Shown here in pieces: positions 1 to 46,804 of a stretch of DNA of 46,804 nt. A program made the position numbers and the translations under genes. The DNA is from Deltaproteobacteria bacterium (lineage in GTDB: Bacteria > Desulfobacterota > Desulfarculia > Desulfarculales > Desulfarculaceae), in assembly GCA_021811275.1 (NCBI GenBank), contig JAJZPI010000008.1:1-46804 (forward strand), given 5' to 3'. Each line of letters opens with the position of its first letter. The stretch's first letter is position 1. Below the pieces are notes generated by a model, which was not told where the DNA came from, searched no databases, and saw only the letters and a list, made by a program, of their open reading frames with translations.

Positions 1-274
1 TATTTATATCGAATTTATGCGCATCGGCTATTCTTTTTATCAGGGCGTTGAAGGTGCCCAAGCCATGGTCGCCATGGGCGGCCAGCTCGCCCAGGCTGAG
101 CTGGCCCTCGTAGCCCCCGGCCATGAGCAGGTCGATGGTCGATATCTGGTATACCGCCTCGCCCTCGAAGTCGGCCTGGCCGTGGGCGCAGCCCCCCAGG
201 CCGACGGCCAGGACGAGGGCCAGGACGAGGGCTGAAAGCCCCCGCGTGACGGCCTTGGTCAATCCATGCGGCAT
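1..274 (-). CDS. Acetolactate decarboxylase, lipoprotein form (partial, runs off window start)
   Basis: This frame opens with ATG at 274, preceded by a GAGAGGGG ribosome binding site, and stays open to the window edge. Residues 1-29 form a basic start, a hydrophobic stretch and the lipobox LGGC, so a lipidated, exported protein is predicted. From about residue 39 the sequence (VYQISTIDLLMAGGYEGQLS, then GELAAHGDHGLGTFNAL) matches the N-terminal core of alpha-acetolactate decarboxylase, which converts 2-acetolactate to acetoin. It starts 22 bp after leuB and is the last visible gene of the ilv-leu operon. After TFNAL the family motif (usually DGE...) is lost and the last ~45 bases are AT-rich, so the 3' part may be a junction or broken. 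The family call is fairly good; export and integrity are inference. Confidence 0.68.
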   Translation of the reverse strand, partial: MPHGLTKAVTRGLSALVLALVLAVGLGGCAHGQADFEGEAVYQISTIDLLMAGGYEGQLSLGELAAHGDHGLGTFNALIKRIADAHKFDIN

Positions 275-296
275 GAGTCGCCCCTCTCAATTCGGA

Positions 297-1289
297 TTAA
301 AGACGCGCGATCACCGCCCCGGTGGCCGCCGTGGTGTTGAGCGAGCCTCCCAGGTCGCCCGTGACCTCGCCCGCGGCCAGGGCCGCCTCCAGGGCCTTCT
401 CCACCCTTAGCGCCGCCGCCTCCTCGCCCAGGTGCCTGAGCAGCATGGCCCCGCAAAGAATGGCCGCCGAAGGGTTGGCCTTGCCCTGGCCGGCGATGTC
501 CGGGGCCGAGCCGTGCACCGGCTCGAAGAGGGCGTGCTCCGGGCCCAGGTTGGCGCTGGGGCAAAGCCCCAGCCCGCCGATGACTCCGGCGGCCAGGTCG
601 CTCAGGATGTCGCCGAATAGATTGGTGGTGACCATGACCTGATACTGGGTGGGGTCCAGCACCAGCTTCATGGCCGCCGAATCCACCAGCGCCTCCTCAT
701 AGGCGATGTCCCGGTAGTCGGCCGCCACCTTCCGGCAGCACTCCAAAAAGAGGCCATCGCTCAGGCGCAGCACGTTGGACTTGTGCACGGCGGTGACCAT
801 GCGGCGGCCATGGGCGCGGGCGTAGTCGAAGGCGAAACGGGCGATGCGCTCCGAGGCCCCGCGGGTGATGACCCGGGTGGCGGTCACCACCTCCGGGGTC
901 AGCCGGCTTTCGTGGCCGGCGTAGAGGCACTCGGTGTTCTCGCGCACGATCATCAGATCGGTTTTCGGGTGCAGGCAGGGCACGCCCTGGTAAGCCTTGG
1001 AGGGGCGCAGGTTGGCGAAGGTGCCCAGTTCGGCGCGCAAGCGCAAGATTACCTCCGCCGCGCTTTTGCCCACCGCCCCGAAGAGCACGGCCTTGGCGGC
1101 CAGGGCCCCGTCCAAGGTCTCCTGGGGAAGGGCCTTGCCGGTCCTCTCCAGGCAGTCGTCGCCGGCCTCGTAGGAGCGGAAGGCAAAGGCCACGCCGGTG
1201 GCCGTGAGGACTTGCGCGGCGGCGGCGGTGACCTCAGGTCCTATGCCGTCGCCTGGTATTACCGCCACATGATGGGGCGTCTTGGACAT
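297..1289 (-). CDS. leuB: 3-isopropylmalate dehydrogenase LeuB
   Basis: This 330-residue enzyme of the isocitrate/isopropylmalate dehydrogenase family catalyses oxidative decarboxylation of 3-isopropylmalate in leucine synthesis. It opens with the family motif VIPGDGIGPEV, followed by ELGTFANLRP, DLMIVRENTE, the substrate-binding lysine region TAVHKSNVLR and the metal/NAD region TTNLFGDILSDLAAG, then HGSAPDIAGQ. The length and the VRENTE form fit the shorter archaeal-like LeuB branch better than the ~355-residue E. coli type. The frame extends upstream into leuD, but the ATG at 1289 is the sensible start, 2 bp after the leuD stop. The operon context (leuC-leuD-leuB) supports isopropylmalate rather than isocitrate as substrate. 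Confidence 0.92.
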   Translation of the reverse strand: MSKTPHHVAVIPGDGIGPEVTAAAAQVLTATGVAFAFRSYEAGDDCLERTGKALPQETLDGALAAKAVLFGAVGKSAAEVILRLRAELGTFANLRPSKAYQGVPCLHPKTDLMIVRENTECLYAGHESRLTPEVVTATRVITRGASERIARFAFDYARAHGRRMVTAVHKSNVLRLSDGLFLECCRKVAADYRDIAYEEALVDSAAMKLVLDPTQYQVMVTTNLFGDILSDLAAGVIGGLGLCPSANLGPEHALFEPVHGSAPDIAGQGKANPSAAILCGAMLLRHLGEEAAALRVEKALEAALAAGEVTGDLGGSLNTTAATGAVIARL

Positions 1290-1291
1290 GA

Positions 1292-1921
1292 TCACTCCCG
1301 GGGGGTCAGGCCATGCGCGACGGCCTGCCATGGTTCTTGGTGGGATTCCTCGTAGGCCTTGATCTCGGCCTGGCGCTCCAGGGTGAGCCCGATGTCGTCC
1401 AGGCCCTCCAGCAAGCGGCGCTTGTGGAAGGGGTCGATCTTGAAAACGCAGGCGAAGCCGTCGGAGCCCAGCATCTCCTGGCGGGCCAGGTCCACGGTGA
1501 TGCGGTAGCCCTCGTTGGCCTGGGCCCGCTGGAGCCATTCCCGCATGAGCTGGCCGTCCATCTCCACCAGCAGCAGGCCGATCTTGGAAGCGTTGTTCCG
1601 AAATATGTCGGCGAAGGAGGGGGCGACCACCACCCGGAAGCCGTAGTCCAGGAGGGCCCATGGCGCGTGCTCGCGGCTGGAGCCGGAGCCGAAGTTCTCC
1701 CCGGCCAGCAGGATCGTGGCCCCCTGGTAGCGAGGCTGGTTGAGCACGAAACCGAGGTCCGGTGAGCCGTCTGGCTTGAAGCGCCAGTTGTAAAAGAGGT
1801 ACTGGCCGAAGCCCTCGCGCTCCACCCGCTTCAGGAACTGCTTTGGTATGAGCTGGTCGGTGTCCACGTTGGCCCGGTCCAGGGGCGCGGCCAGTCCGGT
1901 GAGGACGGTAAATTTCTGCAT
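1292..1921 (-). CDS. leuD: 3-isopropylmalate dehydratase small subunit LeuD
   Basis: A 209-residue swivel-domain subunit that pairs with LeuC to isomerise 2- to 3-isopropylmalate. Visible family motifs are ANVDTDQLIPKQFL near the N-terminus, FNWRF-type YNWRFKPDG, and the substrate-loop signature GENFGSGSSREHAPWAL, followed by APSFADIFRNNASKIGLL. The length equals the bacterial LeuD type (about 200 residues), not the short archaeal form. It follows leuC by 10 bp and precedes leuB by 2 bp, so the three are translated from one message. Confidence 0.96.
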   Translation of the reverse strand: MQKFTVLTGLAAPLDRANVDTDQLIPKQFLKRVEREGFGQYLFYNWRFKPDGSPDLGFVLNQPRYQGATILLAGENFGSGSSREHAPWALLDYGFRVVVAPSFADIFRNNASKIGLLLVEMDGQLMREWLQRAQANEGYRITVDLARQEMLGSDGFACVFKIDPFHKRRLLEGLDDIGLTLERQAEIKAYEESHQEPWQAVAHGLTPRE

Positions 1922-1931
1922 GTCGGTTTCC

Positions 1932-3329
1932 TTAAATAAGTTGGCGCGGGTCGCTCAGGCGGCCGGTGACCGCCGCCGCCGCCGCGCTGGCCGGGCTGAC
2001 CAAGTGAGTGCGCCCTCCCCTGCCCTGTCGGTCCTCGAAGTTGCGGTTACTGGTGGAGGCGCAACGCTCGCCGGCCTCCAGCACGTCGGGGTTCATGGCC
2101 AGGCACATGCTGCATCCCGGCAGCCTCCACTCGAAACCCGCCTCCTTGAAGACCCGGTCCAGGCCTTCGGCCTCGGCTTGGGCCTTGACCTGGCCCGAGC
2201 CGGGCACCACCAGGGCCCGCACGCCGGGGGACACCTTGCGCGCACCCACCACCGCGGCGGCGGCGCGCAGGTCCTCCAGGCGACCGTTGGTGCAGGAGCC
2301 GATGAACACGCAGTCCACCGCCACGTCCCTAAAAGGCACGCCAGGCTTGAGGGCCATGTAGTCCAGGGCGCGCAGGGCGCTGGCGCGCTCCTGTTCGCCG
2401 GCCAGACCGGCGGGGTCGGGCGCCGCGCCGGTTATCTCCGCCACCTGGCCGGGGTTGGTGCCCCAGGTGACCTGGGGGCCGATGGCTGTAGCGTCGAGGC
2501 TCACCTCGCGGTCGTAGCGCGAGCCGGGGTCGCTGGGCAGGGTGCGCCACCAGGCCGCCGCCCGCTCGAAGTCTCCGCCCTGGGGGGCGTAAGGCCGGCC
2601 GCGCAGCCAGGAGATGGTGGTCTCGTCCGGGGCCACCATGCCGGCCTTGGCTCCGCACTCCACCGACATGTTGCACATGGTCATGCGGCCTTCCATGGAA
2701 AGAGCCGTCACCGCCTTGCCCAGGTACTCGATGACATGGCCGGTGCCTCCTGCCACGCCCAGGCGGCCGATGATGGCCAGGATCAGATCCTTGGCGCTCA
2801 CGCCCGGCCCGAGCGCTCCGCCTACGCGCACGGCCATCGTCCGAGGCCGGTCCTGGGGCAGGGTCTGGGTGGCCAACAAGTGCTCCACCTCGCTGGTGCC
2901 CACCCCGAAAGCCAAGGCCCCGAAGGCCCCGTGGGTGGCGGTGTGGCTGTCGCCGCAGAACACGGTCTGGCCGGGCAGGATGAGCCCCAGTTCGGGCATG
3001 CAGACGTGGATGACGCCCTGGCGGGGATCGGTGGTGTCCAGGAGCGCGACCCCGAATTCGGCGCAGTTGGCGCGCAGGGCCTTGAGCTGGGCGTCGGCCA
3101 CGGCGTCGGCCAGGGGTTCGGCGCGGTTGTCGGTAGGCACGATGTGATCCACCACCGCGTAGGTGAGGTCGGTCCGGCGCACCTGGCGGCCAGCGGCCCG
3201 CAGGCCCGCGAAGGCCTGTGGCGAGGTCACTTCATGCACCAGATGGCGGTCGGCGTAGAGAAGGTCGGGTTGGCCGGCCTGGCTGCGCACCAAATGGCTG
3301 CGCCAAATCTTGTCGAGCAAAGTAGACAT
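1932..3329 (-). CDS. leuC: 3-isopropylmalate dehydratase large subunit LeuC
   Basis: A 465-residue aconitase-family protein carrying the [4Fe-4S] cluster of isopropylmalate isomerase. The motifs [37 protein letters not shown] and [12 protein letters not shown] supply the substrate site and the three cluster cysteines. The start ATG at 3329 gives MSTLLDKIW, typical for LeuC, and has an AGGAG site 6-7 bases upstream. A longer reading exists but its extra N-terminus has no LeuC character. It lies 222 bp downstream of ilvC, the only large gap inside the operon. Confidence 0.96.
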
Positions 3330-3402
3330 GTCGCTCCTGCTCCGTCCCCGGCCCGGATCGATCTCGGCCGGGCGCGGCGATGGGTCCAATGCGCCTGGGC
3401 AA

Positions 3403-3418
3403 GGCCGGCGCGCCGGCC
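3403..3418. repeat. Perfect 16-bp GC palindrome in the ilvC-leuC gap
   Basis: GGCCGGCGCGCCGGCC is its own reverse complement. It lies about 75 bp upstream of leuC in the only long spacer of the operon. It could be an RNA hairpin in the leuC leader, a protein site, or chance in very GC-rich DNA. Confidence 0.45.
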
Positions 3419-3466
3419 CTCCAAGGTTGAAACCCGCCGGCGGCGAAATACGCCCCACCGTCTCAA

Positions 3467-3496
3467 GCTATAGCAAAAAGATCGGCGCTTGGCACC
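3467..3496 (-). terminator. Possible weak terminator after ilvC, overlapping an extended -10-like box
   Basis: Read on the minus strand, GGTGCCAAGCGCC can fold into a 5-bp stem with a CAA loop and is followed by GATCTTTTT, the layout of a weak intrinsic terminator about 55 bp after the ilvC stop. Immediately after it TGCTATAGC (3467-3475) resembles an extended -10 element, without a good -35. Together they suggest partial uncoupling of leuCDB from ilvDBNC. The stem is short, so this is tentative. Confidence 0.3.
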
Positions 3497-3551
3497 TGCC
3501 GGCCTCTGGTCCGCGCGGCGAGGGCCTTTGCTCCCCCGCCGCGCCGGTATT

Positions 3552-4544
<993 letters not shown>

Positions 4545-4557
4545 CGTGAGTTTCTCC

Positions 4558-5160
4558 TTACTTGAGCCTTAACAGGTTCGTGTTGTCGTCGTCATCGTCG
4601 TCGGGGTCCGCAAACCCCAGGGGGTCGCTTCCAACTTCAAAGTTTTGGTTTTGGTCGTAGGGCTGTCCGTGGGCTTCGCGCCGTCCGCGGGCCATGACGA
4701 TCTGGCCGGTGCGGGCCATCTCGATAATGCCGAAGGGGCGCATCATCTCGATCATGGCCTGGATCTTTTTGGAGTTGCCGCTGACCTCCACCACCAGGGC
4801 GCGCGGGTCCACGTGGGTTATGGCCGCGCGGAAAATATTGGCCAACTCCACTATCTCCCCGCGCCTTTCCGGCGGGGCCTTGACCTTGATCAAGGCCAGG
4901 CCGCGCTCCACCCGCGGCTGGCGGGTGAGATCGTCGACCCTGAGCACGTCCACCAGCCTCCTCAGCTGCTTGACCACCTGCTCGCGCACGGCGTCGTCGC
5001 CGCTGACCACCACGCTCATGCGCGAGACCAGCGGGTCCTCGGTTTCGCCCACGGCCAGGCTGATGATGTTGAAGCCGCGCCGGGTGAAGAGGCCGGCGAC
5101 CCGTGCCAGAACGCCGGGCTCGTTCCTGACCAGCACCGCTATGGGGTTCAGGCGCTCCAT
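4558..5160 (-). CDS. ilvN: Acetolactate synthase small (regulatory) subunit IlvN/IlvH
   Basis: A 200-residue regulatory subunit. The N-terminal ACT domain ([20 protein letters not shown], residues ~9-28, then [19 protein letters not shown]) binds valine in this family and gives feedback control of IlvB. The second half is the small-subunit C-terminal domain (LALIKVKAP, then [19 protein letters not shown]). The extreme C-terminus is unusual: about 40 residues beyond the family core, ending in a run of six aspartates and NTNLLRLK. Its ATG overlaps the ilvB stop by one base, which implies translational coupling. Confidence 0.95.
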
Positions 5161-6908
5161 CAGCTGGCCTCCGTGCGGCAGGGCATGAAGTCCACGTTGG
5201 CCGCGCCGGCCGGCACCATGGGCAGCACCGGCTCCTCGGGGTCGACCATCACGTCCAGGATCACCGGCAATTGTTTGGCCCGGGCCTCCTTCATGGCCCA
5301 GCGCAGGGCCGGCTCCAATTCCTCGGGCCTTTCAACCCGCCGACCCAGGGCCCCGAAGGCCTGGGCCACCTTGTCGTAGTCTGGCGGCTCAAGATTGCTC
5401 TGGGAGAGCCGCTGCTCGAAGAACATGTCCTGCCATTGGCGCACCATGCCCAGGTGGGCGTTCTTGAGCACCGCCGCCACCACCGGCACCCGGTAGCGCA
5501 CGGCGGTGGTCAGTTCCTGGATATTCATCAAAAAGGAACCGTCGCCGTCGATGAGGAACACGTTTTTCCCGGGCTTGGCCAGCTTGGCGCCGATGGCTGC
5601 TGGCAGGCCGTAGCCCATGGTGCCCAGCCCGCCGCTGGTGACCAGGGTGCGCGGGGCGCGGAAGTCGTAGTACTGGGCGGTGAACATCTGGTGCTGGCCC
5701 ACGCCGGTGACAACGATATCGGTGTCGCCCATGAGAGAACTGACTCGCTCCACCACCTGCTGGGGCAGGATCACTCCGTCCTTGGCGCGGTAGCCCATGG
5801 GGAAGCGGGCCTTCCAGGTGGCGATGTTCTTGTGCCAGGCGCTGAAGTCCGGCCGGCTCTCCCAGGCGCGGGCGCCCTTGGTAAGCGCCTCCAGGACCGG
5901 TTTGGCGTCGCCCACGATGGGCACCGCCGCCGCGAGCGTCTTGCCGATCTCCGAGGCGTCCACGTCCACATGAATGATGCGGGCTTGGGGCGCGAAGGCC
6001 TCGAGCTTGCCAGTGACCCGGTCGTCAAGGCGGCAGCCCACGCACAGGATCACGTCGCTGTTGTGCAGGGACAGGTTGGCGTAGCCGGTGCCGTGCATGC
6101 CCGGCATGCCCAGGGAGAGCCGGTGCCGGCTAGGGAAGCAGCCCAGGCCCATGAGGGTGGTGGTCACAGGCAGGTCGAGACACTCGGCCAACTCCTTGAG
6201 CTGGGCGCTGGCCCCGGCGTGAATAATGCCGCCGCCGGCCAAAATAACCGGCTGGCGCGCGGCCTTGATCAGACCCAGGGCGCGCTCGATCTGCAGGGGA
6301 TGACCGGCGCGCGGGGCCTTGCGGCCGTTGACGGCCGCCGCTACGGCGGTCATGATCTCGGTCTCGCCCACAGCCACATCCCGAGGCAGGTCGATGAGCA
6401 CCGGCCCCGGCCGGCCGGTGGCCGCCAGCTGGAAGGCCTGGGCGATGACCGGAGCCACCTGGTCGGCATTGGTGAGCTGGTAGTTGTGCTTGGTGATGGG
6501 CATGGTGATGCCGCGCATGTCAGCTTCCTGGAAGGCATCGTTGCCCAACAGGTGCGAACTGACCTGGCCGGTAATGGCCACCACCGGGGTGCTGTCCATC
6601 ATGGCGTCGGCCAGGCCGGTGACCAGGTTGGTGGCCCCCGGCCCGCTGGTGGTCATGACCACCCCCGGCCGTCCGGTGACCCGGGCGAAGCCCTCGGCCA
6701 TGTGGGCCCCACCCTGCTCGTGGCCCACGATCAGGTGCTTGAGGCCGCCGTCGCGATGAAGGGCGTCGTAGACTGGCATGATCTGCCCGCCCACCATGCC
6801 GAAGATCACTTCCACTCCCTGGGCCTTGAGCGAGGCGATCACCGCGTCGGCGCCGGTGGCGCGGCTGCGGGGGTAGGCGCTCTTCTGCTCTTTGGCGTGG
6901 GCGTTCAT
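5160..6908 (-). CDS. ilvB: Acetolactate synthase large (catalytic) subunit IlvB
   Basis: A 582-residue ThDP enzyme that condenses pyruvate to 2-acetolactate, or pyruvate with 2-oxobutyrate. The catalytic glutamate is in GHEQGGAHMAEGFARVTGRP, the FAD/central region includes QEADMRGITMPITKHNYQL, and the ThDP/Mg site is DGDGSFLMNIQELTTAVRYR followed by LGMVRQWQ. I chose ATG 6908 because GGAG lies 9 bases upstream; an in-frame ATG at 6923 has no clear site. The usual NN in the ThDP loop reads KN here. It lies 46 bp after ilvD and overlaps ilvN by one base. Confidence 0.97.
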   Translation of the reverse strand: MNAHAKEQKSAYPRSRATGADAVIASLKAQGVEVIFGMVGGQIMPVYDALHRDGGLKHLIVGHEQGGAHMAEGFARVTGRPGVVMTTSGPGATNLVTGLADAMMDSTPVVAITGQVSSHLLGNDAFQEADMRGITMPITKHNYQLTNADQVAPVIAQAFQLAATGRPGPVLIDLPRDVAVGETEIMTAVAAAVNGRKAPRAGHPLQIERALGLIKAARQPVILAGGGIIHAGASAQLKELAECLDLPVTTTLMGLGCFPSRHRLSLGMPGMHGTGYANLSLHNSDVILCVGCRLDDRVTGKLEAFAPQARIIHVDVDASEIGKTLAAAVPIVGDAKPVLEALTKGARAWESRPDFSAWHKNIATWKARFPMGYRAKDGVILPQQVVERVSSLMGDTDIVVTGVGQHQMFTAQYYDFRAPRTLVTSGGLGTMGYGLPAAIGAKLAKPGKNVFLIDGDGSFLMNIQELTTAVRYRVPVVAAVLKNAHLGMVRQWQDMFFEQRLSQSNLEPPDYDKVAQAFGALGRRVERPEELEPALRWAMKEARAKQLPVILDVMVDPEEPVLPMVPAGAANVDFMPCRTEAS

Positions 6909-6954
6909 TTTTTCTATCTCCATGTCTAGCAGCCTGTCCGGCAGCTTTTCGCGT

Positions 6955-8643
6955 CTATTTTTCCGCGCCGCCCAGGTCCAGCACCGCCCCCTGGGAGGCG
7001 TCGCTGACCAGGGCCGCGTAACGGGCCAGGACCCCGCGGGTGAACTTGGGAGCAGGCCGCTTCCAAACCGCGGCCCGGCGCTCAAGCTCCTTTGGCTCCA
7101 CCAGCAGATCCAGGCGGCGTCCGGGGATGTCTATGGCGATCTGGTCGCCGTCGGCCACCAGGGCCAAGGGTCCGCCCCGGGCCGCCTCGGGCGAGGCGTG
7201 GCCGATGGCCGCCCCCCGGCTGCCGCCGGAAAAGCGTCCATCGGTGACCAAGGCCACCTTGCCGTTCAGACAGCCGCCGCTGATCAGGCTGGTCAGGGCC
7301 AGCATCTCGCGCATGCCCGGACCGCCGGCCGGCCCCTCGTAGCGCACCACCAGCACCTCGCCGGGCTTGACTCCCCCGGCGTTGACCTCGACCACCGCCG
7401 CTTCCTCGCCGTCGAAGACCCGGGCCGGGCCGGCGAAGCGCAGCAGGCCGGAGTCCACCGCGCTTTGCTTGACCACCGCCCCCAGCGGAGCCAGGCTGCC
7501 CTTGAGCACGGCCAGGCCGCCCTCGGCGTGCACCGGCTCGGCCAGGCTGTGGATCACCGGCTGGTCGAAAAACTCGGCCCCCGACACTTGGTGGGGCAGG
7601 TTCTCGGCCACGGTCTTACCGCCGACCGTGGAGGCGTCCAGGTGCAGCAGGGGCCGCAGGTGGGCCATGACCGCCCCCACCCCCCCGGCGGCCTGCAAGT
7701 GGTTCATGCGCATGGGGCCGCCGGGGCTCATGGAGCAAAGATGCGGGGTGGTGCGGGCCAGGCGGTCGAAGTCGTCGGGGCCGAAGTCCACGCCCGCCTC
7801 TCGGGCGATGGCGGTCAGGTGCAGGATGGAGTTGGTCGATCCGCCCAGGGCCAAATCCACCCGGACGGCGTTCTCCAGGGACTCGCGGCTGAGCAGCAGG
7901 CTGGGGCGAAGGTCGGCCTTGAGCGCGCCCATGATCGCCTGGCCGGAGGCGTGAGCCACCTCCTCCTTGGCCTCGTCCAAGGCCCCGGCGCAGGCGCAGC
8001 CGGGCAGGGAGAACCCCAGGGCTTCGGTGAGGCAGGCCATGGTGTTGGCTGTGAACATGCCGGCACAGGAGCCCGCCCCGGGACAGGCGCAGTCCTCCAG
8101 CTCGGTCAACTCATCGGCGCTCATCTGGCCAGCCTGGGCTTTGGCCACGGCCTCGAAAACCGTAATCAGGTCCACCACTTTTCCCTGGTGCTGGCCTGCG
8201 GCCATGGGCCCGCCGGTGACCACCACCGCCGGCAGGTCCAGGCGCGCGGCGGCCATGAGCATGCCCGGCACGATCTTGTCGCAGGAGGCGATGAGCACCA
8301 GGGCGTCGAAGCAGTGGGCCCTGGCCATGAGTTCCACGGTGTCGGCCACGACCTCGCGGCTGGGCAGGGAATAGTGCATGCCCTCGTGCCCCATGGCCAG
8401 GCCGTCACAGATGGCCATGGTGTGGAACTCCAGGGGAGTGCCCCCGGCCTCGCGCACCCCGCGCTTGACCGCGCTCGCCAGGCGGTCCAACTCGATGTGG
8501 CCGGGCACCACCTCGGTCCAGGAATTGGCGATGCCGATGAAGGGGCGCTCCATCTCGGGACGGCTGAGGCCCAAGGCCTTTAGCAACGCGCGTTGGGGGG
8601 CCCTCATTACGCCTTGTTTCATTTTCTGGCTGTTCAGCTTCAT
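6955..8643 (-). CDS. ilvD: Dihydroxy-acid dehydratase IlvD
   Basis: A 562-residue Fe-S dehydratase making 2-oxoisovalerate and 2-oxo-3-methylvalerate. Motifs: FIGIANSWTEVVPGHIELD, CDGLAMGHEGMHYSLPSREV, the cluster cysteine in SCDKIVPGMLMA, and the second cysteine group in DCACPGAGSCAGMFTANTM. The C-terminal part carries TDGRFSGGSRGAAIGHASPE. The ATG at 8643 follows a GAGG site. It is the first large gene of the ilv-leu operon, placed about 160 bp after a short leader ORF and immediately after a pair of mutually exclusive GC hairpins (8657-8707), so it is the direct target of any attenuation in the leader. Confidence 0.97.
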   Translation of the reverse strand: MKLNSQKMKQGVMRAPQRALLKALGLSRPEMERPFIGIANSWTEVVPGHIELDRLASAVKRGVREAGGTPLEFHTMAICDGLAMGHEGMHYSLPSREVVADTVELMARAHCFDALVLIASCDKIVPGMLMAAARLDLPAVVVTGGPMAAGQHQGKVVDLITVFEAVAKAQAGQMSADELTELEDCACPGAGSCAGMFTANTMACLTEALGFSLPGCACAGALDEAKEEVAHASGQAIMGALKADLRPSLLLSRESLENAVRVDLALGGSTNSILHLTAIAREAGVDFGPDDFDRLARTTPHLCSMSPGGPMRMNHLQAAGGVGAVMAHLRPLLHLDASTVGGKTVAENLPHQVSGAEFFDQPVIHSLAEPVHAEGGLAVLKGSLAPLGAVVKQSAVDSGLLRFAGPARVFDGEEAAVVEVNAGGVKPGEVLVVRYEGPAGGPGMREMLALTSLISGGCLNGKVALVTDGRFSGGSRGAAIGHASPEAARGGPLALVADGDQIAIDIPGRRLDLLVEPKELERRAAVWKRPAPKFTRGVLARYAALVSDASQGAVLDLGGAEK

Positions 8644-8656
8644 TTTTTCCTCGCCT

Positions 8657-8707
8657 CGCCGGGACGCCGGCCTGCCCCGGCCCCGGCGGGGGGCGCCTTC
8701 CGCCGGG
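8657..8707 (-). promoter_or_regulatory. Mutually exclusive hairpins upstream of the ilvD start
   Basis: On the transcript three segments can pair in two ways. Segment A (8700-8707, CCCGGCGG) is complementary to B (8681-8690, containing CCGCCGGG). B is also complementary to C (8657-8663, CCCGGCG), which ends 6-7 bases before the ilvD Shine-Dalgarno. A:B and B:C cannot form together. B:C would put a stable stem against the ribosome site. This is the geometry of a translational switch, but GC-rich DNA makes such pairings easy by chance. Confidence 0.4.
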
Positions 8708-8802
8708 CTCCGGATTAACCAGGGATGCCCTTTAGGAAGGACGGGACGGCCAAGGCCCGCGGCCTCGACATGAAAACCATTAATTTTTCAGCGGTGGAGT
8801 CG

Positions 8803-8819
8803 GCCCCTATAGGGGCAGG
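8803..8819 (-). promoter_or_regulatory. Stop-codon hairpin of leader peptide 2
   Basis: GCCCCTATAGGGGC (8803-8816) is a perfect palindrome that contains the last Leu codon CTA and the TAG stop of leader ORF 2. A translating ribosome would melt it. The overlapping CCTGCCCC (transcript sense, 8812-8819) is also an exact 8-nt complement of GGGGCAGG at 8671-8678, between the hairpin arms next to ilvD. There is no U-run after it, so it is not a classic terminator. Confidence 0.55.
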
Positions 8820-8983
8820 ATAATCAGCAGGCCGGGAAGGCTGGATACCAGTACGGTGCGGAGAGGGGAGAAGGCGAAGCCGGAGAAAAGACGGGCGGGG
8901 GCGGATGCGGTTCGCGTTGCGCCGGCAGAATGTTCCCGTTGGCCGCGAGAGCTGGCCTGGGCTGTTTTGGACCTGGGTTTCAT
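8807..8983 (-). CDS. Leader peptide 2 of the ilv-leu operon (58 aa)
   Basis: A 58-codon ORF with ATG at 8983 and AGGGAGA about 9 bases upstream. The first 40 residues are low-complexity (Ala, Ser, Arg, Pro). The C-terminus reads TVLVSSLPGLLIILPL and stops at TAG inside a GCCCC/GGGGC palindrome; 10 of the last 17 residues are Leu, Ile or Val, the end products of the operon. Val is coded by GTA and the last Leu by CTA, rare-looking codons in this GC-rich DNA. The 3' end is nearly the same as leader ORF 1, codon by codon, over CTG CTG ATT A.. CTG CCC CTA. It sits between the promoter and ilvD. The role as an attenuation leader, as for enteric IlvL, is inference; the protein itself is probably not the functional product. 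Confidence 0.7.
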   Translation of the reverse strand: MKPRSKTAQASSRGQREHSAGATRTASAPARLFSGFAFSPLRTVLVSSLPGLLIILPL

Positions 8984-9012
8984 GGCTCGATTCTCCCTTT
9001 TTTCGGATTCCC

Positions 9013-9026
9013 GCCCCTCTAGGGGC
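9013..9026 (-). promoter_or_regulatory. Third GCCCC/GGGGC hairpin, between the two leader ORFs
   Basis: GCCCCTAGAGGGGC (transcript sense) folds into a 6-bp stem with a 2-nt loop and resembles the two stop-codon hairpins, but no leader ORF ends in it. It lies about 15 bases before the ribosome site of leader ORF 2. It is followed by GGGAATCC, not by U residues. It may be the remnant of a third copy of the unit or part of the alternative structure of leader 1. Confidence 0.4.
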
Positions 9027-9043
9027 TGGAATTTACCTATTTG

Positions 9044-9051
9044 GCCTGCCC
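9044..9051 (-). promoter_or_regulatory. Distal pairing partner of the leader 1 stop region
   Basis: In transcript sense this reads GGGCAGGC, an exact complement of GCCTGCCC at 9129-9136, which overlaps the 5' arm of the leader 1 stop hairpin. Pairing would span about 80 nt and would exclude the local hairpin. The leader 2 copy has the same relation to 8671-8678. Confidence 0.4.
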
Positions 9052-9117
9052 GGTATAACCGAGGTTGGCCAGGGCCGGGGCCCGTAGTCGCTAACTTGGG
9101 ATTTGGTCTGGTTTGCG

Positions 9118-9136
9118 GCCCCTTATAGGGGCAGGC
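9118..9136 (-). promoter_or_regulatory. Stop-codon hairpin of leader peptide 1
   Basis: GCCCCTATAAGGGGC (9118-9132) forms a 5-bp GC stem with a 5-nt loop that contains the TAA stop of leader ORF 1. It differs from the leader 2 hairpin by one inserted base. GCCTGCCC in its 5' side (9129-9136) can instead pair with GGGCAGGC at 9044-9051. No U-tract follows. Confidence 0.55.
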
Positions 9137-9245
9137 TAATCAGCAGGGCCGGGGATACTACTACGAGGAGGATGGAAAGGAAAAAGACGGGGGCGGGAGC
9201 GGCGCTCCGGAAGTTACATTGGCGTTTCTGGCTTTGCGGCTGCAT
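9123..9245 (-). CDS. Leader peptide 1 of the ilv-leu operon (40 aa)
   Basis: A 40-codon ORF with ATG at 9245 and an AGGAG site with ideal 9-base spacing (9255-9259), lying about 30 bases after the expected transcription start. The N-terminal half is polar (MQPQSQKRQCNFRS). The second half, from VFFLS through ILLVVVSPALLISLPL, has 12 Leu/Ile/Val in its last 20 residues, including three consecutive GTA Val codons. It stops at TAA inside a GCCCC/GGGGC hairpin. This is the composition expected of a ribosome-stalling leader for an ilv operon. A small membrane peptide is the main alternative, but the position directly after the promoter of ilvDBNC-leuCDB and the related second copy favour attenuation. 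Confidence 0.75.
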   Translation of the reverse strand: MQPQSQKRQCNFRSAAPAPVFFLSILLVVVSPALLISLPL

Positions 9246-9280
9246 GGCCACGATCTCCTGCACGGAACTTGATGTGTTGA

Positions 9281-9309
9281 TGTGTACCATGCTCTGAAAA
9301 GGATGTCAA
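9281..9309 (-). promoter_or_regulatory. Sigma70-type promoter of the ilv-leu operon
   Basis: On the minus strand a perfect -35 TTGACA (9304-9309) is followed after exactly 17 bp by TACACA (9281-9286), a weak -10 improved by an extended TGG just before it. Transcription would start near 9274, about 30 bases before the leader 1 ATG and about 630 bases before ilvD. Confidence 0.7.
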
Positions 9310-9338
9310 CGGGGGCTGTGAACCACGGGGGCTGAACC
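9309..9338. repeat. Direct repeat abutting the -35 of the ilv promoter
   Basis: In minus-strand sense GGTTCAGCCCCCGT (9325-9338) is followed directly by GGTTCACAGCCCCCGT (9309-9324), the same unit with a 2-bp CA insertion, and the second copy touches the TTGACA. Two head-to-tail copies at this spot fit an activator binding site, but could be a simple duplication. Confidence 0.5.
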
Positions 9339-9376
9339 AGGCAATCGAAGCTCGGGCCGGGCAACATGGGGCATGT

Positions 9377-9407
9377 CCGGTCCTTAATGCCGGTCTGATC
9401 GCCGGTC
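9377..9407. repeat. Three CCGGTC direct repeats between prmA and the ilv promoter
   Basis: CCGGTC occurs at 9377-9382, 9390-9395 and 9402-9407, with 12-13 bp periods, just downstream of the prmA stop and about 70 bp upstream of the ilv -35. No function is evident. Confidence 0.35.
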
Positions 9408-9412
9408 AAACA

Positions 9413-10243
9413 TCAATCTTTTTGACTCCGGCAGGCCCAGATGGTGAACCAGGTGTTCTCGGCCTCCCGGCGCTCGCGCACCTTGAAACCACGGGTGGCC
9501 AGCAGGCCCTCCAGGAGCCCGCGTTGGCTGCGCATGACCCCGCTCAGGATTAGGTCCTCTTTGCCGTTGAGCGGCTGATCCCGCTCCCAAAGCTCCTGCT
9601 GCACCTGCCAATGCACGTTGGCCATGACCAGATTCGCCGGACGCTCCAGGTAGGCCCGGGCCGGCCCCTCTTCCACGGCCAGGGGCAGGCCGTTAAGTTC
9701 GGCGTTGCGGCGGGTGGTGCTCACACACAGGGGGTTGAGGTCCACGGCCAGCACATCCTCGGCGCCCAGCAGCAGAGCGGCCAGCCCCAGAATGCCGGTG
9801 CCGCAGCCCAGGTCCAGCACTCGGCCCAGGGGTTCCCGCTGCGCGCGCAGAAGCAGCAGTTCCAGGCAGTGGCGGGTGGTAGGGTGCAGGCCGTTACCGA
9901 AGACCAGGCCGGGGTCCAGGCGCAGAACCAGCCGGCCTGGAGGGGCATGGTATTCCCGCCAGGCCGGCGCCACCGCCAGGCCCTCCAATTCCAGGGGCTC
10001 CATGGCGAGGCCGCCCTGCCACTGCTCGTAGGTGAGATGGTGGCTGGCCAGGAGCCGCAGGCCCGGTCCGCGGGCCAGGATGCCCGCCACCTGCTCCTCG
10101 GCCGGGCTGGAAAAAAAGATGAAGCTGGTGTCGCCCTCCAGCCACAGGCCCAGGAATTCCGCAAGCCCTGAACCCAGAGCCGGGCGGGCGTCGCCGGACA
10201 CTTCGTAGATGAAGAGCTGGTCGTAGGGAGGGGAATCGGTCAT
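9413..10243 (-). CDS. prmA: Ribosomal protein L11 methyltransferase PrmA-like
   Basis: A 276-residue class I SAM-dependent methyltransferase. The PrmA-type signature DPGLVFGNGLHPTTRHCLEL (residues ~109-128) precedes motif I, VLDLGCGTGILGLAALLLGA, and the acidic motif II AVDLNPLCV. The post-motif AANVxW-type segment reads VMANVHWQVQQEL. PrmA trimethylates L11; the N-terminal third, which recognises L11, is divergent here, so another substrate cannot be excluded. The ATG at 10243 has no visible Shine-Dalgarno and lies only a few bases after the terminator of the dodecin gene, which is odd. Confidence 0.82.
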   Translation of the reverse strand: MTDSPPYDQLFIYEVSGDARPALGSGLAEFLGLWLEGDTSFIFFSSPAEEQVAGILARGPGLRLLASHHLTYEQWQGGLAMEPLELEGLAVAPAWREYHAPPGRLVLRLDPGLVFGNGLHPTTRHCLELLLLRAQREPLGRVLDLGCGTGILGLAALLLGAEDVLAVDLNPLCVSTTRRNAELNGLPLAVEEGPARAYLERPANLVMANVHWQVQQELWERDQPLNGKEDLILSGVMRSQRGLLEGLLATRGFKVRERREAENTWFTIWACRSQKD

Positions 10244-10246
10244 TTA

Positions 10247-10279
10247 TTAAAAACCAAGGGGCCTTCCCGGGAAGGCCCC
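10247..10279 (-). terminator. Rho-independent terminator after the dodecin gene
   Basis: GGGGCCTTCCCGGGAAGGCCCC (10258-10279) read in two halves is a perfect 22-bp palindrome; on the minus strand it is followed by TTGGTTTTTAA. It ends a few bases before the prmA ATG, leaving no room for a separate promoter in between. Confidence 0.82.
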
Positions 10280-10299
10280 CTCGCGCCAGCGGGCGACGG

Positions 10300-10512
10300 T
10301 TAGGACTCGAGCACGAAGATGACTTCCAGACGCACGCGGTACTCGGCGATCTGGCTCTCGTCCACCGCCACCCGCATGTCCGTGACCCTCATACCCGTTA
10401 TTCCGCGCAAGGTGCGCGTGGCGCGCTCGAAACCCACCTTGATGGCGTCATCGAAGCCGATGGGAGAGGCGGCGATGATGTCGGTTACCCGAGCCACACG
10501 TTTCTCGTTCAT
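10300..10512 (-). CDS. Dodecin family flavin-binding protein
   Basis: A 70-residue protein that matches the dodecin fold: RVARVTDIIAASPIGFDDAI, then GFERATRTLRGITGMRV and a final strand YRVRLEVIFVLES. Dodecins assemble as dodecamers that store or buffer flavins; here the usual tryptophan that sandwiches the flavin is not seen (TGMRVTDMRV where many have W), so the ligand may differ. The ATG at 10512 has a full AAGGAGGT ribosome site, which suggests high expression. It is monocistronic, with its own terminator. Confidence 0.88.
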   Translation of the reverse strand: MNEKRVARVTDIIAASPIGFDDAIKVGFERATRTLRGITGMRVTDMRVAVDESQIAEYRVRLEVIFVLES

Positions 10513-10731
10513 GTTGACCTCCTTCGCAGGCTTGCCCCGGCTCGATCCATGACCCAACCATGGACCGCCAGCCTTTTGGACTGGGCTAAGCTATCATACC
10601 GTCTCAGGCCCCGGCAAGGGGCTACAGCACCCGTGTCCCGGCGTGGTTTTTGGTAATCAAGGACTCCTGAGGTAATATTTAGACAGAGTTGGCCCGGCGG
10701 CGCGCCTGGATCGTTTTGCCAAGGACCGATT

Positions 10732-13500
10732 TTGCCCAAAAACGGCGACAGACAAACCCCGACCTGGCTGGCCCCCCTTCTGCTGATGCTGCTGGCCGCG
10801 GCGGTGCGGGCCGCGGCCATGGCCTATCCCACCCCCGACGCGGACATGGCCATCATCGGACTGATGGCCCGCCACATCCTGGACGGGGAGTTGCCCGTCT
10901 TCTTCTACGGCGAGGCTTGGGGGGGCAGCATCGAGTCCTTCATCGCCGCCCCTCTGTTCTGGCTCTTCGGCTCCTCTGCCGAGTCCCTCAGCCTGGCCCC
11001 CGTCCTGGTTTCCCTGGTCTTCGTCTGGGTGGCCTACCGGGCCTGCGCCGACATGTGGGGTCGTCCAGCCGGCCTGATGGCCATGGCCCTGGCCGCCTTG
11101 CCTCCCTATTATTTCGCCTGGCACTCGGTGCTGCCCCGGGGGTCCTACATCGAGATTCCCCTCCTCTCCCTGCTCTTGCTCTGGATAACCTTCCACCTGG
11201 CGCACCGTCAGGCAAAAACCTGGCTCTGGCTGGCCTACGGCCTGGTGGCCGGCCTGGGCCTGTGGACCCATTTCCTGATCATTTTCGCCCTGTCGACCAG
11301 CGGTCTTTATTTGCTGGCGGCGGACTGGCGGGTGCTCATCAGGCGCTCCCTACCCCTTATGCTGGCCGGCTTCCTGGCCGGCAGCCTGCCGCTTTGGGTC
11401 TTCAACCTGCGTCACGATTGGGACAGCTTCCGCTCGTTGCTCGCCTCCGGCTCGGTGCTGGGGGCCTGGGAGGTGGCGGGCATCTTCTTCACGCGGGGCC
11501 TGCCGGTACTGCTGGGGGTGCTCAACGACGGCGCCTATACGCCCGTTATCCCCGGCCTCTCCTGGGGCGTGGGCGGCCTGGCCCTGGCCGCCTTGGGGTA
11601 TCTGCTCTGGCTGCGTCGCCGGGGGCTGGCGGGTCTGGCGCTGCTTCGGCCGACCCGAGGGGACGGCTCCGAGCTGTTTCTGATGATGGCCCTTATAACC
11701 TTTATCATATTGGTATTGCAGGGTGATCCCCTTGGCAGCAGCCGGCGACACATGGTTCCCCTCTACGTCGCGCTATTGCCCCTGGGCGGTTATGCCTTCG
11801 CCAAGTTGCGGGAAAAATGGCCCGCCTTGGCCTGGGTGCTGGCCCTCGCGGCCCTGGCCTCCAACCTTGCCGGCATCACCGTCAATGCCCCCCTATTCAA
11901 CGACAGACTCCGCCAAGAGGCCAATGCCTGGCGGAGCCAGAATTTTTCCACCATCCAAGAATTCTTGGCCAGGGATATTCACGCGGCCTACGCCCTGGAC
12001 TTCTGGGTGGCTCCCCTGCTCAGTTTCCTGTCGCAAGAGCGCCTGGTGGTCACCCGGGCGCAGCTGGACCTGGACGATTTTCATGAACCCAGCCGACGCC
12101 TGGTGGAGCGATCAGGCCGCGTAAACTGGGTCTGCAGAAAGGACGGCAAATGGATCGAGGCCATGCTCAACACCATGGGAGCCTCCTACCAACCTCTGCG
12201 CGTTGGGGAATACCTCTGCTTTCTGGACGTCCAGCCTAGCTTCGCCGGACTGCGCCGGGTGCCGCGGCAAGGCTGGCGTGCGGGGGCGAACCACATGACC
12301 CAGGACGCGGATCTGGCCCTGGACGGGGACGCCCTTACTCGCTGGTCGCCCTTGCGGCCGCAGAAGCCGGGCCAACAGTATTGGCTAGACCTCGGCCAGG
12401 TGGTGGAGGACCTGTGCCTGGTTCGCCTGGCCCCGGGCCTGGTGCAAGACCGGCCCCAGGGGCTAGACCTGGAAATCTCCCTGGATGGCCGGCACTGGAA
12501 TTATGTGGCCCGGATGGGCCTGGTGGCCCAGCCCTTCCATTGGGATTCCGGCCGGACCATGGCCAGCTCCGACACCCCTCGGCTGGACATCTACTTCCGG
12601 CCGCAAGCGGCCCGCCACCTGCGTCTGACCCAGAGCGGAGAATCCCGCAAGCACTACTGGTCGCTGCAGGAGATCAATCTCTACTCCGCCGCCCCGGCGC
12701 AGGGTTTCGACCCCGCCGCCGCGGTGGCGCTGGCGCTCAAACAAAACGTGCGCACATTGTATGCCGACACCCACTTGGCCGCCTTCGCGCCGAGGGCTAT
12801 GCGTCCCCCCGTGAAGATGCCTGCTTCCTCATCCTCCTGGCCCCTGGACCTCGACAACCGGGGGACTCTGCCCGAGGACTTGGCGGGCGTGGGGGTCGCC
12901 GTGACCCAGGCCGACGCAGAGGACGTGGCCGGGTTCCTTGCGCGGCGGGGGATCGGCTTCGCCCGGGAAGCGGCCGGGGGCTACGCGCTCTTTCATGACC
13001 TCACGCCGCGGCGGTCCCAATCGCGCCCCCTGTCTCCATCCCCGGCCGAGACCTTATCATCCAACCCCGGCCAGGAGGCCATGGCCTTTGACGGCGACCC
13101 CGACACAGCCTGGCAGACCGACCGCCCCCGCCGCCAGGGCGACTTCTGGCAGGCCGACCTGGGCCGGGAAATTACATTGCAGGGCCTGACCCTGGAAAGC
13201 CTGCCTTCGCCCACCGACCTGGCGCGGGATTTCTCCCTTGCTGTCTCCCTTGACGGCCAATCCTGGCGCGAGCTTGATTGGGAGACCGTGCCCGAGGGCC
13301 CCATCTACTTCGCCGGAGACCGGCTGCTGAACGCCCAGCCCTACCGGCTGCGCATAGGTTTCCCCGCCCAGCCAGCCCGTCACCTGCGATTGACCCTGAC
13401 CCGGGGCCACCCCGTCTTCCACTGGGCCATATCGGAATTGCGCCTTGTCGCCGCTCCAGAGGAGAGATGGGAGGGCAGGGCCGAGCGTTCATTGCAGTGA
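10732..13500 (+). CDS. GT-C (family 39-like) membrane glycosyltransferase with two discoidin domains
   Basis: A 922-residue protein with TTG start at 10732 and AAGGA 6 bases upstream. Residues 1-390 hold about ten membrane helices in the ArnT/PMT style, with the first-loop acidic motif TPDADMAIIGLMARHILDGE that fits the catalytic loop of GT-C enzymes using polyprenyl-phosphate sugars. Residues ~515-640 and ~770-910 are two F5/8 type C (discoidin) beta-sandwich domains, each with the pattern AxDGDxxTxW, DLG, and a final RHLRLT strand. The C-terminal half is probably periplasmic and may bind glycans. Substrates are unknown. It stands alone, between the dodecin gene and the molybdenum hydroxylase. 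Confidence 0.82.
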   Translation: MPKNGDRQTPTWLAPLLLMLLAAAVRAAAMAYPTPDADMAIIGLMARHILDGELPVFFYGEAWGGSIESFIAAPLFWLFGSSAESLSLAPVLVSLVFVWVAYRACADMWGRPAGLMAMALAALPPYYFAWHSVLPRGSYIEIPLLSLLLLWITFHLAHRQAKTWLWLAYGLVAGLGLWTHFLIIFALSTSGLYLLAADWRVLIRRSLPLMLAGFLAGSLPLWVFNLRHDWDSFRSLLASGSVLGAWEVAGIFFTRGLPVLLGVLNDGAYTPVIPGLSWGVGGLALAALGYLLWLRRRGLAGLALLRPTRGDGSELFLMMALITFIILVLQGDPLGSSRRHMVPLYVALLPLGGYAFAKLREKWPALAWVLALAALASNLAGITVNAPLFNDRLRQEANAWRSQNFSTIQEFLARDIHAAYALDFWVAPLLSFLSQERLVVTRAQLDLDDFHEPSRRLVERSGRVNWVCRKDGKWIEAMLNTMGASYQPLRVGEYLCFLDVQPSFAGLRRVPRQGWRAGANHMTQDADLALDGDALTRWSPLRPQKPGQQYWLDLGQVVEDLCLVRLAPGLVQDRPQGLDLEISLDGRHWNYVARMGLVAQPFHWDSGRTMASSDTPRLDIYFRPQAARHLRLTQSGESRKHYWSLQEINLYSAAPAQGFDPAAAVALALKQNVRTLYADTHLAAFAPRAMRPPVKMPASSSSWPLDLDNRGTLPEDLAGVGVAVTQADAEDVAGFLARRGIGFAREAAGGYALFHDLTPRRSQSRPLSPSPAETLSSNPGQEAMAFDGDPDTAWQTDRPRRQGDFWQADLGREITLQGLTLESLPSPTDLARDFSLAVSLDGQSWRELDWETVPEGPIYFAGDRLLNAQPYRLRIGFPAQPARHLRLTLTRGHPVFHWAISELRLVAAPEERWEGRAERSLQ

Positions 13501-13508
13501 ACGATAAG

Positions 13509-13593
13509 GCGTTCCAAATGAACGCTTGACCCTACGAGCGCATCCTGATAAGCTAGTTTTCAACTAGAGTCACTCGTTGTATTTTCAGTGACT
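13509..13593. promoter_or_regulatory. Cluster of inverted repeats upstream of the molybdenum hydroxylase genes
   Basis: Three inverted repeats follow one another: GCGTTC-5-GAACGC (13509-13525), CTAGTT-3-AACTAG (13553-13567) and AGTCACT-12-AGTGACT (13568-13593). The first may be a weak terminator stem for the preceding gene. The other two are AT-richer than the surroundings and sit 30-70 bp before the GTG start, where operator or promoter elements are expected. No clear -35/-10 pair was found. Confidence 0.4.
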
Positions 13594-13625
13594 TCCCCTG
13601 TCACCCCAGCCATGAGGCAGGAAAA

Positions 13626-14114
13626 GTGGCCAAAAAAACAATAGAGCTTATAGTGAACGGAGACCACTACGAGGTCGCCATAGACCCCTGGCGGACCTTA
13701 GCCGAGGTCTTGCGCGAGGACCTCAGGCTCACCGGCACCAAGATCGGCTGCAACCAGGGGGACTGCGGGGCCTGCACGGTCATCGTCGATGGCCGTACGG
13801 TAAGCTCCTGCCTCACCCTGGCCGTGGAGTGCCACCACCGCGAGATCACCACCATCGAGGGACTGGCCAAGAGCCCCCAGGAACTGCACCCCCTGCAGCA
13901 GGCCTTCATCGACAAGGGCGCGGTGCAGTGCGGGTTCTGCACCGGGGGCATGATCCTCTCGGCCAAGCACCTTTTGGACCGGAACCCCAACCCCGACGAG
14001 GAGCAGATCCGCAAGGGTCTCTCCGGCAACCTTTGCCGCTGCACGGGTTACAACAAGATCGTCGAGGCCATCGGGCACGCGTCCCGCCAGATGGCCTCCT
14101 GCAAGGAGGGCTAG
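13626..14114 (+). CDS. Molybdenum hydroxylase, [2Fe-2S] small subunit
   Basis: A 162-residue ferredoxin-like subunit of the xanthine oxidase/CO dehydrogenase family. The plant-type [2Fe-2S] motif is CNQGDCGACTV with a later C in SSCLTLA; the second cluster in the helical domain uses CGFCTGGM and CRCTGY. It transfers electrons from the Mo site to the FAD subunit. The start is GTG at 13626 with a GAGG-type site. It is the first gene of a small-medium-large operon. 4-hydroxybenzoyl-CoA reductase and nicotinate or aldehyde hydroxylases share this fold. Confidence 0.95.
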   Translation: MAKKTIELIVNGDHYEVAIDPWRTLAEVLREDLRLTGTKIGCNQGDCGACTVIVDGRTVSSCLTLAVECHHREITTIEGLAKSPQELHPLQQAFIDKGAVQCGFCTGGMILSAKHLLDRNPNPDEEQIRKGLSGNLCRCTGYNKIVEAIGHASRQMASCKEG

Positions 14115-14117
14115 CCC

Positions 14118-15002
14118 ATGGCCATGCCCCACTTCACCCTGCACCAGCCCAGCAGCCTGGAAGAGGCCCTCGACCTCATGAGCCGCCACCGGGCCAGCAT
14201 GAAGGTCCTGGCCGGCGGCACCGACCTGGTTCCCAAGATGCGGGCCGGGGCGATCCAGGTCGAGCACCTCATCAGCCTCAACCGCTTGCCGGGCATGAAC
14301 CGCATTTCCTACCTGGATGACGACGGTCTGGTCATCGGCTGCGGCGCCCGCTTGAGCGAGGTGGGAGCCAATGCCGAGGTGAGGCGTTACTACCCCGCCC
14401 TGGCCCACGCCTGCTCGGTCATGGCCACCACCCAGATCCGCAACATGGGCACCGTGGCCGGCAACCTGGTCAACGCCGCCCCCAGCGCCGACACCGCCGC
14501 ACCGCTCTTGGCCTACAAGGCCAGCGTGGTCCTGGTGGAGCGCGGAGGCCGGCGGCAGGTGCCCCTGGAAAAATTCTTCGAGGGGCCCGGCAAATGCGCC
14601 ATCGAGCACCTGGAGCTGTTGGAAGCCATCCGGGTGCCCGTGCCCCTGGACCGCTCCGGTTCCTGCTACGAACGCCTCTCGGCCCGCAGCCAGGTTGACA
14701 TCGCCGGCGTGGGCGTGGCCGGCTTCCTGGCCCTGGACATGGAGGGCAAGATCCTGGCCGCGCGCCTGGCCCTGGCCGCCGTGGCCCCCACCCCGGTCCG
14801 CTGCGCCGAGTGCGAAGCCCTGTTAACCGGCCATGAGCCCAGCCCCGACCTTATCGCCCGGGCCGCCGCCGCGGCGGTACGCTCCGCGCGGCCCATCGAC
14901 GACGTGCGCGCCACGGCCGGATACCGCCGGGCCATGGTGCACGTGCTGGCCAAACGCGTGCTGGAAACCTGCCTCAGCCAGGCCCAAGGAGGCGCCAGAT
15001 GA
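14118..15002 (+). CDS. Molybdenum hydroxylase, FAD-binding medium subunit
   Basis: A 294-residue FAD subunit. FAD-binding motifs are VLAGGTDLVPKMRAG (residues ~30-44) and TTQIRNMGTVAGNLVNAAPS (~112-131), followed by the CO dehydrogenase flavoprotein C-terminal domain. The extra [4Fe-4S] insertion known from the 4-hydroxybenzoyl-CoA reductase beta subunit is not visible, and the length (294 versus ~324) agrees with its absence. The ATG has GGAGG 8 bases upstream, within the end of the previous gene. Its stop overlaps the next start as ATGA. Confidence 0.93.
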   Translation: MAMPHFTLHQPSSLEEALDLMSRHRASMKVLAGGTDLVPKMRAGAIQVEHLISLNRLPGMNRISYLDDDGLVIGCGARLSEVGANAEVRRYYPALAHACSVMATTQIRNMGTVAGNLVNAAPSADTAAPLLAYKASVVLVERGGRRQVPLEKFFEGPGKCAIEHLELLEAIRVPVPLDRSGSCYERLSARSQVDIAGVGVAGFLALDMEGKILAARLALAAVAPTPVRCAECEALLTGHEPSPDLIARAAAAAVRSARPIDDVRATAGYRRAMVHVLAKRVLETCLSQAQGGAR

Positions 15003-17275
15003 ACAACAATCCAGCCATCATCGGGGCCAGTCTGCCCCGCCTGGACGCTCGCGACAAGGTCACCGGCCGCTCCATCTACGTCGATGACATGATGCTGCCG
15101 GGCATGCTCTACGGCGCGCTGCTCAGAAGCCCCCTCCCTCACGCCCGCATAAAGCGCATCGACGTTTCCAAGGCCAGGGCCTTGAAGGGCGTCAAGGACG
15201 TCATCGTGGGCGCGGACACCCCCCAGATAAGGTACGGCAACTGGCGTCTGGTGCCCCAGAGCCAGGACGAGCTGCCCCTGGCCGTGGACAAGGTGCGCTT
15301 CCTCGGCGACGAGGTGGCCGCGGTGGCCGCCCTGGACAAGGAGACCGCCGAGCGCGCCTGCCAGCTGATCGAGGTGGAATACGAGGAACTGCCGGGGCTC
15401 TTCACCGTCGAGGACGCCACCGCCGAGGGCGCGGCGATCATTCACGACGACAGCCCGGGCAACGTCAGCCTGAACCGCAAGATCACCTACGGCGATCTGG
15501 AGGCCGGCTTCAAACGCGCCGACTACGTGCGCGACGACGTCTTCACGGTCCACGCCGTCAGCCACGCCTACATGGAGCCCTGCTCCAGCATCGCAGCGCC
15601 CGACGAGGGCGGCCGCGTCACCCTCTGGACCAGCACCCAGGTGCCCTACATCGTCCAGTGCCTGCTGGCCGCCACCCTGGGTTTGCCCGAAAACCACGTG
15701 CGGGTGATCAAGCCCAACGTGGGCGGCGGCTTCGGCGGCAAGATGGAGCTTAGGCCTTGGGAATTCTGCGCCGCCTTCATGGCCCTGCGCACCGGCCGGC
15801 CGGTGAAATTCACCCTGAACCGCGAACAGGAGCTGGCCTTCGGCCGCCGCCGCCACGCCATGACCATCCACTCCAAGGTGGGCTTCACCAAAGACGGCAA
15901 GATCACGGCCAAGGATTTCAATGTGCTTCTGGACGGCGGCGCCTACAACTCCATGGGCCCCACCGCCACTTTCCTCTGCGGCAACTTCGGGGCCATGCTC
16001 TACCGCTATCCCGCCTACCGCTATCTAGGCCGTCACGTCTACACCAACAAGCCCCCGGCCGGGGCCATGCGCGGCTTCGGCGCGCCCCAGGCATTGTTCG
16101 CCGCCGAGAGCCAGATGAACATGGCCGCCGCCGAACTGGGCATCGATCCCATCGAACTCCGGATCATCAACGCCATGGAGACCGGCGACGAGATACCGGA
16201 GGTCGCCACCATCAGCTCCTGCGGCTTCAAGGAGTCGCTGGTCAAGGTCCGCGAGATGAGTGGCTGGGATGCCAAACGCAAGGAGAAAAGTCCCGGCCGC
16301 GGCATCGGCGTGGGCTGCTACAGCTTCATCAGCGGCGGCGTGTTCAACTGGTTCAACACCAAGTACAACTTCGCCACCGCCGAGGTGAGGGTCTTCGAGG
16401 ACGGCACCGCTCACCTGTTGACCATGGCCACGGACATCGGCCAGGGTTCGGACCACACCCTGCGCCAGATTCTGGCCGCCGAGTTGGGCATCGGCATCGA
16501 GAAGATCCGCCTGACCGCCGCCGACACCGCCGTCACCCCCAAGGCCGACCTGGGCACCTGGGGCAGCCGGGTCACTCTCATGAGCGGCAACGCGGTAATC
16601 GATGCGGCGCGCAAGATCAAGGAGATGCTGATCCCGGTGATCTTCAGCCAGTTCGACCTGAACCAGATCCACGACGTTGCCTTCGAGGGCGACCGGGTCT
16701 TCGCCAAGGCCCGCCCCGACAAGGGGCTCACCTTCGGCGAGTGCGTGTACAAGGCCCTGCGCGGCCGGCGGGGCGAGCCCCTGACCGCCTTCGGAGCCTA
16801 TACCCCGCGCAACCGCGGCCTGGTCAGCCCGGCCTTCTCCTTCGGTGCCCAGGTGGCCGAGGTGGAGGTGGACCAGGAGACCGGCCTGATCAAGGTGCAA
16901 AAGATGTACACCGCCCACGACTGCGGCGTGCCCATCAACAAGATGGGCGTGGAGGGCCAGTTGGAGGGCTCCATCCACATGGGCCTGGGCTACGCCCTGA
17001 TGGAAGACTTCGTGATGAAGGACGGCCGCACACTGAACACTAACTTCCTGGACTACAAGATTCCCACCGCCCAGGACATGCCCCCGGGCGAGTCGGTGGA
17101 GATAGACACCTACGAGCCCGAGGGACCCTTCGGGGCCAAGGAGGCCGGCGAGGGTCTGGTCAGCCCGACCGCCCCGGCCATCGCCGAGGCTGTACACCAC
17201 GCCACTGGCTATCGCTGCATGGATCTGCCCATAACCCCGCCCAAGGTGCTCAAGGGTATCGGCAAGCTCAAGTAG
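14999..17275 (+). CDS. Molybdenum hydroxylase, molybdopterin-binding large subunit
   Basis: A 758-residue catalytic subunit. The N-terminal hammerhead domain begins DARDKVTGRSIYVDDMMLPG; the Mo-cofactor motifs include VGGGFGGKMELRPWE, PAGAMRGFGAPQALFAAESQ, DIGQGSDHTLRQILAAELG and GTWGSRVTLMSGNA. The C-terminal GPFGAKEAGEG carries the conserved active-site glutamate of Mo hydroxylases. The AYRxxLR-like selenocysteine/Cu signature of aerobic CO dehydrogenase (CSFR) is not seen, so CO is an unlikely substrate; overall it looks closest to 4-hydroxybenzoyl-CoA-reductase-like or hypoxanthine-type enzymes. The substrate cannot be deduced: no transporter, CoA ligase or cofactor gene is adjacent. Confidence 0.93.
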   Translation: MNNNPAIIGASLPRLDARDKVTGRSIYVDDMMLPGMLYGALLRSPLPHARIKRIDVSKARALKGVKDVIVGADTPQIRYGNWRLVPQSQDELPLAVDKVRFLGDEVAAVAALDKETAERACQLIEVEYEELPGLFTVEDATAEGAAIIHDDSPGNVSLNRKITYGDLEAGFKRADYVRDDVFTVHAVSHAYMEPCSSIAAPDEGGRVTLWTSTQVPYIVQCLLAATLGLPENHVRVIKPNVGGGFGGKMELRPWEFCAAFMALRTGRPVKFTLNREQELAFGRRRHAMTIHSKVGFTKDGKITAKDFNVLLDGGAYNSMGPTATFLCGNFGAMLYRYPAYRYLGRHVYTNKPPAGAMRGFGAPQALFAAESQMNMAAAELGIDPIELRIINAMETGDEIPEVATISSCGFKESLVKVREMSGWDAKRKEKSPGRGIGVGCYSFISGGVFNWFNTKYNFATAEVRVFEDGTAHLLTMATDIGQGSDHTLRQILAAELGIGIEKIRLTAADTAVTPKADLGTWGSRVTLMSGNAVIDAARKIKEMLIPVIFSQFDLNQIHDVAFEGDRVFAKARPDKGLTFGECVYKALRGRRGEPLTAFGAYTPRNRGLVSPAFSFGAQVAEVEVDQETGLIKVQKMYTAHDCGVPINKMGVEGQLEGSIHMGLGYALMEDFVMKDGRTLNTNFLDYKIPTAQDMPPGESVEIDTYEPEGPFGAKEAGEGLVSPTAPAIAEAVHHATGYRCMDLPITPPKVLKGIGKLK

Positions 17276-17297
17276 GCGATCAAGTCATCCTTCAAGC

Positions 17298-17330
17298 AAA
17301 CGGGCGGGGGCAACCCCGCCCGTTTACTTT
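17298..17330 (+). terminator. Rho-independent terminator of the molybdenum hydroxylase operon
   Basis: A perfect 12-bp stem, AAACGGGCGGGG / CCCCGCCCGTTT (17298-17309 and 17314-17325) with a GCAA loop, is followed by a short T-rich stretch (ACTTT), 22 bp after the large-subunit stop. GCAA is a GNRA-type stable loop. Confidence 0.85.
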
Positions 17331-17471
17331 CCCACCCAGCCGACAGCCTTCCCGCGATCATTGCCCGCGCTGGCCCCACTGTTCAAGTTGACAAAGAACA
17401 GCTTGTATGCTGGATTGAAAAACAACAAGGGTTACGGTCCAGCGATAATCCTGCCGCCGGGAGGATGAGGC

Positions 17472-18272
17472 ATGAAACGCAAGCTGTCAGGATTGCTTCT
17501 CGCCCTGCTTTTTACCCTCGCCCTTGTCTCCCTGGCGCCGGCCGCCGACAACTACCTCACCACCTCACACTACAAAATCTACTACGACCAATGGGAAGAT
17601 GTCGCCCGAGCCATGAACGGCTCCTATTTCGACACCGCCTACGATACCGCGACCTCGGTAATGGGCAAGGGGCTGGACAACCTCATGTCGCTCTACTTTT
17701 ACAGCGACTCCAGCTCGAGCACCAACGGCACCTATTCCCCCAGCAACAACAACATAAGGCTCAATATCAGCAAGGGCGACTCCACCTCTTCCAGCGTCCT
17801 GACGGCATACGCGGCCGTCCTGGCCCATGAGACGACCCACGCCATCTTCAACTACATTTCACACGACTCCAGCGATGGAGCCAACTGGCTGGACGAAGGG
17901 TTGGCGTTTTACGTGGGCGATTGCGCCTATCCAAAGTCTGACGCCTACACCAAGGCGTACCTCGGCGCTCAACTGCGATACTACAGCCAAGACGGCGAAA
18001 CCAAACTAAGCTGGTACGACACCGGCATCGACTACCTGCGTGACGATACGAGTTCCTTGGCTATGTGGCAGTTGCCGGCCCTGGGCAACTTCCTTTACAA
18101 CACTGGTGGTTCGAGCGCGATCCTGAGCACTCTGCAAAGCCGGGGTCGTGGGAATGATTTGGAGTTGTCCCTCCAGACGGCTTTTGGCAAACCCAGCGGC
18201 ATGAACAGCACGGACACCTCCGCCGACACCCTATACGCCGCCTACTACAAATATTACTACGGCTCCAGCTAG
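17472..18272 (+). CDS. Secreted HExxH metallopeptidase, gluzincin-like
   Basis: A 266-residue protein with a clear Sec signal peptide (MKRKLSGLLLALLFTLALVS, cleavage after APA near residue 24). The zinc motif is H119-E120-T-T-H123 in VLAHETTHAIFNYI; a third ligand is probably E142 in WLDEGLAFYVGD, the arrangement of the MA-clan gluzincins (peptidase_MA-like family). The mature protein is rich in Ser, Tyr, Asn and Thr and free of further membrane segments, so it is likely periplasmic or extracellular. GGGAGG lies just upstream of the ATG at 17472. Target proteins are unknown. Its codon use is less GC-biased than that of its neighbours. Confidence 0.82.
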   Translation: MKRKLSGLLLALLFTLALVSLAPAADNYLTTSHYKIYYDQWEDVARAMNGSYFDTAYDTATSVMGKGLDNLMSLYFYSDSSSSTNGTYSPSNNNIRLNISKGDSTSSSVLTAYAAVLAHETTHAIFNYISHDSSDGANWLDEGLAFYVGDCAYPKSDAYTKAYLGAQLRYYSQDGETKLSWYDTGIDYLRDDTSSLAMWQLPALGNFLYNTGGSSAILSTLQSRGRGNDLELSLQTAFGKPSGMNSTDTSADTLYAAYYKYYYGSS

Positions 18273-18358
18273 GATCCTCCCGGCGGGCATGGGCGGGGTT
18301 AGCCGCCCCGGCTCCCAGAGTCAAGCTGGGGATGATACACTGACGATAGCCCGAGCGA

Positions 18359-18388
18359 GGGCGGGGTTCATCCCCGCCCCTTGCTTTT
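18359..18388 (+). terminator. Rho-independent terminator after the peptidase gene
   Basis: GGGCGGGG (18359-18366), a 5-nt loop and CCCCGCCC (18372-18379) form an 8-bp GC stem followed by CTTGCTTTT. It separates the plus-strand peptidase from the converging minus-strand HD-GYP gene. Confidence 0.78.
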
Positions 18389-18520
18389 GGCGGGCCGGAG
18401 GAAGGCGGGTTGTACCAGTCGAGGTGGCAAAAGGTTTTTGGCGATGATCAACCTTGAAGAAATCCTGGCCCGTCACCCAGGTCATTGAGGGTGGCCACAG
18501 GGACGAGGGTCTTGGCCGCC

Positions 18521-20221
18521 TCACTCCTCCAAGTCAAGCGCGTTTTCGATTTGCTCGATGCACTCGCAGAAAACACGGACCAAGGGTTCGTCCAGCTTGC
18601 CCGCCTTGGCTTCCTCGCGAAGGATGGCCAGCGCCCTCTCGCGCGGCATGGCCTTTTTATAGGGCCTGTCCTTGGCGGTGAGCGCGTCATAGATATCGAC
18701 GATGGCCAGGACGCGGCTGTAGGCCAGTATTTCGGGGTCGGTGGCCCCGTCGGGATAACCGCTGCCGTCGAGCTTTTCGTGGTGCTGGCGTACGATGACG
18801 GGCACCCGGCGGTATTGCGGGGGGAAGGGTATTTCCCCCAGAATGCGGTGGCTTTCGGCAGGGTGCCGTCGTATCTCGTCCCATTCCTGCGGCGTGAGGT
18901 TGCCACGCAGGATGAGGAGCCTTTCGCGTTCCTCGGGACCAAGCAGATATTGCTGCTCACCGCAGACCGTGACCTGCTTTTCGGCCAAGGCGCGGATAAA
19001 GGCTGCGTCGTCGTCGGAAAGGAGGTTGGTGCGGTTCACCCCTTCTAAACGGGTAATCTCGGCACGCAGGTCGCAACCGGCCAGATCGCCCCAGAGGGCC
19101 ATGCGCATCCTGACCGCCTCTGCCTGGCCCTGACTAAGCCGCGTGCTCTTGGTCAGCACCTCTTCGCGCACGCCTATCTTGCCTACGTCGTGCAAAAGAC
19201 CGGCAAAGTAAATTTCGCTCGGCCCGGCCGCCACCGTGTCCGGGGCCGCGGGCAGCAGCGACCTCTCTATTGCCGCTTTGGCCAGCGCGTCGGCGTAGCG
19301 GGCCACCCGTTGGGAATGGCCGGCGGTGCAGGGATCCCGGGAGTCGATGGCCGTGGCCAGGGCGCGCAGGAGGGCCTGGAGCATGCGCTGGACCTGCGCA
19401 AAGTGATGGGCGTTGGCCATGGCGGTGGCAGCCACAGAGGCGATGGTGCTCATGCGGGTCAGGTCCGCCGCGCTGAAGGAGCCGCCTTGGCTGGTGGAAC
19501 CCATCACCAGGCCCCCAGACCAGTGTCCAGGAGATTTGAGGGGCAGGCATAGCAAGCTCACCAGGCCCTGGACCTCATTCCTCCAGCGGTGGTCTGCGTC
19601 CAAATCGTTGACGATCTCTCCACGCCCCTGACGCATTACGTCCCGGAAAAGCTCACTATCGGCGATCAGGTGCAACGATATCTCGTCGGCCGGGCCAAAT
19701 AAGCCCAGGTGCTCGTATCGTCCCACCTCCTTGTCATAGGTGAAGACCATGCCCAGCTCGGCCCCGCCCGGTCCGTTCTCGCATTCGGTCAAAAGGGCTT
19801 GGGTGACCTCGGGCAGATGCAGAGACTGGTTCAACGTCGTGGCTGCCCTGTGCAGGAGAGCAGTCTCGCGGTACTGGTCCAGGGTCTCGGCGTTGGCCGC
19901 CCTGAGGGCCAAGCCCCGCGCCACCGTTTCTCGCAAGGAGAGAGAAAGCAGGCGGCCCAGCCCTCCGCAGAACCCTCGGTCGGCCTCCGGCCCGGGCAAC
20001 AGCTGGAGCCTGGCCAGACCCGTCGTCTCGCCGGATCCAATATCATAGGAGAGGACTTCCTGCGGTGGCCAGACAGCCGTATTTGTGTCTGGACCGCAGG
20101 CGGCCAAAATTTCCTGGCCATCCAGTACGGCCAAGCTCAACCGGTCCCCGGCAACGACACGGGCTTCATCCAGCCATGAGGCCAGAACCCGCGGCTTGAG
20201 CAAACGGCGCAGAACACTCAT
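18521..20221 (-). CDS. GAF/HD-GYP cyclic-di-GMP phosphodiesterase (566 aa)
   Basis: Residues ~1-110 form a poorly known N-terminal sensor-like domain, ~130-275 a GAF domain, and ~285-540 an HD-GYP domain. Catalytic residues are present: GHSQRVARYA (H302), LLHDVGKIG (H344, D345), RRHPAESHRIL, QHHEKLDGSGYP (HHE 480-482, GYP 488-490) and IVDIYDALTAKDRPYK. HD-GYP enzymes hydrolyse c-di-GMP. Odd: about 80 residues (355-440) are inserted between HDVGKIG and the RRHP helix, where the family usually has ~20; the insert contains a second copy-like VLTKSTRLSQ / LILRGNLTPQ stretch. It follows the receiver gene by 34 bp. Its first ~130 residues, including AETLDQYRETALLHRAATTL, resemble those of the GAF/HD-GYP protein at 30564-31931. 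Confidence 0.88.
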   Translation of the reverse strand: MSVLRRLLKPRVLASWLDEARVVAGDRLSLAVLDGQEILAACGPDTNTAVWPPQEVLSYDIGSGETTGLARLQLLPGPEADRGFCGGLGRLLSLSLRETVARGLALRAANAETLDQYRETALLHRAATTLNQSLHLPEVTQALLTECENGPGGAELGMVFTYDKEVGRYEHLGLFGPADEISLHLIADSELFRDVMRQGRGEIVNDLDADHRWRNEVQGLVSLLCLPLKSPGHWSGGLVMGSTSQGGSFSAADLTRMSTIASVAATAMANAHHFAQVQRMLQALLRALATAIDSRDPCTAGHSQRVARYADALAKAAIERSLLPAAPDTVAAGPSEIYFAGLLHDVGKIGVREEVLTKSTRLSQGQAEAVRMRMALWGDLAGCDLRAEITRLEGVNRTNLLSDDDAAFIRALAEKQVTVCGEQQYLLGPEERERLLILRGNLTPQEWDEIRRHPAESHRILGEIPFPPQYRRVPVIVRQHHEKLDGSGYPDGATDPEILAYSRVLAIVDIYDALTAKDRPYKKAMPRERALAILREEAKAGKLDEPLVRVFCECIEQIENALDLEE

Positions 20222-20255
20222 GCTGTCTCTTCCCTACCAGACGGATCAGGTTGGG

Positions 20256-20639
20256 TTATGTCAATCCCAGCACCTCCTTGGCCACCGCCAGAATCTCGTC
20301 GGGGTCGAAGGGTTTGGTCATGTAGCGCAGAGCCCCTGCCTCCAGCCCCTCCTTGCGGTCCACCTCCTGACCCTTGGCGGTAAGGAGGATAATGGAGGTG
20401 CCGGCGAACGCGGGGTCCGATTTCACCTTGCGGCAAACCTCGTAGCCATTCATCTTAGGCATCATGATGTCCAGGAACACCAGGCGCGGGACCTCGGAGC
20501 GAATTTGGTCCAAGCCTTCCTGCCCATCGGAGGCGGAAATAATCTCCACCCCGTGGTCGTCCTCCAAATCCTCAAGAGTCTGTTCCAGCAGTGAACGGAT
20601 ATGTGCCTCATCATCAACGATCAACACCTTATCGGACAT
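20256..20639 (-). CDS. Stand-alone CheY-like response regulator receiver
   Basis: A 127-residue single receiver domain without output domain. It has the acidic pair DDE (residues 9-11), phosphoacceptor D57 in VFLDIMMPKMNGYEV, the conserved Thr in IILLTAKGQEV and the Lys in YMTKPFDPDEIL. The ATG at 20639 is preferred over an in-frame GTG one codon upstream because the GAGAGGG site is then better spaced. It lies 34 bp upstream of an HD-GYP gene and downstream of three histidine kinases, so it may be their common phosphate acceptor and act on the HD-GYP protein by contact. Confidence 0.93.
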   Translation of the reverse strand: MSDKVLIVDDEAHIRSLLEQTLEDLEDDHGVEIISASDGQEGLDQIRSEVPRLVFLDIMMPKMNGYEVCRKVKSDPAFAGTSIILLTAKGQEVDRKEGLEAGALRYMTKPFDPDEILAVAKEVLGLT

Positions 20640-20955
20640 CACACCCTCTCTTTTCCTCTGGCGCCTCCCGACAGGCTGGGGATGCCAGGGGTTCGAGTCG
20701 CAGCCCGAGCTCAGCGATCACTGAACCGTGATCAACGCTTGCCCCCTAATTCGCGCCATCGCGGCCCTAGCGGCTTATGACCTGATTCACCGCTTATCCG
20801 CTTGCCACAATAAATGCCCCGCATCAGCCTTTTCCCCCAATATTTTTCGCGCCAGCGAATTGCCGAAAACACCAAATCATTGCGCGCTCGTCCTTGATGC
20901 GATCGCAGGTTGTCCAACCAAAACGGCATGCCAGCGGCAAGCCCGGCATAAGCCA
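20640..20955 (-). other. 316-bp spacer between kinase and receiver genes
   Basis: No gene is supported here. The spacer has lower GC than its surroundings and holds an inverted repeat GATCAC-6-GTGATC (20716-20733), about 80 bp upstream of the receiver ATG, a likely operator or small hairpin. A 97-codon frame on the minus strand that starts inside the kinase gene has no recognisable features. No convincing -35/-10 pair was found, so whether the receiver and HD-GYP genes have their own promoter is open. Confidence 0.5.
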
Positions 20956-22380
20956 TCATGTAGCAGGAGCGGGCGGCAGCTCGACAAAAAACGAACTGCC
21001 TTGCCCCACCTGGGATTCGACCCAAATACGGCCGTGGTAGTGCTCTACGATCTGCTTACAAATTGACAGTCCCAGGCCTGTGCCCTTGGGCTTGTCTCGC
21101 AAGGTGTCGCTATGCACCACCTGATAAAACTGGTCGAAAACTTGGTTCAGGTTTTCCTTGGGAATGCCCGGTCCGGTATCGGAAACTTCGACCCGCACCA
21201 GGCCTTCCGGCGTGGCCAGGGCATGAATCCCAACCTTGCCTTCAACCGTGAATTTGGAGGCATTGTTAAGAAGGTTGATAAGGACCTGAACCAGGCGGTC
21301 CTGGTCTGCCAGCACCGGGGGCAAGGGATCATCCACCCGCATTTCCAGCCTGACAGCAGGCCGGTTGCTGAACTCGCCGCTTACCGCATGGGCCGCCTGC
21401 TCCACAAAATCCTTGACGGCGCATATCTGGTCGCGCCACTCGACATGACCCGATTCGATCTTGGCCAAATCCAGCACATCATTTATCAAGCGGGTTAGGC
21501 GCTCGCCTTCGTTGGCAATTATTTCAAGGTTGTTGCTTATGCGCGTCGCTTGACGCTGGGCCTTGGGGTCGCCCTGCGCCAGGGGGGCGAAGGTGTTTCT
21601 GAAATCCCTTTGGATTATTTTTGTGAAACCGATAACCGAAGTCAAAGGCGTGCGCAGCTCATGTGATACCGATGACAGAAGCTGCGACTTCACGCGGTCC
21701 AGTTCCCGCAAGTCTTCCTTTTGTCGCTCGATGATCCGCAACTGCTGGTGGGCGTGGGCCGCCGAGGCGTATAGCATACGTCCCACGGCCAGCGCCAGGA
21801 GCGACATCGCCGCCCCGTTGATGGCCAACCCCGGCGTCCCTAGCTGATTGTGTTGTTTCACCAGCAAGGATAACACCAACGCACAGCACCCCGGCAGGAC
21901 CACCGCAAGCGACTTCGTCCCGTTATAGCGCATGAACGCAACGATTATGAAAAGAGTGACCAGATAGACTGTGATGCCGGTGTAGGGGACATACCCCAGA
22001 CCGCAATGAAAGGCGGCGATGAGCAGGGGAGTCATGCCCGCCACCGACTCGAAAAGGTGGTGCCGAGGGCTAACGCCGGCGGCTGTTTCGGGCAGGCCGG
22101 CGGCAAGCCACCAGACGGACAGCGCCCATACTAGCCAGATAGCCCTCATGGCCGCCAGCCCCATGACCTGGTCGCCCATGAGGGCTTTCGTCTCTTCCCA
22201 GTTGAGCAGCTGGTGAATCAAGAGCGCGGCGGAAATGCCAATGACGATGTTTGACAGCACGCGCCCCCGGCGCATGTTGGCCAAGAGCAACAGGTCATCC
22301 ATCTCCCGCCTTTGCTCATCGCTCATGGCGGGGACAAACAACTCGCCCATGGTCTGGCTGACGACAGATTGTTTGATCAT
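20956..22380 (-). CDS. Membrane histidine kinase with 6-TM sensor
   Basis: A 474-residue kinase. Residues ~40-205 contain six hydrophobic segments (for example VLSNIVIGISAALLIHQLL, AIWLVWALSVWWLAAGL, ITVYLVTLFIIVAFM), a MASE-like membrane sensor with little outside the bilayer. A short coiled coil (LRIIERQKEDLRELDRVKSQ) leads to HisKA with H240 in SSVSHELRTPLTSVIGFTKI, and a HATPase_c domain with N (LINLLNNASKF), G1 (VSDTGPGIP) and G2 (GTGLGLSICKQI) boxes. The catalytic half is almost the same as those of the next two upstream kinases. ATG 22380 was chosen because the longer frame overlaps the upstream gene and has no motif. The receiver is 316 bp downstream. Confidence 0.9.
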   Translation of the reverse strand: MIKQSVVSQTMGELFVPAMSDEQRREMDDLLLLANMRRGRVLSNIVIGISAALLIHQLLNWEETKALMGDQVMGLAAMRAIWLVWALSVWWLAAGLPETAAGVSPRHHLFESVAGMTPLLIAAFHCGLGYVPYTGITVYLVTLFIIVAFMRYNGTKSLAVVLPGCCALVLSLLVKQHNQLGTPGLAINGAAMSLLALAVGRMLYASAAHAHQQLRIIERQKEDLRELDRVKSQLLSSVSHELRTPLTSVIGFTKIIQRDFRNTFAPLAQGDPKAQRQATRISNNLEIIANEGERLTRLINDVLDLAKIESGHVEWRDQICAVKDFVEQAAHAVSGEFSNRPAVRLEMRVDDPLPPVLADQDRLVQVLINLLNNASKFTVEGKVGIHALATPEGLVRVEVSDTGPGIPKENLNQVFDQFYQVVHSDTLRDKPKGTGLGLSICKQIVEHYHGRIWVESQVGQGSSFFVELPPAPAT

Positions 22381-22459
22381 GGTTGCATTCCCGACAAACT
22401 CGACGGCGTCAACGCCACGGTCGCCAAGGCGGCCCGGGGCAAGCGGCTGGCGGAACTTT

Positions 22460-25400
22460 TCACGCCGCCGCGCTCGGCTCGGTAGGCAGTTCAAAGATGA
22501 AGGAACTGCCTTGGCCCAAAACTGATTCCACCCAGATACGGCCCCCGTAATGCTCCACTATCTGCTTGCAGATGGACAGCCCCAGCCCCGTGCCTTTGGG
22601 CTTGTCGCTCAGGGTGTCCCCCCTGGTTACCTGATAGAATTGGTCGAAGACCTGCGCCAGATTATCGGGAGGTATGCCCGGCCCGGTGTCGGTGACCTCG
22701 ACCCTGGCCCAACCTGCCTTGGCGGCCTTCGCCTGGATGGCCACCCGGCCCTCCACGGTAAACTTGGAGGCGTTGTTCAGCAAATTGATGATGACCTGCA
22801 CCAGACGGTCGCGGTCCGCCACCAGCGGCGGCAATCCACGATCCACGGTCATTTCCAGAGTCACCTCGGGCCGGTTGGCGAACTCGCCGCTAACCGCCTG
22901 TACCGCCTGCTCCACCAAATCAGGCAGCGAGCAGGTTTCGTCACGCCAGTTCATGCGCCCGGACTCGATCTTGGAAAGATCCAGGACGTCGTTTATCAGC
23001 CTGGTCAGGCGCTCGCCTTCGCGAACGATGATGCTCAGGTTTTCCTCAATGCGCCGGGCCTTGCGCGCCACCTTGGCGTCGTTTTCGGTCATGCCAAAAA
23101 AATTGTTGTGGAACTCGCGTTTGATGAGCTTGGCGAATCCGAGCACGCTGGTCAAAGGCGTACGCAGTTCGTGGGAGACGCTGGAAAGGAAGTCGGATTT
23201 CATCTTGTCCAGCTCCTGCAGGTGGCGATTGGCCTCGGCCAATTCCGCCGTGCGTTCCTCCACCCTCCTCTCCAGTCCGTCATGGGCGCGCCGTAGCGCC
23301 TCCTCGGCCTCCTTGCGCTCGCTTATGTCACGGGCGATCCCGCGGAAGCCCACGATAACGCCACCGCCGTCATAGATGGGCGAAACCGAGGTTTCCACGA
23401 AGACCTTGCTTCCGTCCTTGCGCACCAAGAGCCAGTCCAGGGCTCTGGTGGCTTCGCCGGTGCGGAAGACGCGGTTGAAGGTGTCGAAGACCATTTGGGC
23501 ATTTGTGGAGTTTATGTAGGCGCGATAGTTCATGCCCAGCAATTGCCCTGGCTCATAGCCCAGCATCCTGCACATGGAATCGTTGAAAAAGGTGAAACTG
23601 CCCTCGAGATCGACTTCGTAGTAGCCGTCTTCAATGCTGGCCAGGATGGTACGATAGCGCTCCTCGCTGTTGCGCAGGGCCTCCTCGGCGCGCTTGCTTT
23701 CGGTGATGTCCTCGTAGAGTACGAGGTGCCCTCCGCCCTGCAGGGCCACGGGGCTGAAGTGGACACTCTTGTGTGAGCCGTCGCGGCAGACCACCTCATA
23801 GGTTCTGGAGGTGTGCTGGCCCACGCTGATGGCCTTCTGTTCGTTGAGCCAATCGTCGATAACGGCATGCCGCATTTCAGGGTCCGGGAAGACTTTGCGA
23901 AGCCATTCGCGTCCCCACAACAGCTCCGTGAGGCCATAACCGAATATCTTGACGAAGGCCGGATTGACGTATTCGAAACTGCCGTCAGCCCTGAGCAGAG
24001 AGACCCCCAGGGGCGACTCCTCCACCAGGACCTGAAAGCGGCTTTTCTCCCGCTGCAGTTCCTCCTCGGCCCTCTTGCGCTCGGTGATGTCGCGGGCGAT
24101 GCCGCGAAAGCCCGTAGGGGTTCCGCTGGCATCCTTGATTAGGGAGACCGATGCCTCGATGAATCCTCTGGAACCGTCCTTTTTGATTACCTCCCAATCA
24201 AAGACCTTGGCCGCCTTGCCGGTCTTGAATACGGCTCCAAAGGTCTCCGCCGCCGCCGCCAGGTAGTCGGGGCTTACGTAATCCCGGAAATCCAGGCGCT
24301 TCAGCTCCTCTTCGCCATAACCGACCGCCTTGCGGATCGATTCGTTGAAGAAGGTAAACTTGCCGGTCAGGTCCAACTCATAGTAGCCGTCTTCGATGTT
24401 CTCCAGAATGGTGCGGTAGCGTTCCTCGCTGGCCTGGAGCGCTTGCTCGGCCTGCCTGCGTGCAGTCACGTCCCGACTGATAACAAGCATGCCCTCCATG
24501 CGCCCTTCGTCGTCCATGTAGCGTGCGCTGTTTGTCTGCACCATCAGCACTCGGCCATCCTTGGTCAGGCGCTTGGTCTCGAACAAAACCCTCTCGCCCC
24601 TGATGGTGCGTTCGACAGCCTCGCGGGTGGTCTGCTTTTCGCTCTCTGGCACGAAGTCAAGCTGGTTTCCTTGGATTTCCTCAAGGGTCCACCCGAAAAT
24701 CGTGGTGAAGGCGGGGTTTACATAAACCACGCGCCCCCCTTGGTCGTAGACGATCACGGCGTCGGGAGTGGCGTTCAAGAGCAAACGATAGCGATCCATG
24801 CTCCGATGGTAATCTGCCTGGGCCTCTTTCTCCGCGGTGATATCAACCAAGGAGCCCTCATAGCACTCGATTTCGCCATTTGGACCGGTCACCGCCCGCC
24901 CGGAGATGGAGACCCAAATCTCACGCCCGTCGCGGCGCCGCATTTTCGTCTCGAAATCGGTGACCCGGCCCTGCTGCTTCATAATTTTCTGAAAAGCGGC
25001 GCGCTCCGCGGGGTCTAGATAGGCCTGGCTCCCCACATCGCTGACCTGTTCGAGCACCTCCTGCGGTGAATCGAAGCCCCAAATTTCGGCCAGGGCTTGG
25101 TTGAGGCTGAGCAAACGCCCCTCAGTCGTGGTCTGGAAAAGGCCCATGATCGAATTTTCGAAAATGCTGCGATATTTTTTCTCGGAACTCTTCAACTGGC
25201 TGCTGTAGGTTTCCAGTTGGGACATGAAGTCGTTGAAATACTCACTGAGCATACCGATCTCGTCGCGGCTGGAGACCTGGCAGCGGGTGGCGAAATCTCC
25301 CCGCCCCCCCCTGGCCATGCTTTCCATAAGGGCCTTCAGGGGCTTGGTCAGCGAGGAGCTGATCCATAGGGATAGCAGGAACACCAAAAGGGCAGTGCCG

Positions 25401-26362
25401 GCCAGCGAGGCGATGATGCCGTATTTGATTGTATGCAGAGGGCCGTAGTAATCGTCGAGATAGCTGGAGGAGGCCACGATCCAGTCATATTCGGGGATGT
25501 ACCGGAAGACGGCCATCTTCTCCCGGCGCTCGCTCTCGCCCGGATTGCACCAGGAATAGATGAGCCGTCCATTCTTCATGGCGCAGATGTCCTGAATTAT
25601 CTTGCGCCCCTGCTCGTCGGTCGCCTCAAATACGTTTTTGCCCTCCAAGCGGGGATGGATGATCAGATTGCCCATGCTATCAATAATATAAGGATAGCCG
25701 GTGTCACCGAAACGCAAGGTAAAGATAACATCGCGCAAGTGATCCAGATTCATCGAGACCTTCGGGAAATCCTCGCACCTTACCGTGGCCGCGATTATCC
25801 AGTTCCAGGGCTGATAGCGGTAGAAGCAGGTGGCCCACTGCCCTGTTTCGCCTTCCCTGGAATTCCGGCTCTCTTGGATGAAAAAGCCGCGGGTTCCCTC
25901 CATCATCCTGAGCACGGTCGGGTCTAGGGAGAAGTCCCGCCCCAACCAGGCGGCGTCCGGACCGGCCAGAACCGTGCCCATGTCGTTTAGCAACCAGACA
26001 TATCCCTGGCCATCCACGGTTTCTTGGCTGAGAATCTGCAGGGTCAGGGCCTTGGCGTCCTTCTCGGAGAGTTCTCCCTTGGCGCGTAGCATGTAGAAAT
26101 GGTCGGCCAAGTGCAGGCAGGACTCCACCTTGTCCACGAGTCGTTCCTTGACCAGGTTCTGGACCGTGGTCTTGGTGAGCTTCAGGATGGTGGAAGTGCT
26201 GGTTTGGAGCTGTTCCTCGATGCCTCGCTCGATGGTCACCCGGGCCAGGCTATAGAGCGCAACCCCGCCCGCCACCCCGGATATGACCGAGGCCGCCAAG
26301 AAACCGGCCAGGAGCTTCGTGCGTATGCCCCAGCCCTTACGGGCTCTGCTCCCCATAGCCAT
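22460..26362 (-). CDS. Large Cache/multi-PAS sensor histidine kinase (1300 aa)
   Basis: After TM1 (residues ~14-36) comes a periplasmic double Cache region to ~320 (WLLNDMGTVLAGPDAAW, then GDTGYPYIIDSMGNLIIHP), TM2 (~322-345), HAMP (SSLTKPLKALMESMARG), and five PAS domains in a row (starting around EKKYRSIFENSIMG, DRYRLLLNATPDAVIVYD, EERYRTILENIEDGYYELD, SRFQVLVEESPLGVSLL, EERYRTILASIEDGYYEVD). PAS3 and PAS5 are near-duplicates. A coiled coil precedes HisKA (SSVSHELRTPLTSVLGFAKL, H near 1067) and a complete HATPase. No receiver is attached. The ATG at 26362 has an AAGGAG site. It shares its kinase core with both neighbours, and probably reads a small periplasmic ligand plus internal redox or energy signals. 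Confidence 0.9.
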   Translation of the reverse strand: MAMGSRARKGWGIRTKLLAGFLAASVISGVAGGVALYSLARVTIERGIEEQLQTSTSTILKLTKTTVQNLVKERLVDKVESCLHLADHFYMLRAKGELSEKDAKALTLQILSQETVDGQGYVWLLNDMGTVLAGPDAAWLGRDFSLDPTVLRMMEGTRGFFIQESRNSREGETGQWATCFYRYQPWNWIIAATVRCEDFPKVSMNLDHLRDVIFTLRFGDTGYPYIIDSMGNLIIHPRLEGKNVFEATDEQGRKIIQDICAMKNGRLIYSWCNPGESERREKMAVFRYIPEYDWIVASSSYLDDYYGPLHTIKYGIIASLAGTALLVFLLSLWISSSLTKPLKALMESMARGGRGDFATRCQVSSRDEIGMLSEYFNDFMSQLETYSSQLKSSEKKYRSIFENSIMGLFQTTTEGRLLSLNQALAEIWGFDSPQEVLEQVSDVGSQAYLDPAERAAFQKIMKQQGRVTDFETKMRRRDGREIWVSISGRAVTGPNGEIECYEGSLVDITAEKEAQADYHRSMDRYRLLLNATPDAVIVYDQGGRVVYVNPAFTTIFGWTLEEIQGNQLDFVPESEKQTTREAVERTIRGERVLFETKRLTKDGRVLMVQTNSARYMDDEGRMEGMLVISRDVTARRQAEQALQASEERYRTILENIEDGYYELDLTGKFTFFNESIRKAVGYGEEELKRLDFRDYVSPDYLAAAAETFGAVFKTGKAAKVFDWEVIKKDGSRGFIEASVSLIKDASGTPTGFRGIARDITERKRAEEELQREKSRFQVLVEESPLGVSLLRADGSFEYVNPAFVKIFGYGLTELLWGREWLRKVFPDPEMRHAVIDDWLNEQKAISVGQHTSRTYEVVCRDGSHKSVHFSPVALQGGGHLVLYEDITESKRAEEALRNSEERYRTILASIEDGYYEVDLEGSFTFFNDSMCRMLGYEPGQLLGMNYRAYINSTNAQMVFDTFNRVFRTGEATRALDWLLVRKDGSKVFVETSVSPIYDGGGVIVGFRGIARDISERKEAEEALRRAHDGLERRVEERTAELAEANRHLQELDKMKSDFLSSVSHELRTPLTSVLGFAKLIKREFHNNFFGMTENDAKVARKARRIEENLSIIVREGERLTRLINDVLDLSKIESGRMNWRDETCSLPDLVEQAVQAVSGEFANRPEVTLEMTVDRGLPPLVADRDRLVQVIINLLNNASKFTVEGRVAIQAKAAKAGWARVEVTDTGPGIPPDNLAQVFDQFYQVTRGDTLSDKPKGTGLGLSICKQIVEHYGGRIWVESVLGQGSSFIFELPTEPSAAA

Positions 26363-26432
26363 GGCTCTCCTTCCTGGCCGGCGACTTCCCCCACCCCCAC
26401 GCCGACTAGGCGGCGTGGGCAGCCCTAACCCC

Positions 26433-28025
26433 CTATTCCAGGGGCACGATCACGGTCTGGATGCGCCGGTTCTGACAGAGCCGCCCGAAGTCCACTTCGC
26501 GGGACAGATCCTGCGGCACCACCACCGTGCCCTCGAATCCCTCCCCGACCCGCCGCCAAAGATCGTCCAGGCTGCAGAATTGGGTTGTTCCGCCGCATAC
26601 CTTGAGCCGGGGCCCCTTGAGGGGCACGCGACCGGAATAGACCACCAGGCAGGCCCCGGCCCGGGCGTGCTGCTCGAACAGCAGGGCGTTGAGCACTTCG
26701 AGCAGGCGTTGCTCGTCCAGAGGCTTGGCCAGGGCCGCGTCCCCGCCGACCGAATCGATATCCTGCAGGGCCGAAATGACCACCACCGGAATATGGCTTA
26801 GGGCCGGGTCCTCGCGCAGATGACGAATGCAGGTCTGGCCGTCCATTACCGGCATGGCCAGGTCCATGGTGATGAGATCGGGCATGTGCTTTCGGGCCAG
26901 ATCCAAGGCTTCGTCGCCATTGCCGGCGGTGACGACCACCAAGCCCTCGTTCTCCAAAAACTCCCGCAGGTATTGCAGGACCGCCAGTTCGTCATCGACC
27001 ACCAGGATTGTGGGCGGGCCCGCAGGCTTCCTCCCGGGGTGCGCTGGAGCAGCCTCGCAGGGCTGGCTGGACTGCTCCTGAGCAACGACCCCGGCGCTAG
27101 GTAGGGTGAAAAAGAAGGTGCTGCCTTTGCCCTCCTCCGACTCGACCCAGAGCCTTCCGCCGTAGTGGTCTATTATCTGCCTGCATATGGACAGCCCCAG
27201 TCCGGTTCCTTGGGGTTTGTCCTTCAGGGTGTCGTCCTTGGTCACCTGATGAAAATGGTCGAAAATTTTTTCCCGCTCCGCCGCGGGGATGCCCGGGCCG
27301 GTGTCGGCCACGCTCAACAGCAGCGTGGAGCCGGAACTCTCGCCGTCAAGGGCGGCCCGCACCGTCACCTGGCCGGACGTAGTGAACTTGCTGGCGTTGT
27401 TCAATAAGTTTACGAGAACCTGCACCAGGCGGTCCGGATCGGCGGTGACCATGGGCAGGCCGGGGGCTACTTCCGCCACCAGTTCAACACCGGCCTTAAG
27501 GGCGAACTCCCCGCTCACCGCGCTCTTGGCCTGTTCCACAATGTCGGCCGGGACGACCAGGCGGTCCCGCCACTGAACGCGCCCGGACTCGATCTTGGCC
27601 AAGTCCAGCACGTCGTTGATCAGCCTGGTCAGCCGCTGGCCCTCATCGATGATGACGCCCAGATTGCGGTCCATCGAGACCGCCTTGCGCGCCAACTTAG
27701 GGTCCGCCTCAGCCGCCGCCTGAAAATGTTTGGCGAAATCCTTCCGGATGAGCTTGGCGAAGCCCAGGATGGAGGTGAGCGGGGTGCGCAGCTCGTGGGA
27801 GACGGAGGACAGAAATCCGCTCTTCAGGCGATCAAGGTCGCGCAGGTGCTGGTTCAGCCGCTCCTGCTCAACCAGCATCTCGTCGAGCTTGACAAACTGT
27901 TCCACCACCAGCTTGGCGGTGATCTCCGAGGCGCGCCGGGCAACCAATACCTCATCCATGAGGAGCCGGTTCTCCTCCTCCAACTGGCGTAGGCGCCGAG
28001 CTATTTCATCAGCCAGGTGGCGCAA
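26433..28025 (-). CDS. Soluble hybrid histidine kinase next to the [NiFe] sensor hydrogenase
   Basis: A 530-residue cytoplasmic protein. Residues 1-70 are a charged coiled coil with no PAS or membrane segment; HisKA follows with H77 (SSVSHELRTPLTSILGFAKL), HATPase (N box VNLLNNASKF, G boxes ADTGPGIP and GTGLGLSICRQI), and a receiver at ~338-450 with D388 in LITMDLAMPVMDGQ and K434. The last ~75 residues match no domain I know. The start is TTG at 28025, backed by GGAG 8 bases upstream. It lies 15 bp after the hydrogenase large subunit, so it is the natural partner, like HoxJ/HupT for the regulatory hydrogenases HoxBC/HupUV, but those kinases carry a PAS domain that is absent here. Confidence 0.88.
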   Translation of the reverse strand: MRHLADEIARRLRQLEEENRLLMDEVLVARRASEITAKLVVEQFVKLDEMLVEQERLNQHLRDLDRLKSGFLSSVSHELRTPLTSILGFAKLIRKDFAKHFQAAAEADPKLARKAVSMDRNLGVIIDEGQRLTRLINDVLDLAKIESGRVQWRDRLVVPADIVEQAKSAVSGEFALKAGVELVAEVAPGLPMVTADPDRLVQVLVNLLNNASKFTTSGQVTVRAALDGESSGSTLLLSVADTGPGIPAAEREKIFDHFHQVTKDDTLKDKPQGTGLGLSICRQIIDHYGGRLWVESEEGKGSTFFFTLPSAGVVAQEQSSQPCEAAPAHPGRKPAGPPTILVVDDELAVLQYLREFLENEGLVVVTAGNGDEALDLARKHMPDLITMDLAMPVMDGQTCIRHLREDPALSHIPVVVISALQDIDSVGGDAALAKPLDEQRLLEVLNALLFEQHARAGACLVVYSGRVPLKGPRLKVCGGTTQFCSLDDLWRRVGEGFEGTVVVPQDLSREVDFGRLCQNRRIQTVIVPLE

Positions 28026-28040
28026 GCTAATTGCTCCAGG

Positions 28041-29585
28041 TTAAATGGCGACACGCCCGTGAACCGATGACGCCCTGTCACCCGCCCTCCAGGCGTGCAC
28101 CGTGCAGACCAGGCAGGGATCAAAGCTGCGCACCACATGACCCACTTGAACCAGGTTGTCCTGATCCGGGGCGGGCGTGCCTATGAGCGCCTGCTCCAAG
28201 GGACCTCGCCGCCCCTGATCATCCCGAGGCGAGGCGTTCCAAGCGGTTGGGGTAATTATTTGGTAGCTGGCGATGAGCCCATCCTCCAGACGCAGCCAAT
28301 GTCCCAGGGCTCCGCGGGAGGCGTGGGTCAAGCCGAATCCCTCGCCATTGCCTATTTCACCTGGCGAACGATAGAGCAGCTGATCCTCGGCCATCTCGCT
28401 CAACCAAAGTTCCATGACCGGCAAAAGCATCGCCGGTCTGATCAGCCGGGCCAACTCGCGGGTAAAGACCGAAACGCCCTTTTCCGCCACCAGGCCGGTC
28501 AGAAGCTTGTGGCCGCCGATAAGCATCTCGGCCAGCGGCCCGGTTTCGGCGGGTTGGTCATCGTATCGGGGTGCCTTGGCCCAGGAATATTTGCGCCCCT
28601 CGCTACCCACGGCGTAGGGTTGGGTTTCACCGAAAAATGGATGCCGTCCGCCAGCGTAGTCGCGGAACCAGGAGCAGGCCACCTCTTCGCGCACGCGGGC
28701 TTGGTCGAACTCACGGGTTTTCTCGCCAGGACTCAAGAAGCCGGCCGCGATTATTTTCTGCTGGTCGGAGGCGCCGGCCGCCGTCGAGTCCGCCGGGAGG
28801 TCCAGGGCGCCATAGCTCAGGAACCCGCCCGGCCAGGAGCCCAGCCGGTCCAGCCCCGCCTGACCGGCGAAACGTAGAAAAAAGCCCAGGTCGCCCTGGC
28901 GGTGCGCCTCGGCTTCCAGCCAGGTTTCCAGGGCCTGGGGGCTGTCCACCTCGGCCCAGCGCTCCAGTGAGCAGCCCAACACCCTGCGTTCATACCATTG
29001 CCGGTAGCGGCGCAGGGCCAGGCTGCACTGCAACAAGTCGGCCTGGCTGAAGATGGTGGCGATACCGCCGGGGACCATGTAGGAGGAGTGCGGCCATTGG
29101 CCGCCCAGGATGGCCACGATTTCCAGCACTCTGGCGGACTCGCCCAGTACCTGGGCCACGGTGGCGCCCTTCAAAGGCTGGTAACGCGCCAGGGCCTCCT
29201 CGTACAGGGGATGCCCGGCGTGGGCCGGGTTGGTGAAATCGGCGGCGAACAGCAGCGCGTAATGGCGCACGTCGCTTTGCAGATGCTCGGTCATCAGGGC
29301 CAAGTTGCGCACCCGCGTGGCTGCCGGGGGGACGTCCACCCCCGCAACCATGTCCAGCGCCCGGGCGGCGGCGGTGAGATGGCCGGTGGTGCAGATACCG
29401 CAAACCCGGGGCGTGATGACAAGACCGTCCAAGGCGCCTCGGCCTACCATGATGCGCTCGAAGCCTCTGTACATGGTGCCCGCGCACCAGGCGTCGCGCA
29501 CCACCCCATCCTCAATCTCTATGCGCACCTCCAGGTCGCCTTCCACGCGGTTCAAGGGGACCTGCAAGCTCGTTACGTTGTCCAT
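28041..29585 (-). CDS. [NiFe] hydrogenase large subunit, H2-sensor type (HupV/HoxC-like)
   Basis: A 514-residue large subunit with all four Ni-Fe cysteines: the L1 motif RVCGICTTGH (C62, C65) and the L2 motif DPCLVCTVH (C491, C494, H497). The N-terminal VPLNRVEGDLEVRIEIEDG is typical. It has no signal peptide. It pairs with the small subunit upstream and is followed by a histidine kinase, the context of cytoplasmic regulatory hydrogenases (group 2b/2c type). Unlike HupV/HoxC, which end at the final His, it has 17 further residues (AWRAGDRASSVHGRVAI) after it, so proteolytic maturation may be needed; no maturation protease is in the window. ATG 29585 has AGGGG upstream. Sensor versus uptake enzyme remains inference. 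Confidence 0.87.
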   Translation of the reverse strand: MDNVTSLQVPLNRVEGDLEVRIEIEDGVVRDAWCAGTMYRGFERIMVGRGALDGLVITPRVCGICTTGHLTAAARALDMVAGVDVPPAATRVRNLALMTEHLQSDVRHYALLFAADFTNPAHAGHPLYEEALARYQPLKGATVAQVLGESARVLEIVAILGGQWPHSSYMVPGGIATIFSQADLLQCSLALRRYRQWYERRVLGCSLERWAEVDSPQALETWLEAEAHRQGDLGFFLRFAGQAGLDRLGSWPGGFLSYGALDLPADSTAAGASDQQKIIAAGFLSPGEKTREFDQARVREEVACSWFRDYAGGRHPFFGETQPYAVGSEGRKYSWAKAPRYDDQPAETGPLAEMLIGGHKLLTGLVAEKGVSVFTRELARLIRPAMLLPVMELWLSEMAEDQLLYRSPGEIGNGEGFGLTHASRGALGHWLRLEDGLIASYQIITPTAWNASPRDDQGRRGPLEQALIGTPAPDQDNLVQVGHVVRSFDPCLVCTVHAWRAGDRASSVHGRVAI

Positions 29586-29605
29586 GGCGTTTGATCCCCT
29601 TTTCT

Positions 29606-30538
29606 TCAAACTCTCGACTTGCGCGCGATCAGACGCTGGGGAGCCGCGGCGGCGGCCATGCCCTTGTAGGCCAGATAATGGGCCCGGTCCACACCCTCGG
29701 GCAGCTCCACGGGGATGTCGGCGATGTTGCGGGTCTGAAAGAAAGGATAGGGCTGAGGGAATTCGGGCTGCGTGCAGCCCAGGCAGGGCACCCCGGCCCG
29801 GGTCTTGCTGTTGCGGTGGTTCCAAAGAATTTTGTTGCAAGGCCCGTGCGTGAGAGGTCCCCGGCAGCCCATATGGAAAAATAAGCATCCCTGCTGGCCG
29901 AACTCGGCGTCTTCCACGCGGTACTCATGGTACTCGTTGCGGGTGCAGCCCTGATGAACCAGCATGCCGTACCAGACCACCGGCTCCTGCAACTCGTTGA
30001 GCGCCAGTTCCCGGCCCGTGGCCAGCGAGGCCAACACCCCCACCAGCACCTCTCCCTGGCAGGGGCAACCTGGGAGGTTGATCACCGGGTGACCTCCGGC
30101 GCTCAGGAAATCCGCCCCCAGGAAACCGCCGCGTTCGCGCCCGGCGAATTGCAGCCCCGTGGCTTCCACCTCGCCATCGGCGCCGATGCCGCCAAAGCTG
30201 GCGCAGGTGCCCGCCGCCACCACCCAGGTGGCTTTGCGAGTTAGCTGTGCCACCAGGTCCTTTTTGGGCCCCAGGCAGGAGGAGTCGTAGCCTCCGCTGC
30301 CGCCGGGCCCCCTGATGACCGCTCCCTCCACGAAAAGGATGTCCAGGCACCGCTTGCCCGCGACGAGATCTTGCACCAGTGCTTGGTAGTCGGCGTGGCC
30401 GCCGGTGGACAAAGAGGGATGCCAAAGAGGGTTTACGTCAAGCGCCCCTATCATTTCCGGCAAGGTGGGCGATGTCACGTTCATCATGGCCCAAGTGTCG
30501 CCGCCGCAGCCACCCGCCTGCATCCAGAAGATATTCAT
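29606..30538 (-). CDS. [NiFe] hydrogenase small subunit, HupU/HoxB-like, with Asp in proximal cluster motif
   Basis: A 310-residue small subunit without Tat signal, hence cytoplasmic, as in H2-sensing enzymes. Opening MNIFWMQAGGCGGDTWAMMN and NPLWHPSLS follow HupU closely, but the usual CxxC is C11-G-G-D14. Other cluster ligands are present: C112 (GTCASFGG) and C158 (PGCPC) for the proximal cluster; H195, C198, C218, C225 for the distal; C234, C252, C255 for the medial one. So the proximal cluster would be 3Cys:1Asp. A TTG two codons upstream (30544) is better spaced from GGGAG than the ATG at 30538, so the true start may be there. It follows the HD-GYP gene by about 20 bp and precedes the large subunit by 20 bp. 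Confidence 0.87.
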   Translation of the reverse strand: MNIFWMQAGGCGGDTWAMMNVTSPTLPEMIGALDVNPLWHPSLSTGGHADYQALVQDLVAGKRCLDILFVEGAVIRGPGGSGGYDSSCLGPKKDLVAQLTRKATWVVAAGTCASFGGIGADGEVEATGLQFAGRERGGFLGADFLSAGGHPVINLPGCPCQGEVLVGVLASLATGRELALNELQEPVVWYGMLVHQGCTRNEYHEYRVEDAEFGQQGCLFFHMGCRGPLTHGPCNKILWNHRNSKTRAGVPCLGCTQPEFPQPYPFFQTRNIADIPVELPEGVDRAHYLAYKGMAAAAAPQRLIARKSRV

Positions 30539-30563
30539 TGTCAATGAAATGCTCCCTTGTTGA

Positions 30564-31931
30564 CTAGCGCACGACCGGGCCGAAGATATCCGCGGCGCTG
30601 CTTTGCGAAGGAGTTTCTTCCACCTCCAAGTCGCCGCATATATCCAGGAATACCGCCACCACGTGCGGGTCGAAGCGGGTTCCGCTGTCGTGCTTGAGCC
30701 TATCCAGGGCCTGCACCGGTCTGAGCCGCTTGCCCTGCTGGTTACCCTTGGTATAGCGGTCGTAGGCGTCGGCAACCGCGATCACGCGAGCCATGACCGG
30801 TATCTTGTCGCCCTTGAGCCGGAAGGGCAGCCCGGTGCCGTCATAGTTCTCGTGGTGGAACATGACTCCTTCGATGACATCCTTCATGTGCGCGATGGGC
30901 TTCAGAATCTCGGCGCCGGCGCGGGTGTGGCGCTCGATTATCATCCGCTGGTAGTGACTGGGGAGGTTTTCCGGCAGGCCTATTTTGCCGATGTCGTGCA
31001 GCACCGCGGCCAGCTTCAGGCGCACCAACACGGAGCCCGGCAGCTTCATGCCCTTGCCGATAGCCAAGGCGTGGTTGGCCACCCGCCTGGAGTGTCCCTC
31101 CTGGTTCTGGTCAAGCTTCTCGATGGCCGCCACCAGGCTGTCGATGGTGCCGGTCAGGTTGCGGCGAAGGTCGGTGTAGTGCTTAGAGTTGGCCAACGCC
31201 AGCGAGGCCTGGAAGCCCAGGGCCGAAGCCAGTTTCAGATCGCGCGAGGTGAAGGGGGCATCCCCAGTGCGGCTGAGGTTGAGCACGCCCATGTTGCTGC
31301 CGGCCTGGCGCAGGGGGATGCAGATCAGGTGCCTGATTGGAGCCGGGCCCTTGACATAGCGGGGGTCCTTCAAGGCGTCGTTTACCACCTCCGGGCGGCC
31401 CGAGGCGAACACGCTGCCGGCGATTCCCTCGCCTGGTTTGAGCAAAAGCTTCTCCTGGGCGTCCTGGCCCCGCCCCGCCGCCGCCATAAGGCCTAGATTG
31501 CCGGGTTGCAACAGCATCAGCGATGAGGCGTCGCAATCGACGATCTTGGTCAAGTTCGCCAGAATCTTGTCTATCAGCTCCTCCCACTCCAGGCTGGTGG
31601 CCAGGCTCTCGCCCAGATTGTAGAGCAGGCTAAGTTCCCGATAAGTATCCAGGGTCTCGGCCGCCAGGGCCCGGGAGGCCACCTGGGGTTCGACCATCTT
31701 GCCAAGCGCCTCGGCCAGAACCTGCGCGCCCTTGTTCCCCACCACCCAACCCATGACCTCTTCCCCCACGGTCACAGGGGCGCGAGGTGCGTCCAGCGGG
31801 CTGGGCTTTCCCCACAGCAATCCGCCGTTCAGGTCGACCACGGCCACCGGCTCGCCGGTCAAGTCCGCGAGCTTCAGGAAGGTCTCGCTCAGCCCACCCT
31901 TGGCCAGCAACTTTTTCAGGCTTGTCTTCAT
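30564..31931 (-). CDS. GAF/HD-GYP domain protein leading the sensor-hydrogenase operon (455 aa)
   Basis: Residues 1-110 form the same unknown N-terminal module as in the HD-GYP protein at 18521-20221 (shared AAETLDTYRELSLLYNLGESL-type stretch, residues 90-110). GAF spans ~115-250 and HD-GYP ~262-430. Conserved residues: GHSRRVANHA, LHDIGKIGLP (H312, D313), RHTRAGAEILKP, FHHENYDGTGLP (HH 359-360), VADAYDRYTKG. The third signature residue group is GLP, not GYP, so c-di-GMP hydrolysis is likely but not certain. It is the first gene of the locus; its ATG lies ~275 bases after a good promoter and has a poor ribosome site. Confidence 0.86.
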   Translation of the reverse strand: MKTSLKKLLAKGGLSETFLKLADLTGEPVAVVDLNGGLLWGKPSPLDAPRAPVTVGEEVMGWVVGNKGAQVLAEALGKMVEPQVASRALAAETLDTYRELSLLYNLGESLATSLEWEELIDKILANLTKIVDCDASSLMLLQPGNLGLMAAAGRGQDAQEKLLLKPGEGIAGSVFASGRPEVVNDALKDPRYVKGPAPIRHLICIPLRQAGSNMGVLNLSRTGDAPFTSRDLKLASALGFQASLALANSKHYTDLRRNLTGTIDSLVAAIEKLDQNQEGHSRRVANHALAIGKGMKLPGSVLVRLKLAAVLHDIGKIGLPENLPSHYQRMIIERHTRAGAEILKPIAHMKDVIEGVMFHHENYDGTGLPFRLKGDKIPVMARVIAVADAYDRYTKGNQQGKRLRPVQALDRLKHDSGTRFDPHVVAVFLDICGDLEVEETPSQSSAADIFGPVVR

Positions 31932-31950
31932 GGGAATGACCGCCAGTCAG

Positions 31951-31969
31951 CCTCCTGAAAGTTAGGAGG
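31951..31969. repeat. CCTCCT/AGGAGG inverted repeat in the HD-GYP leader
   Basis: In transcript sense CCTCCT, 7 nt and AGGAGG can pair, 20-38 bases upstream of the ATG at 31931. The downstream arm is a perfect Shine-Dalgarno sequence but too far from the ATG to serve it, so either a hidden upstream start or a regulatory hairpin is possible. Confidence 0.4.
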
Positions 31970-32171
31970 TGAGGCGGCGGCTGGAGGCACATGAACCCGC
32001 TGCCGCATACCCCCCTTGTTACTTATCCAAGGCCGCCTTACTGGACAGATGCGCACGGCGACAACCGCATCACCGTAATTTTTCCTGTAAATGCGACTTC
32101 ATGAGCACCAGATTCGGCCAAGACGCACGGCACCCGCGAGGCCTTATCCGTGGTTCAGGAGGGGTGCATTT

Positions 32172-32189
32172 TCAAATGATAACGAAAAT
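32172..32189. promoter_or_regulatory. Fur-like hexamer array just downstream of the predicted promoter
   Basis: TCAAAT-GATAAC-GAAAAT reads as three consecutive NAT(A/T)AT-type hexamers and matches GATAAT repeats at 14 of 18 positions. It would cover about +18 to +35 of the HD-GYP/hydrogenase transcript. An iron regulator here would make sense for an Fe-S/NiFe protein, but the match is moderate. Confidence 0.25.
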
Positions 32190-32213
32190 CGCTTTGTTTC
32201 CATTGGTGTTAGC

Positions 32214-32243
32214 ATAATAGCCTATCGGCTTCCCGCCCGTCAA
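32214..32243 (-). promoter_or_regulatory. Sigma70-type promoter for the HD-GYP/[NiFe] sensor operon
   Basis: On the minus strand TTGACG (32238-32243, 5 of 6) is followed after 18 bp by TATTAT (32214-32219, 5 of 6). The transcript would start near 32207 and carry a ~275-nt untranslated leader before the ATG at 31931. Confidence 0.6.
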
Positions 32244-32314
32244 CCTGTGCATAAATCTTAGGCTTGTGCTGTTTTCCCGTCGCTAACGCAGCCTCCGCAC
32301 CTCCGGCGAAAATC

Positions 32315-32333
32315 ATATTTTACTATAAAATAT
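32315..32333. repeat. AT-rich 19-bp palindrome upstream of the sensor-operon promoter
   Basis: ATATTTTA-CTA-TAAAATAT has perfect 8-bp arms and stands out in GC-rich DNA. It lies about 72 bp upstream of the predicted -35, a usual place for an activator site. Confidence 0.5.
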
Positions 32334-32765
32334 CAAATAGTTATGCCCTGAAGTGTAGCGGGGGTTTGAGTAGAGAGGTTGGCATGGAGCCCCACATGCA
32401 GCCCGTTATATTCGCCCTCGATTGCAAACCTTAACAAGGCATTGAGGCCGCGTGGCGAGCCAACGGCATTCGTTATTAATTGGGTGGCCTGCGCGATTTT
32501 TTTCAGCGGTTTGCAGAAGAAAACGCAAGATTTATTTATTGGCTGTCCGAAGGAATCGATCGCCCGCCAAGGAGCAGCCTGGCGCCTTGATCTCGCGCAC
32601 TTTACTTGCCAAGGTCATTCCCAATTAATAACCTGGGTTCAGCTGGGAACCCTTACCGCGGATATTCCTGAAAACTCACGGGGCGCCGGGGGCGTGGCCA
32701 GCTTCCCGGTCGCGCGCCGAAGAGGAGGGATGTGAAGATGCTGGCCGGCGCAGGCGGGTGATGGA

Positions 32766-35372
32766 TCAACCCTCGCCATCCAGGGCCCGCCTCACGCCTT
32801 GGGCCAATTCGGCAAGTATGATGGGCTTCAACACCAGACGGCTGACCGCCAGTTCTTTGAGGAGCCCGGGGGTGACGTGTTTTTCATCGGCGAAGCCGGT
32901 GGCCAGGATGATGGGCATGACCGCCCCATCACTGCGCACCCTCCTTATCAGTTCGATGCCATCCATGTGCGGCATGGCCAGATCGGTTAGCAGCAGGTCC
33001 GTCTCGCCCGGCCTTTGGCGCAGCATGTCCCACGCCTGCTCACTGGAGTTGCTCACCGTCACCTGGTAGCCCAGGCTTTCCAACATGAACCGCTGCGACT
33101 GGGCTACCGTCTCCTCGTCATCCACCACAAGTATCCGCTCCTGTCCGCGGGGCAGCGCCCGGACCTCCAGGTCATCGCTCGCGCCATCTCCCTGATGCTT
33201 GGGCAGCAGGACCCGAAAGGCGGTTCCCTCGCCCAGGGAGCTACTGACGCTAATATGCCCTCCCAGCTCCTTCACGATGCCGTGCACCACCGACAGGCCC
33301 AGGCCGGTGCCCTCACCCTTGCCCTTGGTGGTGAAAAAGGGCTCGAAGATGCGTTCCATGGTCTGAGGGTTCATGCCGCAGCCGGTGTCCTCCACGGTCA
33401 GGCTTATATACTCTCCAGGCGGCGGCTGCTCCTCGCCGGCGTCTTGGCCGGGGGCGATAGTCACCTCGTCCAGCCCTACCTTTAGTTCCCCCCCCTCGCG
33501 TCCCATGGCCTGGGCCGCGTTGGCGCACAGGTTCATGACTATCTGGTGCAGCTGGCCGGGGTCGGCCACGACCTTCCCCGTGGTCTCCTTGAGGTCCGAC
33601 TGCATGGTGATGGTGGAGGGGATGGTGGCGCGCAGCATTTTGAGTGCTTCCTTGACCAACAGCCTCAGCTCCAGCGGAGACTTCTCCAGCTTGGTCTGGC
33701 GGCTGAAGGCCAGGATTTGCTGCACCAGCTCCCTGGCCCGCAGGCCGGCTTGGTACACTTGCCGGACGTGGTGATGAGCCTTGTCATCCTTGGGCAGGCG
33801 CATCAGGGCCAAGTCGGCGTATCCCAGCACCGCCGACAGAATGTTATTGAAGTCGTGGGCGATGCCTCCGGCCAGAGTGCCGATGGCCTCCATCTTCTGG
33901 GCCTGCCGCAAACGGTCCTCCAGTTGCTGCTTCTCCCTTTGCGCCCTCTTGGCCTCGGTTATGTTCACCAGCACGCTGAGAAGGCAGTCCTGACCCTCGT
34001 ATTCTATGGGGTCGGCCGACCAGAGCAGGTCGAGCTGGCTGCCGTCCTTGCGCCGCATGGCCACTTCCCTTCGTACAGACCTGCCGGTTCTGAGGTGATC
34101 CTCAACCTCTTGGGCTCTCAAGCCGGGATCGACGTAGAGATTCAGTTCCTGGACGGTCTTGCCGATAACCTCCTGGCGTGAAAAGCCGATTTCGGCCAAG
34201 GCGGTGTCGTTTAGCTCCAGCAGGCGGCCCTCGGTCTTGGTGCTGATGGCGAGCATCACCGGGCTGGCGTAAAAAAGTTTTCGGAACTTCTCCTCCGATT
34301 GCAGCAGCGCGGCCTCTCCCCTTTTTCGCTCGGTTATGTCACGGATAACCCCGACCGCGTGCATGCGCCCACGCAGCGTCAGGGGAGCAACCGAAAGCTC
34401 CACGGGAAATTCCTCGCCGTTCCTTCGGAGCGCGTTTAGCTCGATTATCCGGCCCACCGCCTCGCCCTTGCCGGTGCCCTGAAAGCTGGAAAACGCCTCG
34501 CGGTAGGAATCGTGAAAGCGGGAAGGCGCCAGCAGCAGGTGCATGTCCAAGCCCATGACCTCCTCGGCCGCGTAGCCAAAGATATTCTCCGCCGCCCGGT
34601 TCCAAAAGGAGATCCGCCCTTCCTTGTCTATCATCACGATGCCGTCCAGGGCGTTGGCGCTGATGCCGCGGAATTTCTCCTCGCCTTCGGCCAGGGCATC
34701 CTCGGCCAGCTTGCGGCGGCTGTCGGTCCTGATGTTGCGCCAAGTGATGTAGCCCGCCAGCAAGGAGACCAAGACCATCACCCCCGCTCCGACCAGGGTC
34801 AGGTTACGGGTCATGGCATCCATTTCGCGTTGGACGTCGTCCGTGTAGATACCGGTGCCTACAACCCAGCCCCAGGGTTCGAAGAGCCTCACATGGGACA
34901 GCTTGGGCACCAGGCGCGTGGGGTCGTCCTTCCATTGCCAGATATAGGTGACGTAACCTTGGCCTCGCTCTCGAGCCACATCGGCCATCTGCTGGAACAG
35001 GCGGCTGCCATGGCTGTCCGTGTACCTGGACACCTCCAGACCTTCCATGTCGGGCCGGAAGGGATGCATCAAAACCCGGGGGGCGAGGTCGGTCACCCAA
35101 AAATAGTCCTTGCCGTCCTCGCCGTAGCGCATCTGGCGCAAGCGGTCCAGGACCCGGGCCTGGGCCACGTCCCGAGGGAGCAAGCCTGATACTTCTTGTT
35201 GGTGATAGGTGGAGAGCAGCGACCAGACCGAAAGAGTGAGTTCGCTCAGCATCTCCTTTTTTTTGGCCAGGATGGCTTCCTCGGTCCTCGGCAGGACAAG
35301 CCAGAAGACCGTAACCCCGAATAGGACCACGCTAAGCAAGGCCGGCAGAAAGGCGCCCGCGTATCTCTTCAT
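32766..35372 (-). CDS. Cache/PAS hybrid histidine kinase with C-terminal receiver (868 aa)
   Basis: TM1 (~7-28) and TM2 (~195-215) enclose a single Cache domain of the sCache_2 type ([49 protein letters not shown]). Two PAS domains follow ([20 protein letters not shown] and [20 protein letters not shown]), then an NtrB-like HisKA ([20 protein letters not shown]), HATPase ([30 protein letters not shown]) and a receiver ([24 protein letters not shown]). Its kinase core differs from those of the three kinases at 20956-28025. The ATG at 35372 is set by GGAGG with 8-base spacing; a TTG 15 bases upstream is unsupported. No terminator is obvious behind it. Confidence 0.92.
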
Positions 35373-35557
35373 TTCCGGGCCCTCCAACTTCCCCCGGCGT
35401 ACGCCGCGCTTGTTCAGGAACTGGCCAGCGATTGGCGATCAATGGTCCAATAATCTCGTCTGAAATAGGCCGCGTCAACAGGATTACCGGAAGGGTGGGA
35501 CGGAAGGCGATAGATGGAGTCTGCCTCATCCATCAGGGCGTGAGGAGGGGCGGAGCG

Positions 35558-35590
35558 AAGGGGAGGCCGCCGCCCTGGCGGCCTCCCCTT
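35558..35590 (-). terminator. Stem-loop terminator after the chemoreceptor gene
   Basis: AAGGGGAGGCCGCC (35558-35571) and GGCGGCCTCCCCTT (35577-35590) form a perfect 14-bp stem with a 5-nt loop, 7 bp after the MCP stop. It lacks a long T-run on the minus strand (the arm itself ends in TT), so it may work with Rho or as a 3' stabiliser. Confidence 0.65.
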
Positions 35591-35597
35591 AAAGGCA

Positions 35598-37496
35598 TCA
35601 GAAGTCGATGAACTCCCCCTGTCCCTGGTTAGGCGCCTTTCTGGCATCCTGGGGGCCCACCCCTGCCTTCAGAGCCATGGAATGGACCGCCGGGCCGAGA
35701 GCGTCCCGCCGGCCAGGCCCGGGCAGCGAAACCCGCCCGGCGGTGAAGCCATTCCCGTCCGTCTCGCCATTGACCACCGCCAGGAGGTCGTCAACAAAGG
35801 TCAGCATGCTGCTGGCCTGTGAATTCATCTCCTCGGAAGCGGCGGCGGTCTCTTCGGCGGTGGCTGCCGCTGTCTGGGTCACCTTGTCCATTTCACCCAT
35901 GGCCTGGTTGATCTGCCCGATGCCCTGGGACTGCTCTTGGGAAGCGGCGGCTATCTCGGCCACCAGTTCGGACACCCTTTGCGCGCTCGAGGAAACCTCG
36001 CCGAATATCCCGTTGGTGCGTTCAACCAGCGCGCTGCCCTCCTTGGTCTTGCTGATGGTGTCCTCGATGAGCCCGGCGGTGTTCTTGGCCGCCTCGGCCG
36101 CCCTTTGAGCCAAGTTGCGCACTTCCTCGGCCACCACGGCGAATCCCGCCCCGGCCTCGCCCGCCCGGGCCGCCTCCACCGCCGCGTTCAAGGCCAACAG
36201 GTTGGTCTGAAAGGATATCTCGTCGATGGTCTTGATTATCTTACTGGTCTGCTCTCCGGCCCTGGTGATATCCCGCATGGCCTGGGTGAGTTCGGCCATG
36301 GCCTGATTGGCCCGGCCCACCACGTCCTTGGCCTCGCTCATGAGTTGGTTGGCCTGGACGGCGTGGTCGGCGTTCTGCCGGGTCATGGATGATATCTCTT
36401 CCAGGGAGGATGAGGTCTCCTCCAGGGCCGCGGCCTGCTCCGAGGAACCCTGAGCCATCTGCTGGCTGGCGGCGGCCACCTGGGAAGAGGCGGCGGCCAC
36501 CTGGGAGGATGCCTCGCTAAGGCCCTCGGCAACCCGGTTGAGGGGACGGGAAATCGCGCGGGACAGCAACATCACCAGAAGTACCGAGGCCAAGAGGGCC
36601 AAGGCGGCGATGACAGCCACCCCGTTGCGGATATCGTGGGCCCCGGCCATGAAATCGTCGGTGTCCTGGGTGGCCACCACGCTCCAGCCGGTGAGCGGCA
36701 CGGGGGCGAATCCGGCCACCTTGGGCGTGCCCTTGAATACGTAGGACTCCACGCCGGTCTGTCCGCCCGTGGCCCGGGCGCTGATTTTTTCCATGCCCTC
36801 CACGGTCCTTATATTGAGCTTGAGCACGAACTCCGGCTTGGGATGGGCGATGATGATCCCGTCCTTCCCCGCCATGAAGGCATAGCCGGTATGCCCGATC
36901 TGGAAACTGGACACCCTGCTTGTCAGGAAGTCTATGTTGAGCACCGCGCCCAGCACCGCGGCCACCTCGCCGCCTTCACCCTTTACCGGCGCCGCGATCA
37001 CCGTCACCGGCTTTTGCGAGGACTTGGAAAACACCACCTGTCCCATCGTGATCTGACCGGCCAGGGCCTGGCGGAAATAGTCGCGGTCACCCACCTGGAC
37101 GCCCAAGGTCGAGCCACCCACGGCATCGGCGAAGATGGCGCCGTTGCGGTCGGCCAGGAACATGGTTTCGTAGTCCTTGCCCACCTCGGCGCGGAATGCG
37201 CTCAGCATACGGCTCGCGGCCTCGACTTCCGCCCTGCCCTCCTCGCGGCCGGCCGTGGCCGCCGCCGCGCGGGTGACCGGCTGGGCGGCCAGCCCGCCGG
37301 CCACCTTCATCTCTTCCGCCAACGCCACCTGCACCATATCGGCCACACGCTGGGCGGTGGCCACGGCGCCTCCCTGCCCCAGCTCGGCCATGGATGCGGA
37401 CGACTTTTGGTAGGAGTAGATCCCGACCCCCAGCAGGGGAATGAGCACCAGGGCCAGACCGCCGATGATCAGCTTTTTGGCCAGCGAAAACCTCAT
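35598..37496 (-). CDS. Methyl-accepting chemotaxis protein with double Cache sensor
   Basis: A 632-residue transmembrane chemoreceptor. TM1 is [20 protein letters not shown] (~10-30); the periplasmic dCache domain (~35-280) has [31 protein letters not shown] and [22 protein letters not shown]2 (~290-312) is followed by a HAMP-like linker and the cytoplasmic hairpin with the conserved tip [20 protein letters not shown] and [20 protein letters not shown]. The tail ends GQGEFIDF, which is only vaguely like a CheR-docking pentapeptide. ATG 37496 was chosen over 37505 because AAGGAG is then 9 bases upstream. It directs motility toward or away from a small molecule, possibly an organic acid or amino acid. 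Confidence 0.95.
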
Positions 37497-37572
37497 GGCT
37501 ACCATCTCCTTGACCGTCCGGGCTACTGCCTGCGGGCAGGCCGGTCCGGCCGCATTTATTTCATCCCAGGCT

Positions 37573-37968
37573 TTACCCCGCGCCTTGGCAGGGCCGGGAA
37601 TCCCTACTCCTAACCATTTGGCCCAGAACCTGGGCTATCAGCGACGGCGCGTCCGACCCGCCGGCTAAAAAACGCGGGGCCAGACGGTGGCCCAGGGCGA
37701 CCATCGTATCGTCCTGATTGGGCAGGATAAGCAGCAGCCCCAGGCGTGAAAGTTGATCTCCGAAAGGCTCCAGCACGCGCAGGTCAGCCGGCGATCCAAC
37801 CGCCGCCACCACCGCCGCCCACTCCCGCCCTGGCTGGGAAACCAATTTGGCCAGATGGACTAGGTGGCGGCAAATCTCCCAATCCACCCCGGAGACCTCT
37901 CCGCTCAAAACCTCGGCCAGGGCTACCTCGTCCCCTTGCCAGCCGTCCACATACAAGAGCACCTTCAT
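37573..37968 (-). CDS. Small conserved-looking protein of unknown function (131 aa)
   Basis: I do not recognise the family. The protein has alternating strand/helix pattern ([29 protein letters not shown]) and ends [20 protein letters not shown] plus an amphipathic helix, which suggests a degenerate receiver-like or Rossmann fold without the phosphoacceptor Asp. The final ~15 residues are polar. AAGGG lies close to the ATG at 37968, and its stop is 76 bp before the MCP, so it is probably co-transcribed with it. It lacks the GNxxxGDDG motif of hydrogenase maturation proteases. A signalling adaptor for the chemoreceptor or kinases is a guess. Confidence 0.6.
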
Positions 37969-38361
37969 TAACCCTTGATCTCCGCTTAAGTGCGTCCCAG
38001 GGCTAAGCAGGAAGAATGCCAGGTCGGCTTCTCAAGACAATGACAATTAATTTTAGCTATTTACCAATGAGGGCCCTGTGAAGGACAAGGTGTGGGCGGG
38101 AGAAATTCTCAAAATTTGATAATTATCCTATCGTCCCTTGATAAATCCAAAGGCAAAACCGATGGCTGGACAGAGCGAACGACCATGATTCCCGGGCGGA
38201 TGATTGCCAAATTTTCAGGATAAAGCCCACAGCGCTACGAGCGCTTTCAAAACGGTCGGCCTCCCCTCCGGCGAAAGACCGGAGGCAGTGCGGCGTATGT
38301 TGGCGATTGGGGATGGGGGCGGCGAGAAAGAAACCTCCCTCCGCACCCCCGACGGCCGAGG
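37969..38361. other. 393-bp intergenic region between the Ehr-like operon and the small protein gene
   Basis: No gene is supported. AT-rich stretch around 38040-38150, likely holding promoter elements for the 37968 gene, though no good -35/-10 pair was picked out. Two hairpins sit nearer the Ehr operon end: AGCGC-5-GCGCT (38231-38245, then TTTC on the plus strand) and CCTCCGG-7-CCGGAGG (38265-38285), followed on the minus strand ~12 bases later by GTTTTG. The second may terminate the Ehr operon. Confidence 0.5.
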
Positions 38362-39132
38362 TCAGCTGGTCTCGGACAACCTGCCGAGCAGCCGCAATAT
38401 CCCGTCGAGAATGGTCAGGGGATGGGGCGGGCAACCAGGGATGAAGAGGTCCACAGGCAACATGTCGCCGACTCCATCCAAAACTTCTTCATGGCCGGCG
38501 AAGGGCCCGCCGGAAATTGCGCACGAACCCACCACGATCACCACCTTGGGCGCCGGCACCGCCTCGTAGGTCTTGAGCAGGCCCAGGCGCATATTTTGGG
38601 GCACCGGGCCGGTGATCAGCAGGCCGTCGGCATGCCTTGGCGAAGCCACGAAATTGATGCCGAAACGGCCGAGGTCCCACCCTATGGTGGTGAGAACGTT
38701 GGAGTCGGCCTCGCAGGCGTTGCATCCGCCGGCGCTCACCTGCCGCAGATTGAGCGCGCGCGTGAACAGACGCCTTCTGGGGGCGTCCAGGGCCCCGGCC
38801 AAGCATGAGCCCTGGGCATCCGTAACCAGGTCGGCGCGCCGGCTGGCGGCCATGCGATAGTCGAGCGTGAAGCTAAGCCGTTGCGTGGGGCAGACGGGGA
38901 CGCATTCTCCGCAGAACAGGCACCGGCCCATGTCCAGGCCAAGGCGATCCTGATGACGATTCAGAGCCGCGGTGGGGCAGGCGTCCAGGCAACGCTGGCA
39001 GCCGAAGGGGCAATCGCCCGGCGCAAGCTCTGGCCGTCCCAGGTAATTGCCGGGCAACTGGGGCGCGGGGCCATCCGGGTACTTCATGGTCCGGTGCTTC
39101 TGCTGGATTCTGGCCAATAGAATATCTAGCAT
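38362..39132 (-). CDS. Fused ferredoxin + NuoB/HyfI-like subunit of an Ehr-type complex
   Basis: A 256-residue fusion. Residues ~38-90 are a two-cluster [4Fe-4S] ferredoxin (HyfH/HycF-like): C71xxC74xxC77xxxC81P is canonical, while the first group C41xxxC45xxC48xxxC52P has one extra residue. Residues ~110-256 are the NuoB/HyfI domain with the four proximal-cluster cysteines C137 and C140 (GGCNACE), C204 (VGSCAISG) and C234 (PGCPPHP), plus SPRHADGLLITGPV. In Hyf/Hyc these are two separate proteins. It would pass electrons between the soluble side and the membrane arm. It is the last gene of the hyf-like operon, 68 bp after the large subunit. Confidence 0.9.
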   Translation of the reverse strand: MLDILLARIQQKHRTMKYPDGPAPQLPGNYLGRPELAPGDCPFGCQRCLDACPTAALNRHQDRLGLDMGRCLFCGECVPVCPTQRLSFTLDYRMAASRRADLVTDAQGSCLAGALDAPRRRLFTRALNLRQVSAGGCNACEADSNVLTTIGWDLGRFGINFVASPRHADGLLITGPVPQNMRLGLLKTYEAVPAPKVVIVVGSCAISGGPFAGHEEVLDGVGDMLPVDLFIPGCPPHPLTILDGILRLLGRLSETS

Positions 39133-39200
39133 CCGCCTAAAGACCTTCCCAATGCGGTTAAGGAGGGTTTCACGATATTACCTTTGCCCCCAAACATCCG

Positions 39201-40727
39201 TCACAAGTCGTGGCCGCAGTACGACAGGTTGAAGCTCTTGTTGCACAGTGGGAAATCCGATATCTGCTGGCCGCGCAAGGCATGGGCCAGCCCGAACCAG
39301 TTGTGAAAGGAAGGGTCCACGATCTTGTAGCGCGAGAAATGCCCATTGGCGTCCGTGAGAGCCACGTGGCAGATCTCCCCCCGCCAGCCTTCCACCATGG
39401 TTGCCGCCAGACTATTGGGCTTCAGCGGGCTCAAGGGCGTCTGGATCTCCCCGGCCGGGAGATTGGCGAGGTGTTCCCGGACAAATGCGATTGACCTGAT
39501 GGTCTCCAGCCAGCGAACATGAGCCCTGGCGTAGACATCCCCCGAACCGCAGGTGGACACCGGGATCTGCGCGAACTGATAGATGCCTGAGGGCATATCC
39601 GAACGGATATCCCTCTCCACTCCGCAGGCCCGGGCGGCCGGTCCCACCAGGCCCATGGCCTCGCAGTCCTGACGGCTGATGCCTCCCGTGCCCTCGAAGC
39701 GCGCCATGACCGAGGAGGTCTTCCAGAGCAAGCCCAGGGCCACGGCCAGATCCTTTTCCAGGGCATCGAGGCGTCGCTGCAGTTCCGAAGCCTGGGCCCG
39801 GTCGATGTCGTAGCACACGCCGCCCGGCCGAATCATCCGGCGGCCGAACCTGTTGCCGCAAATCAGGGCGGTAAGGTTGAGAAAGTCTCCCCGGATGCGC
39901 CCACAATAGGAGAGCACCGGCAAAAAGCCCACGTCCCCGGCCAGGGCGCCCAAGTCGCCCACATGGTTGGCGATGCGCTCCAGTTCCAGAGCCAGGCCGC
40001 GCAGCATCTGCGCGCGTGCGGAGACCTGATCGCCGGAGAGCGCCTCCAGGGCCTGACTATAGGCCGTGGCATGGCCGATGGTGGTGTCGCCGGCCAGGGT
40101 CTCCATGAGATGGATGGAGCGCGAACCGGGTCCGCCAATCAGGTTCCGCTCCACGCCCCGGTGCTGGTAGCCCAGGGAAATCTCCAGGTGCAGGACCTCC
40201 TCGCCATGACACTGGAACCGGAAGTGCCCCGGCTCGATCACCCCGGCATGCACCGGCCCCACCGCCACCTCGTGGACTTCCTCGCCCTCCACCTGGAAGA
40301 AATCCGTCACCCCGATTTGCGGGCTGGGTTTGGAATCGGCGGCCGAGGGGTTATGGCGATAAGGCGCGTGAAAACGAATGGGCTTGAGCCAGGGATGCCC
40401 CCGGGGCTCCATGCCCCATTGTTCGAAGACCTCTCTTTCGAACCAGTGCAGCTGCGGACAGCGCGGCGTCAGGGACGGGTAATGCCAATCGTCGAAATCG
40501 GCGCGATAAGGGAATAGCAGCGACTGGTTGTCCAGGGCCAGCAGCGCCCACAGGCGCAACCGCCCGTCCTCCAAGGGCTGGCCGAAAAACGCCGAGGCCC
40601 GCATGCCCTGCTCGATGGCCCGGGCCACGGATTCCAGGAACTCCGGCACGGCCATGGCCGGTATGTCGGCGACATCCACGGCCTGACCGTTTGCGATGCC
40701 AGGATGCCCGGAAGCTGAATTGGCCAT
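39201..40727 (-). CDS. Ehr-type large subunit (NuoCD/HyfG-like) without the [NiFe] cysteine set
   Basis: A 508-residue protein. Residues ~30-125 form a NuoC-like 30-kDa domain; the rest is NuoD/HyfG-like (GYQHRGVERNL, ALELERIANHVGDLGALAGD, SGIYQFAQIPVSTCGSGDVY, AHVRWLETI). Where catalytic enzymes have RxCGxCxxxH, this reads ETLAGDTTIGHATAY (209-223), with no cysteine. Where they have DPCxxC near the end, this reads SFNLSYCGHDL, so only C504 is kept and the chain ends without a cleavable extension. It therefore cannot hold a normal Ni-Fe centre, as in the Ehr complexes known from Geobacter and relatives. ATG 40727 follows AGGGG. Role: probably ion translocation coupled to another redox reaction. 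Confidence 0.9.
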   Translation of the reverse strand: MANSASGHPGIANGQAVDVADIPAMAVPEFLESVARAIEQGMRASAFFGQPLEDGRLRLWALLALDNQSLLFPYRADFDDWHYPSLTPRCPQLHWFEREVFEQWGMEPRGHPWLKPIRFHAPYRHNPSAADSKPSPQIGVTDFFQVEGEEVHEVAVGPVHAGVIEPGHFRFQCHGEEVLHLEISLGYQHRGVERNLIGGPGSRSIHLMETLAGDTTIGHATAYSQALEALSGDQVSARAQMLRGLALELERIANHVGDLGALAGDVGFLPVLSYCGRIRGDFLNLTALICGNRFGRRMIRPGGVCYDIDRAQASELQRRLDALEKDLAVALGLLWKTSSVMARFEGTGGISRQDCEAMGLVGPAARACGVERDIRSDMPSGIYQFAQIPVSTCGSGDVYARAHVRWLETIRSIAFVREHLANLPAGEIQTPLSPLKPNSLAATMVEGWRGEICHVALTDANGHFSRYKIVDPSFHNWFGLAHALRGQQISDFPLCNKSFNLSYCGHDL

Positions 40728-40807
40728 GAAGTATGATCCCCTACTCATTTGGAACCCGACGGTCGCATAGGCCCGGCAGAGACGGTTCCCCGCGCCTCTA
40801 TCGTCCG

Positions 40808-42328
40808 CTATTGCACCCCCACCGCCTGGGCCGCCTCCCCCAGAATCCGCCACAAAGGGGGCGGGACGTAGAGCCCCAGCAGCAGGGCCGCGGCTCCCAA
40901 CAGCATGGGGGGAAAGAACGAAAGGCCGGACTCCCCGCCAGGCCAGGGCGAGAGGGCGAGACGCGCCGCGCCCTCCCGGAGGCCGGACGAGTTTTCCGCA
41001 GACTCCCGGGGCATCCCCTGCGCCATGCGCAGCACGATGGCGCCCATGCCCACGAACACCACGCAAAGGATGGCCAGATAGGCCACCGCGACAACCGTGC
41101 GCCCCTGGTCCAGGGCCGACTTCAAAATCACCAGCTCGCTCATGAAGGTGCCGAAGGGCGGCGACCCGGTGATAGCGAAAAATCCCGCCACCCACAAGAC
41201 TCCCGAAATCGGCAGCATGCGGGTCACGCCCTGGACGTCGGCGGTGGATTTGCTGCGGTAGAACGACAGGATGTTGCCGGCCACCAGGAAGAGCATGCCC
41301 TTGGTCAGCGAATGGTTGACCAAGTGGAGCATGGCGCCGAAGTCGGCCTTGCCCCCAAGGCCCATGGCCAGGGACAGTATGCCCATGTGTTCAACGCTGG
41401 AATAGGCCAGCAGGCGCTTGAAATTGGCCTGACGCACGATGAAGGCCGCCGCCACGGCCATGGAGAGCAGGCCGAAGCCCAGGAGCAGGTCGCGGCCAAA
41501 TTGGCCTTCCCCAGCCGCCACCGCCACCTGCTGCACCCTAAAAATTGCCAGGAAGGCGCAGTTGAGCAGTGCGCCGGAGAGCAGCGCCGAGACCAGGGAG
41601 GGCGACTCGCTGTGCGCGTCGGGCAGCCAGGTGTGCATGGGGGCCAAGCCCATCTTGGTGCCATAGCCCACCAGCAAGAAAATGAAGGCGGCCTTGAACC
41701 ACAACACGTGGAGGCTCTGGGCCCGCCCGACCAGGCTGGCCAACAAAAGGGGCACGTGTTCGCGCTCGCCCAGGGTGGAGGCCACGGCCAGGAAGAAGTT
41801 GCCCAAAAGCGCCAGGGCGATCCCCACGGAGCAGATCATGATGTACTTCCAGGTGGCCTCCAGGGAACGGCTGTGACGATGGAAGTAGATGAGCGGCGCG
41901 CTGGCCAGGGTGGTGGCCTCCACCGCCACCCAGAGCAGCCCGAAGTGCTGGCTGACGGTCACCAGGGTCATCATGCCCAGGAAGATGAGCAGGCAACCGG
42001 TGAAGGAGGGCTCCCGGGCGTTGGTGAACAGGAACCCCTCCTCGAAATCCTCGCGCCTGCCCCAGTCCTCCCGCCGCAAATAACCAAGGGCATAAATGGA
42101 AATCATCAGAAAAAGCCCACTGGTCACGCTCAGGAACAACAGGCCGGGCGCATCCAGGAGCAGCCAATCATCCAGGGCGGCGGGCGGCCTCTGAACCCAG
42201 GCCAGGGCGGTCAGGCAGGAATGGCCCATGGCCGTGAGCAACAGCAGGGCCCGGCGCGCGCCGTCGTGCCGAAGGAAAAAGGCGGCCAGGCCCGCTAGCA
42301 GCGGTAGAAGGACCAGAGTTAAGATCAT
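40808..42328 (-). CDS. HyfF-like NuoL/M/N antiporter subunit of the Ehr-type complex
   Basis: A 506-residue polytopic protein with about 13-14 membrane helices. The antiporter core motif region is GYGTKMGLAPMHTWLPDAHS followed by SPSLVSALLSGALLNCAFLA and FKRLLAYSSVEHMGILSLAM, with the conserved Lys/His/Glu of ion-pumping complex I subunits; SLTKGMLFLVAGNIL is a further signature. The start is uncertain: ATG 42328, or a TTG at 42337 that overlaps the previous stop codon. Position in the cluster and length match HyfF. It is the second antiporter-like subunit here, besides the one at 43932-45914. Confidence 0.9.
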   Translation of the reverse strand: MILTLVLLPLLAGLAAFFLRHDGARRALLLLTAMGHSCLTALAWVQRPPAALDDWLLLDAPGLLFLSVTSGLFLMISIYALGYLRREDWGRREDFEEGFLFTNAREPSFTGCLLIFLGMMTLVTVSQHFGLLWVAVEATTLASAPLIYFHRHSRSLEATWKYIMICSVGIALALLGNFFLAVASTLGEREHVPLLLASLVGRAQSLHVLWFKAAFIFLLVGYGTKMGLAPMHTWLPDAHSESPSLVSALLSGALLNCAFLAIFRVQQVAVAAGEGQFGRDLLLGFGLLSMAVAAAFIVRQANFKRLLAYSSVEHMGILSLAMGLGGKADFGAMLHLVNHSLTKGMLFLVAGNILSFYRSKSTADVQGVTRMLPISGVLWVAGFFAITGSPPFGTFMSELVILKSALDQGRTVVAVAYLAILCVVFVGMGAIVLRMAQGMPRESAENSSGLREGAARLALSPWPGGESGLSFFPPMLLGAAALLLGLYVPPPLWRILGEAAQAVGVQ

Positions 42329-42333
42329 GGCGC

Positions 42334-42978
42334 TCAATCTTTCAAGACGCTCAGCCGATCGGTGTCAATGTGGTCCAACTCGCGGTTTATGTGGAAGATC
42401 ATGATTCCCATGATGAAAACCGCCATGAAGACGTCAAGGAGGGTCCCCAGTTCCACCAGCAGGGGTTCTTCCAGGGCAAAGGCCAAGCCGAAGGCGTAGA
42501 TTCCGTTTTCCATCACCAGGTATCCCAACACCTGGGTGAGCGCCTTGCGCCGGCTGACCAGCACGAACAGTCCGACCATGGTATTAAACAACGCCAGGGG
42601 CACCACCAGCGGTGACTGGGAGGGCACCGGCAAAGGCAACTGCCGTCCCATCCAAACCGAAGCCGCCAACAGCCCGACGCCCACCAGGATGGAGGTGGTA
42701 TAGCTTACGAAAGGCTCCATTTCGCGGTGGACGTTGGCCGTGCGCAGCACCCTGAGCAACAGCCAGGGGAAGATCACGCCCTTGACGGTCATGGTCAACA
42801 GCGCCAGCGCCACGATGCGCGGGGTGAGGTGCCCCGCCCCCGCCAACATGGGCACCAGGCTCAGCAGAATTCCCTGGAAGGCCACCACCTGGATGCAGGC
42901 CCTCAAGCGGCTGGAGCCCAGCAGCTTCAAATTGGTCAGGATAATCAGGACGACCAGCGTGTCGAGCCAAAGTGCCAT
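42334..42978 (-). CDS. HyfE-like small membrane subunit
   Basis: A 214-residue membrane protein with about six to seven helices and the HyfE pattern: an N-terminal RLRACIQVVAFQGILLSLVP, central ALLTMTVKGVIFPWLLLRVL, and C-terminal QVLGYLVMENGIYAFGLAFA with the buried Glu, ending in HINRELDHIDTDRLSVLKD. HyfE corresponds to a NuoK-like subunit with extra helices. It starts 1 bp after the stop of the HyfC-like gene and its stop is next to the HyfF-like start, so translation is coupled. Confidence 0.9.
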   Translation of the reverse strand: MALWLDTLVVLIILTNLKLLGSSRLRACIQVVAFQGILLSLVPMLAGAGHLTPRIVALALLTMTVKGVIFPWLLLRVLRTANVHREMEPFVSYTTSILVGVGLLAASVWMGRQLPLPVPSQSPLVVPLALFNTMVGLFVLVSRRKALTQVLGYLVMENGIYAFGLAFALEEPLLVELGTLLDVFMAVFIMGIMIFHINRELDHIDTDRLSVLKD

Positions 42979-42979
42979 T

Positions 42980-43927
42980 TCACACCCAGAAGGCCAGCAG
43001 GAGCGCCACGATGGCCAGCACCCCGGCGCCTGTCAAGAATTGAGGAACGCGCAAGAGGCGCAGCCGGGCCAGGCAGGACTCGATCACCCCGATGGCCACC
43101 GCCAGCAGGAATATCCCGCCGATGACGGCCCCCGCATCCAACCAGGCGTTGCCCGAGCGCATGGGGATCAACAACCCGGCCAGCAGGGCGCACAATATCC
43201 AAAGCTTCATGGCCGCCCCGTAGAAGATCATGGCCAGGTCCGGCCCGGAATGGTCCAGCACCATGACCTCGTGGATCATGGTCAGTTCCAGGTGGGTGGT
43301 GGGGTCGTCCACGGGAATGCGGGAATTCTCGCACAGCACAGCCACCATCAGGGCGGTGGCCGCCAACAGCAGTACCGTGCCGTAGCGCATCCACATGGTA
43401 GCGGTAAGGCTGGCGTATATTCCTTGCAAGGAATATGGCGATCCTGCCTCGACGCCGGCGGGGAGGGGCAGGTGGCCCAGTTTAACCAGGGCCGCCAGGC
43501 TCACCAGCATGGTGAATTCGGTGAGCGCCGAGAACTGCGCCTCGCGGCTGGCCCCCATGCCTTCGAAGGCGCTGCCGGTGTCCATGGCGGCGCTTATCGT
43601 GAAAAAACGCGCGACTCCAAGCAGGTACAGCAACAGCACGGGGTCGCCCGCGAAACTGAGCGGAGGCCTGGCTCCACCCAGAGGCAGGACCGCCAGGGCG
43701 GTGAGCACGCAGGCCAGGCTTACCAGAGGACCCGCCCTGAATACCCAACTGGTGGTGCGGCTGTAAACGGCGCCCTTGCCCATGAGCTTGGCCAGATCGT
43801 AATAGCCCTGCAACAAAGGCTGGCCCTGCCGGCCCGCGAACCAGGCCTTGGTGCGATTGATCACCGCCGGCACCAGGGGCGCCAGCACCACGGCGGCCAG
43901 GGGTAGCGAAAAAGAGGTCGGATTCAT
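42980..43927 (-). CDS. HyfC/HycD-like (NuoH family) membrane subunit
   Basis: A 315-residue NuoH-type protein with about eight helices that anchors the peripheral arm. Diagnostic stretches: QPLLQGYYDLAKLMGKGAVY near the N-terminus, FEGMGASREAQFSALTEFTM in the middle, and ENSRIPVDDPTTHLELTMIH with EVMVLDHSGPD, the hydrogenase-type version of the NuoH acidic loop. ATG 43927 lies 4 bp after the HyfB-like stop. Length matches HyfC (about 315). Confidence 0.93.
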   Translation of the reverse strand: MNPTSFSLPLAAVVLAPLVPAVINRTKAWFAGRQGQPLLQGYYDLAKLMGKGAVYSRTTSWVFRAGPLVSLACVLTALAVLPLGGARPPLSFAGDPVLLLYLLGVARFFTISAAMDTGSAFEGMGASREAQFSALTEFTMLVSLAALVKLGHLPLPAGVEAGSPYSLQGIYASLTATMWMRYGTVLLLAATALMVAVLCENSRIPVDDPTTHLELTMIHEVMVLDHSGPDLAMIFYGAAMKLWILCALLAGLLIPMRSGNAWLDAGAVIGGIFLLAVAIGVIESCLARLRLLRVPQFLTGAGVLAIVALLLAFWV

Positions 43928-43931
43928 CGGC

Positions 43932-45914
43932 TCATCTCAGATTCCACAACAGGAGAACCAGTACGGTCACGGCCACGTAGAGCAGGTATATCTGCACCCG
44001 CCCCTGTTGCAGATTGTGGGCCCGCAGCATAAACCACTCTATTCCTTGGAAAATAGGCGCATAGAAACCGTCGCGGAACACGTCGTCGCCATGGGTGCGC
44101 AGGCTGGCCCGCTGGGGGAAAAAACCGTGGGGCTCCTGGCCTTGGCGGCGTATGCGCAGGATGACGTTGAACATCCGGGTCAGGGGCTGGGCAAAGGACG
44201 AGGCCGAATACTGCATGCGCGCGCCAGGCCGGGCATAGCCACAATCCCAGGTGACGCCTTCGACGACCGGCCGGCCCGCCAGAAGCCTGCGGCGGCCCCA
44301 AGCCAAGAGGGCCAGCACCAGCAGGAACAGCGCGGAGAGCAACACCACCGAGCGCAGGGGATACATGACGACCGAAATGGCGTTCTGGAGGCCTTCTCCG
44401 GAAGGACCGGTCATCACCTCCAGGACAGGTCTCAGCAGTTGGATCATTTGCGGCGCCAGGAAGGCGATGGCCAGGCAGGCCGAGGCCAAAAGTATCATGG
44501 GGATGCGTAGGCCCCAATCCACCTCCCGCGCCTGGGCGGCCTGGGCGCTGCGCGGCTCGCCTTGAAAAACCACCCCGAAAGCCTTGGTGAAGCAGGCCAC
44601 GGCCAGGCCGCCGATCACGCCCAGGCCGCCTATGGCCGCCACGGCGGCAAGGGTTGTGGACGATGACCACAACCCCTTGAACGCCGCGACATAGATCAGG
44701 AACTCACTCACGAATCCGTTCAGGGGCGGCAGCCCGCAAATCGCCACGGATCCGGCCAGAAACATGGCCGCCGTCCAGGGCATACGCTTGATCAGGCCGC
44801 CCAGCCGGTCGATTTCGCGGGTGTGCGAGGCATGCAGCACCGCTCCCGCGCCCAGAAAAAGCAGGCCCTTGAACATGGCGTGATTGAGCACGTGCAGGAG
44901 CCCGCCCCCCAGCCCCAGCACGGCCATGACCGGTTGATCCAAGGCCATGCCCAGCACGCCCAGCCCCAGACCCAGCCCGATGATGCCGATGTTCTCCACG
45001 CTGTGGTAGGCCAACAGCCTTTTCAGGTCATGCTGGGCCAAGGCGAACAACACGCCCATAACGCCCGAAACCAGCCCCAGGCCAATCAACAGCCACCCCC
45101 ACCAAGGTTCGGGGGGACCCAGAAAGGTCAAGGTCCGCAGCAAGCCGTAGATGCCGGTCTTGATCATGACGCCCGACATCACGGCCGATACATGGCTGGG
45201 GGCCGCGGGATGGGCCTCCGGCAACCAGACGTGGAAGGGGACGAAGCCGGCTTTGGTCCCGAAGCCGATCACGGCCAAGGCGAAGGCCAGACTTGCCGCG
45301 GTAGTTCCCGGCAGGCTCGCGCGGGTCAGGCCGTCGAAATCCATGGAGCCGGTTCCCCGGCTCAACAGGATGAAAAGGATAAACAGAAAGGCCGTGCCCA
45401 GATGGGTTGCCACCAGGTAGGTCCATCCGGCCTGGCGAACGCCCTCGCGTTCGTTTTCAAACGTGACCAGGAAGAACGAAGCCAGAGACATGGCCTCCCA
45501 ACACAACAAGAAGAGCACGCCGTTTCGGGCCAGGACCACCAAGGCCATGCTGGCCACCAGAAGGTTGAAGAAAAACCACGCCGCGCCAAGGTTTTTCCGG
45601 TCGCGGTAGCTGAACAGATATCTGCTTCCATAAAGGGCGGCAACGGCGGAGAGCCCCAGAATGGGCAAGAGGAAAAAGGCTGAGAGGGCATCCAGATACA
45701 GGAAAAAGGAACCATAAGGAACCGGCCAGGCCCAATGGATGGCCTCGGTTTGGCCGGTCCACAATATCATCGCGGCGGGAACGATACCGATCAGGCAACC
45801 CAGCAGGGCCCCTCCCACCCCCAAAAAATTGGCGCGGGATGGTTTGCCGCCCCAGAGTAGGGCAAACAACCCACTGCAAAGCAATACAACCACCGCCACC
45901 AAAATAAGATGCAT
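43932..45914 (-). CDS. HyfB-like NuoL/M/N antiporter subunit of the Ehr-type complex
   Basis: A 660-residue membrane protein with about 15-16 helices, the length of HyfB/HycC. Core proton-antiporter motifs are present: GFGTKAGFVPFHVWLPEAHP, APSHVSAVMSGVMIKTGIYG, LKRLLAYHSVENIGIIGLGL and NHAMFKGLLFLGAGAVLHAS, the last two with Lys/His/Glu of the ion channel. ATG 45914 is preferred (AAGGGG 5-6 bases upstream) over a TTG at 45956. First structural gene of the Ehr-like operon, 92 bp downstream of the HTH-EIIA gene. Confidence 0.93.
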   Translation of the reverse strand: MHLILVAVVVLLCSGLFALLWGGKPSRANFLGVGGALLGCLIGIVPAAMILWTGQTEAIHWAWPVPYGSFFLYLDALSAFFLLPILGLSAVAALYGSRYLFSYRDRKNLGAAWFFFNLLVASMALVVLARNGVLFLLCWEAMSLASFFLVTFENEREGVRQAGWTYLVATHLGTAFLFILFILLSRGTGSMDFDGLTRASLPGTTAASLAFALAVIGFGTKAGFVPFHVWLPEAHPAAPSHVSAVMSGVMIKTGIYGLLRTLTFLGPPEPWWGWLLIGLGLVSGVMGVLFALAQHDLKRLLAYHSVENIGIIGLGLGLGVLGMALDQPVMAVLGLGGGLLHVLNHAMFKGLLFLGAGAVLHASHTREIDRLGGLIKRMPWTAAMFLAGSVAICGLPPLNGFVSEFLIYVAAFKGLWSSSTTLAAVAAIGGLGVIGGLAVACFTKAFGVVFQGEPRSAQAAQAREVDWGLRIPMILLASACLAIAFLAPQMIQLLRPVLEVMTGPSGEGLQNAISVVMYPLRSVVLLSALFLLVLALLAWGRRRLLAGRPVVEGVTWDCGYARPGARMQYSASSFAQPLTRMFNVILRIRRQGQEPHGFFPQRASLRTHGDDVFRDGFYAPIFQGIEWFMLRAHNLQQGRVQIYLLYVAVTVLVLLLWNLR

Positions 45915-46006
45915 GACCACCCCTTCATCAGCCGGGGAGTTGGGGCAATACAACAAAAATGCCGTGTAGTGCCTGAATCACCGAAAGGCGGGCGCGGGGG
46001 GTAGGA

Positions 46007-46732
46007 TCAGGTCATGGATCGGTCCTTGGCGCTCTTCTGGCTGTAACCCGGAACGGACAACCGCAGTTTTTCTTCCACCTGCCTGGCGGCGTTCAAGATC
46101 ATTTCGCGGGAACCATGACTGGTTACCGCGTCCTTGAACACAGCGTCGCGCAAGGCGTGGGAAAGTTTTGACAGCAGGTGCAGATGGGCGCGGACGGTGG
46201 GGCTTATGAGGGTGAACAGAATCCCCACCGCCTGGCCATCCAGGGAGCCGAAGTCCACCGGATGGTCCAGGAAGCAAAGTGCGATCATGGGGCGCGGGAT
46301 ATGCAGCACAATGGGATTGCGCACATGGGGAATGGCAATCCCGTCGCCGATACCCGTGGACCCCAACGCCTCGCGGGCGAGCAGGACCTGGTAGAGAAAA
46401 GTTCGGTTCACCTCGGCCGGCAGGTGCATGACCGATACCACCGTCTTGAGGACGGAAGCCTTGTCCGTGCCGCCGACCCGGTAATTGATTCCTCCGGCCT
46501 CCAGGGCCTCGTCGAGGAGGGGCAACGGCAGGTCGGTGGTTTCGGGCTCGCAGATCAGGTCCGGAGAAACCTTGATCCGGGAGGCGGTGGCCCACTCCAA
46601 CAGTTCCGCCCGGTTGAAGCGATATTGTTCATTTACTTGATAATAGGGAAGTTTTCCTTGGCTGATCCAGCGATAAATGGTTTTTTCGGAAAAATTAAGT
46701 ATTGCGGAGACATCCCGGACCGTCAGCTGCAT
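46007..46732 (-). CDS. HTH-PTS EIIA (PtsN-type) fusion regulator
   Basis: A 241-residue two-domain protein. Residues 1-50 are an excisionase/MerR-like helix-turn-helix (LTVRDVSAILNFSEKTIYRW, then ISQGKLPYYQVNEQYRFNR). Residues ~65-215 are a fructose/mannitol-type EIIA domain with the phosphorylatable H136 in GDGIAIPHVRNP. Such fusions likely let PTS-Ntr phosphate flow or direct phosphorylation modulate DNA binding. The ATG at 46732 has GAGGG close by. It is directly upstream of the Ehr-like genes and is preceded by four phased direct repeats (46753-46792), so it probably regulates itself and the operon. No other PTS gene is visible. Confidence 0.9.
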   Translation of the reverse strand: MQLTVRDVSAILNFSEKTIYRWISQGKLPYYQVNEQYRFNRAELLEWATASRIKVSPDLICEPETTDLPLPLLDEALEAGGINYRVGGTDKASVLKTVVSVMHLPAEVNRTFLYQVLLAREALGSTGIGDGIAIPHVRNPIVLHIPRPMIALCFLDHPVDFGSLDGQAVGILFTLISPTVRAHLHLLSKLSHALRDAVFKDAVTSHGSREMILNAARQVEEKLRLSVPGYSQKSAKDRSMT

Positions 46733-46752
46733 GAATCCCTCAATCTTCTCAC

Positions 46753-46792
46753 CAATGGGACATTATGAGACAAAATGGGACATTTAAGGACA
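46753..46792. repeat. Four head-to-tail 10-bp repeats upstream of the HTH-EIIA gene
   Basis: Units end at 46762, 46772, 46782 and 46792 and share the core ATGGGACA (copies: ATGGGACA, ATGAGACA, ATGGGACA, TAAGGACA) with an exact 10-bp period, one helical turn. The array ends about 20 bp before the ATG at 46732 and overlaps a -10-like CATAAT on the minus strand. It looks like an operator for a protein that binds head-to-tail on one DNA face, most simply the HTH protein itself. Confidence 0.65.
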
Positions 46793-46804
46793 TCGGTGAA
46801 AGTA

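Follow-up and report, generated by a model that had tools for sequence, protein, structure and literature searches.

The window, a stretch of 46,804 nucleotides of contig JAJZPI010000008.1 from a Deltaproteobacteria bacterium, was analysed with Pfam and ORF analysis. Eight genes lay on its minus strand between 18521 and 31931, in the order HD-GYP_B, [NiFe] hydrogenase small subunit, large subunit, the hybrid kinase HHK530, the kinases HK1300 and HK512, a free receiver and HD-GYP_A. The genes, their domains and their common strand were in agreement with the preliminary description, as were the two further kinases, the free receiver, the HD-GYP proteins at both ends, and the 15 bp that separate the hybrid kinase of 530 aa (start at 28025) from the large subunit (end at 28041). 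Its statement that an NtrC-type activator was missing also held, and no sigma-54 activator was found within the cluster by Pfam. The co-transcription of the whole cluster as a single transcript is not certain, because there is a gap of about 310 bp between HK512 and the free receiver. No decisive result came from the searches for RNA families, tRNAs, promoters and terminators.

Only 14 HD-GYP proteins with the HD_5 domain were found in the 3.95-Mb genome, from which we calculated that about 0.05 would be expected per 13.4 kb. Given this low expectation and the finding of the core genes in other phyla as well, the clustering was not due to chance. Neither this hydrogenase nor HD-GYP_A was found in the five genomes of the same genus that were examined. 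Furthermore, the genome encoded 15-17 GGDEF domains and 11 PilZ domains, indicating that c-di-GMP signalling exists in the host.

Hydrogenase subunits and their class

The small subunit (29606..30538, minus strand; Pfam Oxidored_q6 and NiFe_hyd_SSU_C) was corrected from 389 aa to 310 aa by alignment with relatives (alignment A2). Its N-terminus, MNIFWMQAGGCGGD, contained no Tat signal peptide, as in group 2, and its proximal-cluster motif was QAGGCGGD. The large subunit (28041..29585, minus strand; Pfam NiFeSe_Hases; alignment A1) was likewise corrected from an ORF of 615 aa to 514 aa and ended in a 17-residue tail. The nickel ligands were present in L1 (RVCGIC) and L2 (DPCLVCTVH), matching the group 2 patterns RxCGxC and DPCxxC. 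In the trees, the hydrogenase was group-2-like and fell outside both the 2a-like and the HoxC/HupV (2b) references. The earlier assignment as a sensor-type group 2 enzyme and not an uptake enzyme was supported by its separation from the uptake references. Membership of 2a was rejected on the separate branch, the motifs, the missing adjoining protease and the kinase 15 bp downstream. Membership of 2b (HoxBC/HupUV) was also rejected: the HoxC/HupV reference trio formed a separate branch with a support of 100, the 17-residue tail stood in place of an end at the L2 His, and the cluster had no NtrC-type output.

The hydrogenase family of the window is probably HydDB group 2c, because 18 related loci carry GGDEF outputs. 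The linked diguanylate cyclase that HydDB ascribes to 2c was not present in the window cluster, which held HD-GYPs and no GGDEF gene. A Methylococcaceae locus (L058) was placed inside the window hydrogenase clade and Methylobacter has been reported with 2c enzymes (PMC12810054), which bears on the assignment indirectly.

No maturation protease was encoded beside the window hydrogenase, and the two proteases of the genome adjoined other hydrogenases. The 17-residue tail was retained despite this, which counted against our best explanation. About half of the related loci possessed a HycI-like protease and longer tails (10-18 residues) on the large subunit, and the other loci varied. The position of HoxC Phe110, which we take to be part of the gas channel of the sensor, was Leu in the window large subunit, and this was also counted against our best explanation. 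In addition, neither an electron-transfer partner nor a membrane subunit was encoded in the cluster (Pfam).

Kinases, receiver and HD-GYP proteins

HHK530 (26433..28025, minus strand; Pfam, alignment A4 and kinase tree) was a soluble hybrid kinase of 530 aa with a TTG start and no TM-like stretch, in line with the earlier proposal of a partner kinase adjoining the hydrogenase. It was composed of an N-terminal helix, HisKA, HATPase, a receiver and a C-terminal part of about 85 aa, the last being common to the core orthologs. HK1300 (22460..26362, minus strand) was a membrane kinase with the architecture dCache-HAMP-PAS(x5)-HisKA-HATPase and two TM-like stretches. HK512 (20956..22494, minus strand; Pfam and hydropathy) was a membrane kinase with five TM-like stretches; its start was uncertain, and an ATG near 22380 would give no overlap with HK1300. 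The kinase core of HK1300 was 70% identical to that of HK512 and 59% identical to that of HHK530, and the two membrane kinases together gave 58-59% identity to HHK530.

The phosphorylation-site residues D, T and K were present in the free receiver (20256..20642, minus strand; Pfam). HD-GYP_A (18521..20221, minus strand; Pfam, orthologs and AlphaFold) comprised GAF and HD-GYP domains besides an N-terminal region, and its HD domain carried an insert of about 80 aa that was common to the core orthologs. Its AlphaFold model (pLDDT 82) had 4mcw as the best PDB match and also matched the c-di-GMP enzyme 4r8z. HD-GYP_B (30564..31931, minus strand; Pfam HD_5 and GAF), a GAF-HD-GYP protein of 455 aa and the first gene of the cluster, was not orthologous to the core HD-GYPs at other loci. 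It retained the ligands in GHS, HDIGK, RHT, HHE..DG.GLP and ADAYD, with GLP in place of GYP. The metal ligands H, HD, H, HH and D and the HHExxDGxGYP signature (GLP in HD-GYP_B) were thus found in both proteins. Inactivity of the HD-GYPs had been raised as an objection; the two-metal active-site residues were intact in both, and hydrolysis is predicted.

The conserved core and the kinase N-terminus

A core of five genes, namely the small subunit, the large subunit, the hybrid kinase, the free receiver and HD-GYP_A, recurred in Betaproteobacteria, Alphaproteobacteria and Deferribacterota (L041, L049, L051, L057, L078, L085, L094, L099 and L102 besides the window). The core receivers of these nine loci were 59-73% identical to that of the window, the next best being 44%, and the identities were 44-49% for the hybrid kinase and 30-35% for HD-GYP_A. 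The core kinases formed one starred branch in the kinase tree. The receiver and HD-GYP_A occurred together in eight loci besides the window, and REC-HD-GYP fusions were found in the related loci L052, L074 and L101 and, by phmmer, in L062. L085 had a receiver of 73% identity and an effector N-terminus of 38% identity, but a class III cyclase replaced the HD-GYP. The preliminary description had named co-occurrence of the eight genes in other genomes as a check. A conserved unit of all eight was rejected, with HD-GYP_B, HK1300 and HK512 being local or variable; the sensor hydrogenase, the adjoining kinase, a conserved core, the intact HD-GYPs and the absence of NtrC remained.

A single clade for the core loci was rejected in the large-subunit tree (p-AU 8e-6; nine of the ten core loci were covered, L057 being outside that tree). 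Therefore, a simple joint descent of the hydrogenase with the kinase cassette does not hold, which led us to a reading by cassette exchange.

The N-terminus of HHK530 contained a motif of about 40 residues (residues ~12-51; 27873..27992, minus strand; motif searches), which we propose as a docking helix. In each of the 77 loci with a sufficiently long contig, the partner encoded downstream of the large subunit began with this helix. True matches (E <= 5e-9) were well apart from noise (E >= 2.9), and the positions E, A, V and F were invariant. The motif was not found in the HoxJ/HupT (2b) loci. In 395 genomes it occurred 11 times, each time abutting the large subunit of this hydrogenase family. 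The kinase cores behind it differed in the kinase tree, and in L101 it headed a PAS-GGDEF protein, the one diguanylate cyclase among partners that were otherwise kinases. The outputs behind the helix across the family were GGDEF, HD-GYP, class III cyclase, SpoIIE, Ser/Thr kinase and NtrC. The earlier reading had missed that at least six outputs are interchangeable, c-di-GMP breakdown being one of them. The constant N-terminus of the partner next to the hydrogenase is what is new in this analysis.

Proposed H2 signalling, alternatives and known systems

The cluster is rather likely to be a soluble H2-sensing two-component system with c-di-GMP breakdown as its output. The rejection of a single clade for the core loci and the gap ahead of the free receiver were also counted against this explanation. 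The hydrogenase heterodimer would bind or turn over H2, the presumed signal, in the cytoplasm and dock on the N-terminal helix of HHK530, which would then switch between kinase and phosphatase states. Phosphoryl groups would flow from HHK530 to the free receiver, which would control the GAF-HD-GYP_A phosphodiesterase by contact, with c-di-GMP as the presumed substrate. H2 may in this way lower or raise c-di-GMP, and attachment or motility may respond. HK1300 and HK512 have very similar phosphotransfer cores; their probable role is to pass a signal from the membrane or, through Cache, from outside the cytoplasm to this receiver, so that a second cue may be integrated with H2.

The absence of a receiver domain from HD-GYP_A, its best phmmer match to a 3'3'-cGAMP phosphodiesterase, the class III cyclase in L085 and an MCP upstream in some loci would fit a real relay with another main output, in which the receiver acts elsewhere (flagellar or chemotaxis) or HD-GYP_A cleaves cGAMP or is a binding scaffold. 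We consider this doubtful, since the receiver and HD-GYP_A stand together in eight other loci, REC-HD-GYP fusions exist, and the fold of HD-GYP_A matches c-di-GMP enzymes (4mcw and 4r8z). The kinase N-terminus might also be a coiled coil for dimerisation only. In the AlphaFold model, residues 2-105 formed one helix running into HisKA with modest confidence, as in ordinary linkers, and the model as a whole (pTM 0.43) was too uncertain for a claim on docking. However, the second kinase of L045 was the sole other kinase in the loci with the motif, and the restriction of the motif to this hydrogenase in 395 genomes, its absence from 2b loci and the differing cores behind it, in one case a GGDEF protein, make dimerisation alone unlikely. 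A catalytic uptake enzyme (2a/2d-like) lying merely beside signalling genes, with kinases answering other cues, would suit the protease and 10-18-residue tails of about half of the related loci and the best solved-structure match of the large subunit (Hydrogenase-2 large subunit 7uus/7utd, which we take to be the group 2a enzyme Huc), but it is quite improbable given the motif-bearing partner in 77 of 77 loci in many phyla, the lack of an electron-transfer partner or membrane subunit and the separation from 2a-like references.

From sequence comparison, we propose a modular family of H2-signalling systems in which the helix serves for docking of the hydrogenase, with the window as the HD-GYP variant. 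A wider reading, taken as one, has in our view an even chance: the helix would be a portable adaptor through which, in at least nine phyla, one family of H2 sensors of the soluble [NiFe] type acts on various signalling enzymes, the partner behind it being a kinase core of one kind or another and in one case a diguanylate cyclase; H2 would control the synthesis or breakdown of c-di-GMP, cAMP/cGMP, protein phosphatases and kinases, and transcription; and, in the cassette of the window, an HD-GYP module would have been combined with a hydrogenase from another lineage. The proposed wiring is specific and testable, with a defined docking helix, receiver and effector and natural variants that differ mainly in output. 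It suggests that H2 may be a general cue for lifestyle switching in many phyla (c-di-GMP up or down, cAMP, phosphatases), and not only an inducer of hydrogenase genes. Moreover, the helix could serve for building H2-controlled proteins.

Like the PmGH-type GAF-HD-GYP phosphodiesterase (PDB 4mcw), HD-GYP_A combines GAF with the HD-GYP fold and has the ligands H, HD, H, HH and D. It differs in its HD insert, also present in the core orthologs, and in lacking a Glu that is presumably the third-metal ligand. HoxBC-HoxJ-HoxA and HupUV-HupT-HupR resemble the window system in having a heterodimer without Tat signal beside a cytoplasmic histidine kinase, with a large subunit of about 40% identity. However, the last residue of HoxC is the L2 His itself, while most of the window family has tails; HoxB has CGGC and the window family CGGD; the HoxJ/HupT loci lack the N-terminal motif; and the hydrogenases lie on separate branches. 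The output of 2b is the NtrC-type HoxA (PMC10073562). In the collection of papers that was searched, there was none on this signalling family, only the HydDB statement, a mention of 2c in Methylobacter and work on 2b. The link between H2 and c-di-GMP is itself prior art, as HydDB describes group 2c as 'diguanylate cyclase-linked (putative)', with signalling from H2 to c-di-GMP already proposed (PMC5037454), and lists its role as undetermined. The window system agrees with 2c in being a soluble group 2 hydrogenase with proposed H2 sensing via cyclic di-GMP. Unlike 2c, its output is an HD-GYP phosphodiesterase reached via a hybrid kinase and a free receiver, and class III cyclase, SpoIIE, Ser/Thr kinase and NtrC are further outputs within its family.

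Gene cluster and hydrogenase type

The source genome of the window is 3.95 Mb and 98% complete. The cluster claimed in the preliminary description, a same-strand sensor hydrogenase with three kinases, a free receiver, and terminal HD-GYP proteins, was present in full on the minus strand. In transcription order, it comprises the GAF-HD-GYP protein HD-GYP_B (30564-31931), the [NiFe] small (29606-30538) and large (28041-29585) subunits, both starts corrected by alignment with relatives, the soluble hybrid kinase HHK530 (26433-28025), the dCache-HAMP-PAS kinase HK1300 (22460-26362), the membrane kinase HK512 (20956-22494), the free receiver (20256-20642), and the GAF-HD-GYP protein HD-GYP_A (18521-20221). 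The intergenic spacing was 15-70 bp among the first genes and about 310 bp between HK512 and the receiver. Since the whole genome holds 14 HD-GYPs with the HD_5 domain, two inside 13.4 kb are unlikely by chance. The same strand also encodes, upstream of the cluster (32766-37505), a Cache-PAS hybrid kinase together with a dCache chemotaxis receptor; among the related loci, L041, L052, and L102 likewise have an MCP immediately before the small subunit. Further, a Complex-I-like set on the minus strand (38362-46595) runs towards the contig end, with a 20-kDa subunit carrying 4Fe-4S, a fused 30/49-kDa subunit, NADHdh, and two antiporter-type subunits. Its 49-kDa protein has no hydrogenase Ni ligands, so the set looks more like an Ehr-type complex than a group 4 hydrogenase.

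The nickel ligands of the window hydrogenase were present, with neither a Tat signal on it nor an electron-transfer or membrane subunit beside it. In large-subunit trees it grouped with about 77 relatives in a clade distinct from HoxC/HupV (2b) and from three 2a-like references; an enzyme from Ideonella, with a protease and a GGDEF-EAL protein encoded after it, neighbours that clade on a long branch. The HydDB paper names group 2c 'Diguanylate cyclase-linked (putative)' and remarks 'May sense H2 and regulate processes through cyclic di-GMP production' (PMC5037454). Accordingly, the basic H2/c-di-GMP idea of the preliminary description is prior art, and no experiment on it was found. In many relatives (L031, L032, L043, L045, L049, and others), the L2 motif DPC was replaced by DAC, DVC, or DQC, an unusual change adjoining a nickel ligand. 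In another [NiFe] large subunit of the source genome, L030 (G000:C171), a TGA lies in frame close to the C-terminus, possibly selenocysteine.

A HycI-like protease lies between the large subunit and the kinase in about half of the loci, where large-subunit tails were longer (p = 0.001, by a statistic that ignores kinship). The window large subunit has a 17-residue tail and no adjoining protease; the two proteases of the source genome sit with its other hydrogenases.

Conservation and interchangeable outputs

A small-subunit scan of 84,980 species genomes gave 80 loci, in Thermodesulfobacteriota, Pseudomonadota, Deferribacterota, Nitrospirota, Acidobacteriota, Myxococcota, Planctomycetota, Chloroflexota, and Armatimonadota. 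Six-frame domain maps of the loci showed the subunit pair, then a histidine kinase, then a receiver or receiver-fused output. The eight-gene layout was not conserved as a whole: HD-GYP_B, HK1300, and HK512 were not general among the related loci. Cache kinases with closely related cores recurred in several core loci, which are the window and nine others with both subunits, hybrid kinase, free receiver, and HD-GYP_A or, in L085, a cyclase variant. The receivers of these nine were 59-73% identical to that of the window (next best 44%), and their kinases 44-49%. Eight of the nine held an ortholog of HD-GYP_A that shares its N-terminal half, GAF, and insert of about 80 aa. In L085, the order was large subunit, protease, hybrid kinase, dCache kinase, receiver, and an effector sharing its N-terminal 275 residues with HD-GYP_A (38%) and ending in a class III cyclase. 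The layouts of L078 and L099 (Deferribacterota) were closest to that of the window: REC-DUF3369-HD-GYP lies upstream and HD-GYP_A downstream. In L134 (G397:C24), a second small subunit, large subunit, and motif copy in one genome were apparently truncated, perhaps a decaying duplicate.

The outputs of 45 loci, assigned manually by the catalytic domain lying nearest in a domain search, were GGDEF (18), HD-GYP (13), class III cyclase (6), SpoIIE (5), NtrC (2), and Ser/Thr kinase (1). The SpoIIE genes of L050, L053, L054, and L082 are on the opposite strand, which weakens their link to the hydrogenase. The hydrogenase tree required at least 15 output changes (six for HD-GYP versus the rest). In the kinase tree, the ten core loci formed one branch (96), and the hydrogenase data rejected the same grouping (p-AU 8e-6; nine of the ten in the tree); both trees were quick searches with many weak forks. 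Therefore, kinase-receiver-effector cassettes seem to have changed partners, joining hydrogenases from other lineages, with the N-terminal kinase motif retained.

The kinase N-terminus and proposed signalling

A profile of this motif was built from HHK530 (residues ~12-51) and seven orthologs. It gave 78 matches: 76 loci had a single one and L045 had two. Every match lay on the same strand as the large subunit and downstream of it, with E-values of 1e-23 to 5e-9 (next match, 2.9). Seven loci, of which two are one and the same contig, lacked it; their sequence ended in, soon after, or before the large subunit. In most cases (72/78) a kinase ATPase domain was detected on the ORF, and in five the ORF was cut by a contig end; the remaining match, in L101, heads a PAS-PAS-GGDEF protein without a kinase. 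Among 395 same-phylum genomes, the motif was present at 11 sites, each adjoining this large subunit; the 80 loci include some of these contigs. No motif was found in two genomes whose small subunit is more distant. Such confinement would not be expected of a generic coiled coil, and the simplest reading is that the motif is a docking element for the hydrogenase.

Most likely, H2 would alter the docked hydrogenase, which would change HHK530; phosphoryl groups would then reach the free receiver, which would control HD-GYP_A. The catalytic residues for all these steps were present in the window proteins, and REC-HD-GYP fusions in L052, L074, L101, and, by phmmer, L062 support the last step. The kinase cores of HK1300 and HK512 were 66-70% identical, each was 58-59% identical to that of HHK530, and all three had the same long HisKA segment, which suggests that they share one receiver, with a second, Cache-borne input.

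In C. necator, HoxA is phosphorylated by HoxJ in the absence of H2 (PMC10073562). The small-subunit motif is CGGC in HoxB (2b) and CGGD in the window; the proximal cluster may thus have an Asp ligand. The N-terminal cluster motif of the small subunit and its relatives is xGGCGGD, the first-Cys position being C, G, A, or S, with Asp where HoxB has Cys. In the profile search, the HoxJ and HupT loci (2b) were without the kinase N-terminal motif, whereas the window family carries it.
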